A stretch of 64,000 bases of DNA, from the NCBI RefSeq assembly GCF_001625215.2, contig NC_030386.2:39960796-40024795 (forward strand), given 5' to 3'. Both the position numbers and the translations under genes were made by a program. This document shows, piece by piece, positions 1-64,000 of the stretch (position 1 is its first letter; every line of letters begins with the position of its first letter). The stretch is from Daucus carota subsp. sativus. Its lineage: Eukaryota > Streptophyta > Magnoliopsida > Apiales > Apiaceae. The notes beneath the pieces were generated by a model. The model had not been told where the DNA came from. It made no database searches and saw only the letters and a list, made by a program, of their open reading frames with translations.

Positions 1-84
1 TCTGCAACCGGAAAGGATGAGCCCTATGATCGGTGGTGGCATATCACGAGGAACTTCTCCGTTTGGGTGAAACAGTACTACTAA
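1..84 (+). CDS. 3' end of an unidentified protein-coding gene (partial)
   Basis: The first 27 codons of frame 1 are open and end in TAA at 82-84. The peptide is tryptophan- and aromatic-rich and closes with RWWHITRNFSVWVKQYY, which looks like conserved protein sequence and not random AT-rich translation. I do not recognise the family. The rest of the gene would lie upstream of the window, and no acceptor site is needed inside the visible part. The DNA after the stop is AT-rich and non-coding, as expected for a 3' UTR. It could still be a chance open frame, because only 84 bases are visible. Confidence 0.35.
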   Translation, partial: SATGKDEPYDRWWHITRNFSVWVKQYY

Positions 85-2201
85 ACGAGTGTCACAACAT
101 ATATACGAGAAATTAATACTTGACTTTACCTAATTACATGTTCTTGGAGATTCTGTCATCCGATGGAGTCTCAAGATGCAATTTATCCGGAAGGGGGTTT
201 TTTCAAAGCATTTTATACATGTTGACGTAACTGCAATATTGGCTTGCATGGGTATACATATGAGTGTATGAGATCAAGTACGTACTAATGCAATCTGCAT
301 CTGCAATTAGGACTGTGAATGATCAGACTGCTGTTTAACTCTCAGCTATATCAGTATTTCCTAAGTTTTGGTCTTCTATATATTGTGTAATAACTAATAA
401 TTGTTTCCAATGTTTTAAAACTGCAATTCTCACACTAATGTCCCTGAGAAATCTTTATTACAACTCTTAATCTCTGTTAAATGGAGTAAGAGAGATACCA
501 TCTGATCAAGATATCTTTGTTATTGTTATTCGGGTGAAATAATTCGAACACTGATAGTCTGATACGGCCAAAAAGCAATATATTTCTCTCTGCATGGTAT
601 CCAATGCTGAGACCTGTCAAAATCTTAGTTGCAGACAAATTGCAGATTAATCATTTCATAGTTGAACAAACTTTATTAACCATAATTAAGTTAGTTATTA
701 CCTTCCATATATGATTGCAAATCATAATACAATCGAAAGAAAAGGAAGATGAGTTGGGGTTTGGGGGAACACATATATTGTAAACAATCATCATTGGGAA
801 CTGAGTAAAATGGACAGATTTGATGATTGATCGAATTTAAAAACTCTTTTAGTTGTTTTCTATAGATATCAGTTTTCTAATACTGAAGTTCCTCTCTGTT
901 CACATTAAAAATCTGTTGGGTCGTGCTTAATAAACACGGTGTAGTATGTTGTAACAATCGTCTGACATGATCTGAATACACATATATACATACATGAATG
1001 AGATGCAGGCAATTGTGTAGGTGCAAGATATATATGATCTGAAAGAGGAGGATTAAAGCCGACAGAGAGTATCTAACTTTCATGCATGGCCTTTTTAAGC
1101 TTTAGTAGTCCATGAATAATATATTCTATGGCCATGGGGATGTGGGTATCAAATGAAGAGGGCACTATCAAGTAGTATCAACTGTGTACTCATGTCTCTT
1201 GCCTTCTCCCTTCAGTGACGGAACAAGATCGAATTACGAAACACTAGGTGCTAAAATTAGAGTTTGACAACTTCTCGGGCTAGTTGGGGCTTAAAAAATA
1301 TTTCATTGTTAGAATATGATCCTGGTAAGCCCTCCTCCTAACACCTTGAGGTTTTAGGAGAATTGGTCACTTAACATGATATGTTTGATGTTTGTTTTAT
1401 TGATGGTGGAGGATAATAAGGGGAGCGGGGATGGTGGAAGAAGCTTTTATATATTCCATAGCAAGATCCTCCAGAGCAAAAGAGACCAGTATGAAGGTGA
1501 AGACAAGAGAGCAGCCCCATGCGTGCAAACCTCCAGGAAGCTTCCCCTGTTTCCTTTATGCAATAATGTGAGCAGCAAAGTACCCTAACTCTGCCATCCA
1601 AAGATTGATAGATTCATTCACTACTTCAGCTCATCATTGCTTCCCAAATTCATACGTACACTTGAGCAACAACATCTGCGTTCCACTCATCTCATACTTT
1701 TTACGAGCGAGACGACAGTAGAGATAGCCGAATAAAATTTAACGGTGTGAGATGAGTTAACTTAAAATCAGATTTAATCTTCTTTATTATTACGGGATCT
1801 AAAAACATCCGTGACAATAATTAATATGAGAGAGAATCGAATAATATTTATTATTAAATTTAAAAATATTTAGTTCGATAATTAAAATTGATATAAGAGA
1901 GAATCGAAAATATTGAACATGTTTATGTACAAAAAATGTTAACTAGGAACGGAACTTTTGTTCCAAAATTTTTTATTCGGCAGTATAATAAATTTTGTTT
2001 GTTTCAACGTTGATTTTAATACTCTTCTTTGTTGGCTTCTAGTAATAGGTGGGCTGGGCTACATTCTTTAGTTTTTGGCCCAATATTGACCAGATACAAT
2101 GTGATACATACCCATTTCCGCTGTCCATTAGTTTTCGGCCCAATTTTGATCAAATATTGATTGAAGTATCTCTACGGCCTGGCTGGGTAAAATTATTTTT
2201 T
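85..2201. other. intergenic, no gene seen
   Basis: About 2.1 kb of AT-rich DNA without a convincing gene on either strand. Short open frames at 877-1083 and 1371-1601 show no family resemblance or splice context. A short repeat of LTR-retrotransposon origin lies at about 1313-1385 and is listed separately. Confidence 0.6.
1313..1385 (+). mobile_element. fossil fragment, LTR-retrotransposon-related repeat
   Basis: A stretch of about 70 bp (ATGATCCTGGTAAGCCCTCC ... GGTCACTTAACATGAT) recurs with few differences at 9632-9700 in the peroxidase intron. The second copy is followed by GTAGTATCAGAAC, which resembles the TGGTATCAGAGC initiator-tRNA primer-binding site of plant Ty1/copia elements. This is therefore probably the edge of an old copia-type LTR region. 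Only a fragment survives, with no coding capacity. The family assignment is inference from the primer-site resemblance. Confidence 0.4.
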
Positions 2202-2220
2202 AAATGAAGTACTTATTTTG

Positions 2221-3772
2221 TATGGTTTTAACATTGCTTTGGTTGGCAAGCAGTGTTGGAAATTTATTAAATAACCTCACTCACTTGTGGCTCGGCTTTA
2301 TAAAGCTCGATATTTTCCCGATTGTAATTTACTGCAGGCCACCATGCAGAATGGAGCTAGTTTCATCTGGGCGGGGTTGATGACAGCAAAAAATTCTCTC
2401 CGGGATGGGTTCAGATGGGTACTGGGGGATGGCAGGGACATTGATGCGATCAAGAATCCATGGCTCCAGAACAAAGCTGGTTTCGAGGTTGATCAAACTG
2501 TGAATTATGGAGTTGACAGAATCCCCGTTGCAGATTTTATTCTGAGTGACTCTAGATGCTGGGATGTGGCCAAGGTTACAGATTTCTTTTCTGATCAGGA
2601 CGCTCAGCTGATTTTGGCAACTTCCCTCCCTCAACGTAGTGTTAAGGACCGTCTTGCTTGGCCACGGACGTCAAATGGACAGTATAGTGTTAAATTCGGG
2701 TATCAACACTGGTGCGATACGAATTTGTGCACCAACGGGATTGTGCAAAGTAAAGGATAGAGTAAGCTCTGGAAAGCAGATATCCCTCATAAGGTTCAAA
2801 CTTTTCTGTGGAGGTTTGGTCGTAACACCATCCCAGTGAGGAATAGGCTGCGGGGTAAAGGTGTAGATATTACAATTATTTGCCCTATGTGCGATGCAGA
2901 TGTAGAGCATCTCCTTCACCTATTTTTTGACTGTCCTTTTGCTACGAGCTGTTGGCAGTATGTGGGAATGCCTCTAGACATGAGCACAGTGGAGTATGCG
3001 CCAGATTGGCTTCTCCAGAAGCTGAACGAAGCAAGTCATGAAGAGATCGTTCTAATAGCTAGAGTTCTATGGGGCATCTGGTTTTTCCGAAACAAGAAAG
3101 TCTGGGAGAATAAAACGGTGAATGATATGGTAGCAATGGAATGGAGTGCAAAGTACTTTGCTGATTGGAGAATGGCGAAGGAGTCCCCAGTAGTAGACCC
3201 AACATTCTAGCTGATGTTTGTCTGTGGAAAGCACCAGTTGTGGGTCATCTTAAGCTCAACACGGATGCAGCAATCAAGCTAGGAGAGAATACTTTTGCAG
3301 TGGGTCTCATATTGCGTGATCACAGAGGAGATTTTGTAGGCGGCAAGGTGAGGAGTCTGCCGATGGTTAGTTCAGTTTTTGAGGCAGAGATCACTGCTAT
3401 CCAGGAAGGCCTCCGGTGGTTATCTACTCTATCTTACCAGCATGTCACTATCGAGTCTGATTCCATGCTCGCAGTGAAAGCTCTCACCCAATCCCATGAC
3501 AATATTCTGGAGATTGGCTTCCTGCTGGATGAATGTCGTTATATGATCTTTTCTAGTCCAGGATTTTCTCTTACTTTTGCGAAAAGGCAGGCGAACAAAG
3601 CAGCCCATTTGATGGCTCGATTACCTTGTTTGCCAGGTTGCCAAAGCATTTACACGTCTCCTCAGGTTGCCAAAGCATTTACACGTCTCCTCCGAACTTG
3701 TTGTTGGAGACTTTATTGTCTGATATTTCTTCTTAATGGTATCAGGTTTTTTCAAAAAAAAATAATAATAAA
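2221..3772 (+). mobile_element. 5'-truncated LINE (non-LTR retrotransposon), RT C-terminus plus RNase H
   Basis: The insert encodes the 3' part of a plant L1-like ORF2. It starts at YGFNIALVGKQCWKFIK (the conserved NxALLGKQxWR region after the polymerase core). Next come a zf-RVT region (2836-3210, CPMCDADVEHLLHLFFDCPF) and an RNase H domain (3220-3640) with acidic residues in LNTDAA, FEAEI and IESDS. An A-rich tail, AAAAAAAAATAATAATAAAA, ends it. The frame is broken by TAA at 2272 and TAG at 2758, a frame change near 3180-3220, and a 29-bp perfect tandem duplication (3635-3663/3664-3692). That duplication shifts the C-terminus out of its expected PPNLLLETLLSDISS ending. The element is dead and truncated; the intact 19-bp TSD suggests moderate age. 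Confidence 0.85.
3635..3692 (+). repeat. 29-bp perfect tandem duplication inside the LINE
   Basis: Bases 3635-3663 and 3664-3692 are identical 29-mers beginning AGGTTGCCAAAGCATT. Because 29 is not a multiple of 3, the duplication shifts the RNase H frame just before its end. It post-dates or accompanied insertion and looks like replication slippage or repair. Confidence 0.9.
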
Positions 3773-3957
3773 AAATGAAGTACTTATTTTGAGTAATGTT
3801 TTTATATTTATATATTATTTTTGTAATAAGTATTTAATATACCTTTTATTTTCAGAGATAAATAATTAATTTCAGCAAAGAATATATATTTACATCTTTT
3901 TTTCTTAAAAGTAATAAGTGATTTAATTTTTATTTTTTTTGAATAAAAGTGATTTAA

Positions 3958-4165
3958 TTTTTAAAAGGAAAATGCTAAGTACCCCAAATTTTGTTCCCAA
4001 ATCTATGTGGCAAGTTGTGATTGATTATACTCGTACTAATAAATAATGGGACCCCCCTGTATGCACATAAACCATCCAACCAAATTTCGTCATATGTTTG
4101 CCACGTCATTTGGGAAAATAATTTGGGGACAAATTTTGGGGTCCCTAGCATTGCTCTTTTTAAAA
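3958..4165. mobile_element. MITE (Mutator-like, 9-bp TSD), family copy A
   Basis: Terminal inverted repeats of about 38 bp run inward from 3967 (GGAAAATGCTAAGTACCCC) and from 4156 (reverse complement GAGCAATGCTAGGGACCCC). They are flanked by TTTTTAAAA at 3958-3966 and 4157-4165. The internal core CTAATAAATAATGGGACCCC matches the cores of the MITEs at 8289-8473 and 25978-26164. The flank is low-complexity, but the 9-bp size agrees with the other copies. It lies directly upstream of the small gene at 4327. Confidence 0.75.
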
Positions 4166-4326
4166 ATACATAACTCTCGGCGAGTGAATATTTGTTAGGA
4201 AAATTCATTCCGTTCCCTTTTTTACGCAGCAAGTTACTCCGGTACTTCCCAACCAACAGATACACATACTCACATACACATGTTTATTTGGAATCAGTCC
4301 ACCGCTTGAAATTAATAAGATTAATC

Positions 4327-4705
4327 ATGAATTTTCAGGTTCGCATTTTACGAGCAACCGCGTCGCTTTTCCATTTTCTCAGGTCACTCTTACTCATGTT
4401 GTATAATCTTTACCCTTTTTACATTTTTTTTTATATCTGGCGTCGGAACCGTCTTTCGTGTAACAATGTCATCATTCTTATGATCTAACAGAAAAACGGA
4501 TGTAGAGAACGGTATTACGGGGAAAGGACCAAGAATCGAATATGACATATTTAGTAAAGCTTTAATGGCCGAGGTCATTGTTCTGATCTCCGTGATGGAT
4601 TACTATCAACTGAAGAAGAGACGTCAACAAAACACGGTCGATAGCGGTTTAGTCACCGGTGTCGACGACAAAACGACCTATACAATGGACCAAAGGAAGA
4701 ACTAA
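4327..4705 (+). CDS. small two-exon protein of unknown function (89 aa)
   Basis: Exon 1 is 4327-4382 and exon 2 is 4492-4705, joined by a 109-bp T-rich intron (CAG|GTCACT ... TCTAACAG|A). The split codon AG|A restores one continuous frame of 89 codons ending in TAA. The N-terminus MNFQVRILRATASLFHFLR is short, basic and hydrophobic, free of acidic residues, like a mitochondrial presequence. The body holds GKGPRIEYDIFSKALMAEVI, a hydrophobic stretch (AEVIVLISVMDYYQL) and a basic KKRRQQ patch, then a polar tail. I do not recognise the family. The precise phase match across consensus splice sites, and a composition unlike the AT-rich surroundings, argue for a real gene. Exon 2 alone also lacks an early ATG, so a simple ORF search would miss it. 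Confidence 0.55.
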
Positions 4706-5270
4706 AATTGCTAGAGTTGCTAATCATCATGCCATGCCTTATTCATACTCATATCCTACATGATTGTTTCTTCATCTCATTCAGTATTGTAATGCCTAGT
4801 TAGCTACTGCTGAATCATTTTGTTTAACATCAATATTGTGTTCTCAACAGTCACTAAATAAATATACAAATTTAGATAGTAGTATTACTCGAATTAGCAG
4901 CAATATATTCTCATCAAGGAATCACAAGATTAGCAGCTATATACGTGTAATGCTAGAAATAATTTATAAAGTAAAGTAAATATGACAAGCTCAACAGTTC
5001 TCCAGCAAATTGTGTGCAAGGCATGGAAGTGCATAGTATAACTTATAGGCTGTTCGAAATTTCAAAAATATTTGCAAATATAGCAGATAGAAATGTAAAG
5101 TACCAACATTAGATAATAGAGCCGGTCAATCACACACGAGAATGATAAAAAGCAGAGCAAAACCAGATGGTCATCACAAAATAAGCACAGCCTAATATAA
5201 GCACTCACAGAAAGGAGAAACCCACACAAACAGAATCAAGTTCAATGCAGTTGCTTCATTGGAGAATGTA
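4706..5270. other. intergenic between convergent genes
   Basis: AT-rich DNA that receives the 3' ends of the small + strand gene and the - strand metacaspase. No open frame or recognisable repeat seen. The bases just below 5271 are likely metacaspase 3' UTR. Confidence 0.5.
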
Positions 5271-8049
5271 CTAGCACACGAAATTGGCCTCCACATGATG
5301 GTCACTGCAATAAAGACCTGGACGCTGGGTGAAGCCTTGTTTCTTCAGCATTTCCCTAGCCTTTGTAACTAGCTTGTGGTTAGTGACTTGACCATCTGTT
5401 TCTTCAATTATAGCCTGAATTGCATTGCTAAGAGCACCGTAAGCTTCAGCTGCATTGCCGCCAGGGCTAGCGTCAGCAGATGTTTGATTGGTTTGGCATC
5501 CGCTAATCAGGACACCGCCTTCTGGAAGTGCCTTATGGCTTACACCAGCGTAAACCTCTTGCTTGCTATCTACCTTTGTTTCCATCGCAGGTTTTGCATA
5601 GGATTCATCATTGTCATCGAGCTTTTGCTTGAGGAACTCCTGTGCCAAACCTCCAACCATCCCCATGAACCCATCTCCACCACCACCACCATCACTGCTT
5701 TGGAGTTTGTCCAAAATAACTTTCATGAACTTTTTGACTTTGGGACTTGCATCATCTCCAAAGGCATCAAAAAGATTTGGCCTCAAATTCCCAACATCAA
5801 CATCTTCCTTGCCAGTTTTCTGTTTGAATATTTCAATGAGGGTAGAGACAGGCAAGGATCTGCTCTTCGTGTAGCCTCGATCCCCATCTCCTGAATCAAC
5901 TTCTTGGTCATCAAAGTCTTCTTCCTGCCTGTGATGAGGGCGGAATTTAGAAGGAAGGTGAACGCCACGAGATTGAAGTGCATCATCCACGGTCCGATGC
6001 AAAAAGTTTTTGAACCCGAAACCTGACCCTTGCCCCTCGGAGGAAGAATTAGTGCTCTCCCCTATCTGTTCTTCAGCATCCTGAACGAGGCCCCCACTGT
6101 GGCAAGAATCAGATACAATTGTTATTTGGCAACCACTAGGTACTTCATCTACTAGCTGTTTGAAGTCATCATCTGCACAAAAAGTTGGAAATCAGTTGAT
6201 ATGTAAATACTTATAATTTTTTAATGAGTGTGCTACACATATCAACTTCGGCTTTGACCAGTCCATTGATGACGACAATCGATGAAAATGAGGGGAACTG
6301 GTGGTATCATCAGGAGGGTGAATCTATTATCAATACCTAATTAACACGTCATTTGTTATGTTTTTGTCAGTCTCAAAGTGACATTCTATAACAATAGAAC
6401 AATGCGGGAATTGTGATATCTAAGTTGGATGATTTGTACGTCATTATATTATCCCTCAAAATTACCAAAAAAGCTTTCGAAATTCAATTAATTAGTACAT
6501 CATATGATAGGCTGCCATTGACAAGCTGTGTGATAAAGAAGAAAATGCACGGAAACTCTTCCTTACTATCTATTGGCACATTATACTAAATCTGGTAAAG
6601 AATGCCAAATCAGCTTCAATTTTATCATCCAAATGATGGTTAACGTTGCTACTTGCCTAATGTCTCACAACAACAAACAAACATGAAGAGTTTAACCAAG
6701 TAAATGCCTATCTAGAAAGCAAAAGACGTTCTATAAATTTCCCATAGTAAATTACGTTTCCACAACTCAACAAGATACAGCAAAATGTGACATAACTGTT
6801 GTACACACCGCATAAACAACATAACAGATCACCTAATTCCATCTCACAGTCCAACCTGCTTCTGCTAATGTACAAAGAACTACTATTTTGTTTTGATACA
6901 ATCAACAAATAAAATTATATAATCACTATATTAATTTTGAACAATCGCAATCCTTATAACTAAGCATAAACACAACCTTATTCGCAATCCGACAAATCAT
7001 TTCTACAAACCATCATAATTAGCATCAAAACTATAAAATCACTGCACTATTGTAATCACAATCCTATATACAGCATAACTCGCAAGATACAGCATGACAT
7101 TACATAACTGTTGTATACACCGCATAAACAACATAACAGATCACCTAATTTTATTTCACAGTCCAACCCGCTTCTGCTATTGTACAAACAAGTACCATGT
7201 TTCATCAGTTCTATACACTTAAATCATATCACAGCTACATAAATATATAGCTAACTTTGCTCATCACCTCATTTCACAACACTCTGCCGTTTTAGTAACA
7301 ATTAACAAATAAATTCATAAAATCACTATATCAATTTCACAAAATCCCAATCCTTATGACTAAGCATCCATATACCTTCATCACAATCTGCTACAAACCA
7401 TCATAATTAGCATCAAGAGCGGGGGCGGATCTAGCAAGAGGCAAGTGGGGACACGTATCCCTCCTAAAAATTCTTTTAACATTTTTTCACCATTCTAAAT
7501 TTTACAAATTATAGAAGTGTCCCAAAAAAATTAAAAAAATATAAGTGTTTTCCGAAAATTTGCTTCGTGCCCCCAAGATTTGAATTCTAGACTCGTCCCT
7601 GATCAAGAGCATCGTGATCACAATCCTCATCCTCATCATTTAAATCATAATTCAACAGAAAACAAATCACACCAAACAAAATTGAAATAAATAATAAAAT
7701 TACCGGTAATGAGATTCATATCAGTAGGCACAATACACTCATCATAGCCAGTATCATCATCTTCCCCAGTCTCAGCCGGCAAGCGCGTACCATGCCCACT
7801 ATAATGAACAAACAGAATATCGCCAGGCTCAGCCGATCGAATCAGATCACTCAGCGCCTTGCGAACATTCTTCCCAGTGGGCTGAGTGTAGGAGTCGTCG
7901 GTGTCGATAAGAACGGTGATATCGTCGTCGGAGAATCCGAACCGTTGGATCAGACAAGCGTGCATTCGCTTGACGTCGTTGATGCAGCCTTTGAGCTCTG
8001 CTTTCGTGCCTTGGTAGTTGCATCCGATCAAGACTGCTTTCTTCGCCAT
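5271..8049 (-). CDS. MC4: type II metacaspase (415 aa)
   Basis: Two exons: 8049-7704 (donor G|GTAATT) and 6172-5271 (acceptor TGTGCAG|AT, stop TAG 5273-5271), giving 415 residues against about 418 for Arabidopsis MC4. Metacaspases are Ca2+-dependent cysteine proteases that cut after Arg or Lys. The catalytic dyad is visible as His86 in VHYSGHGT and Cys139 in SDSCHSGG, the same numbers as AtMC4. There is no N-terminal LSD1 zinc finger, and a long acidic linker (about 150-225) separates p20 from p10, which defines type II. The linker ends in TKSRSLP with Lys218, the conserved auto-cleavage region. The p10 part holds [13 protein letters not shown] and the C-terminus reads [15 protein letters not shown]. 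The product is expected in the cytosol as a zymogen for wound- or death-related signalling. The 1.5-kb intron holds a tandem duplication and a MITE. The MC4/MC5 subgroup is my best guess. Confidence 0.95.
6776..7420. repeat. tandem duplication inside the metacaspase intron
   Basis: A block at 6776-7030 is repeated at about 7090-7420. Shared stretches include CGCATAAACAACATAACAGA (about 6810 and 7122), CACAGTCCAACC followed by GCTTCTGCTA, and ACAAACCATCATAATTAGCA (about 7006 and 7393). The offset grows from about 315 to about 400 bases, so the second unit carries roughly 85 extra bases. The copies differ at scattered positions, so the event is not very recent. Confidence 0.8.
7412..7610. mobile_element. 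MITE with 9-bp TSD in the metacaspase intron
   Basis: The direct repeat ATCAAGAGC at 7412-7420 and 7602-7610 flanks a 181-bp insert. The insert begins GGGGGCGGATCTAG and ends CTAGACTCGTCCCTG, an imperfect inverted pair sharing the (C)GGRT CTAG-type core. A 9-bp duplication is typical of Mutator-like elements. No coding capacity. It landed in the second unit of the intron duplication, since the same site in the first unit (near 7025) is empty. It is therefore younger than the duplication or confined to one unit. Confidence 0.75.
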
Positions 8050-8279
8050 TGTTTCTGTGGTTGACTGATTGGTGTGTAACGTTTGACTTTATTACAGGAA
8101 TAAAGTTACATAATGGAGTAGGAGTGATGGAGTATTAATAGTGTGAGCTGTCGGAAAATTGATTGAGAACGCGTCATCCAAATCTTGGGATTTTGTATTT
8201 TGTTTTTTTGGAATATGAAAATATGATTTCGATAGGATTTAATATTCCTTCTTTCAATCTTAGGTGTCCCATTCCAAAA

Positions 8280-8482
8280 ATTTATAAACGGTTTGTGTGC
8301 CCATAGGCACATGCTAAGCGCGGAAATTTTTGTATCTGAGAGATTTTGATTGGTGTGGTTTGTGTATTTATAGGGGGTCCACCATTATCAAGAGACGAGA
8401 GCCAATCAAAATTATCTAAGGACAAAATTTTCCACGCTTAGCATATACCCACGGGCACACCATAAAAAAACCGATTTATAAA
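8280..8482. mobile_element. MITE (Mutator-like, 9-bp TSD), family copy B
   Basis: The element spans 8289-8473 and is flanked by ATTTATAAA at 8280-8288 and 8474-8482. Its termini are inverted: CGGTTTGTGTGCCCATAGGC, and the complement of the right end, CGGTTTTTTTATGGTGTGCC, each running on into ATGCTAAGCG. The core GGGGGTCCACCATTAT is the reverse complement of the core in copies A and C. It lies between the metacaspase promoter and the AT-rich DNA beyond the peroxidase 3' end. Confidence 0.8.
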
Positions 8483-8839
8483 TACTAAAACTGAAAAATA
8501 TTAGTTGATTTTTTTATTTAATAACTATACCGAATGAAGTTAAGTTGTGTGTATGGATATGCTACTCGAATATCGGAAATTATATTCCCAAAAATATCTT
8601 TTGACGAAATATTTAAAATATTATCCTGAAAATAAAAAAAAATATTGTATATATTCGATGATTTGTGATTGTAAATTTTATTATAAATTCTAATTTCAAA
8701 TTTATAAATAACTAAATTATAAAAACAAGTCTAAAAACATGAATTTTATTAGAAGACATGACATGAATTTAGTATTTATATGGAAGTTAAAATTCCACAA
8801 GTATCAAGAACAAAAATGCTTAGTTCACAGAATGCTGGC

Positions 8840-10138
8840 CTAAGCTTTGTTGACATAATTACAATTAAGTCTTATTTGGCCTTGATCTTTTCCAGTAAGG
8901 ACCCCAACATTTCCAAGTTTTACCATTGACACCCCAAATTGAATAATGAACAGTTCCGGCTGAGATGCTAATGCATGGACTAATGATGCAGTTCGTTGAT
9001 CAGAGTATAGCAGTTGATCAGTTAGCAACAGTCCTTTTTTCTTCTCCAGATTTTTGTAATAAACCTCGTCGAAAATTCTTGGAGTCGCGACATCAAGATG
9101 AACATAATTGTCTAGCCTAGTGCATTTCTTCTTCAAGTAATGCAAGTAGCTTATATCAATAGAAGGGTCTGATTTTCTGGTATTGTTGTAGTTAAACAAT
9201 CGTTGTTGGATTGCAGAGCAGCTGCTCCGGCCTATCGTATGTGATCCGGAAAGAATTACCAGGTCGAGCATGTTAAGGCCATTGATTTCAAATTGTTTTA
9301 TTAGTTGTGTCACGTTTTCATGGCCATGGGGGACGTTTTTTGCTTCGTTGGCGATGGAAATTAGGCCGTCTTTTCGTCCAAAGGGAACTTCCCAGAATGG
9401 ACCTCCCACCATTATGGTGGTGTCTCTTGCTGCTGCCACGAGAATATCAGCACAAGAAACAGTCTTGGGGCACTTCCTTTCGACTTCAGACTTTATCTCA
9501 TCGATGATGTTGAAACCTCGCAGAGTCTTGCTCACTTCAGCAGATCTTTCGCTCCCCTGATGGTTTAGTAGTATTGAAGCGTCGCATCCCTACTATGCAC
9601 AACATTTGCAGCCATAAAACGTTAAAAATAATATGATCCTCGTAAGCCCTCCTCCCAACACCTTGAGGTTTTGGGAGGATTGGTCACTTAACGTAGTATC
9701 AGAACTCAGGCTCATGGGAGACTCTTGGTAAGTATTCCTCCCAACACTTTGAGATTTTGGGAGAATCAGTCAATTAACATAAAATAGATTAAAATATCAA
9801 AAATATATGCGCAATAGAATTGTAAAACGAGAGATGGATAGTGAAATTACCCGAACAAAGCAATCGTGAAAATGCAACCTAATGATGCTAGCAGCCAAGG
9901 AGTTGTCCTTCTTAACCAAAGCCTGCAGTTTCTGTTGAATAATGCCTTCAAGTTGCGGACATGAGGCATGATAATAATCTAAAGAAAGTCGATCTGCGGG
10001 ATGCAATACAGGCTTCGAAGCTCTTGCAGGCTTGGCCTTCTGAGAAGTGACCCCTAAACTTGCTCTTGCATTGCCAAAACAATTAAGAAACAAAACTATG
10101 GCAATGCAAACACTCTGTTTCAGAAGCTTGGTTTCCAT
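8840..10138 (-). CDS. class III secretory peroxidase, PRX7-like (345 aa)
   Basis: Exon 1 is 10138-9851 (CGG|GTAATT) and exon 2 is 9589-8840 (CATAGTAG|GGATGC), joined in phase 0 to give 345 residues. These haem enzymes use H2O2 to oxidise phenolics in the wall or vacuole. A signal peptide covers about residues 1-26 (hydrophobic CIAIVLFLNC, ending GNARA). Distal Arg87 and His91 sit in RLHFHDCFVRGCDAS, the conserved VSCADIL is present, and proximal His213 lies in LSGSHTIG. The extended spacer before the first Cys and phrases such as SKTLRGFNIIDEIK and NVGVLTGKDQGQIR point to the peroxidase 7 subgroup. Only the first of the three usual introns is present. That intron carries a fossil repeat. The subgroup is inferred from memory; the family is certain. 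Confidence 0.92.
9632..9785 (-). mobile_element. fossil LTR-retrotransposon-related repeat in the peroxidase intron
   Basis: About 150 bp made of two related units, each with a hairpin-like CCTCCCAACACCTTGAG...TTTTGGGAGG core. The first unit matches 1313-1385. It is followed by TAGTATCAGAACTCAGGCTC, a decayed likeness of the copia primer-binding site. Non-coding and old, and seemingly tolerated in the only intron of the gene. The strand given is nominal. Confidence 0.4.
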
Positions 10139-11489
10139 GAGACTAATAATTTAGCACCACGAAAATTTTCGAATGTCGAATGCGTCGTGGGAAGATGATA
10201 TCGAGATTTGGTTTTGATGTTTTTATAGAACACACGTCTGCTCTGCAAATGTGGTTTCATATACGTGGTAAGCACTTCTTGAAGACTATTGTATCAATGG
10301 AGTTACAGGCCAACATGTTCACTACTAGCTTCATTTGCAGGGTCGTATTCCAATTATTTATCTATATATTATATTGTTAATGTCAAATTTAAATCTTGAA
10401 ACCTTCTCAACAAGTTGGAACTCACCTCAAAAGCTCGAATTGATTCTATAAAATATGGACGAAAGTCGAATGTGATGAATTTGGCTCAATTCAGACTCGA
10501 TTTAATATGTAAAGTTTTTATTTAAATTTTAAGTATTTATATAATCATATGTTATATTTATAACGTAATAGTATAAGAATGGTCCGAGTTTAAGTTTAGA
10601 CTAAAAATTTTCGAGCGGAACTCGAATAACACACGGTCGAATTTTGACAGATATTGATGATAGTCTTTCTCTCTCCTCTTTCCCACCAATTTCTCCCAAC
10701 GAGTTGTTAAAAACCAGTAATATTTTTGCAAATGCAACAATCGTAACAATTCTACTGATGCTAATTATAAGTAAATATAATATTAAGAACAGAGTCTTGC
10801 TCCTGGTTGACATGCAATAACATTTCAAAAAACTTATTATCATTCATTTTCCATCAACAAGTTCGGTCTTTTCTCTCCTGCATTCTTCTTTCTCCGTTTC
10901 CTTCTTCTCATCGATTTCTAAAATTATTTTCATGCAATTTCTGGAAACCCGTAAATCGATATGATTACATGAAGATCATCTTATTCCACGAATGACTGCT
11001 GGAATCAATGGACCAGAGATTAATTTTGTGAACTTCTGCAGGTTGGTCTTTCTGGAACAATTTCATTCTGTTTGTATTGCTGCAAAGACTTCCTGATCTT
11101 GAAATGATTGTGTCGATTTTGTTTCTGTAGCTTTCCCGAAAAGATTTCATCATTTTATCTTATGTGTTTCAGCAATTGGTTATGATTAATGTATTAGAAA
11201 TCATCAAAATCTAAAGGAATCATCGATATGAGTATTGAGAAACATTTCAAAAACCTTTTTCCCCAGTTCGGATATTGCAAAAATTTCTGTTGTATGAATA
11301 TGTCAGGTTACATTGAAAGAGCAATGCATGTATGATGAAATTTTTCATTTTTTATTTTCAGAATTCTGTTAGTATACTCATGTTCTCTATAATCTAGATA
11401 CATTCTTCGTGATCTTAAAAGAGCCGGTCTTATTATTATTGTAGCTGAACTACCTGTGATCAGAACGCGCATGATGTGAGCCTGGAGAT
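10139..11489. other. divergent intergenic region, peroxidase promoter and kinase 5' leader
   Basis: This DNA separates the divergent peroxidase and kinase genes. The kinase-proximal half has pyrimidine-rich tracts (near 10870-10915) and splice-like TTTTCAG and CTGCAG steps. A long, perhaps intron-containing kinase 5' UTR is therefore likely but not provable by eye. No open frame of note. Confidence 0.5.
10220..10227 (-). promoter_or_regulatory. TATA box of the peroxidase gene
   Basis: Read on the minus strand this is TATAAAAA, about 82 bases upstream of the peroxidase ATG. It is the only good TATA match at a plausible distance. Position-based inference. Confidence 0.5.
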
Positions 11490-13002
11490 ATGGACACAAA
11501 TTCAGAAAGTGCTACAAATTCTAAAGATGGCACAAAGAAAGACGAGAGTAGATTACAGGATAGTGCCAATTCTTCAGGGCAGAGTGTTAATCATCACAAT
11601 CGCGGCGACAGCACAGAGAGTGCACCTCTGAGACCTCATACAGGTCGTGATATTCGATGGGAGGCTATTAACTCCATTTCAGCTAAAGAACCTCTTGGTC
11701 TTAGCCATTTTCGTCTCTTGAAGAGGCTTGGCTACGGAGACATTGGGAGCGTCTATCTTGCTGAACTCAAAGGAACAAATGCCTTTTTTGCAATTAAAGT
11801 CATGGACAAGGGCTCTCTTGCAAGCAGAAATAAGTTGGTTCGAGCTCAAACAGAAAGGGAGATTCTTGGCCTTTTAGACCATCCATTCTTGCCTACTCTA
11901 TACTCTTACTTCGAGACTGATAAGTTCTACTGCTTGGTGATGGAGTTCTGCAGTGGAGGTAATCTTCATTCTCTTCGACAAAAGCAGCCCAATAAGTACT
12001 TTACAGAGGAAGCTGCTCGGTTAGTAACCATTTGATTTCTTCATCTCAAATTCTTATATTTTGCCAAAAAACAATTGAATTGTGACAGCTAAGAAACGGA
12101 CATTTTTTTGATAATCTAGTACGCGTTTTTAAGCTGTTTCTCCGTTTGCCAGATTTTTTGCAGCAGAAGTATTGTTGGCAATTGAGTATCTACATATGCT
12201 AGGAATAGTGTACAGAGATCTCAAACCGGAAAATGTCCTAGTACGAGAACAAGGCCACATCATGTTATCCGACTTTGATCTATCCCTTCGATGTTCTGTC
12301 AATCCGACCCTTGTCAAGTCCAACACTACCTATGTAAACAGCGGCAATGCAAGTGCTGCAGGCATTCTAGAAAACGAGAACTCAATGCATAGTACTACTT
12401 CATCAAGTTTTTTTCCACGCATACTAGCTTCAAAAAAGAACCGAAAATCCAAATCAGAACTTGGCCTATTCATGGGAGGAGCCATGCCAGAGCTAATGGC
12501 TGAGCCAACAGACGTCCGCTCCATGTCATTCGTGGGCACTCACGAGTACCTAGCTCCAGAAATTATCCGCGGAGAGGGTCATGGCAGTGCAGTGGACTGG
12601 TGGACATTCGGAATTTTTTTATACGAGCTTCTGCACGGAATTACACCTTTTAAAGGGTCTGGAAACCGTGCCACACTTTTTAACGTAGTAGGACAGCCAC
12701 TAAAGTTCCCGGAGTCTCCACAAGTGAGCTCTGCAGTTCGTGACCTTATACGCGGACTCCTCGTAAAGGAACCTCATAAGAGAATTGCATATAAAAGGGG
12801 TGCTACAGAAATCAAACAGCACCCATTTTTCGAGGGAACGAACTGGGCTCTGGTGAGGAGTGCGACGCCTCCTCATGTACCAGCTCCTGTGGACTTTTCT
12901 CAGTTTGCTTCCAAAGAGACTCCTCATAAGGTGCCAGAGGTTAAAAATGAGAAGAAGAACACAACTGATCATTCTTCTCATACTGATTTTGAGTGCTTCT
13001 AA
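11490..13002 (+). CDS. AGC-type Ser/Thr protein kinase (AGCVIIIa, D6PK-like), 459 aa
   Basis: Exons 11490-12019 and 12153-13002 (CG|GTTAGT ... TTTGCCAG|A) encode 459 residues. The fold starts near residue 74 with LGYGDIGSV (81-88), the ATP lysine K103 in AIKVMD, catalytic YRDLKPEN (D199) and DFD at 217-219. DFD replaces the usual DFG and is the hallmark of plant AGCVIII kinases. An insert of about 80 residues with the basic run KKNRKSKSE separates DFD from the activation loop [12 protein letters not shown]. In D6PK such a patch helps plasma-membrane binding. [13 protein letters not shown] just before the kinase domain is typical of the D6PK/AGC1 clade, whose members phosphorylate PIN auxin exporters or guide polar growth. 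The C-terminus DFECF resembles the hydrophobic motif docked by PDK1. Clade is solid; the exact orthologue (D6PKL versus AGC1-5/1-7) is not. Confidence 0.93.
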
Positions 13003-13784
13003 GCTGCATTGTCAATAATCGATGCATTTCATTTTCGAAAATGTGATTTTGATATGTTAAATATGTAAATGGCAGCACATCTATGTAATGTGATTAAGCA
13101 TTTGATTCAACGAGCTTATGCTAAATACAAATTTTCGAGCCTAAAATCTGATATCATGTTCAAGAAGGACCGTATTCTGGGATTAACAACAAATTTGCAA
13201 ACCATTCAATTTAAAGCCGATATACTATCTTCAAAAATTTTGTCATGTCAAACTACTCCCCTCACCATTGACAAGTAAAAGAAAAATTATTTGTTTTAAA
13301 TTATTTATTTTATTTTATCATCAATTATAATTAATATTAATAATTTCAGTTATATCCCTATTAGATAATATCCACCTAAATGATTTGACTACCAAAAATA
13401 TTTTTATAAACAAATAATTAATTACATAAATGTTTGGACTAATAAATGAGAAATTAGTATTTGTATTATAATTTTAAAAAACATATTTAAAAATAGAAGA
13501 AATATTACGATAAAAAAAATTACGCGAACTTTTCCACATCGTTACTAAACGGGGGAATATTTTTTCGATTACAATAAAATCAACAAAAAGGGGGGAAAAC
13601 AATTCCAAAGTAACAAGACAAAGGCGGGTCAAATTAGGCGGGCCGCCGGCCTTCCCACTTCCCAGTAGTGGGCTTATTACAAATACATGAACATAAACAA
13701 ACTCAGTTGTAAATTCCGCCAGTTTGATTACTTGTTTGTAAAATATAATTTTGTGATCCTGGGTTTTGCAAATTGGAAGTAAAG
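13003..13784. other. intergenic, kinase 3' UTR and ICDH promoter
   Basis: About 780 bp, AT-rich except for a GC-rich patch at 13625-13670 (GGCGGGCCGCCGGCC) about 140 bp upstream of the isocitrate dehydrogenase ATG. That patch may belong to its promoter. No gene seen. Confidence 0.5.
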
Positions 13785-16700
13785 ATGGCTATGCAGAAGA
13801 TCAAAGTGTTGAATCCAATCGTTGAAATGGATGGTAACTAGCTTTTTCTTGAGATATGATTCTTGATGCTCTGTATTTGTGTTTCTTGAAATTCTTTCTG
13901 GGTTTAAAATTTTGATGTTTGGGTATGAATCAGATGTGGGTTTGATTAAATATAGTGTTTTATGTTGCAAGTTAAGTGCTTTTTGTGATTTTATTGTCTA
14001 GTTATGATCATAGATGTATATGGTATTGGTAGCTGGCAAGAAGTTTTGGAAAAACCCCAAGTGTGATTAGTGTGTGTGTGTTTTGAAATTATATATTTGT
14101 GGTTGCGAAGGTTGCGGGTAATTTGGAATTGGTTATGTTCTGGAATTAGATGGAAGTATTAGGCTTTGTTAGTTTGTGAGTAGGAGGTGTTGCTCGAACT
14201 ATGATAGCAAGCTCAGTGAGTGTTGTTTTACTTTGTATCGTATAAAACAGGGGCCTTTTTTGCATTTGTTCAATTGTGGAAAGTGGAAACGGAGAGTATG
14301 CGTAGTAAGTGATTGAAATGCACATGATAGTGCAAAGCTGCGCTTGAAGAAGCCTGATGTTGTGTATATTTAGTTTTTAAGAATTATAAGTGGGTGCTTG
14401 GGATTTTCTTTTTTCATTTAAGGCTACTAGAATATATTTAAAAGCACCAAGATTATAAGCTAGCACTCATTTCACATGCTTATCTTAGTTGGGTACATGC
14501 TGCAGGTGATGAAATGACAAGGGTTTTTTGGAAATCTATTAAGGAGAAAGTAAGTATTTTTCCATTCTCCGATTAATACAATCTTATATGCATTGCTCTA
14601 GGTTCTTTATTATGTTTTTTTTTTCTCTTTTCTTGTACAGCTTATATTTCCATTTCTGGATTTAGACATAAAGTATTTTGATCTTGGCCTCCCTAATCGT
14701 GATGCCACCGATGATAGAGTTACAATTGAAAGTGCAGAAGCCACTCTTAAGTAAGCTCTTATTGCCTCTGCATGCAGTTCTAGTGCAAATTTTCTCTGCT
14801 GCTAATCCTTTTGTTTAATTAATCAGAATAGGTTCTTTTTTCCTTTGTGTTTTAAGATTATCATTGGAAGCATTTTATGAACTTAAGGGGCCGTTTGGTT
14901 GATGGTTAATGAGCCCCGTTAACAGTAATCTTTAGAAACTCATATCCATTAATTGGGTACATCCCTCTATACAGTTTGGGATCCAATATCATTTTCCCAT
15001 TTACCCCGTTTCCCATACCCTTCATCCTCATTCCCTAATCCCATTTTCATCAATGATCCAAACGATCCCTCCATCTCATAATCTTTAGTATTGCATGTAT
15101 TCATATCTTTGGTAGATGTCATTATGTTCATCAGTTATCAATGAAAATAATTTGCTTGTCTTCCGCTGATATCTTTCTTAATTAATTGAACTCCAGGTAC
15201 AATGTAGCAATTAAGTGTGCAACTATCACACCAGGTATGCCTTTGAAGATCTGGGACTGGAAGTAGTGTACTTCATCTACTTCGACAACAGAATATCTGG
15301 CATTTTTTACATTTTCTGTAGTTATTAAGAGCTCAATATCCTTGGTTCATTTATTCACATATATGTGATAGAATTTAAGTGTAAAACAAAGTAGAGAGTA
15401 AGGGAAATGCAATTAATTGTGTTTGGGAACATGTAATTCATTTCAAATTATGGATTTAAATGACATGATTTGAATTGTAGTTTCAAATTCTAAAGTTTGT
15501 ATAAGTATTTTAACCGTTTAGGATTTCAAATGAAATCAATATCCAAATTCTTCTATATATCCAAAGATGTCATTTCATGAAATCCATGTTCCCAAGCAGG
15601 TTATCCTGGACCTCACCGGCTTCTGTCTTTGTCTTCCTTGACGACTATTACATTTCAGTATCCATTGTCAATTGTCATCATTTACACCAAATAAGAACGA
15701 TATGTTATTGATGGAAAAGCTCTGTGGATTTGATATGTGAACTGATGGATAATTTCTGCTTCTGTTTCACAGATGAAACTCGTCTCAAGGAGTTCAACTT
15801 AAAGCAGATGTGGAAGAGTCCGAACGGGACTATTCGTAACATATTAAATGGTTGATGAATTTCCTTCCAAAGTCTGACCTCTCTTTTCCTTCTTCTCACC
15901 GACAATTCAATTTGTTCACTTGTCAGATGTTGAACAATGTAACTTTAACTATTGCAGGAACTGTTTTCCGCGAACCAATCATTTGCAAAAATATACCGCG
16001 ACTTGTCCAAGGTGCTTCCTGTTTCTTGCTTCTCTATATGTTTGGTTTCCATATTTCATTTGTGCGTCACTGTCTTGTTCTTACACAATTTGGAAATTTT
16101 TTAAGGCTGGAATAAGCCAATATGCATTGGCAGGCATGCTTTTGGAGATCAATATCGAGCTACTGATCTAGTTGTTCAAGGACCTGGAAAACTCAAAATG
16201 GTGTTTGGTATAACTTTATATCACTAGTGAGCTTACAAAAGACTCTCACTAGTTTCCAGTGTTAATAACAAGAAATTTCCAATTGATTTGAAACATGATC
16301 TTTCTGTCACTATATATATCTAATAATACTTAAATAAATTCTACAGTACCAGATGGGCAAAGTGAGAAAACAGAGTTAGAGGTTTTCAACTTTACTGGCG
16401 CTGGAGGAGTAGCTCTTTCAATGTACAACACTGACGAGGTTAAGATTTGCTCTTAAGATGTTTATTTTGCATTTATCTAACATCTGGTGCACAAGTCTTG
16501 ACCATCTTATTTGTGAACCCAAATTGGTATAGCTCCTACGATATATGTTTAAGGGTTGACTCTGACGGCTATACAGTTGGGTTGGTTTTATTGAAGCTTT
16601 TCGTAAGGTCTGATGGTTTATATTCCGTGTAGCCAATATGTAAGCAGATGACGTAAAATGTGAGAGACAATGATACATACTATAGTTCATCTCATTTGCA

Positions 16701-18268
16701 TATGCGTAAACCCTAAAGTGTGATTAGGTTAGTATTTATCTATATCAACCAAACCAAGTGTAAAATTATCATAATAGTCTGAGACAGACTGCTCTATCTA
16801 GTCTTCCATAGTGCCTCGTTTTGAAATTTTTGTTCTTAAGGTACCCCTAGTTTACTATTTGAAGTACTAGCTATCTAGGTAATTTATATAACCGTTTTCA
16901 TTGCTTGTTTTCCCCACTTGTGGTGCAGTCCATTCATGCTTTTGCTGAGGCTTCTATGAACACAGCTTACCAAAAAAGATGGCCACTATATCTTAGCACT
17001 AAGAATACTATCCTTAAGAAATACGATGGAAGGTATATATTACAGGTCACAATTTTTTATACATGTTCTGCACCCCCAATCCAAGTATTATTGGTTACTC
17101 TTTTGGTAATAATTTGTTCTTCTTACTTGAAGATTTAAGGATATTTTCCAAGAAGTTTATGAAAAAGAGTGGAAGTCAAAGTTTGAATCTGTAGGAATAT
17201 GGTAAGCCATAAACTTTGAGTTTTGTCTACATATTTAGTTTCAAGTTGTTTTCCCATTTTCTGATTATTGTTGATACTAAAGGTATGAGCATCGCTTAAT
17301 TGATGATATGGTTGCTTATGCTCTTAAGAGCGATGGAGGTTATGTATGGGCATGCAAAAACTATGATGGAGATGTCCAAAGTGACTTTTTAGCCCAAGGT
17401 TTGTACCTATATGCCGTATAATGTAAAAGAACAATGGAGTATTTCTTTTTTCTTATGTTATATCCTAGTAACAGAGGATCATTAGTCTTGGTTGACGTGT
17501 TTTAGCTCAATTTCCATATAACCTTTCCCCTTTTGTACAGGATTCGGATCTCTTGGTTTGATGACATCTGTACTGGTATATCTGCCATATCAAGTTTTTA
17601 ACATTTCTGAAATGTGCTAGTTTGCTTTTCCATCTTTGTTTTTGCTAAATATTTCCTTTTTCAACTTGTTTTAAAGCCGTGATTGTTTGGATTGATTTTA
17701 GGTATGCCCGGATGGAAAGACCATTGAAGCTGAAGCAGCCCATGGCACAGTTACTCGTCATTATCGTGTCCATCAAAAAGGAGGTGAAACTAGCACTAAC
17801 AGCATAGCTTCAATCTTTGCTTGGTCTCGAGGGCTAGCTCATAGGTACAAACTTTAAAAGCGGATATAGATGCCCTCTTTCAATTGTTAAAACTTATGGC
17901 ATATCAATTTGCTATTTTTATCTTGATAGAGCAAAATTAGATGACAATGCCCTCCTCCTGGATTTCACTGAGAAATTGGAAGCAGCTTGCATTGGAACTG
18001 TTGAACGCGGAAAGATGACCAAGGACCTTGCAATTCTTCTCTATGGGTCTAGGTATGCACTCCCTTATCATACACTGCTTATTTACTAGTTTCTCCACAG
18101 GTCTAAGTAAGCACTCCCTCATTATACACTGTCATTTACTCGTCAGTCGAAGCTAATGGTGGTGTTCTTTGCAGGGTAACTAAGGCTCATTATTTGAACA
18201 CCGAGGGATTTATCGATGCTGTTGCTGCAGAACTGAGATCAAGACTATATAAGAAATCAAAGTTATAA
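13785..18268 (+). CDS. NADP-dependent isocitrate dehydrogenase, probably peroxisomal (416 aa)
   Basis: Fifteen exons: 13785-13833, 14506-14549, 14641-14750, 15197-15234, 15773-15850, 15958-16011, 16106-16207, 16347-16438, 16929-17032, 17133-17201, 17283-17398, 17541-17575, 17702-17844, 17930-18052, 18175-18268. Together they total 1251 bases, or 416 residues. The enzyme converts isocitrate and NADP+ to 2-oxoglutarate, CO2 and NADPH. Visible hallmarks are [32 protein letters not shown], the catalytic-region [29 protein letters not shown] and the NADP-binding [12 protein letters not shown]. The N-terminus starts directly at [14 protein letters not shown], so there is no plastid or mitochondrial presequence. 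The protein ends KKSKL, a canonical PTS1, so peroxisomal import is likely, as for Arabidopsis At1g54340, which as I recall ends in SRL. There it would supply NADPH. Introns 3 and 4 hold MITE-like inserts. Confidence 0.95.
14886..15078. mobile_element. candidate MITE in ICDH intron 3
   Basis: The left end AGGGGCCGTTTGGTTGATGG and the right end CATCAATGATCCAAACGATC read as imperfect inverted repeats around about 190 bp of non-coding DNA. The GGGGCCGTTTGG terminus is common in plant MITEs. I could not see a clear target-site duplication. Confidence 0.45.
15418..15602. mobile_element. candidate MITE in ICDH intron 4
   Basis: TGTTTGGGAACATGTAATTC near 15420 and the complement of GAAATCCATGTTCCCAAGCA near 15599 form a terminal inverted repeat of about 20 bp. 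The interior is AT-rich and itself rich in ATTTCAAAT-type short inverted repeats. No convincing target-site duplication seen. Confidence 0.5.
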
Positions 18269-20104
18269 CACATGTGTGTTCTCTATGAGATGTCAGTGCT
18301 TGACACTGTTTTTTCCAATGTATGCAACATTTTTATTTGTGACCATCCTTATAAAATAAATTCATGTATAGCAACTTCGATCCAAATACTCATTAATATT
18401 ATTAAATCAATGCTTCTGAAAATAATGGTCAATGTTATTAAGTCATCGAGAACACCTCCTAATTTATGTCGGGGCATCGTCAATAAACAATTAAATTTTT
18501 TAGCTAAAAAAAGATTTAAAAATATTGCAAAGAAAATTTATAGAAAAAATGCAAAAAAAATTCTCTAACTCCAAACCATAATACAGTAAACAATAGATGG
18601 AGACGCATAGTTCAAAAATTAGGTGAGGAAGGAATATATGAAGTACGAGGTGTGTTCAGTAAAAGAAGGGCATCTTTGGCAAAAAATAGCGCATTAAGAT
18701 ACTACTAAATTTCACAGTCATGGCATGATATTCGGTCTGAACAGATGACCAGAAGGCAGAAGATTGTGGACTGTTTAAGACCTCCAGGATACAAAGAATT
18801 AGATTTAGATTTGTTTGACATATCTATGCATACATCATAAAAATATTATTTAATTATAAACATTAATGCATATTGTTTAATATTGCTTTCGTCCCTTTTA
18901 GTTGTCCAAAAAACATACTCCTAAGGTTTTTTATCTTACTTTTTGACACGTATTTGAGAGTTATAAAATATATAGTTTTATAATTTTTTTTAATTTTTTT
19001 TTTACCTGAATAAAAGTTTGACGTTTAAACTTTATCCAAAAAAAATTTTAAAAAATTATAAAACTATACTTTATAAGAGTCTCAAAACGTGTGCAAACTA
19101 TTGGGTGGAAAAAAGAGTACATATTAAGAAAAATTAAATTATGTAATTTATTTTCATACATGCTCTTATTTATTTAGTTTCATACATTCTCTTGTTTATT
19201 ACAATAAATGCTAAGTTATAAATGTATATATGTGTGTAAAGTCAAATATTAGAACTAACTATCAACATTTATATATGGAAAAAATATGTACAAATATACA
19301 GTGGAACAAGAATTAAACAACTATTTACGGACAACTATTTTGCACATATGATAACTAAAAAAAGGACGGATGGCCTGTTAAATATAATCTGACCATCCTG
19401 ATATCAAATGAAGCATCAGTAAAACATCACTTAAACATCACTTGTGAATAAATTAAGAGTTGTAAAAAAATTATTTTTTCCAAGAAATAAACCTCATAAC
19501 AAAAATTTGAGAAATAAAAATGTTTTAATTCACACAAAAAAAAATTAAATGAATGAAAGTAGTTAAACAATCTAATTATTTCCAAATAAAAATATATAAT
19601 AATTAATATTATGATAAATAAACATTATAAAACTTTGTCAAATACCGTTATCACTAGTTAACACATTTTTAAATACATACACGTTACCGATTCATAAAAA
19701 TATCCACATATAAAATTATTAAGGTCATAGTAAAATAAATTAAAATTTAATTAAATAAACCTTGAATATTACTGCACAACCATATAGAGTTGGGACTCAG
19801 AAGTGAGTAAAGAAAAAAAGTTTGATCTCATCCTAAGGTGTTTTTGATAGATTGTTATATGGAGAAATATGCAATTGGATATTTGTTAGGTCTACAATAT
19901 AGATTATTCTAAATCAAACATTCAATTTAAAGTAAATCATATATATTGTTTATTAATATCAATATCATTAAACTTGAAACACATACATGCAAGCTGATCA
20001 TACTGCAACCCTAAATGCAAAGGGTTGAGATTCCACCCTGATAAAACATGCAACATACGGCAACCACGTACAAATCTCGCTCTTGAAAAACACAATAAAT
20101 TTCT

Positions 20105-20602
20105 GTATCTTCGCAAACAAATTTTTTTTATTAGAAAAGAATGTCTCTCTTCGATTCAGATTAGGAGGTTCTACTTCTCTAAATTGATTATGTATCTTCG
20201 CAAACAAATTTTATAAAAAAGAATGTCTCTCTTCGATTCAGATTAGGAGGTTCTACTTCTCTAAATCGACTATATATCTTCATAAACAAATTTTATAAAA
20301 AAGAATGTCTCTCTTCGATTTAGATTAGGAGGTTCTACTTCTCTAAATCGATTATGTATCTTCGCAAACAAATTTTATAGAAAAGAATGTCTCTCTTCGA
20401 TTCAGATTAGGAGGTTCTACTTCTCTAAATCGATTATGTATCTTCGCAAACAAATTTTATAGAAAAGAATGTCTTTCTTCGATTCAGATTAGGAGGTTCT
20501 ACTTCTCTAAATCGATTATGTATCTTCACAAACAAATTTTATAAAAAAGAATGTCTCTTTTCAATTAGAGGTTCTACTTCTCTAAATCGATAATCATCTG
20601 CA
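20105..20602. repeat. 82-bp minisatellite, about six units
   Basis: The phrase TATCTTCGCAAACAAATTTT recurs, with small changes, at 20105, 20193, 20275, 20357, 20439 and 20521, a period of 82 after a first unit of 88. Each unit continues GAATGTCTCTCTTCGATTC and AGGAGGTTCTACTTCTCTAA. The last unit is shortened. Units differ by only a few bases, so the array is young or homogenised. Confidence 0.95.
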
Positions 20603-20690
20603 AATATCTTATATCGTTTAACGATTTTAAAACTTCTCTAAATCGATAATCATCTGCAAATATTTTGTATCGTTTAACGATTTTAAAACC
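20576..20690. repeat. 56-bp tandem repeat, two units, abutting the minisatellite
   Basis: ACTTCTCTAAATCGATAATC begins at 20576 and again at 20632. Each unit continues to a TATCGTTTAACGATTTTAAA end, which contains the short palindrome CGTTTAACG. The unit opens with the same ACTTCTCTAAATCGAT as the 82-bp units, so it grew from the edge of that array. Confidence 0.9.
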
Positions 20691-21067
20691 TTAAGTCATG
20701 ATAAGGAAGAAAATGCCGATTTTTGATCTTGTTTACTTTGTGCTTTTTATTTTAATGACATAGTCTTCGAAGGCTAGGTATTACCGCTGCATAAAAATAT
20801 CCACATATATAATTCTTAAGGTCATAGAAAAATGCATTGATGTATTTTCACCTACTTCTCATGATAAATAAAGTAACAAAATAACATGTAAACTATATTT
20901 TTTTAAAAGTTTTTTTTTCATATGTGTGTTATACCCTTAGAAGAGAAAGGTCGAAAGCCCAACAAACTATCACGTGCAATATATAAAAAAATATCATCTG
21001 CGATATATAAAAAAAGTCTGCGGTAAATTTGTCTTACATTGGCATGCAACCTCCGATAAAGTATTAT

Positions 21068-21245
21068 ATCCATCAGATTTTTTTTTTGACGGGGAACCAT
21101 TTATTGATACTCGGATGAGAGTGCTAATGAGCTCAGAAACTGACGAGGAGATTTCCCACACCGATGTTGCCGAAATATGACGAGATTTCATCCCACAACC
21201 CTGATGCTGTGTTTGGTGAGATCCCACATTCTGATGATGTCGTGT
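21068..21245 (-). mobile_element. possible retroposon 3' fragment (minus strand)
   Basis: Read on the minus strand, the segment ends GGTTCCCCGTC followed by an A-run, the look of a LINE or SINE 3' end. The body is richer in GC than its surroundings and has two short related phrases (GAGATTTCCCACACC at 21148 and GAGATCCCACATTC at 21217). No target-site duplication found. Confidence 0.25.
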
Positions 21246-21307
21246 TCAGAAAATTATATGACTATTAAGGATAATATTATCATCACGACAATGAAATGTT
21301 TTAAGCT

Positions 21308-21761
21308 CTGTGTATTCGGCTATATGAAACTATTTCGTAAACATATGTGATTGGTGGTCTTATAATGATGAAGTTCTATCCATTAATTCTGATAATTGAA
21401 GCAGATTAATTAAATTTATCCTCTATCTTATTTACTAGGCAATGTGTATTTCATATATATATTTTTTTAGGAAGAATGTGTATTTCTATTACAAACGGGA
21501 TTGTAGTTAATTAGAAAGCCTCAATTATATACATCTGTGTATTCGGCTATATGAAACTATTTCGTAAACATATGTGATTGGTGGTCTTATAATGATGAAG
21601 TTCTATCCATTAATTCTGATAATTGAAGCAGATTAATTAAATTTATCCTCTATCTTATTTACTAGGCAATGTGTATTTCATATATATATATTTTTAGGAA
21701 GAATGTGTATTTCTATTACAAACGGGATTGTAGTTAATTAGAAAGCCTCAATTATATACAT
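21308..21761. repeat. 227-bp near-perfect tandem duplication
   Basis: Bases 21308-21534 and 21535-21761 are nearly identical (start CTGTGTATTCGGCTATATGA, end CAATTATATACAT). They differ only in the TATATAT/TTTTTT run. Non-coding. The near-identity implies a very recent duplication. Confidence 0.95.
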
Positions 21762-22201
21762 CAGATAATCAGATAATATAAATTCTTTTAAAATATGTGC
21801 AGAATAACAAAAATTTTACCATATATGTATATTAAATATATGTAACATACTTTTAAAATAAGTCCACATTTAAATATAGCTCTAAATATATATAATATAT
21901 ATTAGATATTGAGCAAAATATATACTCTAATTATATTCATTATATATAATAATCTTGTATCAGCACATTAATGAATATAGATTTGTTTATATTAATATCC
22001 ACATCCAAAATTATCAAATACGAACACAAATAATATATATGACTAATATGTACGTTAATTTTCTGTCAAAATTTTTTTTTATTTATTTTGTATTGATACA
22101 GATATTTCGACATACAGATACTTGGCTTTGCAGTTGACTCACCGGAAAACATTAACATAACATCATTTTATCCCTCTGTATCTATATTTATATATCACAC
22201 A

Positions 22202-24913
22202 ATGTTATTACATCAAAGCTTGACCTCCCCGGGATCTCCGACGTTTCCTCGATTCTCACGCCGCCGTAATTCTCTTATTTCTCGCCGGAAAATTCGCAAG
22301 CCTCTGAAGTCATCATCATCCTTATATCCCTGTGTTTGTCTCCACATTAACACCGAAAAAGTCGCTGAGATTGCACAAAACAAGGTTACAACACACTTAT
22401 TTGTGTAGATTGTTTGTTAAATTTGTTATTTAATTTTTAATTTTGGAGATTTTTTAATTTTTTGACAAGATATACGTATTAGTATATGAATTGTTTCGGA
22501 ATATAGTAACGGATTTATTAGTGTTTTTAGGTTTTAGTTGGAGCATTTGTGTCTGCGGTGATTGGACAAGTTTCGAAGCCTTTTACTTCTGTTTTGCTGT
22601 ACGGTAATAAATTTGAGTTTGATTTTAGTTGGATTACTCGTTCCGGTGGCTTTCCCTCGGCTCATTCTTCTGTAAGTTTCGATGCCTTTGAATTGTATTT
22701 TCCGGATTTACTATCGTTTATAGCCTAATTTATGCTTCGGAATGATGGATTTATTTTGTGATGGATTTATTGGCAGGCTGTTGTGGCCACTGCAACTTCC
22801 CTTGGCCTAGAAAGGTGCAAAACTATTAAATCTTATCTGTATCATTAGTGAGTATTACGTGTATATTAAGCGAATCCTTAATTTGTGAGTCATGGACTCT
22901 ATCATGTTTTCGGATTTTATGTGAACCTTATTTGTGGAAGTTAGTAAATTATGTATAATTTTGTAAGTGTATTTTGCTGTTCGGTTGAGTTTGTAGCTGA
23001 AACATGATGGTATATATATGTTGGTAACCGAACCGAGGAACTTTGTGTAATTCATTTTTAAGTCATCCGATGATCATGTGTTTCTTTTAATTGTCTTACT
23101 GTGAAGATGAATTTCGGTTAATTTTCTTTCACTATATTACAGGGGGTTTTCCGATTCAATTTTTGGTTTGGCAGTTGTTTATGCTGGGATTGTCATGTAT
23201 GATGCTCAGGTTTGCATATTTGGTCTCGATTATGATACAGAAAAGTAAAAGCTTGTTCGTAAAGAAATTTGATCTATATAATTATTGCTGTATGTTTTTA
23301 TTTGTTTTTGGTAATATGTTGGGTTTTAAAGCATGTACAGTAAGTCCATATCCACAGCTATAGTAAAATATCTGTATGTAAGTACAAGAAGAGCAAATAT
23401 ACCTAGTGGATGCCAGGATAGTTTAGCGATACAATGCAAGCCAGAGATAGAAAAAGAATCTGAGGGAAAGTTGATGGTGTATTGCTAGACAAATACCATA
23501 CAGGGGACTGGATAACAAGATTATTTGTTTATCCATAAAGGCTATACAAGGTTGAAAAAGAAATCTTCAGTGAATAAACTTGTATAGTGAGGCTGTAACT
23601 TTTTATTTGGTTGCCAAAGGTGGATATAGTTCACCACCAGAGTGAAATTTAGCTCTGATTCGGACTGTCAGTCAGAATATAGCATTGTGAAATGAGTTGC
23701 GATTATGTATATATGTTTCTATTTTCTGCAAAAGACCGTGTGTGCAGAATATTGTTTTGACTTTATTCTGTCGTCAATCATGAGAAGTTTTAAAATTTGG
23801 GGACGGGACACATGTAGATAATAGACATACTTTTATAGATCAAACCGACTTCTTACAGAAAGAAGTCCCACTTCTTATAGCCACGTAGGCAAATACTGAA
23901 TTATAGAAGGGTGAAGAATTATTACTTTTAAATCATATAAATGTATAAAGTTAACTTAAAGGCCTTTGGGCTACAAGAATAATAGAAGTGCGGCTTGTTT
24001 ATTTTCAAAATAAAATTAACTTAAAAGGCCGTTGGGCTACAAGTATAATAGAAGTCTGGCTTGTTTATTTTCAAAATCTTCCGCTGTCTTAGAGAACAAA
24101 CTGCTTTATTGAGTATATGAATTAAAGTGACCAATATTATGATGCTATTTACACAAAATGAACAGCGGCCAAAAAGATGTTAACATCTTATTAGGTCCCC
24201 ATGTTAAGAGACTAAAGGACCTCTTTCATGATATGGTTTCTGAGAAAATCTGTCGGTTAAGAATGATACGAATCTCTTTTAAGTACTCAATCCTCAGGAT
24301 AAAAGACAACCATCCAAAGATGTAGTTTAACTTTTAGTGTATATGTAATGTGATTTAATGTAGAATAGTATGATATATATATATTTTATAATTGATTTTA
24401 ACACTCGAAATTTGAACAAAAAAGTTGATTTTTAAAACTACTCTACAGTAGAATAATTGTAGATAATTATTATTCTGTTGTAGAATAATATATAAATTGT
24501 TAAAATCTCATGTTATTAATTTTTTATTTCCGCAGGGAGTTCGAAGGGAAGTGGGAAATCAAGCAAAGGTAATTAACAACATTTTGTCGAAGGCACAGGG
24601 CAACCCATGTCCCTCAAATGATGCTCATAATTCAACTGAAACTTCATCTTCTTCCTCACGTTTGGAGAGACCTGACTCACTATATCTACAAGAACCGAGT
24701 TCCAAAAAACCATTAAATAGCACTTCATTACTAAATAGAATTGATGACAGAACTGATCAGACTATGTCAACAATAGTAGAGGTTAAAGAGGGATCTGGAG
24801 ATTTTGTCTACGGTCGTGCTCCACTTAAGGAGTCTGTAGGTCACACAGAGATAGAAGTCCTGGCAGGTGCTATTCTGGGTTTCTTAGTTAGCCTCATAAT
24901 TCATACAACATGA
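22202..24913 (+). CDS. DUF212 / acid phosphatase-vanadium haloperoxidase-related membrane protein (268 aa)
   Basis: Exons 22202-22384, 22531-22671, 22777-22814, 23143-23209 and 24536-24913 join in frame to 268 residues. The DUF212 core follows in order: VLVGAFVSAVIGQVSKPFTS, then SGGFPSAHSSAVVATATSLG, GFSDSIFGLAVVYAGIVMYDAQGVRREVGNQAKV (shown as one run across two exons), and the C-terminal ESVGHTEIEVLAGAILGFLV. The SAH phrase recalls the PAP2-type phosphatase signature from which the family takes its name, but no activity is established here. The first 45 residues are Ser/Arg-rich with few acidic residues, consistent with a plastid transit peptide. An 84-residue polar, Ser-rich linker is encoded in the last exon before the conserved tail. 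Several hydrophobic segments suggest a membrane protein. Function unknown. Confidence 0.9.
23945..24075. repeat. 63-65 bp tandem duplication in DUF212 intron 4
   Basis: TTAACTTAAAGGCCTTTGGG...GGCTTGTTTATTTTCAAAAT occurs twice in a row (from about 23951 and about 24015) with a handful of differences. Non-coding and intronic. Confidence 0.8.
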
Positions 24914-25092
24914 GCTGCTCCTTTTTCCCCTTTTTTCCCAAAATTGTGTAGTTTACTTGCATTGTTATAAAAGAGGTATCTATTGTAATTTACAAGTTCA
25001 AATCTTTCAAATGATAGGTGTATTTACAGGTTCAGTAGTGCAACACTTATTATTATACTGGACAAAGCTTCTCGCAAGTGTTGATAGTTATG

Positions 25093-25250
25093 GTCCATTA
25101 AAACTTTAGAAGAGTCAGCTGAACAGAGTGGAATTTCAAACAGGTGCTATCTTGGGATTCCCTTTTAGCTAATCAGGGTCTCATAGTGAGCCTGGTAATT
25201 TATAATTTCATATTTTGTTGAGTTCTTTACATGTTTTGTAGTTTGTATAC
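25093..25250 (+). pseudogene. decayed duplicate of the DUF212 terminal exon
   Basis: About 180 bp after the DUF212 stop, the sequence CCATTAAAACTTTAGAAGAG ... ACAGGTGCTATCTTGGGATT ... TCATAGTGAGCCTGGTAATT parallels the last coding stretch of the gene (CCACTTAAGGAGTCTG ... GCAGGTGCTATTCTGGGTTT ... TTAGCCTCATAATTCAT). A following TTTTGTAGTTTGTATACAGTGTTA parallels the 3' UTR. Gaps and changes destroy the frame. It looks like an old tandem duplication of the 3' exon. Confidence 0.55.
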
Positions 25251-25968
25251 AGTGTTAAACCAGGGGGATCTTCATGTAAACTTTCTTGTAAAAGTAGTGC
25301 ACACACTTGGTTAGTTGATTGTTGTATCAGATAGAGTTGAGATGATCGGTTTTACTTGATTGAATCCATGCATTTGGTTGAATAAGCATTACCTGTGTGG
25401 TCAGGAGACTAGTGTTTATGGCTTATTGCTAATGCCTGGGACACCGTGAATGTTCGATGGTTATTTTAAAATAAATGGAGTTATTCCTATGATTTGGTAT
25501 ACAAACTGGTTTTTCATATTAAAATAGGACCACAATTTCATGGTTGGCTTCAAATTGTACCCATTTTCAAATACGTCTCATTTTCTAGTATTTGTACTTC
25601 TTTTTTCCTTTTTAGTGGTGAGTTGTTTTTTATAATCGTCTTTCTCTTTTTCAAAACAATTTTTGAATACTTTCTAACATATATTTTTATAGTTATTTTA
25701 ATATTTGACTAATTGATACACATATAAGTTCAATTTGGTACAATCATGTAAAATAGTTAAAAAAAAATGTGATTTGATTGACATCTTTTTTAAGAGACGT
25801 GGAAATAATAAACCGGTGGAAGATATTACATCGAAGGTGGGAGGCGAGTGATGTAATGTGTGTATGATATGATATCGTGAAAATATCGTGCTAGGAAATA
25901 GTAGTGTCATGCAAAAGACGAGTATGTATTGAATAGAAAGTGAAGATAATGCCTTTTTCGGTTTATAT

Positions 25969-26173
25969 ATAAATAATCGGTTTTTCTATGGTGTGGGCAC
26001 ACACTAAGTGCTAAAATCTATGAATATGGAAGCTTTTGATTGGCTTACACTCTCTAATAATGGTGGACCCCCCTGCATTTACAACAACCACACCAATCAA
26101 AATCCTCCAAATGCATAGATTTTAGTGCTTAACATGTGCTCATGGGCACACACTAGACAAATCCATAAATAAT
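25969..26173. mobile_element. MITE (Mutator-like, 9-bp TSD), family copy C
   Basis: ATAAATAAT at 25969-25977 and 26165-26173 flanks an element at 25978-26164. The ends are inverted repeats: CGGTTTTTCTATGGTGTGGG on the left, and on the right the complement GGATTTGTCTAGTGTGTGCC, both leading into a CACTAAAATCTATG-like inner part. The core CTAATAATGGTGGACCCCCC is shared with copies A and B. Confidence 0.8.
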
Positions 26174-27130
26174 TATTCCCTATTAGATCACTTCTATACG
26201 TGTGAGGATTTGTCACCCGGCGAATCATGTGATATCGATTTTTAATAAGTGATGTCATTTTGAAATTAATACAAGATAGAGTATCTAACTAATGTCATGA
26301 TTATATTATACATGTAACAAAATAATGTTATATAAAAAATGAGGATGGTAAAATAAAGATGGATGATGATAATTATAAATTATTAATTCAAAACTGATTT
26401 TATTTGAATGATGACAAGTTCTAAATTTCAATTTAAAAATGATTTTTATTTGAATATTGACATATACTCATAGAATGTATATATAAACTCATATTTATCT
26501 AGTCGAACAATTAACGTATGTACTAATATTTATATGAGTAGTCAATTTTTTTTAATAATTTTTGTATATAACAACATATTCAAGATTTCATAAAATTATA
26601 TGAAATTAAGATTAACCGCACATGTCTATAAATGGTGGTATCGAAATCCGTTAATTAATATAATTCGGAAAAAAAGAGGGATTCTAACCAATTGAAAGGA
26701 TCTTCTGATCCAGAGATCACCTGATCCAGAGATCACCACCCAATAGCATGTTGCCGCCAGAAACAAAACCCCGTATTTCTTTCTTCCAGAGAATCTCCTA
26801 ATTGTTCCAGAGCAGCTCTTATAAAAAAATAATACAAAATCCAAATTATACGATCCCTCCGTCACCCCAGAATGAAAGGGGTGATATCGTAGTTCTTGGA
26901 ATTTTGTAACCATTCTTCATTTTAATACATTAAATTTGAATTAACATCGATGATTAAATTTTTATCATTATGATATATTTTGATACACACACATAATTTA
27001 TTTTCAAATAAAATATTCTAAAAATCATAAACAAACCTAAAAACAAAGCAAAATTATCAGGAAAAAAAAAAGAATGGAAATTACTTACTTTTCTGAATAA
27101 TATCGAAACTTTCTAGAAGTATTTCACAAA

Positions 27131-27138
27131 TATAAACA
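27131..27138 (+). promoter_or_regulatory. TATA-like box of the HUA1-like gene
   Basis: TATAAACA stands about 100 bases before the ATG and ahead of a pyrimidine-rich CACCTCTCAG leader. Position-based inference. Confidence 0.4.
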
Positions 27139-27233
27139 CACACCTCTCAGAATTACGAGACCTGCCGCTCGCTATCGCATTCTAGGGCTCAATCTTTCAT
27201 CTCTCTCATCTTCAATCAAAATCAACTTCAATC

Positions 27234-30200
27234 ATGGCGAACCATCTCTTCGGCGGCTACAACTCCGGCAACTACGGCGGCGCCGGATCTAATCTCTCCA
27301 GCCTCTACTCTTCCGCCGCCGATCAGTACCATCCCGGCGACTCCGCCTCTCTTCTCGGTGCTACGACGGCGCGGTACTTGCCGTCCGATCCGTACTCTTC
27401 GTCGTTTTCGTCGTCGCTGTCTTCGCTTGCTGATAGGAGTTCGTTGTACTCCGATTATCTCGCCGGCGGGTACTCTAGGGCGGGGTGGCCGGGGCCGCCT
27501 GGCGTGGAGGCGGGATCGTCGTTTCCGTCGGTTGATGCGTTTGCGGGGTATAAGCGGACCTCTGCGGCTGAAGGTATAGATTTTATTCGTGTTTTATATT
27601 CGAGCTTCGATGTGTTGATATGTGGGTTGGAATATCTTATTTTGTGCATAATGTTGTGTTATATTTGATTTTATTGTTTTGTTGGTTGATTAGGTTTACT
27701 GGTAATTAGACTGATTCCGTGAAAGGGCCTTAATAGGACTATAAATTACCAATGTTTAATAGTTCACATTTATTTTACTATGTTTATTTATAAGCGCGTG
27801 TCCCTTAGTTTGATGAAGTACTGAGATGTGTTGGATATTTGCACGTATCAACTATTTTTTCTTCATACAACAGCATGTATACATGCCAAGCTATTATTAA
27901 AACCCTTGTTTGATGTTAATTATGCAAGTATTTTTTAAGCATGTTCCAGTCTCCTTACATGAGGGATAGTATAAGAATTTACATAATTTACTAGCTATTT
28001 CCCTATGAAGTTATTTCACTTGTTATATAAGAACTCTGTAACTATATATTATTGTGTATAGAATAGTCTAATATAGCTTCTTCCCTTTTGATTGCTTCAT
28101 ATATATCCTATTCAGTATTTGTATGGACTAATATTCATGCCACTCTTATTTTTTATTGCTAAATATTAATATCAGCAAATCATACAAAATAATAACCATA
28201 TATTTTGCTTTGGTTGCTATATGCGTCTACTATCTATCGTAGCACTTTACCGTCAGACTCTTCTGGGTACCAATAGTACAATTGGTCAAAGTGACGCTTG
28301 GTATGCTACCAATGCTTTGGCCAAGCGTCCAAGATATGACTTGGGAAGCAGTTTGCCTATTTATCCACAGAGGCCAGGGGAGAAGGATTGTGCCCATTAT
28401 ATGCTCACAAGAACCTGTAAGTTTGGAGAGAGCTGCAAGTTTGATCATCCTGTTTGGGTTCCGGAGGGTGGAATCCCAGATTGGAAAGAGGTGACTATTG
28501 CTATCTTCTTTTACTATAATATATATAAGTATTAAAATATATATGAAATCGTTTTTCCAACAAGAATAAACTTACTAATAGTATCTTCAATTCGGTATCT
28601 TGTGGGGCCATGTTTGTAATTATTAAATAGTTAAAGGTATACACACTTTTTTCCCGCCTGTTAAAACTACTTTGTGTACATGTATTAATTTATGATAATA
28701 CGGAGCTGTTTTAGTTTTAAATTCATTTTATTGGTAAATATTACTGTGCATATTTGTATTAAGTTATTTATAGGGAACTATTTGGATTTATTGAATATGA
28801 CAAAGGAATATATAAATGTTTGAAGCAGCGTAAAAGACTTTGGAAGCCATATAGTGAAGAATATGTATAATTTTATGTGAAAGAAATCTTTAATTCTATC
28901 TTATATATTTTTAGAACTGGTAATTATGTGCTGGACTTTGTTTTGGGTTAGGAAATCAGGTTAGCTTTGTTATAATGTAGGATTCAGGTTTGGTTATTAT
29001 TGACTATTATATTACAGATGTCATGTACATAATGTTGGCTTTTGTAGGCTCATATTAACCCCTCACTAGTTATTTAATACTCTACAAATAGGCAAAAACA
29101 TTATGTGGTCTTCAAGCTTGTTAATAGTTAGTAACTTAATACTTGTAAGCAGGCCTCAAAATGGACAGATCTATTAAAAAAATTGATCGTGGTAATTTTC
29201 ATGGTTTTTTGAAGGCGGGATGGTAAAGATTTAATCTTATATACGACCAAGCAAATATAGATAAGTTATCTTCTTGATTTGTTAAGAAAAAATACATTGC
29301 AACTTGGTCCGGAGGAAAGCCAATGCTTTAGTACAATTGATGAGTATTTTCCTTACCAGAGTCAAAAGTTTATAGTAATGGATTAAGTCTGTATTTAATT
29401 TAAAAATCTTCTATACATCGGAAACCTGGACAATCTGTCATTGGCTGCTACATATAAATATGATAATCTGTCCACACTTATCAATACATGACTTTCTTCC
29501 CCTTTCAGTTTTCGTAAGTTCTCACGATGCTACTCAATGTCTCTAACTCTTTCTATTGCAAACAGCACCTACTAATAAGGATGAGATGAATTTTTTATAG
29601 ATCCGAGTCCTAATATCTTCTCTCTCACGTGACTCAAACCTTTTTTTGGAAGTGTTATTTATATGCACAGTCAGTTGATCTAGTTTGTATTTGTTACCCC
29701 TGCTTAATCCATGCTTCCTAAACAATTGATGATGGTAAGCAAATAGCGACTTTACCTAGGCGGCTGAATAACATACCATGTTTTTTAAATATTGAAATGG
29801 TTGTATACTGGACTATACTATACCTGAATATTTAATGTGTACTAGTTTGGTATTTCGTAATATCTTCTAAGTTACTATGCCATATTTTATAAATCGAAAT
29901 AGATAATTGAAGTGTGATATCTACCGGCCATAACCGTTGTTGTTTACTGTAGATGTGTCACATAAAAGGTCTGTTGAGATACAGTATGTGATTGGGGTTT
30001 GAAATATGTATGTATTTTCTTGTTAGAGTTGTTAGGTTATCAGACGCTAATATGACTCGAATAATAAATTTGTTCACTTGGAAATAGTTTAAAATGTTAT
30101 TAGAATATGGGAACATGCATGTTTTGTCATGTTTACCTATTTGGATTTTAATGGTGTTTGCATCTGTACTCCATTATACAATCTACAGTCTACAGAGATA

Positions 30201-33200
30201 TAGAGTTTCTTACAAAAATTTTCAGGTGTTTACGTAAAAAGTTCTAAGATTAAATCTATCATATAATTACATTAATTTTGTTTCCTGGGAACCATATGTA
30301 TATCAAAACCTTATTGTCCCTTCGTCCCCAATCATCTGGATATTACGTTTTCATTAAACTTGGTATTGATAGCATCATTGCTGGCATAACATTACACATA
30401 CATTTATATATTTGTCTTTGTCACTGTGTGTATGTGACTTCAATCTAAAATTAGATTGACGATCAGTGAGTAGTAGACATCTAGAGACAGGGAAAACGAA
30501 CAAGCTTATCTAAACTATTTGAACTAAGGGTGTGTGGCTTTTCTTCTGCCATGTGAATAGCACCTCCTGCCTTTAGTGGCTCTGCTATAAGCCTATTATG
30601 CCTAATGCATCTATAACTTCTATTCTATTATTCATTATGTTGTGTAGGTACCCCTTGCTGTTACTAGTGAAGCGCCTCCTGAGAGACCGGGAGAACCAGA
30701 TTGTCCTGTAAGCAAAGTTTCTGACTGGATTGATTTTTATTACAAGTTTCTTTTTGGCTGTATTGCATGTATTGTTGTTTTACTGACATTCTTTTTTTCA
30801 GTACTTCATAAAGACTCAGAAATGCAAGTTTGGTCCGAGGTGTAAATATAATCATCCGAAAGAAAGAGTAGCTCCGTTGGTAGGTGCATTTGGACTCATG
30901 ATCTTCAATCATTTATTGCTAACTTGATACTTTTTTGATACTTCTACGACTCTAGTAGGTAGTAGCTAACTTGTTTTGATGTAGGGTGTGGCAGAGAATG
31001 CTGATCCTTCAGTCTTACCCCAGAGGCCATCTGAACCTCCATGCGCTGTATGACTTTCTTCTTCATTTTAACTAGCAATTATTTTCTATGTGCTCAGAAG
31101 TATTCATAAGGCGGCCTTTTGTTTACTAATTGGTGTGCTGATCCTCGAGTGGATAATGTTTCTGCAGTTCTACACAAAGACCGGTAATTGTAAATTTGGT
31201 GCTAGCTGCAAATTTCATCACCCAAAAGATATCGTGATTCCCTCATCTGGTCAAGTAAATGGCTCGGGAAATGAAGGAGCTCTTAAGAATGGGAGTGTGA
31301 TGCCGGTGCAGCCAATAGCAACGCCTGCATCATTGCACAACTCCAAGGGTCTTCCTGTCAGACCGGTAATGCATATGATTAACTAATGTGAACATTAAGT
31401 GGAACAGCTATCCTTCTATTCAACATCCGTTTCTGTGTTATTCTATTAGAACATATAGGTGTACCATCAATGCTAATTATAATAGTAGATCAACTATCTG
31501 AAATTAAAGTGTTGGTATGAAATTTCTGGTATAATTTTTTTATTTTTTTTGGTTCTTTTCTCTCTCTTTGGTCTTTCTAATTTCTAGGACTGATCTCTCA
31601 CTTCAAATTCTTATAGATACCGTTATTTAAAAAGGTTTTTCACTTCTACTGAATAGGCAGAAATTACAATGCTTATATATTAAGTACAGAGGAGGATTTG
31701 GGAGAAGCACTTTTGTGGCATTCACTGTCACCTGCTTGCATCTCTTTCCTTAGTAAATAGCACTAGTGAATGTATATACAGCCACCTTGTCCAGGTTCCC
31801 ATTGTCTTTAAAATTTATTTAGTATAAAACTCGATTTAGAAGACCCAACTTAGTTAAAAAAACTTAGTTACTTGCCTGTACAACCTATTGCTGGTTTGCT
31901 TCCCCGTCTCTATGGGATTTTACATGTATACAGTTCCTTTGATTTTATCTATAGGATATTCTAAACTATTTTTTAAACTTTATGTCTGGTTATGAATAAC
32001 CCGGGTCACTGTTGTCCAATTTTATTTTCTATGGAAACAGGGTGAAGTGGATTGCCCATTCTACTTGAAAACTGGCAGGTTGGTATCTCTCATAGTCACA
32101 ACACTTTAAGTTTATAAAATGTTATCACTTTGTTTTTATATTGTCAGTGAGTGACTATTAATTGTCTTTCAGTTGCAAGTATGGTGCCACTTGTCGCTAT
32201 AATCATCCAGACATATATGGTATGTGTGTGTATAACTGGGAGTTTCCATAGCCTTCTTCATATCTCTCCCACTTAAAGCTCTCTTCTAATATCTTTTGTA
32301 GCAACCAATCCTCCTGCTGGTGCTGCATCTTTTGCAACAACTCCTGCTGCTCATTTGAACTTTGGTGTTGTCAACCCAGCAGCATCTATGATTCAAAGTA
32401 TTGACCCTAGGCTGACCCAGTCAACGGTAAGATAAAACAGCTCGTGCATTTGTTTATTAGCTTAATTCTTTGACAAGCTTTTTTAATTTTGGATGTGATT
32501 CTAAGCTCTATTGTGCATTGCTTTCACTGTTATTTAAAATGGGCTAGGTTCTTATTTTGAGGTATAATGTCTTGAGGTTATCTTGATAGTGGATTGATGC
32601 ATGCCTTTAAAGCTTATCTATATAATTTTATAGTTGGATCCTTAAGTAGCTTATTACTTTGTTTCCTAACAGAAGATGACACGACTAACCACATTAGGGT
32701 TGACCTTTTAGTGTATTATCTGTATTATATGTATGTGATAATTATGTGTGCACATAAAATTATTGATACACGTATCATCTATGTATGCAAAGCTTGGGAA
32801 TTGGTAGCTCTAACATGAATTGATGAAGGGACTGGGGTTCAGATATCATATCTTGAGCAGGCATTCTGATATACTGACAAGTCAGAACTGTTGCAATCCC
32901 TGTAGCTTAACATTGCATAAAAATATATGTCATTTAGTATTTACTTGGTAGTGATAACTGACAATTTTTATATTCTGTTCTTCGATGCAGCTAGGATTGG
33001 GACCAGCTATCTATCCTCAACGACCTGGACAGATTGAATGCGACGTGTGTTGCTTGTTCTCACCTGTATCTCTATGGATATGTCTTACTAAACCTTCAGT
33101 AATCAGTCTGCATTGTTCTTTTTCAGTTCTATATGAAGAGCGGAGAATGCAAGTTTGGAGAAAGGTGCAAATTCCATCACCCTATCAATCGATTCGCTCA

Positions 33201-34031
33201 CACACAGTTGGCCAAGGAATCTCAACAAGAAAGCGTGAAGCTCACACTTGCAGGTCTCCCTAGGAGGGAGGTATGATATTCTGAGTTTTATTTTATGAGT
33301 TAATAGAGAAAAGAACTATACAAACACACAAAACCTCCTTTTTTTTTGTATAGCAATTGCAACAAATTCTGGTGAATGTGTTTGAAGAAAGTATTGCATT
33401 AAAACTATTATAATCTGCACCGAAGTTATAGATATCTATATAAGATATATTTTGTGAAGTTTTAACTTGGAACAAACAATATTTGGATACTAAATACGAA
33501 AGGAACTTCCATATTTTAACATTTGAAAATAAAATCCAGTTGATATTTTTAGGATTAAGGTTGTATACACAAGTCCGGAGTGGTAGCTTGCACTTGTACA
33601 TATGCTCTGAGGGTATAAGACCTTTGTCAACCTATATGCCCGATTTTATGTTCATATCTCGACTCGACTCGACTCTCAAGGTCCTACACACGAAGAAAAA
33701 TTAAACTATGAACATGTCTTATTTCTTCATTGAAACATTTCAGTTCTAATGAGCAAAGAACCAAAATGTTATCTCCTTAATTTTGGAATGTGCTTTTAGT
33801 GCTGTGAATCATCCTAATTCTTACTTCTGCTGACACAAGAGTATGGGATTGTGTTGACAGGGTGCTGTTCACTGCCCCTATTACATGAAGACTGGTGCAT
33901 GCAAATATGGTGCTACATGCAAATTTGACCACCCACCACCTGGTGAGGTCATGACCTCAGCAGCAACAGGCTCATCAACTGTAGGGGTTCCAGGGAAAGA
34001 GGCTGAATCCGTTCAAGAACAACAATCATAG
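27234..34031 (+). CDS. HUA1: six-finger CCCH zinc-finger RNA-binding protein, HUA1-like (521 aa)
   Basis: Twelve exons: 27234-27573, 28243-28490, 30648-30707, 30802-30879, 30985-31047, 31168-31365, 32041-32078, 32173-32219, 32302-32426, 32991-33044, 33127-33270, 33861-34031. They sum to 1566 bases, or 521 residues, against about 524 for Arabidopsis HUA1. Six CX8CX5CX3H fingers are readable, for example [40 protein letters not shown] and [20 protein letters not shown], most preceded by a YPQRPGE- or RPGEPDC-type lead-in. The N-terminal 110 residues are Gly/Ser/Tyr-rich ([16 protein letters not shown]). HUA1 is a nuclear RNA-binding protein that promotes AGAMOUS pre-mRNA processing with HUA2/HEN4. 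Intron 2 is unusually long (about 2.15 kb), and finger 4 is split between two exons. Family and finger count are seen; orthology to HUA1 is inferred from length, N-terminus and finger number. Confidence 0.9.
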
Positions 34032-34929
34032 ATGTCTCAAGAGGCTGTTGTAGTCTTAAAAGGATTTCCAGCATGCTCCTAATGTTTCTTGCTTTATCGT
34101 ATCTAATTATGGTAAACCTAGCTTAGTTTTCTTCATGCTTGTAAGCCGTGCGGGATTTGGGATTTTTTTGAACTTGGCATTTCCAAGGACACAAAGCTGT
34201 ATAATGCTTGCAGCGTTTGTTTGGTTATTTAGTTGTAAACATTTTGAAGTTCTAAAGTTTTAAGTTTCTTTCAATTTTCAAATGTAGTAACCGGTATTGC
34301 TGTCAAAGTTTGTTTAGACTTGTGATTGTTTCATTTATATATAATTTTGGTAACCCGTGCTTCAGGCTTTTTTATAAACAAATAAACAAGGAGCCATAAA
34401 CTATGCAACCCAGATTGGATTAGAGTACCCACTTTTAAACAGGAACGCAGTTTATAAGCAGACAAACAAATATTGATAGAGTTTGTCAAAAAATAAAAAA
34501 TTCTGAACAGTATACTTACTTTTTGTCTTATCTGAAATAAGTATATATTTAAAAAAATTGTATTTTTACATAATTTTTACCATAAGCGGGACAAAAATAT
34601 GATCAAACCTTTGATGCTTTATACAATTTCTAAAAAGAGTCTGGATTGAATTTATTTTCAAACGTAAGCAATAAAATTATATAAAAGCAAAAAATATTAA
34701 AAAAGTTTTTACTACGACTTAACTGTCTTAAACCTGGCCCACTTACCCCACAGGTGGGCCAATAGACCAAAAGATAAGCGTCTTGCTCGAGAAACGCGCC
34801 CATACTGCCTTGTCACTACATACAAATAAGTTTACTCATTTTCTACTCTTCACCAAGTCAGTGTCGAAATTCATTTAGTCACCCATAGTCAAACTCGCCG
34901 GAAAATCAAGATTTCCGACGGAGCTTCAA
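34032..34929. other. intergenic, HUA1-like 3' UTR to SIP1 promoter
   Basis: About 0.9 kb of AT-rich DNA. The only notable part is the ACGCGCCCA motif before SIP1, listed separately. No gene. Confidence 0.5.
34794..34802 (+). promoter_or_regulatory. ACGCGCCCA promoter motif upstream of SIP1 copy 1
   Basis: GAAACGCGCCCA stands 136 bases before the ATG. The same string preceded by AGAA occurs 98 bases before the second SIP1 ATG (38982-38990). ACGCGC fits the VCGCGB box bound by CAMTA calmodulin-binding factors. Its survival in otherwise diverged promoters suggests function. Confidence 0.5.
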
Positions 34930-37900
34930 ATGGGTGCAATAAAGCTTGCAATAGGCGATGCAATACTGACTTTCATGTGGGTCTTCCTTGCTTCTACGTT
35001 GGGGACGATAACTTTCATGATCGGCACTTATCTTGGTGTTGAAGGCTTGTTTTTTGATCTGTTTTGTATGGCCTTTCTTGTACTTATTATGTTGTTTCTG
35101 TTTGGATTTCTTGCTGAGGCTTTGGGCGGCGCCAGCTTTAATCCTACTGATTTTGCTGTGTTTTATGCTGCTGGTGTTAGGAATGAGTCCTTGTTCTCTG
35201 CTTCTCTCAGGCTTCCTGCTCAGGTATATGACTCTCTCTCTCTCTCTCCCCCCCCCTCTCTCTCTCTCCCTCCCTCTCCCTCCCCCTCCACCCCCATCCT
35301 CCTCCCTCCCTCTCTCTCCCCCCCCTCTCCCTCCTCCCTCCTCCCTCTCTCTCCTTTTTTATGTATTTTCTTGCTGGGATTTTGATTTAGATCAAGAATG
35401 TTGATTATTTGATACTTGATTGAGGACACTAATTTTATTATGATGTACTATATGATATGTTACTGGTATGATAAGGAAGTTGTGTGTGTTTGTTGCGATG
35501 ATCTAGTGTTTACTAGCTATCTGTTGGGTACTTGGGTCAAGTTTGGAACCAGAATCCAAGTCTTTATGAAGTTAAATACTTAGATCAAGTGTTACTTGCT
35601 ATTTGTTAGTGTTAGGTACTTGGTTCAAGTGTGGAACCGCATCTTCACGACGTTAGGTACTTAGATGAAGTGTTAAACCGGAAACAAAGTCTTTATGATG
35701 ATAAGTGTAAAGCTCTGAGTAAAGATATGACCTTTTACGATGATTAATGCTTTAATGTAATGTAATCTGGTTTAGTTAGATTGAATCTATTACTTAAAGA
35801 CTTGTAAGAGTAAAGTTGTGACCTTTACGATAATTTATATATTGCAAGTTGGTTTAGTTTGGATCTAGTATCATATTAAAGACTAATAAGAGTAAAGTTG
35901 TGACCTTTACAATTATTTATATATCGTAAGTTGGTTTAGTTAGATTGAATCTATTAATCTATGTAAAGCTGGTTAGGTATTTCTTTCAAAAAGATTGGGA
36001 TGCATTCCGGCTTTCAGTATCTTGTAAATGGGGGACCGGTGTCTTTCTACATGGGATATGCCATGTTTAAATATGCTCTGTTGCTCGAGTATCTACATCT
36101 TTATCAACTGGTCCCTTATTTCACTTTTGTAAGTAGTAAGCCAGAAGACTAGCCAGATTATTACTCTCTCACAAACAACTTCAGTAATTAGTACAAAAGC
36201 TATTATCCCTTTTTTTTAAAATAAAGATTCAGGCCTTTTCTCTCATCAACAAAACATACTGGTTGATTGCAGACGCTTAGAACCTCCAGACTCTTGTTAA
36301 CAAGAGAACATGGTGTCCACTAATTTACAATGCCAGGGATACAAAATTATTTATAATTCACATTAAAATGACAAAGTTACCATCTTTATCCTTAAACGTG
36401 TATTTGTTTCTTCGTGTTCTTGTTATTGACTTGAAGTTGCCCGTTTAAGTTGCTTGTAAACATTCACCAAGGCAGCTAATAAGAGTAAAATGATAATTTC
36501 TGATCCTCTCAGGTTGTCTTTCATTATGTCTATGATGACTTCGATATCCTATGAGCTATGAAGTCTGTGGTATTTGTCATTTCTCGTTATATCCCTAATA
36601 TTACATAGTGATTTTGATTGTCAGAACTGAAATTACAACACTACCTGAATTTTAAATTATATATAAAGAAAAGAAACTAATGGATAACTTGATTTCCTTT
36701 ACAGGCAGCCGGAGCTGCTGGCGGCGCATTGGCAATCATGGAGCTGATGCCAGCACAGTATAAGCACATGGTAATGGGGCCTTCTTTGAAAGTTGAACTG
36801 CACACCGGAGCAATTGCTGAGGGGGTGTTGACCTTCGTAATTACCTTTTTCGTACTCTGTATCATCCTCAGGGGTCCTAAAAATGCACTTTTAAAGAATT
36901 GGTTGCTTGCCATGACAACTGTGGTAATAGTTTTCGCCGGTGCCGGTTATACCGGCCCTTCCATGAATCCTGCCATCGTAAGTACCCCATACTATCTTCT
37001 ATTTAAACGTCAATACAGTATCTGGATTTTCTTTACTCGCTTTAGTTGTGTACATTGAGATTTAACGTTTTTAGTGTTTAGTGGTAGCTAATTATGATAG
37101 GTCTGTTTCCAACCTCTAGATAAGAGGGAAATTTTAGTCACTGCATGCTAAATTGCGCCTTTTTCTTTTCTTTTCTGGTTTTTCAGTTCTCTTGGATATC
37201 TCATTCTTACCTTGGTTTTATAAGTACCATTCTGTAGCCTTTACTGAACATTAATTGAGGCCCGCTTCAAATAGACATGGTAAACATCTGGCCACTAGGA
37301 ATTCATGATATAGCCCAAGTTCTCAATACAGCATTGCTTGCTAGTCACGACTCTGACTGTAGTATTTCCTTGAAAATGGGTACCTGCTGCTTTTGTACTT
37401 GCCCTTTAGGTGCAAAAATGAAATATTGGACTTTCTTACGTCTAGATTTGGCATTTGCTTGGATTTTCAAATGCTCCGATTTCTTTCTAAGATGTTTAAG
37501 AATCTGCTAAGTATCCTGTTGAGCAGAAGCCTCTTGATTGAATTAATCTAATGTAACCAATCTCTCTCGCCAAAAAAGTAATTCAACTATTATGTAGAAA
37601 ATGGCTCTGTCAAAAAAGCACCAACTAGATTCTTCAGCCATCATTATTTTGTTGTTCCTCAATCCTCATCGATTTGGTTCTTAAATGTTTTGCTTTTCTT
37701 ACTTTTGCCTTTACGTATTGCCAACTCTAATTTAATTACCACATACTGCGACTACTCACAATTTCCGTTCATGTGTGCAGGCCTTTGGTTGGGCATATGC
37801 AGATAATCGACACAATACATGGGAGCAGTTTTACGTTTACTGGATATGCCCATTTGTTGGGGCCATATTATCAGCTTCGCTTTTTCGTGTTATATTCCCA

Positions 37901-37930
37901 CCCCAAATAGTAAAGAAGAAGAAGGCCTGA
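34930..37930 (+). CDS. SIP1: small basic intrinsic protein aquaporin SIP1, copy 1 (238 aa)
   Basis: Three phase-0 exons, 34930-35223, 36705-36977 and 37781-37930, encode 238 residues, normal for SIP1. SIPs are ER-membrane water channels of the MIP family. The first half-helix motif is FNPTDFA (NPT in place of NPA), typical of SIP1;1. The second is a normal MNPAIAFGWAY. GDAILTFMWVF opens TM1, AEALGGASFNP precedes loop B, and NTWEQFYVYW follows loop E. The C-terminus VKKKKA is basic, as the name implies, and may help ER retention. Right after the exon 1 donor lies a 125-bp C/T-rich microsatellite. A second SIP1 follows 1.15 kb downstream in the same direction with identical intron positions. 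Confidence 0.95.
35229..35354. repeat. C/T-rich microsatellite in SIP1 intron 1
   Basis: CTCTCT, CCCTCC and CCTCCCTC runs start six bases after the 5' splice site and extend about 125 bp. The tract creates long false open frames on both strands. Confidence 0.95.
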
Positions 37931-38981
37931 AAGACGACTCAACATCCATTCATCTTTACTTTTTAGAAACTCATTACCAGATCCTGTAGATTCTAGATAC
38001 TGTATGTTATTGTGTTCTAAAGCAATGAACTTCTTCCAACCAAGTGCCTTAGTTAACTTTCCATTGTAACTTCAAACTAGTCTATAACTTAGTAAGTTGG
38101 TATATTTGCTAAATGAATTATATGTTGTAAAACCCAAATTTGAGAAAGTAATGAGCAAACTTTTTTTTTCTTTATATGAGTTGTAAGTTTATAATCTGAT
38201 TTCACAGACATTGAAAATAATCTCACTCGAAAATTTTAATATTCGATCAACTGTTATCTTGAGGTGGTTTAATATTAATTGATGTTCTTTCATCTGTGCA
38301 TTGGTTTCTTGGTTTGGTTACTCATTACAGTAATACATGAACCTAGCTTTACCCGATGCTCTGACAGAATTTAGTTTTATCTGTGGGTGAGTTTGAAGTA
38401 TAAACTGTTTAGCAGGGACTAGGGAGTTTTGAAAAGTTATAAACACTGTTGTAGCGGTTGATCTTGGTGAGGGATCTGTCCTGATGTCATGCGCCCGCCT
38501 TTCGGTGCATCACGGTGGTAACTTCTTTTGGATATCCAAACATGTCATGCGGAACTGGTATGTGTTAATATGAAAACGTAGTGCACCGCTAAGGTCTGAT
38601 GTAAGCATCCTTACCCTTATGATGCCTGAATATGAAACTCATTGGGAGGTTTAAGATTTCTCAATAAAACGTGTGACGAGATCTTCTAAAAGATGTAAGC
38701 ATATTCTTAACAGAATATCAGATTTCTTGCATAACCTGCATTGCAATAGTTCTGGACTATTTAGCTCAAAGAGAGAAAGAAATCCTGGTCTGGTATATCT
38801 GATTCTTTCATATTGGAAAAAGAAAAGAAAAGAACAGGAATTTCATATTCTGTGATTAATAAGATTCCATATAGATTACACAACAATCCAGATTTGGATA
38901 TAGAATAATTATGAATAATTTCTTGTAGAAAAATATACATAACAGGTGCATTGCATTTGCATAAACAGTTAACTCAAGAAA

Positions 38982-38990
38982 ACGCGCCCA
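38982..38990 (+). promoter_or_regulatory. ACGCGCCCA promoter motif upstream of SIP1 copy 2
   Basis: AGAAAACGCGCCCA mirrors the element before copy 1, 98 bases ahead of this gene's ATG and 6 bases before its TATA box. It is a candidate CGCG box retained after gene duplication. Confidence 0.5.
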
Positions 38991-38995
38991 GGCGA

Positions 38996-39003
38996 TATAT
39001 AAA
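38996..39003 (+). promoter_or_regulatory. TATA box of SIP1 copy 2
   Basis: TATATAAA, followed by ACCACTGTC, sits about 80 bases before the ATG at 39080. Sequence and spacing fit a plant core promoter. Confidence 0.55.
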
Positions 39004-39079
39004 CCACTGTCATTAGTCAGTCATTCATCTCGCCTTCCTTCTCCAGACTCCAAAAAAGATCTTGCTTTCTTAGAGAATC

Positions 39080-40134
39080 ATGGGTGTGATAAAATCAGCA
39101 ATCGGTGATGTTATCATAACTTTTATGTGGGTGTTTTGCGCTTCGACTTTAGGACCAATTACTTCCATCATCAAGACTATGTTTGGAGTAGAAGGCTTAA
39201 TTTTCAACCTCTTTATCACAGTCTGTCTTGTATCAGTTCTGTTATTCATTTTCAATTTCATCGCTGAGGCATTGGGTGGCGCGAGCTTTAACCCCACTCT
39301 GTTTGCAGCCTTTTCCGCTGCTGGAATCCATAAAGAGTCCTTGTTCTCTGTTTCTATCCGCCTTCCTGCTCAGGTATATCTATATATTTCAATTTCCGAC
39401 TTATGGTTGAGTCTTCTGGTATCTATTTGCTTGCCTGGATCTTAAATTTGATTGAAAATTTGTACATTTAACACCACTGAGCACAATTATTCTATCAATT
39501 GATAGACAAACATCACTGCACCATGTATTTGATGTTCTTGTATCTTGAATTCTCGGGTAATTTGATTATCTGAATTTGAAATAGTTAATCAGATACAAGA
39601 AAGAAGCATACAATAACTCGTCAAATGTTCTTTTGTAGGCAGCTGGAGCAGCAGGCGGTGCATTGGCAATCAACGAGCTAATGCCAGTGCAGTATAAGCA
39701 CATGCTAAGAGGGCCTTCTTTGAAAGTCGACATGCACAGTGGAGCGATTGCAGAGGGGGTGCTGACCTTTGCAGTGACCTTTCTCGCGCTCTTTATCATC
39801 CTTAGGGGTCCTAAAAGCTCACTTCTGAAGAATTGGTTGCTTGCCGCGTCAACTGTGATGTTAGTTGTTGCAGGTTCTGGTTATACCGGCCCTTCCATGA
39901 ATCCTGTCAATGTGAGTACCACATACTGATATATTATCTTCTGTCGTGATATTTCCTCTTATTTACTGTATTCACATTTGTTTGCAGGCCTTTGGTTGGG
40001 CATATGTTAACAATCGTCACAATACATGGGAGCATCTGTATGTTTACTGGATTTCTCCCTTTGTCGGGACCATTCTATCAGCCTCGCTGTACGGTCTTAT
40101 TTTCCCACCCCCTGTCAAGCAGAAGAGAGCCTGA
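39080..40134 (+). CDS. SIP1: small basic intrinsic protein aquaporin SIP1, copy 2 (237 aa)
   Basis: Exons 39080-39373, 39639-39911 and 39988-40134 match copy 1 exactly in the sizes of the first two (294 and 273 bases) and in phase. The gene is a tandem duplicate with shorter introns (265 and 76 bases). The first motif is FNPTLFA, as in copy 1. The second reads MNPVNAFGWAY, so NPA has become NPV. The second NPA is normally kept in SIPs (NPT-NPA, NPC-NPA or NPL-NPA in Arabidopsis), so pore properties may differ. The body otherwise aligns throughout, including NTWEHLYVYW, and the tail VKQKRA stays basic. There is no sign of decay: frame, splice sites and promoter are intact. Confidence 0.93.
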
Positions 40135-41743
40135 AGCAGCAGACAGTTTCTAGTATTCACCTGTATGCGGTTCTATACTGCTTTTTCAGATACATTTAAG
40201 TACTTTTTCTGTCTTAAAGTTCAATTTGATAGATTATAGACATATGGTCTTATGCTTAAAGTCATTGAACTAGTCCAGCTACCAGCTACCTGCTACTTCA
40301 ACTTTTCATTAGTATTCTTGTTATTTATCTGCACTGGCTAGCTGCTGCTTTTGCTCAAATGCTGCTGATATGATTTTTTTTCTGAATTATGTGTTATCGG
40401 ATTGATCTGAGACGTTTTCCCCTGATCCTGATCGCCAATGCTTGTGTCATTCCAACAGCGTTCTCAGATCACTCTGAGCATTATTAGTCTGCAATTTTTT
40501 CTTAAAACTTAAATACTACTGTTCGACTTCATTTTTGAATTTATATGAATATCCGACTTGATAACAGATTTCCGCCTAGTTCTTTTCTATTTATCTTGAG
40601 TCTGATTCATAATTCTCCAGAATTTAAATTAACAGGCCTGTTTGAGTGGTTTAAGGGAAAATAACAATAGTTAGAACATGAGAGTTGTCAGCTGTTGTAT
40701 TAGGAGTTTAGGACTCTTCTTGAGATGATGGATCACCAAGAATAACGTGACCATGGGAGGAGCTGACACTAGTCTCCTCCAAGAACACTTCTGTCTTCTG
40801 CTCTAGATCCGACACAACAAGTTTTGTCAAAAACGCCAAGTGATGTTATAATAACGACGTTAATCATACCAAATTCTTGACGATCGATTTTGATTATTTT
40901 ATTATTAACCTTTAGACAAAATTGATTTTAATTAAAAAAAAGAAAAAAACTGATTTTATCAAGAAGTCGAATTCAAATATATATTTTCGGTCTGTTTTTA
41001 GTTGTTTATTTTTGACTTTCAATTATCAAATGATATTTTTTGACCAAAAATCAGGGATGATTATTTTATTATATTAAAATACTGAAAATTATATTTTAAA
41101 ATAAAATTATATATACTTTATAGTAAACATATGTTTTAAATATTTTTATAACTACATGATATATATGAAATTCAGTCGATCAATTTAATAATTGAAATTC
41201 AAAGTTGGACAATTAAATAAAATATTTCGTGAATTTGATCGAAAAATTAACTGGGCATTATCGAATTCAACTCACTATATAAAATAAAATAATCTCGGAT
41301 CGGAGTTAAATCAGTTGTTCGGATCGACTAAAATTCGTTAAAATTACGTAAGAGTATTTTCATTCATACATCAACAAACCAACCGCTCGATTCATCTTTC
41401 AACACACCTCTTGGCTCTTCCCTCCATCTCTCTCTAGAGATATCTCTCTAGATCTCTCTCTCTCTCTGTATCACTTCCTTACTGAAATTGACACACACAA
41501 ACACACACCTCTCAGATCACATTCATTCCATTCAAATCACAAACTCAAGCACACACATTCGAGCTCAACACAAAACCAAACCAAATCTAACAATTTCACA
41601 AATTCGAAGCGCTGGAGTCCGTACAAGACACACAGATACCTACCGCCACCGGCAACGGAAAAATCAGGTACCGATCGCCGTCGGCCGCCGAGCTTCTTGA
41701 AGTCCAGTTCCAATTCCCCGCCGATCAACAATCCGACCGGACG
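40135..41743. other. intergenic, SIP1 3' UTR to apyrase promoter and leader
   Basis: 1.6 kb without a gene. The last 350 bases are rich in TCTCT runs (41410-41467) and CACACA, typical of a plant 5' UTR with a pyrimidine tract. They most likely belong to the apyrase transcript. Confidence 0.5.
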
Positions 41744-44700
41744 ATGAAGCAGCGGAATCGCCAGTCCGACTCCTTCTCCGATCAGATTCACCGGTACCGG
41801 AGCATTATTCTCGTGATTGCGGTGCCGCTTTTGTTAATCTCGTTTGTTTTGTTTGTTATGACCACTCGGTCGGATACGATTGACGATTCGGTGCTTTCGC
41901 ATCGGAAATTTGCGTCTGGAGGTGGCGGGAGTGATAAGAAGTTTGCGGTTATTTTTGATGCCGGTAGTTCGGGGAGTAGAGTTCATGTTTTTTGTTTTGA
42001 TAGGAATTTGGATCTGGTGCCTATTGGAAATGATCTCGAGCTTTTTGAACAGGTAAGATGCTTGATCTCATTGAATGATAGATAGAGTTGAATATGTTTA
42101 TGACAAAGTTTAATTGCTAAATGCATTCTAAGACAATTGATAAAATGGAATTTGGTATAAATTGAGCGTTTGATGTGTATCAGTATGTGGATGGATATAT
42201 ATTTTGCTTTAATATACTGGAATTGAGTAATTAGCTTAGTTATTATGTGATACACTTGAGATTTTGAATTTTTGTAATTGGGTATATAATGTGTAACTAT
42301 GCTAGTACTTATGTGTTTGGTTGGGGAGAATGGAGTGGAGTGGAATATAAGGAGTGAAATAAAGGAAAACAATAGAGGTAGGAGAGAAGATTTGGAAAAA
42401 TAATGAGTGAGCGCAGTGTTTTTATGATGGGATTGAGAAGAAAATGGGTAAGATAGAGAATGGAGCATTTTTTTCGCAATTTGGGGTTTTCACCTCTAGT
42501 TTAGGTTTTATGAATTGGAAAGGGGATTTTTAATCTTTTGCCCATAATATAGAGTATATCTCATTCCTTTCCTTCCAAATTCAATCATGCCAACCAAACA
42601 CAACATTAATATGTTACAATGTGATATCCACTTTAATTTTTCCAGATACAAAATTTTCGATTTTAGTTGTGGTTGGTATGCATTACAAAAAAGGAAAAGT
42701 TAATTGATAAGTCTCTGAATTATTTCGGTTTTATTGTCCAGGTCCCTGAACAAAAGATTCCACATTTTGGGTCCTCTAGCGTTTCAAAATTTTTAGTTTA
42801 AGTTCAACGGGAGGGACCTAAATATTTTTTTTAATAAAGATTTATATCCATTGTGGAAATGATAAATGTATCAAGAATTCTCTGTCTACGATGGAATCCT
42901 AATTTCTCAGATTATTTATAATATATTGTTTCCTTGCTTAGGACTCTTTCTATCTCTCTCGCTTTAAACAAAAGCTCTGAAGATATTTTTGTTATTTGGA
43001 TGATCATTTAGTTATCATATTATTGCTCACTGTCTTATTCTTTGGTTTACCTCATTTTACCTTTCCTGTAGTTGAAACCAGGTTTGAGTGCATTTGCAAA
43101 GGATCCTAAGGCCGCAGCAAATTCTTTACAGCCCCTTCTTGAGAAAGCTGAGGCTGTGGTTCCACAAGAGATTCGTCCCAAGACTGTTGTCAGAGTCGGG
43201 GTGAGTAATGTGTATGGCAATACTTAATAGTAATCATGTGTACTAGTATCTGATTACTACTTGTTGCTTGATACAACTTTGTCAATCTAATATGTTTTCC
43301 AATCGTCACTCAGGCAACTGCAGGTCTTAGGCAATTAGAAGGTGATGCATCAGACAGAATTTTGCAATCAGTAAGTCTGTTATCTATATTTTGTATTAAG
43401 TGGTTCTGATATCGTACTCTATGACGTTCTATAGCCCTGGCTTCATGCTTATTATTGCTTATATTCTTCTGTTAAAGGTTAGAGATTACCTCCAGTATAA
43501 CAGTAAGCTCAAATCAAAGTCTGATTCAGTGACTGTTCTTGACGGAACTCAGGAGGGTGCTTATCAGTGGGTATGTTTGCTTAATTTTAAAATTTGGGCT
43601 ATTGAATGATAAGCTATGCATATTTGTCAAGTTTATCTAATATAAAAAGGGAAAATGATAATTCCTTTGCTAGAATATGATCGATTGGTCTGAACTAAAC
43701 ATAGCATGTATGGGAAATTGGAGGAAAGTTTAGTGTAAATAATGGCTTGAGTCTTCGGAATTACTCATGTTAGCAACATGCTATATGAAGCCAAAGGTCG
43801 GGGATGTAACTTAAGTTTCTTTTTATCTTTAACGCCGAGTTTTTTTTTTTTTGATATTTCTGATAGTTGTTAGTACATTTAATAATTGTGTATAATGGTT
43901 TAAAAAGTTAGGAGGCTACTCTTTAAATCCTTGTAATGTTTCTTGTCTGCTTTTTTAGTCCGTGCATATATTATATGATTATTAAGAGTTCTTATTTTAT
44001 TGTGTAGGTCACTATAAACTATTTACTAGGGCGTTTAGGGAAAACATATGCAGATACTGTTGGAGTAGTTGATCTTGGTGGTGGATCTGTACAAATGGCG
44101 TATGCCATTTCAGAAAATGATGCTGCCAAGGCTCCAAAAGTAACAGAAGGGCAAGACTCTTATGTGAAGGAAATGTATCTCAAGGGAACCAAATACTACC
44201 TTTATGTTCACAGGTTCATCTCTTCTTCTATGATATATAGACCTTGTATTTTTGTTAATGTAGTGTTTTTTTTATCGTGGATGGTTATTTCTTTAAAGTC
44301 TAGTTTACACTATATACTATTTTTCAAGTCATTAGTTTGAATATCAAAAATGCATGAACTATATTTTCAGCTGCCTTCTACGAAATTCTAAGAATACTTC
44401 CCTTGGTATGGTTCCCGAATTTTGTCTACAGTTACTTGCGCTATGGGTTATTGGCAGCTAGAGCTGAGATTTTGCAAATTACTGGCGACTCTGGAAGCCC
44501 ATGCATTGTACCTGACTTTTCAGGTATGTTTGAATTCATAGTTTCCATTAAAGTTAATGTTCTCTCTTGAAAAGTAGTATGGTAATTTCTTTGGCTTATA
44601 CTCTTATGCAAAATTGAAGTCTTATGAACTCATTATTTGTTAAGTGTTTTATAATGCACATGAGACTGGATGAGCATTAACCACCTTTACCTGGGTTCAA

Positions 44701-45585
44701 GAAGAAACATGAACACCTTTTTCATGTAATTTAAAGCTTGTCTATTAGGGACCAAAAGCCTTGTAGCAAAACTAAGAGTGCCTCTTAAATGTGGAAGTGC
44801 TACAAACTTGAGGATCCAATGATTTATATTTAGTCATAGACACATTGTCACATTCTTTTTCATGCTGGTTTAGGATCTTATAAATATGGAGGGACGGTAT
44901 ATAAAGCAGCACATTCTCCTTCTGGTTCGAGCTTGCAAAAATGCAGGGAAGTAGCTACAAAGGCTCTGAAGGTAAACGAGTCAACATGCACCCACATGAA
45001 ATGCACATTTGGTGGGGTATGGAATGGTGGAGGCGGTGATGGACAGAAAAATCTATTTGTTGCATCATTTTTCTTTGACAGGGCTGCTGAGGTATAACTA
45101 ATATTCTTGTTTTAATGCTGAAGACAACTCCTCGCAATTATAAATTCATTATGGTTGCAAAAGTGTGTTTGATCATATTACATGTATTTCTTTACAGGCT
45201 GGTTTTGTCGATCCAAAGAAGCCTGTTGCTAAAGTTCGTCCAGTGGATTTTGAAGATGCTGCCAAGCGTGCATGTCAAACAAACCTAGAGGAAGCCAAGT
45301 CTATATACCCTCGAGTAGAGGCAGATAATCTACCATACTTATGTATGGACCTTGTTTATCAGTTCACATTGCTGGTTGATGGGTTTGGTAAGCTTCTACT
45401 CAATTTAATTTCCTTCACAATGACATCCTATTAGACCATAATTGTAACCAGCTAACCCTGCACCTTTTAAATCAGCCCTTGATCCATGGCAAGAAATTAC
45501 ATTGGTGAAAAAAGTTGAATACCGGAATTCTCAAGTTGAGGCTGCATGGCCACTAGGCAGTGCAATCGAGGTTGTTTCCTCCTGA
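41744..45585 (+). CDS. APY2: apyrase, GDA1/CD39 nucleoside di-/triphosphatase (467 aa)
   Basis: Nine exons: 41744-42052, 43072-43200, 43314-43370, 43478-43570, 44008-44213, 44433-44524, 44874-45091, 45198-45387, 45476-45585 (467 residues; Arabidopsis APY1/APY2 are about 471). Apyrases hydrolyse NTPs and NDPs to NMP. The apyrase-conserved regions are visible in order: [14 protein letters not shown] (ACR1), [13 protein letters not shown] across exons 2-3 (ACR2), [19 protein letters not shown] (ACR3), [14 protein letters not shown] (ACR4) and AWPLGSAIE (ACR5). One N-terminal membrane anchor (about residues 19-41, [20 protein letters not shown]) makes it a type II Golgi/ER or plasma-membrane protein, as for APY1/2, which act in pollen germination, growth and extracellular ATP control. 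Whether it is nearer APY1 or APY2 is not decidable by eye. Confidence 0.94.
42311..42604. mobile_element. candidate MITE in apyrase intron 1
   Basis: GTGTTTGGTTGG at 42311-42322 and its complement CCAACCAAACAC at about 42591-42602 bracket about 290 bp. The inner parts also pair (GGAGAATGGAGTGGAG against CCTTTCCTTCCAAATTC, loosely). Such TGTTTGGTTGG ends are common in plant MITEs. No clear target-site duplication. Confidence 0.5.
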
Positions 45586-46680
45586 TGATTATATTATTCG
45601 CATAGTAAATGAGAGTGGTCCGAGTACATTTGCAGATCAGGAGAGCAGCTAGCCACTGCAATAACACTCTGAAGATCTGCCAGTAATATTCCGTGGTCCT
45701 AGTTTATACTGAAAGAGGAAATCAATTTTTGTTTGTTAATCAATAGAAAATAATGACAAATCATTATTCTATTTATTTTCATTACATTATTAGCTAGCAA
45801 TTGCCAGCTTTAAGATTTTTGAGGGAGAGATTAGAAAGAAATTTATTCATGTACTTTGTCTGTTTCTATTTTTTTTTTTTATTATATGAAGTTACTTGTC
45901 ATCTCAAGACATTGGAATGTACGAATGCAAATATTTTAATGTAATATAAATTTTCATTTCTTTTCCCCCCCTTGCAAAATACAAAGATGTGTGTAACTTT
46001 ACTTGTTTAAATACAAGTGGTTAGAGCAGACGTATTTAATCCTTTACATACTATTTCTTTATCTGGAAAAAATATGATAATATTTTTAATGGATGTATAC
46101 TATTCGTTTGTTTTAGGACTATTAAAATCTACCAAATTCTTACACTATTACAAGAGAAAAAAGAGAGTATAATAATCAATTTCAATGATGAAGTGTGATA
46201 ATGAGGGTGATAGTTTTGTAATTTATCGTCCGTTTATCTCATATATTTGTAACGGGTGTATAATTTGTTAAATTTCTAGATTTCAAATCGGAGAAAAGGT
46301 TTAAAAACAAAAAGCGCCCGGTCTCGACTTTTTTTTTTTTTTTTTTTGACAAATATGACTTATACGAAACATGGACTGACAAGTGACAACTGAGTAAGCT
46401 GCTTTCTTCTGTCTATCATTTTCTTCAAAACTCTCGATTTCCGAAGTAGACTTGACAAGGTTGTTAGCCGTAATATAAGTGACTGATTGAGTTATACCAG
46501 TCAGCTTGTCATTGGTAATATGCTTATAAATATAAAATATCGTTAAGTTTCAATCAGTCATTTTATCAAACACTTCGTGGTCAGAAGTTATATACTTACA
46601 TGTAGCCAGCCCTTGATTGATTAAGCTCGAAATCTGTGATCTTCTTAGTAGTATTTGCTGTTTGAAGTCGAATCTTGATA
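45586..46680. other. intergenic, apyrase 3' UTR to PPR promoter
   Basis: 1.1 kb, AT-rich, with a 20-base T-run near 46329-46347. No gene or clear repeat seen. Confidence 0.5.
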
Positions 46681-48489
46681 ATGTGGAGTGTTAGAAGAAA
46701 ATTTGCCCTATGTTTACTCTCTGTTGCATCTGGTAACCACCTTAGTTCAGCAAATAGTGTTATAAAGCCTATTAGGTTATTGTCCCATTGTTGTTATATG
46801 GTTAGTGAATCTGAGTTGAGGGCTTCTGTCCGTATTTTGAAATCGACTAGTTTTCCGATTTTGGTTTCTCAATTTTCGTCCGTTACTGAAAGAAATCAAG
46901 ATGGTTATGCTCTAGAGAAGTGTGATAATGGGGTTAGCGGCAATGATGAAAATAGGAGTGAGGATGATGAGGATTATGATGAAAGCAAGGGTGGGCAGTT
47001 GGGCTTGAAGGATGAGGATTTTAATAGGAATGTAGGTGTTATTATGGATGTTTTGTTAGCCCCACGAAGCAGTTGTTCGGTTGTGAAGTATAAGCTTGAG
47101 CAGTGTAGTGTGGTTGTTTCGACGGATTTGGTTGTGGAGGTTCTTTCTCGTGTACGTAATGATTGGGAAGTGGCGTATACTTTCTTTATGTGGGCTGGTA
47201 GGCAGTCAGGTTATGCACATTCTCTACGTGCGTACCATTCTATGATTTCTATTTTAGGGAAAATGAGAAGATTCGATACAGCTTGGGGGTTGATTGAGGA
47301 GATGAAAGGTGGGAGAACTGGACCCTCTCTAGTGACTCCACATACGTTGTTGATATTGATTAGAAGGTATTGTGCTGTGCATGATGTTGGAAAAGCTATT
47401 AATACTTTTTATGCTCATAAGCGGTTTAAATTTGAGATAGGAATGGAGGAATTCCAAAATCTTTTATCTGCTCTGTGTCGGTATAAGAATGTCAAAGATG
47501 CTGAACACTTGCTCTTTTGCAACAAAGATGTTTTTCGGCTCAATACCAAGAGTTTTAATATAATTCTTAATGGATGGTGTAACATTATGGGGAATTCAAA
47601 GGAAGCAAAGAGAATTTGGTGGGAGATGCATGAGAGAAAGATTTTTAAAGACGTTGTATCTTATGCTAGCATGATGTCATGCTATTCGAAAGTTGGTAGA
47701 CTCAATGATGTTCTCAGGCTCTTTAACCAGATGAAAGCGCTGGAAATTGTTCCAGATAGAAAAGTTTACAATGCTGTCATTCACGCTCTTGCAAAAGGCA
47801 AGCTTGTGAAGGAAGCTTGCAATCTATTGAAAACAATGGAAGAAGAAGGTATTGCTCCAAATGTTATTACTTATAACTCACTTATTATGCCTCTATGCAA
47901 AGCCCGTAAATTAGATGAAGCGCGGGAGGTTTTTGATGAGATGTTACAAAGGGGCCTTGCACCTACCATTCGAACTTACCATGCTTTCTTTCGCAATTTA
48001 AGGACAGCTGAAGATGTGTTTGAGCTCTTAGAAAACATGAACAAGGAAGGGTGCCGTCCCGGTCATGACACTTTTATAATGTTAATCAGAAAGTTTTGCC
48101 GTTGGCGCCAACTTGACAATGTCTACAAGCTGTGGAATCAGATGAGTGATTATGGACTTGATCCTGATCGCAGTTCATATATTGTTCTAATCCATGGGCT
48201 GTTTTTAAATGGAATGTTGGAGGAATCATACAAATATTATCAAGAGATGAAGGAAAAACATTTAGTGCCAGAGCCAAAGATAGATGAGATGCTTCAAACT
48301 TGGATAGCTGGTAAACAAAATGCAGACAAGCCCGCAGTTGAGTCAAAACATGATCAGGTAAGTCGTAGTCAGACAACAAAGGATGCAAAAGCTCCCTCAG
48401 AGAAGGTTGAACGGAATGTAGATTTTCGCCGACAACCTGAAACTAAAAAAGTTGTGAGGGAAAGAGGATATTCATTTTGGGATGATTAG
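46681..48489 (+). CDS. P-class pentatricopeptide repeat protein, probably mitochondrial (602 aa)
   Basis: A single uninterrupted exon from ATG 46681, the first ATG of the open frame. PPR proteins bind organelle RNA through 35-residue helical repeats. About ten repeats span residues 180-550, such as VVSYASMMSCYSKVGRLNDV, RKVYNAVIHALAKGKLVKEA, VITYNSLIMPLCKARKLDEA and RSSYIVLIHGLFLNGMLEES. Repeats are of plain P type and there is no E, DYW or SMR tail. The N-terminus MWSVRRKFALCLLSV is basic and hydrophobic, fitting mitochondrial import. An acidic region (residues 80-110, EDDEDYDES) precedes the repeats. The charged tail is Lys/Arg-rich and ends RGYSFWDD. Target RNA unknown. Confidence 0.93.
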   Translation: MWSVRRKFALCLLSVASGNHLSSANSVIKPIRLLSHCCYMVSESELRASVRILKSTSFPILVSQFSSVTERNQDGYALEKCDNGVSGNDENRSEDDEDYDESKGGQLGLKDEDFNRNVGVIMDVLLAPRSSCSVVKYKLEQCSVVVSTDLVVEVLSRVRNDWEVAYTFFMWAGRQSGYAHSLRAYHSMISILGKMRRFDTAWGLIEEMKGGRTGPSLVTPHTLLILIRRYCAVHDVGKAINTFYAHKRFKFEIGMEEFQNLLSALCRYKNVKDAEHLLFCNKDVFRLNTKSFNIILNGWCNIMGNSKEAKRIWWEMHERKIFKDVVSYASMMSCYSKVGRLNDVLRLFNQMKALEIVPDRKVYNAVIHALAKGKLVKEACNLLKTMEEEGIAPNVITYNSLIMPLCKARKLDEAREVFDEMLQRGLAPTIRTYHAFFRNLRTAEDVFELLENMNKEGCRPGHDTFIMLIRKFCRWRQLDNVYKLWNQMSDYGLDPDRSSYIVLIHGLFLNGMLEESYKYYQEMKEKHLVPEPKIDEMLQTWIAGKQNADKPAVESKHDQVSRSQTTKDAKAPSEKVERNVDFRRQPETKKVVRERGYSFWDD

Positions 48490-49441
48490 ATCAAAGTTGA
48501 TAACTGATGCTCTCCTATGTTGCTATATGTTCTACATAGGACTCCATGATTACGTATGAGCGAAGCACAATAAAGGTTGGTTTGACTCCATGTTACTGTT
48601 TTGTCTTTGCAAATTTTTGCTATCAAGTGAGGAAAAGGTTTCCTTAGCACATAGCATTTCCTTCATAATCCCCCCCCCCACACACACACACACACACCCA
48701 AATTAGAAACCAGATTTTATACCACTATATCAACATGAAATGCATGAAGTCCACATAGCAAGTGTTTCGGTATATTTTTTATTGATGGCATCAAGTTAAT
48801 CTGGTTTTGCATTTTTGTTCCCCTAGTGCTTGATCTCCTGCTAAACTTGTGATGATCCTCAGAGTGCCAGTAGCCTCTTCATCAAAATTCATCCACTTAA
48901 TATATAATATATCTTTAATTGAGGAGTTTTTATTCGATTCTTGCAGATATAAATAAGTTATATGGGTAAAAATGTAATTGGTATGTTTAATAGTATTTCT
49001 ACCCTTGTAGCTTGAAAATGTTCTCACCATACATTTCCAGATCCAAGTGTCCAACCATGCTGAAGAAAATTCTGAGATAAATAAGTAGATACAAAAAGAT
49101 TAAATTTTTTATTCTGTAGTGATTTGAGATTTCTTTATATATATTATTATTTTTTTTTACATAAACTTGTATACACACTAAACTTTATATTTTTTATATA
49201 AACAAGAAATTATAAAAGAAATCTATTTACAAGTATGTTTCTTGAAATGCCTGCAAACAAATCTTATTAAATGGAATGGACCGGAAGGACAGCATATCAA
49301 TGGTCTCTCTTCATTGAGATTCTAATCTTACATCTGTCTTTGTCTTTACCTCTGCATGTAATATCCTAGTACTAATATATTTACACACACGTACCAGACA
49401 TCTCAATATCTCCTTTCAGCTGCCGGAAAATTTAATCTACA
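48490..49441. other. intergenic, PPR 3' UTR to triple-EUL promoter
   Basis: 0.95 kb, AT-rich. It holds a (C)n(CA)n microsatellite at 48670-48698 and no gene. Confidence 0.5.
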
Positions 49442-52097
49442 ATGCTTGTTTACGATCAAGTAGATCACCCTCACCAGAACAACAATGCTCCTACGCAGCC
49501 CAATGCCCGTCCCGAAACCGAGCCATATTCTTCACCTCATGATCAGACTCTTCAGTGTTTGGATTATTTGAGCTGCATGCCATCTTTTAGGATTTATACA
49601 AAGGCTGAGCCTAGTTTCTCCCTTACTATCCGTGATGGCAAAGTCATTCTTGCCCAGGTTGACCCGTCTGATCCGTTTCAGGTAATGCCATGTTTCGTAA
49701 CATTGATTTTGTTTTTTGATGAATTATGGGCACTTGTATTTTCATTTTATATTGTATTAGTTGTGCTTGTAAATAAATTTGAGTAGTTTTAGAAATTTAT
49801 TGGCCTGAGGACGAAGATGAATATATGAGCTTTAATGAATAGGGGTACATTTTTAACGTAACAGTTTGAGTCGTCGTTATTTCCTGATTGTTTCTTTGTG
49901 TAATTTCTAATTGTTAATTATTATATATATGCGGTGTTTGTAAATATAGCAATGGGTGAAAGATGAGAGACATGGCACGACGGTTAAAGATGAAGAGGGA
50001 TTCTCTAGCTTTGCTCTGGTAAATAAAGCTAGTGGTCAGGCTATAAAGTATTCTGTTGAAGCCACTCATCCGGTATGTGTATCTATGATTCATTTTCAAT
50101 TCATAAATCTAATCTATTTGCTTGGAATATTTCAACAATGGAGTGATGGAATTTCATGTCCAATACTAGAGATAAGTTTGAATGTCTCAATTTATAGAGA
50201 TAGTTAGCTTTCCATGATGTTCCGTAAAACACGATATAAAAGATAGTCACAAATTGGTGGTAGCTATAATTTGTGGCTTGTTTGGTCAGGACTCTGTTAG
50301 ATAATTAAAAGCTAATATGAAATCATTTACATGTTTTCTTCATGTGATAAATCGTCAAACACTTTGCCAGTTTCCTACGGATATATAAGGCCTAACAGAA
50401 TGATGGAAGGAAATATAAGGCCTAACAGAATGATGGAACAAGCTTTTTGCTTTTTTGGGCGATTTCACTAATTCTCTCACTGGTTTTCGAAGCTATCTCT
50501 GTCCCTCCTATTCCTCTAGTCTTAGGTCCAACTCCATTGATAGAGCCTGATGCTTAAAATTGGTTTAGGAGTAGCCATGACCTGAGTGCCTCTCTCTATT
50601 TTTTTAGGTTCAGTCTGCTTTATTTTTTAATTGCCGGTACTGATCTTAGTTTCTGCCCGATATTGTACAAATCTCCCCGCACATAATTTTGATTACACTG
50701 CGATTCTTGCCATTTTGTCCTCAAATTGTGGATTAGAAGCTTACTATAACAATGTTGAATATTAATTTGTGCTTGCTTCGCAGCAAAGATGGTAATACAG
50801 TAAATACATTAGGAAATTACAAATATGGCTGTGTTTAGAGGGTCCCTGCTCTGAAGTTCAGCTTTTACCAGTCTTACTCGGTCCGGATCTGTATAAATAA
50901 TGATTATCCTTGTTTTTTGTTATGGCGGAATCTATTTGATCTCTGTTTTCTCATTGCTAATATACAGTAAATTATCCTCTACAGGTGCAGCTCATCCCTT
51001 ATGTTCCTGACGTACTTGATGAATCCGTCCTTTGGACTCTTGGTGCGGACTCAGGTGATGGTTATAGAGCAATGAGGATGGTCAATAACATTCGCCTCAA
51101 TATAGATGCATTTCTCAATAGTGATGGACGCGTTCAGGATGGTACAATTATTGGCCTGTGGGAGTGGCTGCAAGGTGAAAATCAACAATGGAAGATCATA
51201 CCACATCAGTATGAGCCTTCTACAATTGATAATCAGACACTTCACGTTTGGGATTATTTGGGACGGATGCCATCTGTTAGGGTTTACACAAAGGCTGAGA
51301 CTAATTGTTCCCTTGCTATTCGTCATGGTAAGGTCATTCTTGCCCAGGCTGACCCGTCTGACCCGTCACAGGTATTTTCCTGTTTCCTAGTATGTTTTCC
51401 CAAAATTAGTTAGCTCATCGACTTAAATCCTATTCTCATTAAATGCATTTTACTAATAGAAAGTATAGGCCCTTCTTATGTTTTGCGAATTTAAGTAATT
51501 TGTACTACTACTAATACTACCAACTGCTATCAGACTAGTCTTCTGGACGAACTAGCATAGTAGAGTACTAGAGTTTCTATATTTTTGTTCTACTAGGACT
51601 ATAAGTCACACTATACTATACTTCACTGAACCTTCTTACACTGGTTCAATTTTTAGTAAGGCAATTAAGATGGATAGATCATCCAAATTCGGGTCCATAA
51701 GCAGTGACAATTGCCCTATGAACACTCGCTTTCGCTGTGGCTCCAGTGGTTCCCTTAATGTAGGACTGCCCCTGAGTCCCTGGCTCATTCTTTAATAGGC
51801 ACAAGGTCTGAGCCTCGGGCTCCTTCCACTGCTTGGGAGCTTACGGTTTCATGTTCTATTTTCACTCCCCAATGTTGGTTCATTTCACCCTCCCCTCGCG
51901 GTGCTTCCTCCGATTAAATTATATTTTATTATTTGTTTTTGCCAGTAAAAACCAGCATGAGAAATATAGTACGATAGTTTGTTATATTATCCTTATACTC
52001 TATATAAAAAGGAACCTGAATTTGTTGCTTATATGCTTATTCTAGTGACATGTTTAACAACTCTATATGATAGATCAAATTATTAACTAAATATATA

Positions 52098-52157
<60 letters not shown>

Positions 52158-55100
52158 TTAGACGTAAATTGAATAGTTATATGTAGAAGTTTTAATGAAA
52201 GAAATAACTTAATTTAAAGGTTCAAAATTGGGCCAAGATTTTTTTTGCTATATTTTAATATGCAACCACGCAGTGTTGAAATTTAAAATAAATGATTTTA
52301 GTTTTAAGCTATTTTTTTTGTTCATGGTGATTTGTATTGTGAATATCTATGAATTATAAGCAACATCAAAATTGTATACATTTGAAGTATATCTTAAACA
52401 TCTTTGAATATTAAAATAATTAATATGTATTGTTTGATTCCTATCTTTACTTAAATAAAAAGCTATAAAATTAAATCTCATACTTTTCATATTTATTAAA
52501 AAAATTATACTCTCTCCCTCCCACTCACCCCCCCCCCCCCCCCCCCCACACACACAACACACACACACACACTTGCACTTGCACTTCAATAACACACACT
52601 TTGAAGCTGTTATGGAACCATTGATTCAGTTGATATATTGGATTCTAACAAATGATGACACTGATAAATAGCTCTTTACAATTTTTATACCTTACTGTTT
52701 TAGAAAATTTTGCTCTGTAATTTTTTTTTAATATACTGATAATTTCCGCGGTATTTGTGATTCTAGCACTGGGTGAAAGATGAGAAATATAGCACAGAGT
52801 TTAAAGATAAACATGGCTTTCCTAGCTTTGCACTGGTTAACAAAGCTACTCTTCAGGGAATGAAGCATTCAGTTGAAGCCTGTCATCCAGTATGCTTATC
52901 TTTTTATATATGTTCTATTGATTTGTTTCTTTCTGTAGTGTGGAATTTATATACGGAGTAATTGTTTTTCATGTCCAATAACAGAGATAAATTTCGATGT
53001 CGCATTTCATAGAGAGCTAAAATTTAATATGTGACTATTATTAGTAGTTATAATTTGTGGTTAGTGGTCAGTGCTCATTACTTAGATGAAAGGAAACATA
53101 TAGTCATTTATATGTTGTCCTTAAATTGTGAATTAGTAGCGTACTTTAACGATGCCGAATATTTATTTGTGTTTGCTTCGTGGATGTCCAGAAAATGATA
53201 TATGAATACATTAGGAACTCACAAATATATCCGTGTTTTTATGAGTTTCTGCTATGAAGTTAAGCGGTCATCAGTCTAGACCTGTATACTTTGTGATCCT
53301 TGTTTTTTTTCTTTGTTTTCTGCTGAAACTATATGATTTATGTTTCTGGATGCTCTTCAATTGCTTATATGCAGCATAATATCTTTTACAGGTGCAGCTT
53401 ATCCCTTATGTTCCAGGCATACTTGATGAATCTGTCCTTTGGACCCTCAGCGCGGACTTGGGTGATGGTTATAGTGCAATAAGGATGGCCAGTAACACTC
53501 GCCTCAGTGTAGATGCATTTAAGAACAGTAAAGGACGCATTCATGATGGGACTATCATTGGGCTGTGGGAGTGGTTGAAAGGTGATAATCAACGATGGAA
53601 GATTGTACCACATCAGTCTGTGCCTACTTCAATTTATGATCATACACGTCAGATTTGGGGTTGTTTGAGCCGGATGCCATCTGTTAGGGTTTGCACAAAG
53701 GCTGATACAAATTTCTCACTTGCTGTCCGTCATGGTAAGGTCATTCTTGCACGGGCTGACCCATCCGACCTGTTTCAGGTATTTCCTTGTATCCTAATAT
53801 ATTCTGTAATCATTCTGAAAAATTGAGTGAATACCAAAAAGGCCTATAGTAGTATAGTAGTATAGTTTGTTATATTAGCCTATATATATAATTAGGGCCT
53901 TGAGTTTGTTGATTAATTTGCCACTTTATATACAAGTCTAATAATATAGATATAACAGGTAAGGTTTAAGTTTTAACTAATATTCATGTCCCTTAATATA
54001 ATTTGACCTAGACTTAATTAGTAAAAAAGACACTTAGACTTATTTAAAGTCTTTGTAATTTATTCTTATCTACTAACCTGATTAGAAAAAATAAGCTGAT
54101 GTGAGAGGTGAAGCAACAGAATTGAGCAGCCAATATTTGTTTTATATATATTTGAAAAACAGATTGTCAGACTTTCATAGTAATTTTATAGTTTGAGATT
54201 TTTTTGTATTGTTCATGGTATTTAAAATATTAAAGTTATGAAGTCTAAATCATATGATAATTAAGGGTGTTTGAAACTTTAAAATTATATTATCATTGTG
54301 GTGTTTGTGATTACAGCACTGGGTGAAAGATGAGAAATATAGCACAGAGGTTAAAGATCAATATGGCTTCCCTAGCTTTTCACTTGTTAATAAAGCTACT
54401 GGTCAGGCTATGAAGCATTCTGTCGGAGCCACTCATCCGGTATGTTTATACTATTGATTTAATATATTTCTTCTGTGAAATATGTACATGATGAAATGTT
54501 GGATATTCATGTCTAATAGAAGTAACCATGAGTTGATCGCTTTTCCTCTCTGTCTTGCTCCCCCTGTGTTATACAAGTTCTGACTTTGCCTCGTAGAAAA
54601 ATCTCTTCCGGCTAAGTTATACTAAGTTACTGGTTCTAACAGAGCTTCAATAGGTCAATTATATATTTTTCTACCGATGCTGAAACTGATTGGGGTTAAA
54701 GAAATTCAGTTTCTGTATACTCAATTATCTGTTGCTGCACATCATCACAGCTAAATAGCTAATTACAAATAACAAATTTGATTCACTCTGGAAAATCGAT
54801 ATGTGCTTTATTGGTTCTTATTGCTGATACCGATTTTCAGTTGTCTGATATAAAATGGATCCCCCTGCATTAAACGTTAGTTCCACTGCTATTCTTTTTG
54901 GTAGCACCATTTTTTCCTCAAAATTGTGAATAGCTTTACCGGTGTTGAATATTCAACTGTGCTTGTTAGCAGCTCTCAAGATGGTATTATATACACCTTA
55001 TGAAATCACAATAATATCCGAGGGTTTTTTACAGCTTTGGCTATGAAGTTCAGTGTTTACCACAATCTCAGTCTAGACCTGTATAATAAATGATCCTTAT

Positions 55101-55419
55101 ATCCTGTTTTCTTCTTGTCGGGTATAGTCTTTTGATTTTAGTTTCTCTACATCGTCTACATTTACTAATATGCAGCTAAAATTATCTTCCACAGGTGCAG
55201 CTTATTTCCTATGTTCCTGAGCCACTTGACAAGTCTGTTCTTTGGACTCTGAGCGCGGACTTAGGTGATGGTTACAGAGCAATGAGGATAGTCAATAACA
55301 CTCGCCTGAACGTAGATGCATTTTACAGCAGTGATGGTCGCGTTGATGATGGTACTATCATCGGCCTGTGGGAATGGGTGCATGGTGAAAATCAGCAATG
55401 GAAGATTTTATCCTACTAA
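49442..55419 (+). CDS. three-domain EUL (Euonymus-type) lectin, 535 aa
   Basis: Seven phase-0 exons: 49442-49681, 49950-50072, 50985-51371, 52767-52889, 53392-53778, 54317-54439, 55195-55419 (240, 123, 387, 123, 387, 123 and 225 bases). EUL domains are cytosolic/nuclear carbohydrate-binding folds of the ricin-B type, stress-linked in Arabidopsis EULS3. Three domains follow each other: about residues 46-194, 216-364 and 386-535. Each runs MPSxRVxTKA, (Q/H)WVKDE, VNKAxxQ, VQLIxYVP, LDxSVLWTL, GTIIGLWEW and G(E/D)NQ(Q/R)WKI. Every domain is cut by two introns at the same places, and each 387-base exon fuses the C-terminus of one domain to the N-terminus of the next through a short linker (HQYEPSTIDNQTLHVWDYL). 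The N-terminal 45 residues are polar. No signal peptide or membrane segment. A single-domain relative follows at 56887. Confidence 0.92.
50383..50442. repeat. 30-bp tandem duplication in triple-EUL intron 2
   Basis: ATATAAGGCCTAACAGAATG begins at 50383 and again at 50413; both copies continue ATGGAA. Non-coding. Confidence 0.85.
52101..52149. repeat. (TA)n microsatellite in triple-EUL intron 3
   Basis: About 24 uninterrupted TA units, followed by a T-run. Confidence 0.98.
52528..52572. repeat. (C)n(CA)n microsatellite in triple-EUL intron 3
   Basis: About 20 C followed by CA repeats. It resembles the microsatellite at 48670-48698. It creates a spurious Cys/Gly-rich frame on the minus strand. 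Confidence 0.95.
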
Positions 55420-56495
55420 ATATAAGTCTCGAACATATTAAAGATTCTTGAAATAGCTTGCTCACTGCTTATCTGAGAGTCCTTACTATGCTACTATGAA
55501 TATTTTGTAAATAATATGAGTCACTGATTTTTGTTTAAGCCCGGGGTACATTATCTTGATTAAACCTTTTTCTTAACATGCTTAATGTTTTTCAAATAAT
55601 TAGTGTTTTTTTACTGGAATGAGGCACGCTAGCCGGCCCAAATTACAAATGGCCCAATTACTGATGAACGGGTCTCCGGCCCAGGAGTTAAATGAAAACG
55701 AATGAAATATGTTCTAGACATGAAGAAAATCAATCAGTCTGGGATTTAAGAATAGAATGACAAGGCATTTTGAAACGCATGAGATTCACGTGGAGATGCA
55801 AAAGAATCACAGAAAGAACCAAGATTGCCTATCTTTATTAGCGTAGATAGTACGCGAATAAAGAGTGAAAATGATTTGAGTGGCTTGCATAGTTCGAATA
55901 TTGAAACTCTTTCTAATTTGAAAATTTTACGTTTAAAGAGGTGTTTTGAATTGAAATTTTGGAATTTTCAAAATAATGATGATTTATAAATTTAAATTGA
56001 CATTATATTGATTGATGTACTACTGGTATTTAAAAGAATATTTTCTTAAAGTTCGAATTTTAGTTTTCTGAAAAATTCGATATAATATTTAAACATATAA
56101 AAATATGTGAGAAAATTCATAAATCCAACAATTTCAAAATATTAACGATTCAATTTTCACTTTTCAGTACATAATTTAATTTGATTTTACATTAAATAAA
56201 AGCTTAATCCATGCACTCCCATCGTTAACAAAAAAACCCTACAAAGACACTTCTTCCCTTTTCACATTTTCTTAAACGAAACGTACATATTCATAAAAAA
56301 ACAAGTTATATTTCTTGTTGTCAATTCTATATAACCCTGATAAACTACATTAGTTTATATATATGTTTTAACCGAATATTAAAATTATATTTAAAATATA
56401 TTTTTGAAAAATTATTCAAAAAAGATTTTTAGAAAACGAAGATAACAAATATTTTGGATCATGTTATTTTTGGAAGAAACATTATAGGTGGGGTA

Positions 56496-56680
56496 AATAA
56501 AAAAAAGGTTTTGTACGTCCAAATTTCATAAGTTTGATGGATTTTTATTGGTGTGATTGATAAATTTGCGGGATTCATTATTTATAAAAAAACAAGAGTC
56601 AGATCAAAATCCACCAAATTTATAAAATTTGATGTTTAGTGTGCGCTATTGACACATAGCAGAAAAACCAATAAAAAAAA
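56496..56680. mobile_element. MITE family copy D, left end deleted
   Basis: The element spans about 56507-56669. The right end GCAGAAAAACC (complement GGTTTTTCTGC) matches copy C's GGTTTTTCTAT, and the left end GGTTTTG survives only briefly. The inner GATGGATTTTTATTGGTGTG matches copy B's GATTTTGATTGGTGTGG. AATAAAAAAAA flanks it at 56496-56506 and 56670-56680. The A-rich flank makes the duplication less certain than in copies B and C. Confidence 0.6.
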
Positions 56681-56800
56681 ATGTGCCGACCGAAAATCAA
56701 ATTTCAAATCATTATCAGTAATGGACACGTTGTGTCCTGGGCCCACATAAATTGATTTTGGTAGGTGATCAGTTTCATGATTCATCGCAAATGTATGTAG

Positions 56801-56808
56801 TATAAATA
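56801..56808 (+). promoter_or_regulatory. TATA box of the single-EUL gene
   Basis: TATAAATA followed by CACACAACACAACTC, 79 bases before the ATG at 56887. Good match and spacing. Confidence 0.6.
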
Positions 56809-56886
56809 CACACAACACAACTCATCAAAACTCTTCATCTTCTCCACTTAGCTAAGCAATCAAATTCTCAGTCTCCGATCATCAAA

Positions 56887-59290
56887 ATGGATTACCCGTA
56901 CGGCCACCCACTCCACAACCGCCACGACAACACCTACCCACCCCCACCCAACACCTACCCGCCCCCACCCCAAGTCCACCACACTTCCCACCAGCCCGGA
57001 TCCGACCCGTTTCACTCTTCCCACCACCCCGGATCCGACCCGTTTCACTCCTCCCACCGACCCGGATCCGACCCGTACCCGCCACCGCCCCAAGCCCACT
57101 ACGGCGGAGGGGACGCCTACCCACCGTACCCGCCGCCGCAAGTGGAAGTTCATGTTTATCCGCCTGGTCCGGGTCGGAATGACCCGTATTCTTCCGGGTC
57201 GAATGTGCACCATGTGGCTCATGAGAGTAGGCCACATGGGTATGGGCCGAGTGCGGTGCCGAATCAGGCCCATGGTGTGATGGATTATCTGAGTAGGAAG
57301 CCCACTGTGAGGGTGTACACTAAGGCGGACACTAATCACTCTCTTACTATCCACGATGGGAAGGTCACTCTTGCCCGATCCGACCCGAATGATCCGTGTC
57401 AGGTATGCCCTTTTAAAAATGATGTTTTGATGGAATTTTGGTTGATGATATTAATTTGTATTTGTTGTTCAAAAAATTGATTAGTTATATAATTGATATT
57501 TGTTTCATATTTTGTGATTGATTGTTATATAGACATCAATGTTTTGATTTAATATGAATTGTTATAAAATGAATAATTTGGTTGCGATTTGGTTTGTATT
57601 AATGTAGATGATAATAATTTGCTTAAGAATTACACTATGATATTAGTATCTGTTTTATTTTATTTTGGAAAATTGATTAATTGTTTGACTTATATTAAAC
57701 TGGTTGTTTTATATTTGTGATACATTCATAAACATACATCAGTATTTTGATTAGATATGGATTGTTATAGGATATATGAATATGATTATGCTACCGTGCG
57801 GTTTATTTTAATGTGTAATTTTATTGTTTGTGTTTCGATATTTCATTTATTTATTATTCTTCAAAAGATGGGTTTATTGTATTGATATTGACAGTATAGA
57901 AGTATAGATATATTGGTCAAGTGAGTTATTTTTCCGGTATCAAAATTAAAGAATTCTTGGGTTTCAAGGGTATTTATGTATAGAGCTTTAATTGTATGTA
58001 GTAGGTACTTGAATTTTGTTGGGATGAGGGCCCCCTTATGTGAGCTGCACGGTTAATGTTTTGTTTGTGCTGTGCTATAATTTCTTACTTATAATGTTTT
58101 TTTCTTGATGTGTTCGTGAATGTAGCACTGGGTGAAAGATGAGAAATATAGCACAAAGGTGAAAGATGAACAGGGATTTCCTTGTTTTTCTCTGGTTAAT
58201 AAAGCTACTGGTCAGGCATTGAAGCATTCTGTTGGAGCTCATCATCCTGTATGTTTATTCAATTATTCGTGTTCTGTTTATACTTTTTTATATTACGTAT
58301 TGGAGTATTGGTAGAAGTTTCATGCCCATTTGAAGAGGTAATTTTAACTTTTAAGGGTATTTAGATTTCTAGATGGATTCTGTAGTATTCCCTAAACAAA
58401 GATGGATTCTTTAATGTTTACTAAGATTAAAAAGCGTCCTTTGAATGGAAACTGATGAGTCATTAAATATATCTGTTATGTTATTAGTGCTTTGATAGTC
58501 TTGTATAGAAATAGGAGGCGGAACTGAATGATAGAATCGTCATCTTGTCTTTCGAATATTCATATTGTTCTTCTGCACATTTATCAAGCAACCTCTGTTC
58601 TTTCTCTTTTCGTAGTCAGTAGTCCTAGGTTACTTGTGGGCGTCTAATGCTGAATTTGGGGTCAGATTAAGTGTAATCTGATTGTTGCTCTGTGCTCCCT
58701 TCCCTTTTTGTTCTCAAACTTTTGACTTCGTCCCTAAGCAAAATATATTTCCATTGATTTACTGGTTTTGTGGTTCCTACAGAGCTAAGGTCAGAGATTA
58801 TTGTTTTCTGATTCCCATCACTATAGTTCAACACATCATCAGAGCTAATTGCAAGCAACACTCATTTATTCTGAATGTTGTCTCTGTCTTCTTTAAATTC
58901 TTTTTTGACAATATCTGTTATGAAGTTCAATGTTCACCCGTCTATACTCTCTGTTTAGACCCCCATATTTGTTGATCCTTGTGTACTTGTCTTTAATTTT
59001 TCGATAATTTTTTTACCGTGGATGCTGGGCAATCACTAACATAGTAAAAAAATTAATATCTACAGGTGCAGCTTATCCCGTATGTTCCAGATAAACTTGA
59101 CGAATCTATCCTTTGGACTCTCAGCCTAGACACTGGTGAGGGTTATAGAACAATCAGGATGGTCAATAACATCCGCCTTAATGTTGATGCATTCAAGGAT
59201 CACAACAATAGCGTTCATGACGGTACTACTATTGGCCTGTGGGAGTGGATTAAAGGGGAAAATCAGCGATGGAAGATCGTGCCCTATTAA
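56887..59290 (+). CDS. EULS3: single-domain EUL lectin with proline-rich N-terminus, EULS3-like (287 aa)
   Basis: Three phase-0 exons, 56887-57402, 58126-58248 and 59066-59290, encode 287 residues. The N-terminal 130 residues are rich in Pro, His, Tyr and Gly (YPPPPNTYPPPPQ) and hold three 11-residue repeats, (H)xSHxPGSDPF, at residues 32-64. The EUL domain covers about 137-287: KPTVRVYTKA, HWVKDEKYSTKVKDEQGFP, SLVNKATGQALKHSVGA, VQLIPYVPDKLDESILWTL, GTTIGLWEW and GENQRWKIVPY. This is the architecture of Arabidopsis EULS3, a nucleo-cytoplasmic lectin tied to ABA and salt responses and stomatal closure. Exon 2 (123 bases) and exon 3 (225 bases) have exactly the sizes seen in the neighbouring triple-domain gene. 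No signal peptide. A clear TATA box lies upstream. Confidence 0.95.
56980..57078 (+). repeat. 33-bp coding tandem repeat in the EULS3-like gene
   Basis: Three in-frame 33-base units encode HTSHQPGSDPF, HSSHHPGSDPF and HSSHRPGSDPY. Units share CCCGGATCCGACCCGT and keep the frame, so the number of repeats may vary between alleles. Confidence 0.9.
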
Positions 59291-60577
59291 TCGTAAGTCT
59301 CAACACATTAAATGTTTTCATAAATATGTTTGGTAAATGTCTTACGAGAGTCCAGTGCATGTAAAATTTCTAGGCTATTGTTTGTTGAAATTCTAGGATT
59401 CTGGGTCCCAGTCAATATACTATTAGTTGGAAGTAGTGATGCCTTACTAGATATACCACTAATGTTATTAATACTTAAATAAAATTTTACAGTTGGTAAA
59501 ACATGAATTTTTTTAAATTACAAGTAAAATTTTAATCAGTAAGGTTGTGATTGATTAAGAATCCATCACTGTGTCAATATATTAAGTCAATTGCACAGTG
59601 TTCTGATATTCTATATCGAGTTCAAATTACATCAAGACTTCCTGACCCGACAAACTATCTATGTTTAAGCTATCTTAATAAAGATGAACGTATATTTGGC
59701 ATTTAGGTTGTTCGCCATTTGTGATTGTCTTGATTTCAAGGTTTGTTGAGACAGAAGTGGGAGTAGATATCTTGAGATGGAGTTTAAGAGAGTAGTATAG
59801 CAGGTTATTATCTTCTGAGTCCCAGGTGTTTGGTGTAGTCAGTTGACTCTATTTTGTTGCTCTTTTAAAATTGAGGATACAGTTACTTAAGTATGAACAA
59901 TTTGAAGTGGAACAATATTGTATTTTGCATTGGTCACCAGTTCCAGTTTATTCATACTGGCCGACTGGTCGGTGGTTTTGTATGGTTTTCGCAGCACTAG
60001 GTGTGAATGGGCTTTCATAAGTTATCTTAATATCACTTGCGTCAATGCTCCCTCTTGGGTTTCAGGAAGTCCATTGGGATTTCCGTCTAAGTATCTATCT
60101 TATCTTGTTTATTGATTAAACTCTCCCTTCTCATCACGCATAAATTGATGGTTCATGCAGGATATCGCTGGAGCTGTCTTGAAGATTTGTGTACTATGCG
60201 TGTATTGGGAGGGTATTTGATATATGCATTACCTTTGTGTCTTTATTGTGATTAGAATATTGTGTTATATGGTGTGGCAATGACTTCTCTCTTGCTTCTT
60301 GTTGAACTAACTTATGCTATGTGTATGGGATGAGTTATACCCAGCTTGGCAGTTTAAAAATAATGTGATTATGAACGAGTATTATATATCGTCTCTTTCG
60401 TTACTGTATGGGGTGGTTTATATTTCCTATCTATGAAGAGAAGTTGAGGCCATTTGTTTAATTGTAGCACGTGAAGTGTATATTGACCGATGAGCACTGA
60501 TCCTTCCTTTCCTATAAGTTAAACTATTAGACGGAAGCAAGAAATCTAGTCTTTTAGCTGCTGAGAATGTGGTATTG

Positions 60578-60760
60578 TAGTATCAAGTAGGGGCGAGCAG
60601 GAAAAACCGAAACCGCAAAAAAAATCGAAAAAAACCGAAAAACCACACCGAAAAAAAACCAAACCGCAAATAAAACCGAAAATAACCGAGATAAAAAACC
60701 GAAATTAGTGGTGCGGTTTTATTTTCGGTTTTATGCTAAAACCGCACCGAAATTAACCGA

Positions 60761-60815
<55 letters not shown>

Positions 60816-61493
60816 TAATAGTAATAAAGCACCTTAGTCATTTTTAAACTTCACATCTAATTTTATATGGAGGTTCTTCTTCCATACTTGCATACTTGCT
60901 GAGTAACTTAAATAACCGGGCATCCAAATATTTGGAGGAGCGCTTCATCGAAAACTAGGGCTATTGTGATTTGCCACAAAGCAGAAATATTTATGTTGTT
61001 AATCTGCCGATCAAATTTTATTATGAAACCTATTCTACTTTTTTCATTTATGTACTTTTTCAAAACTTTTTATTTGAATTTCATGATTAATTGATTTTGG
61101 GTAATTTTATTGACTTGACATCATCTAATTTCTTGTCAAAATATGTATGTTTTAGTTTCTATTGTGTATTAAGGTTTTTTAGATGAAAGTATGTAATGTT
61201 TCCTATATCCTCATATAAAAACAATAGTAAATAGTAACCGAAGATATTGTACATGTTCATGAAAATTTATATTTTTAAAAAAAAATCATTATGCACAAGA
61301 GTAGCAAATAATAGTGGAAAAACCGGAAAAAAAAACCGCAACCGACTAATGGTTAACCGCAACCGAAAAACCATTTTAGTTGGTGCGGTTACGGTTAATG
61401 ATGATTAACCGAACCGAACCGCATTCATCGGTTTGGTAACGGTTAATGTCCGGAACCGCACCAAACCGCACCATGCACACCCCTAGTATCAAG
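60578..61493. mobile_element. non-autonomous DNA transposon, about 0.9 kb, with 10-bp TSD
   Basis: TAGTATCAAG occurs at 60578-60587 and 61484-61493, flanking an 896-base insert. The ends are inverted: left GGGGCGAGCAGG, right complement GGGTGTGCATGG. Both sub-terminal zones are dense in AACCG/CGGTT words (ACCGAAACCGC on the left, GAACCGCACCAAACCGCACC on the right), and a (AT)n run lies at 60765-60812. No transposase. The 9-10 bp duplication favours a Mutator-like element; hAT is the alternative. Confidence 0.8.
60765..60812. repeat. (AT)n microsatellite inside the DNA transposon
   Basis: About 24 AT units. Confidence 0.97.
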
Positions 61494-61499
61494 GATACA

Positions 61500-61639
61500 A
61501 ATACAACCTGAGAATTTAGGATTTCACTGTGTGATTTTGATGTTGCTAGTTATTAGTTAATTATGCACGAATACAACCTGAGAATTTAGGATTTCACTGT
61601 GTGATTTTGATGTTGCTAGTTATTAGTTAATTATGCAAG
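61500..61639. repeat. 70-bp tandem duplication next to the DNA transposon
   Basis: Bases 61500-61569 and 61570-61639 are virtually identical (AATACAACCTGAGAATTTAG ... TTAATTATGCA). It starts a few bases beyond the transposon's right TSD. Confidence 0.95.
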
Positions 61640-62881
61640 TTGTGAATGAAGGTTGATCAATTTGAATAAATACGGACAAACAGGACAATCAGTTTGGGAA
61701 GGATGGGTAAAAGTTACCTTTATATGAAATAATGTTTTTTTTAATAGATAATGTTCATTTTTAATTGATGTTTGCTTTAAAAAAAAAATTTAAAAGAGAG
61801 AGAGGAGACAGATTTTCGGAGCACTTCATTTTTAGTATGTCTTTATTTCTTGAAAAAATCGTGAAAATACCATTTTTAGAATTCTTTTCCAAAATTGCTG
61901 TTTTTGCAAACTAATACCGAATCTTGTTTTTATCCAAAAAAAAGAGATCATGGAATTGTATCTGACTGCGAATCGTATAAAAAAAGGTTTTATGTTATAA
62001 ATAATTTCAAAAATAGGTAAAACCATTTAGAAGTATAGAAAATTATTATATTTTAAAGGTATGATTATAAAAATCATGGATCATAATTAATTGTTTGACA
62101 TACCGATTCGAGATTTATTAAAAAATTAATAAATCAAGAATTTTAGTCAAACTGAAATGGAGTAATTAATAAAATATTTTATAAGAATTAATTAAAGATT
62201 TTTTAATAAACCAGAGATCTACCAAGAAAAACAAAGCAAGCAACATTTTTAAGACAAAGGAGCTAGAACAAACGATAGAACCAACTCCGTTCCCCTACTA
62301 AAATCTCAATGAAAACCAATGTGAAACTGAAAGCATTTCACGGCTCCAAACTGAATTAGCAACAATTTTCGAATTCAGTGATGCCCGATAGCCATATATT
62401 GTGGGTTTGATAAGGATATTTTCTACTCCAGGTTACAACTTACAGGTTGCCATTTTGTATCAAGGCCAGTCAAATTTCTTCGAATTTGAAAACCGATGCA
62501 GAACATTATTAAACATAGATCAACAATGTACACCAAAGTTTTCTAGTTTGGAAAATCAACTGTTGAAAAGCTGTCTGGTGAGTTAAATAAACTCGGCAAA
62601 TTAAAACACCAGAAAATCAGCAACATATAAGCTTAAACAAGTTCTAAATCTTACAAACAACTAAAAACCATTAGATGGAACATACGATGCTACAATACTG
62701 TTGCTACTATAAAAGAGAAGCTAAAATGACAAAGATCTAGTTCACATGTGAGATAACTGAAGAAACTCAACCAAATGCCAAGATTTCACGCAATTCCCTT
62801 CAGAGTCATCCAGACCACATCCAAACATCTTCTCAGAGCAAACACGCAAAATATCACAATGGGTACAGCCAATGACGATCA

Positions 62882-64000
62882 TTATCCCGCTGAATTCTCG
62901 TGCAGCAGAACATACTCGCGGCTAGGAAACCAAAATTTGACTATTAGATTTAGCAAAAAAAAAATGACTATTAGAACTATAGAGGATCAGTATATCCGTT
63001 CAATGGCAGATTCAGAATAGCCACCAGAATAGCACGATTTCAGTGAGAACTCGGGTAAACTGGGGACTTCGCCGAAAAAACAATTAGAGACTAGCTTCTT
63101 TTTCTTTTTTTGTCATTTATCACAGAACAAAAGCTATATAAATCAGGAGACAACTCTTTACCATGAAAATTAAAGGGAATTTAAATTATATAATACTCCC
63201 TTGCCTCTGCTTACAAACAGTTCACTAGTTCACCTGGCAAAGACTTGGAGACACAGAACTCCTGACAATTTTATAACCTAAAAGCTATGCAGCTCTATAT
63301 AAAACATGTAAGGTTACTGAAAACATATAATCTCTTTTGAGCACTTTCAAGAGTATTAATTAACATCTTACCTACTATTACCAAACTTTATGGTGTCTTT
63401 CTCACGAAGTTCATAATAACGTTGAGGGTCAATGCGCTCTTCCTGCAACAAGTGCAAATGAGATGTTAAACAAACTCAACATCTTTGCATGTAACTAGTA
63501 CTAGACTGATTGCCAAGACATTGCTAACGAATGCTCACATTAATGAAAGTTCCATTTGTGCTTCCAAGATCCATGATGTAAGGCCTGCATAGCAAAAAAA
63601 AGATCCATGCAAAGTTTATTATGATCGTGCATTGTCAACTTGCATAAGCATACCTGACTATAGCTTTAAATTGCTGTTCTTACCTTACTTGTTTTGACAA
63701 AGTGCCATCAGGTTGTTCAGTTTCTACTTGCCTGACAACAGTAAGAACTCATTCATAACCTACCTGAAAACACAAATATTATAGAACAAGTACATAACAT
63801 ATTCATTTATCAACCTGTATTGAAGAACAGCATGTTGTTTGCTGCATGAAGGGTGATCTGTAGGAATATCTGCCACCCTCCTTTCTCTCCCAAAAAGGTA
63901 AGATGTTTGTCTATGTACATACAAGGGCTCTGTTCATTGGACAAGCACACAGAAGTACATTGGCAAAAGACACATTAATTATAATATTACACAAAGATAA
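62882..64000 (-). CDS. DDL: FHA-domain protein, DAWDLE/SNIP1-like (3' part, runs off the window)
   Basis: Five exons read on the minus strand: 63929-63815, 63731-63684, 63584-63539, 63442-63372 and 62921-62882 (stop TAA 62884-62882). All phases agree. They encode a whole FHA domain to its C-terminus: EPLYVHRQTSYLFGRERRVA, IPTDHPSCSKQHAVLQYR, QVETEQPDGTLSKQVR, PYIMDLGSTNGTFIN, EERIDPQRYYELREKDTIKF and SREYVLLHENSAG. The phosphothreonine-binding residues are visible in FGRER, PSCSKQHA and GSTNGT. In Arabidopsis DDL this domain binds DCL1 and promotes miRNA precursor stability and processing in the nucleus; SNIP1 is the animal counterpart. The Arg/Ser-rich N-terminal half expected for the family lies beyond 64000, and the last 71 bases of the window are intron. 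Confidence 0.9.

What the first reader, a model, noticed from the sequence alone, without database searches (positions are those of the whole stretch)
49442..55419. A dicot lectin gene with three EUL domains in one chain
Three complete EUL domains are encoded in one uninterrupted frame of 535 codons across seven phase-0 exons. Known EUL proteins, as far as I recall, are single-domain (EULS, all land plants) or two-domain (EULD, mainly monocots). A three-domain form in a eudicot would be a new architecture, giving a multivalent nucleo-cytoplasmic lectin that could cross-link glycans. Each domain keeps the LWEW and NQxWKI core, so none looks decayed.
Basis: partly seen in the sequence, partly recalled or inferred. 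Interest (0 to 1): 0.85.

Follow-up and report, generated by a model that had tools for sequence, protein, structure and literature searches.

The report
Plant lectin gene with three domains
A flowering-plant gene encodes three copies of a sugar-binding domain (the EUL domain) in one protein, where published surveys of this family report only one or two, and it probably arose by repeated internal duplication of a one-domain gene like its neighbour.

Summary
Seven phase-0 exons at 49442-55419 encode one 535-aa frame with three EUL domains of 151 aa and two 19-aa linkers. The predicted sugar-binding residues are intact in all three; domain 1 departs at two other conserved sites. Domain joins lie inside exons 3 and 5, so these are not three intact separate genes. 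A single-domain EULS3-like gene follows at 56887-59290. The linkers resemble its pre-domain stretch, which suggests fusion of tandem copies and then a second unit duplication. Domain 2 looks like a hybrid (permutation p 0.02-0.04). dN/dS between domains is 0.33-0.44 with no stop codon: purifying selection, though relaxed.

The surveys seen describe one- and two-domain EULs, and only one-domain EULs in dicots; seven library searches showed no three-domain EUL. Plant protein databases could not be searched, so unreported relatives may exist. Transcript, glycan-binding and species evidence is lacking. This is a new variant of a known kind. The boldest prediction is that skipping whole units would give in-frame one-, two- and three-domain forms.

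The parts
49442..49681 (+). Exon 1: 43-aa N-terminal extension and start of EUL domain 1
   Evidence: Frame, GT donor. In-frame TAA just upstream (49433-49435; the open frame starts at 49436).
49950..50072 (+). Exon 2: middle of EUL domain 1 (123 nt)
   Evidence: AG/GT borders, phase 0
50985..51371 (+). Exon 3 (387 nt): end of EUL domain 1, linker of 19 aa, start of EUL domain 2, no stop between
52767..52889 (+). Exon 4: middle of EUL domain 2 (123 nt)
53392..53778 (+). Exon 5 (387 nt): end of EUL domain 2, linker of 19 aa, start of EUL domain 3
54317..54439 (+). Exon 6: middle of EUL domain 3 (123 nt)
55195..55419 (+). Exon 7: end of EUL domain 3 and stop codon TAA
49571..51203 (+). EUL domain 1 (aa 44-194), introns included
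   Evidence: D119, W139, N144, Q145 present, H71 is Y; Ser of D-xxx-S is Gly
51261..53610 (+). EUL domain 2 (aa 214-364), introns included; probable hybrid of a domain-3-like left and a domain-1-like right part
53668..55413 (+). EUL domain 3 (aa 384-534), introns included
51204..51260 (+). Linker 1-2 (19 aa); resembles the stretch just before the EUL domain of the downstream gene
53611..53667 (+). Linker 2-3 (19 aa); same form of junction as linker 1-2
56887..59290 (+). Neighbouring single-domain EULS3-like gene (exons 56887-57402, 58126-58248, 59066-59290; 287 aa with a long Pro/His-rich N-terminus); the only other EUL gene that tblastn found in the window

Best explanation
One functional plant gene encodes a soluble lectin with three EUL (beta-trefoil) domains in one chain. 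It arose beside a single-domain EULS3-like gene. First, two tandem EULS3-like copies were fused: the end of one coding region was joined to the stretch just before the EUL domain of the next, with loss of the stop and of the second copy's start. Second, the fused repeat unit was duplicated once more, probably by unequal crossing-over, which left domain 2 as a hybrid. Each domain keeps the predicted sugar-binding residues and the N-terminus does not look like a signal peptide, so the likely product is a nucleo-cytoplasmic lectin with three tethered binding sites. It would bind by avidity or bridge glycosylated partners, in the stress-linked role known for EULS3 proteins. Shown: gene structure, intact frame, domain residues, matching junctions, selection signal. 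Inferred: fusion route, fold, localisation, trivalent binding, stress role.
For: Exact seven-exon phase-0 model, 535 aa. Domain joins lie inside exons 3 and 5, so separate genes would lack stops or starts. The residues predicted to bind sugar in ArathEULS3 (Asp, Trp, Asn, Gln; PMC4030858) are present in 3 of 3 domains. PF14200 E 1.5e-16 with 4 stretches, against 2 stretches in the single-domain neighbour. Linker 1-2 lies in a stretch that aligns with the sequence before the neighbour's EUL domain; both linkers carry the same form of junction. Introns B match between units (E down to 2.5e-25). dS between domains 0.39-0.48, to the neighbour 0.67-0.92; dN/dS between domains 0.33-0.44, below 1 by Fisher p 5e-4 to 2e-6. 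For the parts inferred to have split after fusion, dN/dS is 0.43 (p 0.015) and 0.36 (p 0.009). With neutral change of 0.2 per site (about half the dS between domains), 0 of 3000 simulated copies stayed free of stops; the gene has none.
Against: No transcript data. dN/dS between domains (0.33-0.44) is higher than to the neighbour (0.23-0.33), and the left part of domain 1 against domain 3 is not clearly below 1 (0.54, p 0.057). Domain 1 has lost two conserved residues. Hybrid evidence is modest: permutation p 0.019 on exons and 0.040 with introns; intron B sites do not favour domain 1 (58 against 69), and with them the right side is even, 82 against 82; intron A of unit 1 has no detectable match to the other units. 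ACGTG cores upstream are not enriched (1 found, 1.8 expected). No structure was predicted. PF14008 also passes its cut-off at aa 478-513; taken as chance resemblance.
Confidence: 0.77

Rival explanations
1. It is a decaying or unexpressed copy: the frame is still open but the gene makes no useful protein.
For: Weaker constraint than to the neighbour (dN/dS 0.33-0.44 against 0.23-0.33); one partial comparison not clearly below 1 (domain 1 against 3, left part, 0.54, p 0.057); domain 1 has lost two conserved residues. For a comparable soybean tandem copy, GlymaEULS3C, no EST was found in 2009 (PMC2788552); a 2015 survey says that EST data confirm expression of the three soybean genes (PMC6272470).
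Against: All exons multiples of three, no internal stop, all splice sites GT-AG; dN/dS significantly below 1 for all three whole-domain pairs; of 3000 neutral simulations 141, 5 and 0 stayed open at 0.05, 0.1 and 0.2 substitutions per site.
Confidence: 0.13
2. Shorter proteins are made from this region, by internal promoters, early polyadenylation or exon skipping, and the full three-domain chain is rare or absent.
For: All introns are phase 0 and each domain is cut at the same two places, so skipping whole units stays in frame: 8 of 8 paths from exon 1 to exon 7 that alternate odd and even exons give 1-, 2- or 3-domain proteins, judged by length and motif counts. Introns of 268-1395 nt leave room for signals.
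Against: Domains 2 and 3 have no start region and domains 1 and 2 have no stop of their own; no direct evidence for alternative forms.
Confidence: 0.1
3. It is an ancient multi-domain EUL related to the two-domain EULD lineage of monocots, mosses and conifers rather than a local new fusion.
For: Similar layout to that described for OsEULD1A: introns only inside the EUL domains at shared places, and a short linker (rice linkers 18-76 aa) (PMC5449364; PMC2788552).
Against: The three domains are closer to each other and to the adjacent EULS3-like gene than I would expect for such an old split (dS below 1), and the linker resembles the neighbour's pre-domain stretch. I had no monocot EULD sequences to place in a tree.
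Confidence: 0.07
4. Assembly artefact: one EUL gene written three times.
For: Tandem repeats are a known source of assembly error (general knowledge).
Against: Units differ by 27-30% of amino acids and have different intron lengths with only partly alignable introns.
Confidence: 0.01

Closest known systems
EULS3, single-domain Euonymus-related lectins (ArathEULS3 type)
   Same: EUL domain of 151 aa, conserved residues and predicted sugar site, two intron positions inside each domain; the adjacent gene 56887-59290 is of this kind by its single domain, long N-terminus and intron positions (PMC2788552)
   Different: Three domains instead of one; N-terminal extension of 43 aa instead of a long one; no intron in the stop codon, which PMC2788552 describes as invariable in dicot EULS3 genes and which the neighbour lacks too
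EULD, two-domain EULs (OsEULD1A, OsEULD1B, OsEULD2 and others)
   Same: Tandem EUL domains, a short linker (19 aa here; 18-76 aa in rice), introns in the reading frame only inside EUL domains, short N-terminal extension
   Different: Three domains; the published EULDs are in monocots, conifers, moss and spikemoss (Table 1 of PMC2788552), with none in the dicots surveyed; probably a separate origin from a local EULS3-like gene (inferred)
GlymaEULS3C, tandem copy beside GlymaEULS3B in soybean
   Same: Tandem EUL copy with a shorter N-terminus next to a canonical EULS3 (PMC2788552)
   Different: Single-domain; no intragenic repetition reported in the passages seen
Multi-domain jacalin-related lectins
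   Same: Several lectin domains of one kind in a chain: jacalin(1-4) architectures are listed, and three jacalin motifs in Parkia platycephala seed (passages of PMC5485960 and PMC6272470)
   Different: A different lectin family; works-like comparison only

Membership tests
EUL (Euonymus-related lectin) family | Conserved residues of the EUL domain listed in PMC2788552: QxWxxDxxxS, LxNK, H71, L81, D90, W95, D100, G102, R109, W141, NQxW | tested here: met
   All present in domains 2, 3 and the neighbour. Domain 1 has all but two: H71 is Tyr and the Ser of DxxxS is Gly. List. W, N, Q and W at the end lie 2 residues earlier here because of a length difference.
EUL (Euonymus-related lectin) family | Predicted sugar-binding site Asp/Trp/Asn/Gln | tested here: met
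   3 of 3 domains (site from PMC4030858)
EUL (Euonymus-related lectin) family | Ricin-B-like beta-trefoil profile (PF14200), no other annotated domain | tested here: met
   PF14200 E 1.5e-16, 61 bits against cut-off 25.6. One other family passes its cut-off, PF14008 at aa 478-513 inside domain 3, read as chance. phmmer against PDB: best E 0.011, an HA-33 chain, not significant alone. Fold itself not predicted.
EUL (Euonymus-related lectin) family | Two introns inside each domain at conserved places | tested here: met
   Each of three domains and the neighbour is split at the same two places, phase 0
EUL (Euonymus-related lectin) family | Intron inside the stop codon (called invariable in dicot EULS3 genes and typical of most EUL genes, PMC2788552) | tested here: not met
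   Stop codons of both window genes are contiguous TAA. In the neighbour a GTAAGT follows 2 nt after the stop; in the three-domain gene the same place reads ATAAGT.
EUL (Euonymus-related lectin) family | No signal peptide (cytoplasm and nucleus; a few EULs have one) | tested here: inconclusive
   Only a hydropathy check: the highest 11-residue mean among windows starting at residues 1-50 is 0.85, at residue 39; nothing signal-like at the start
EUL (Euonymus-related lectin) family | Glycan binding | not testable with these tools
   needs recombinant protein and a glycan array
EULD (two-domain) subfamily | Exactly two tandem EUL domains | tested here: not met
   Three domains
EULS3 subfamily | One EUL domain behind a long unrelated N-terminus | tested here: not met
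   Three domains and a 43-aa extension; met by the neighbour gene

The most novel reading that the evidence does not exclude
A lectin of adjustable valency: because all six introns are phase 0 and each unit is cut at the same two places, the cell could make one-, two- and three-domain forms, including mixed domains, by skipping whole 510-nt units. Eight of eight such paths give 195-, 365- or 535-aa proteins with whole domains by length and motif count. A flowering plant would thus have re-invented, apart from the monocot EULD lineage, a multivalent EUL from its own EULS3-like gene and put its number of binding sites under splicing control.
Probability: 0.12. Interest if true: 0.72.

Novelty: new variant of a known kind. 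Interest (0 to 1): 0.5.

Why it matters
The surveys seen state that EULs have one or two domains, that dicots have only one, and that it is unclear why eudicots did not keep the two-domain form (PMC6362431, passages). A three-domain EUL beside a single-domain relative, if in a dicot, would show that dicots can build tandem EULs independently. It would also give a natural set (one and three domains, same plant, same locus) in which to ask what extra binding sites do for a nucleo-cytoplasmic lectin. The predicted unit-skipping isoforms make valency testable in one gene.

Tried and rejected
Three separate intact genes: rejected, since the joins lie inside exons 3 and 5 without stop or start. Assembly error: rejected on divergence and intron differences. 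Remnants of the neighbour's long N-terminus upstream of exon 1: none convincing (best E 2.9). Shared 5' or 3' flanks of the two genes: none by blastn at E 0.01, although the 20-30 nt after the two stop codons look alike by eye. ACGTG cores upstream: not enriched. Relatives in viral and prokaryote contigs: 21 and 46 pattern matches, none confirmed, as expected for a land-plant family. Peptide strings of the domain in papers: 0 papers. Species of origin: not found; no genome is held. PDB relatives by sequence: nothing below E 0.01.

Literature: seven searches. The phrase 'three EUL domains' occurred in none of the 23 papers; 'three EUL' occurred in two (PMC5449364, PMC6272470), where the passages seen speak of three genes or three homologues. 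Some listings were cut: 40 of 48 papers shown, 17 of 18, 40 of 124. Of 15 papers opened I saw passages; of three of them also named sections (PMC4030858 section 12; PMC2788552 section 10 and part 1 of 2 of section 18; PMC11966446 section 20). No paper was read whole. Passage displays stop at 12, for example 12 of 30 places and 12 of 17. Papers that name dicot 'R40' or 'ricin B-like' lectins (sunflower, dandelion, Cannabis) say nothing on domain number in the passages seen, and the chia paper reports two EUL genes without domain numbers there.

Full report
OBSERVATION. The gene model is exact. Seven exons between 49442 and 55419, all multiples of three and all with GT-AG phase-0 introns, encode 535 amino acids and a stop. 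A tblastn with the domain-2 protein finds nine pieces of this gene with E 2e-13 to 4e-47 (three are the query itself), three pieces of a second EUL gene downstream, and one chance match (E 0.70) elsewhere. An ungapped repeat search independently gives three families of four copies. With the family's 151-aa domain length (PMC5449364, passage), the domains are aa 44-194, 214-364 and 384-534. They are joined by two linkers of 19 aa and preceded by 43 aa; one residue follows the last domain. All six introns contain in-frame stops.

IS IT ONE GENE? The end of domain 1 and the start of domain 2 lie in the same 387-nt exon, and so do the end of domain 2 and the start of domain 3. Domains 1 and 2 therefore have no stop, and domains 2 and 3 have no start region of their own. 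This excludes three intact separate genes. Internal promoters or early polyadenylation are not excluded. No transcript evidence was available.

ARE THE DOMAINS INTACT? Mostly. Of the conserved residues listed in PMC2788552, domains 2 and 3 and the neighbour keep all. Domain 1 lacks two: His71 is Tyr and the Ser of the D-xxx-S motif is Gly (alignment). The four residues predicted to bind sugar in ArathEULS3 (PMC4030858, passage and section 12) are present in 3 of 3. PF14200 matches with E 1.5e-16 and four stretches; one unrelated profile (PF14008) also passes its cut-off at aa 478-513, which I read as chance. Identity between domains is 70-73%, and to the neighbour 65-70%.

SELECTION. dN/dS between domain pairs is 0.33-0.44, and to the neighbour 0.23-0.33 (Nei-Gojobori counts in a script of mine). 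All three within-gene pairs are below 1 by Fisher tests on rounded counts (p 5e-4, 2e-6, 3e-5). Some of this divergence may predate the fusion. For the two comparisons that the fusion model dates after it (domain 2 against 3 on the left part, domain 1 against 2 on the right part), dN/dS is 0.43 (p 0.015) and 0.36 (p 0.009). Among the other partial comparisons, the left part of domain 1 against domain 3 is not clearly below 1 (0.54, p 0.057). Under neutral change of 0.05, 0.1 and 0.2 substitutions per site, 141, 5 and 0 of 3000 simulated copies stay free of stops; 0.2 is about half the dS between domains. So the gene seems to have been kept, under weaker constraint than its neighbour's.

ORIGIN. 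The adjacent gene (56887-57402, 58126-58248, 59066-59290; 287 aa) is a single-domain EUL with a long Pro/His-rich N-terminus, like EULS3, though without the stop-codon intron described for dicot EULS3 genes. The stretch of the three-domain protein that begins with linker 1-2 aligns with the neighbour from just before its EUL domain (61% over 56 aa). Both junctions of the three-domain gene have the same form: a domain end running to 'CC', then a CACAT-like pre-domain sequence. The simplest history is one fusion of two tandem EULS3-like copies, then a second duplication of the fused unit by unequal crossing-over. That step predicts a middle domain whose left part resembles domain 3 and whose right part resembles domain 1. 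In exons, sites where domain 2 agrees with only one of the others are 33 (domain 3) against 18 (domain 1) on the left, and 13 against 24 on the right (p 0.006 with a cut chosen after a first look). Adding intron B makes the right side even, 82 against 82 (p 0.046). A permutation test that searches for the best cut gives p 0.019 on exons and 0.040 with introns. Introns B have local matches between units, but intron B sites do not favour domain 1 (58 against 69), and intron A of unit 1 matches nothing. I treat the hybrid as suggestive.

WHAT IT MAY DO. EUL domains bind glycans promiscuously (galactosylated, high-mannose and blood-group-B-related). The reviews describe EULs as nucleo-cytoplasmic and stress-linked, and both domains of OsEULD1A bind galactose-containing glycans (passages of PMC4030858 and PMC4131498). 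With three intact predicted sites and no signal-like start, the likeliest product is a trivalent nucleo-cytoplasmic lectin. Fold, binding and localisation are inferred. An untested corollary is that all eight paths from exon 1 to exon 7 that alternate odd and even exons stay in frame and give 1-, 2- or 3-domain proteins of 195, 365 or 535 aa.

KNOWN OR NEW. Fouquaert et al. 2009 define only S (one-domain) and D (two-domain) types. In the dicot genomes they screened they report only single-domain S3 genes, and their table also lists one-domain S0 types in Euonymus and Plantago. De Schutter et al. [quoted passage not shown] A 2019 survey (PMC6362431) says that dicots exclusively harbour single EUL domain architectures. 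[quoted passage not shown] Seven searches of the paper library showed no three-domain EUL in the listings and passages seen, with the limits given under Tried and rejected. Plant sequence databases could not be searched, so an unreported relative may already be deposited. Repeated lectin domains are known in other plant lectin families such as jacalins. Hence: a new variant of a known kind.

SPECIES. Not determined; no whole genome is held for the window. GC is 35%. An EUL-type gene (annotated ricin B-like lectin R40G3) and a SIP1-2 aquaporin lie about 125 kb apart in Cannabis; the table lists only defence-linked genes (PMC11966446, section 20). A major-intrinsic-protein gene (Pfam MIP on two joined frames; SIP by my own recognition) lies at about 34.9-37.1 kb here. 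This fits a dicot but does not prove it.

Noticed in passing
56887-59290: Single-domain EULS3-like gene directly downstream on the same strand. Such a tandem EUL pair was reported in 2009 only for soybean among dicots (PMC2788552).
   Followed up: yes
59288-59300 and 55417-55432: Both EUL genes have contiguous TAA stops; 2 nt later the neighbour reads GTAAGT and the three-domain gene ATAAGT, perhaps a shifted remnant of the family's usual stop-codon intron.
   Followed up: partly
34879-37058 and 39074-39445: Two neighbouring aquaporin-like genes, perhaps a tandem pair. The first matches Pfam MIP when two open frames are joined; one frame of each alone gave no Pfam match. SIP type is by my recognition.
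   Followed up: partly
5271-8088 (-), 8840-10150 (-), 11475-13002 (+), 27186-28535 (+), 41591-44340 (+), 46681-48489 (+): Other genes: metacaspase-like (Peptidase_C14, two frames), peroxidase, protein kinase, CCCH zinc finger, GDA1/CD39 family, PPR protein (Pfam on one frame each); the outer borders are by my recognition of neighbouring frames.
   Followed up: partly
2275-3869 (+): Open frames resembling a non-LTR retrotransposon reverse transcriptase and RNase H by my recognition; the one frame scanned gave no Pfam match.
   Followed up: no
55263-55370 (aa 478-513 of the three-domain protein, exon 7): Pfam Metallophos_C (PF14008) passes its cut-off (29.1 against 23 bits) inside EUL domain 3; probably chance resemblance.
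   Followed up: no
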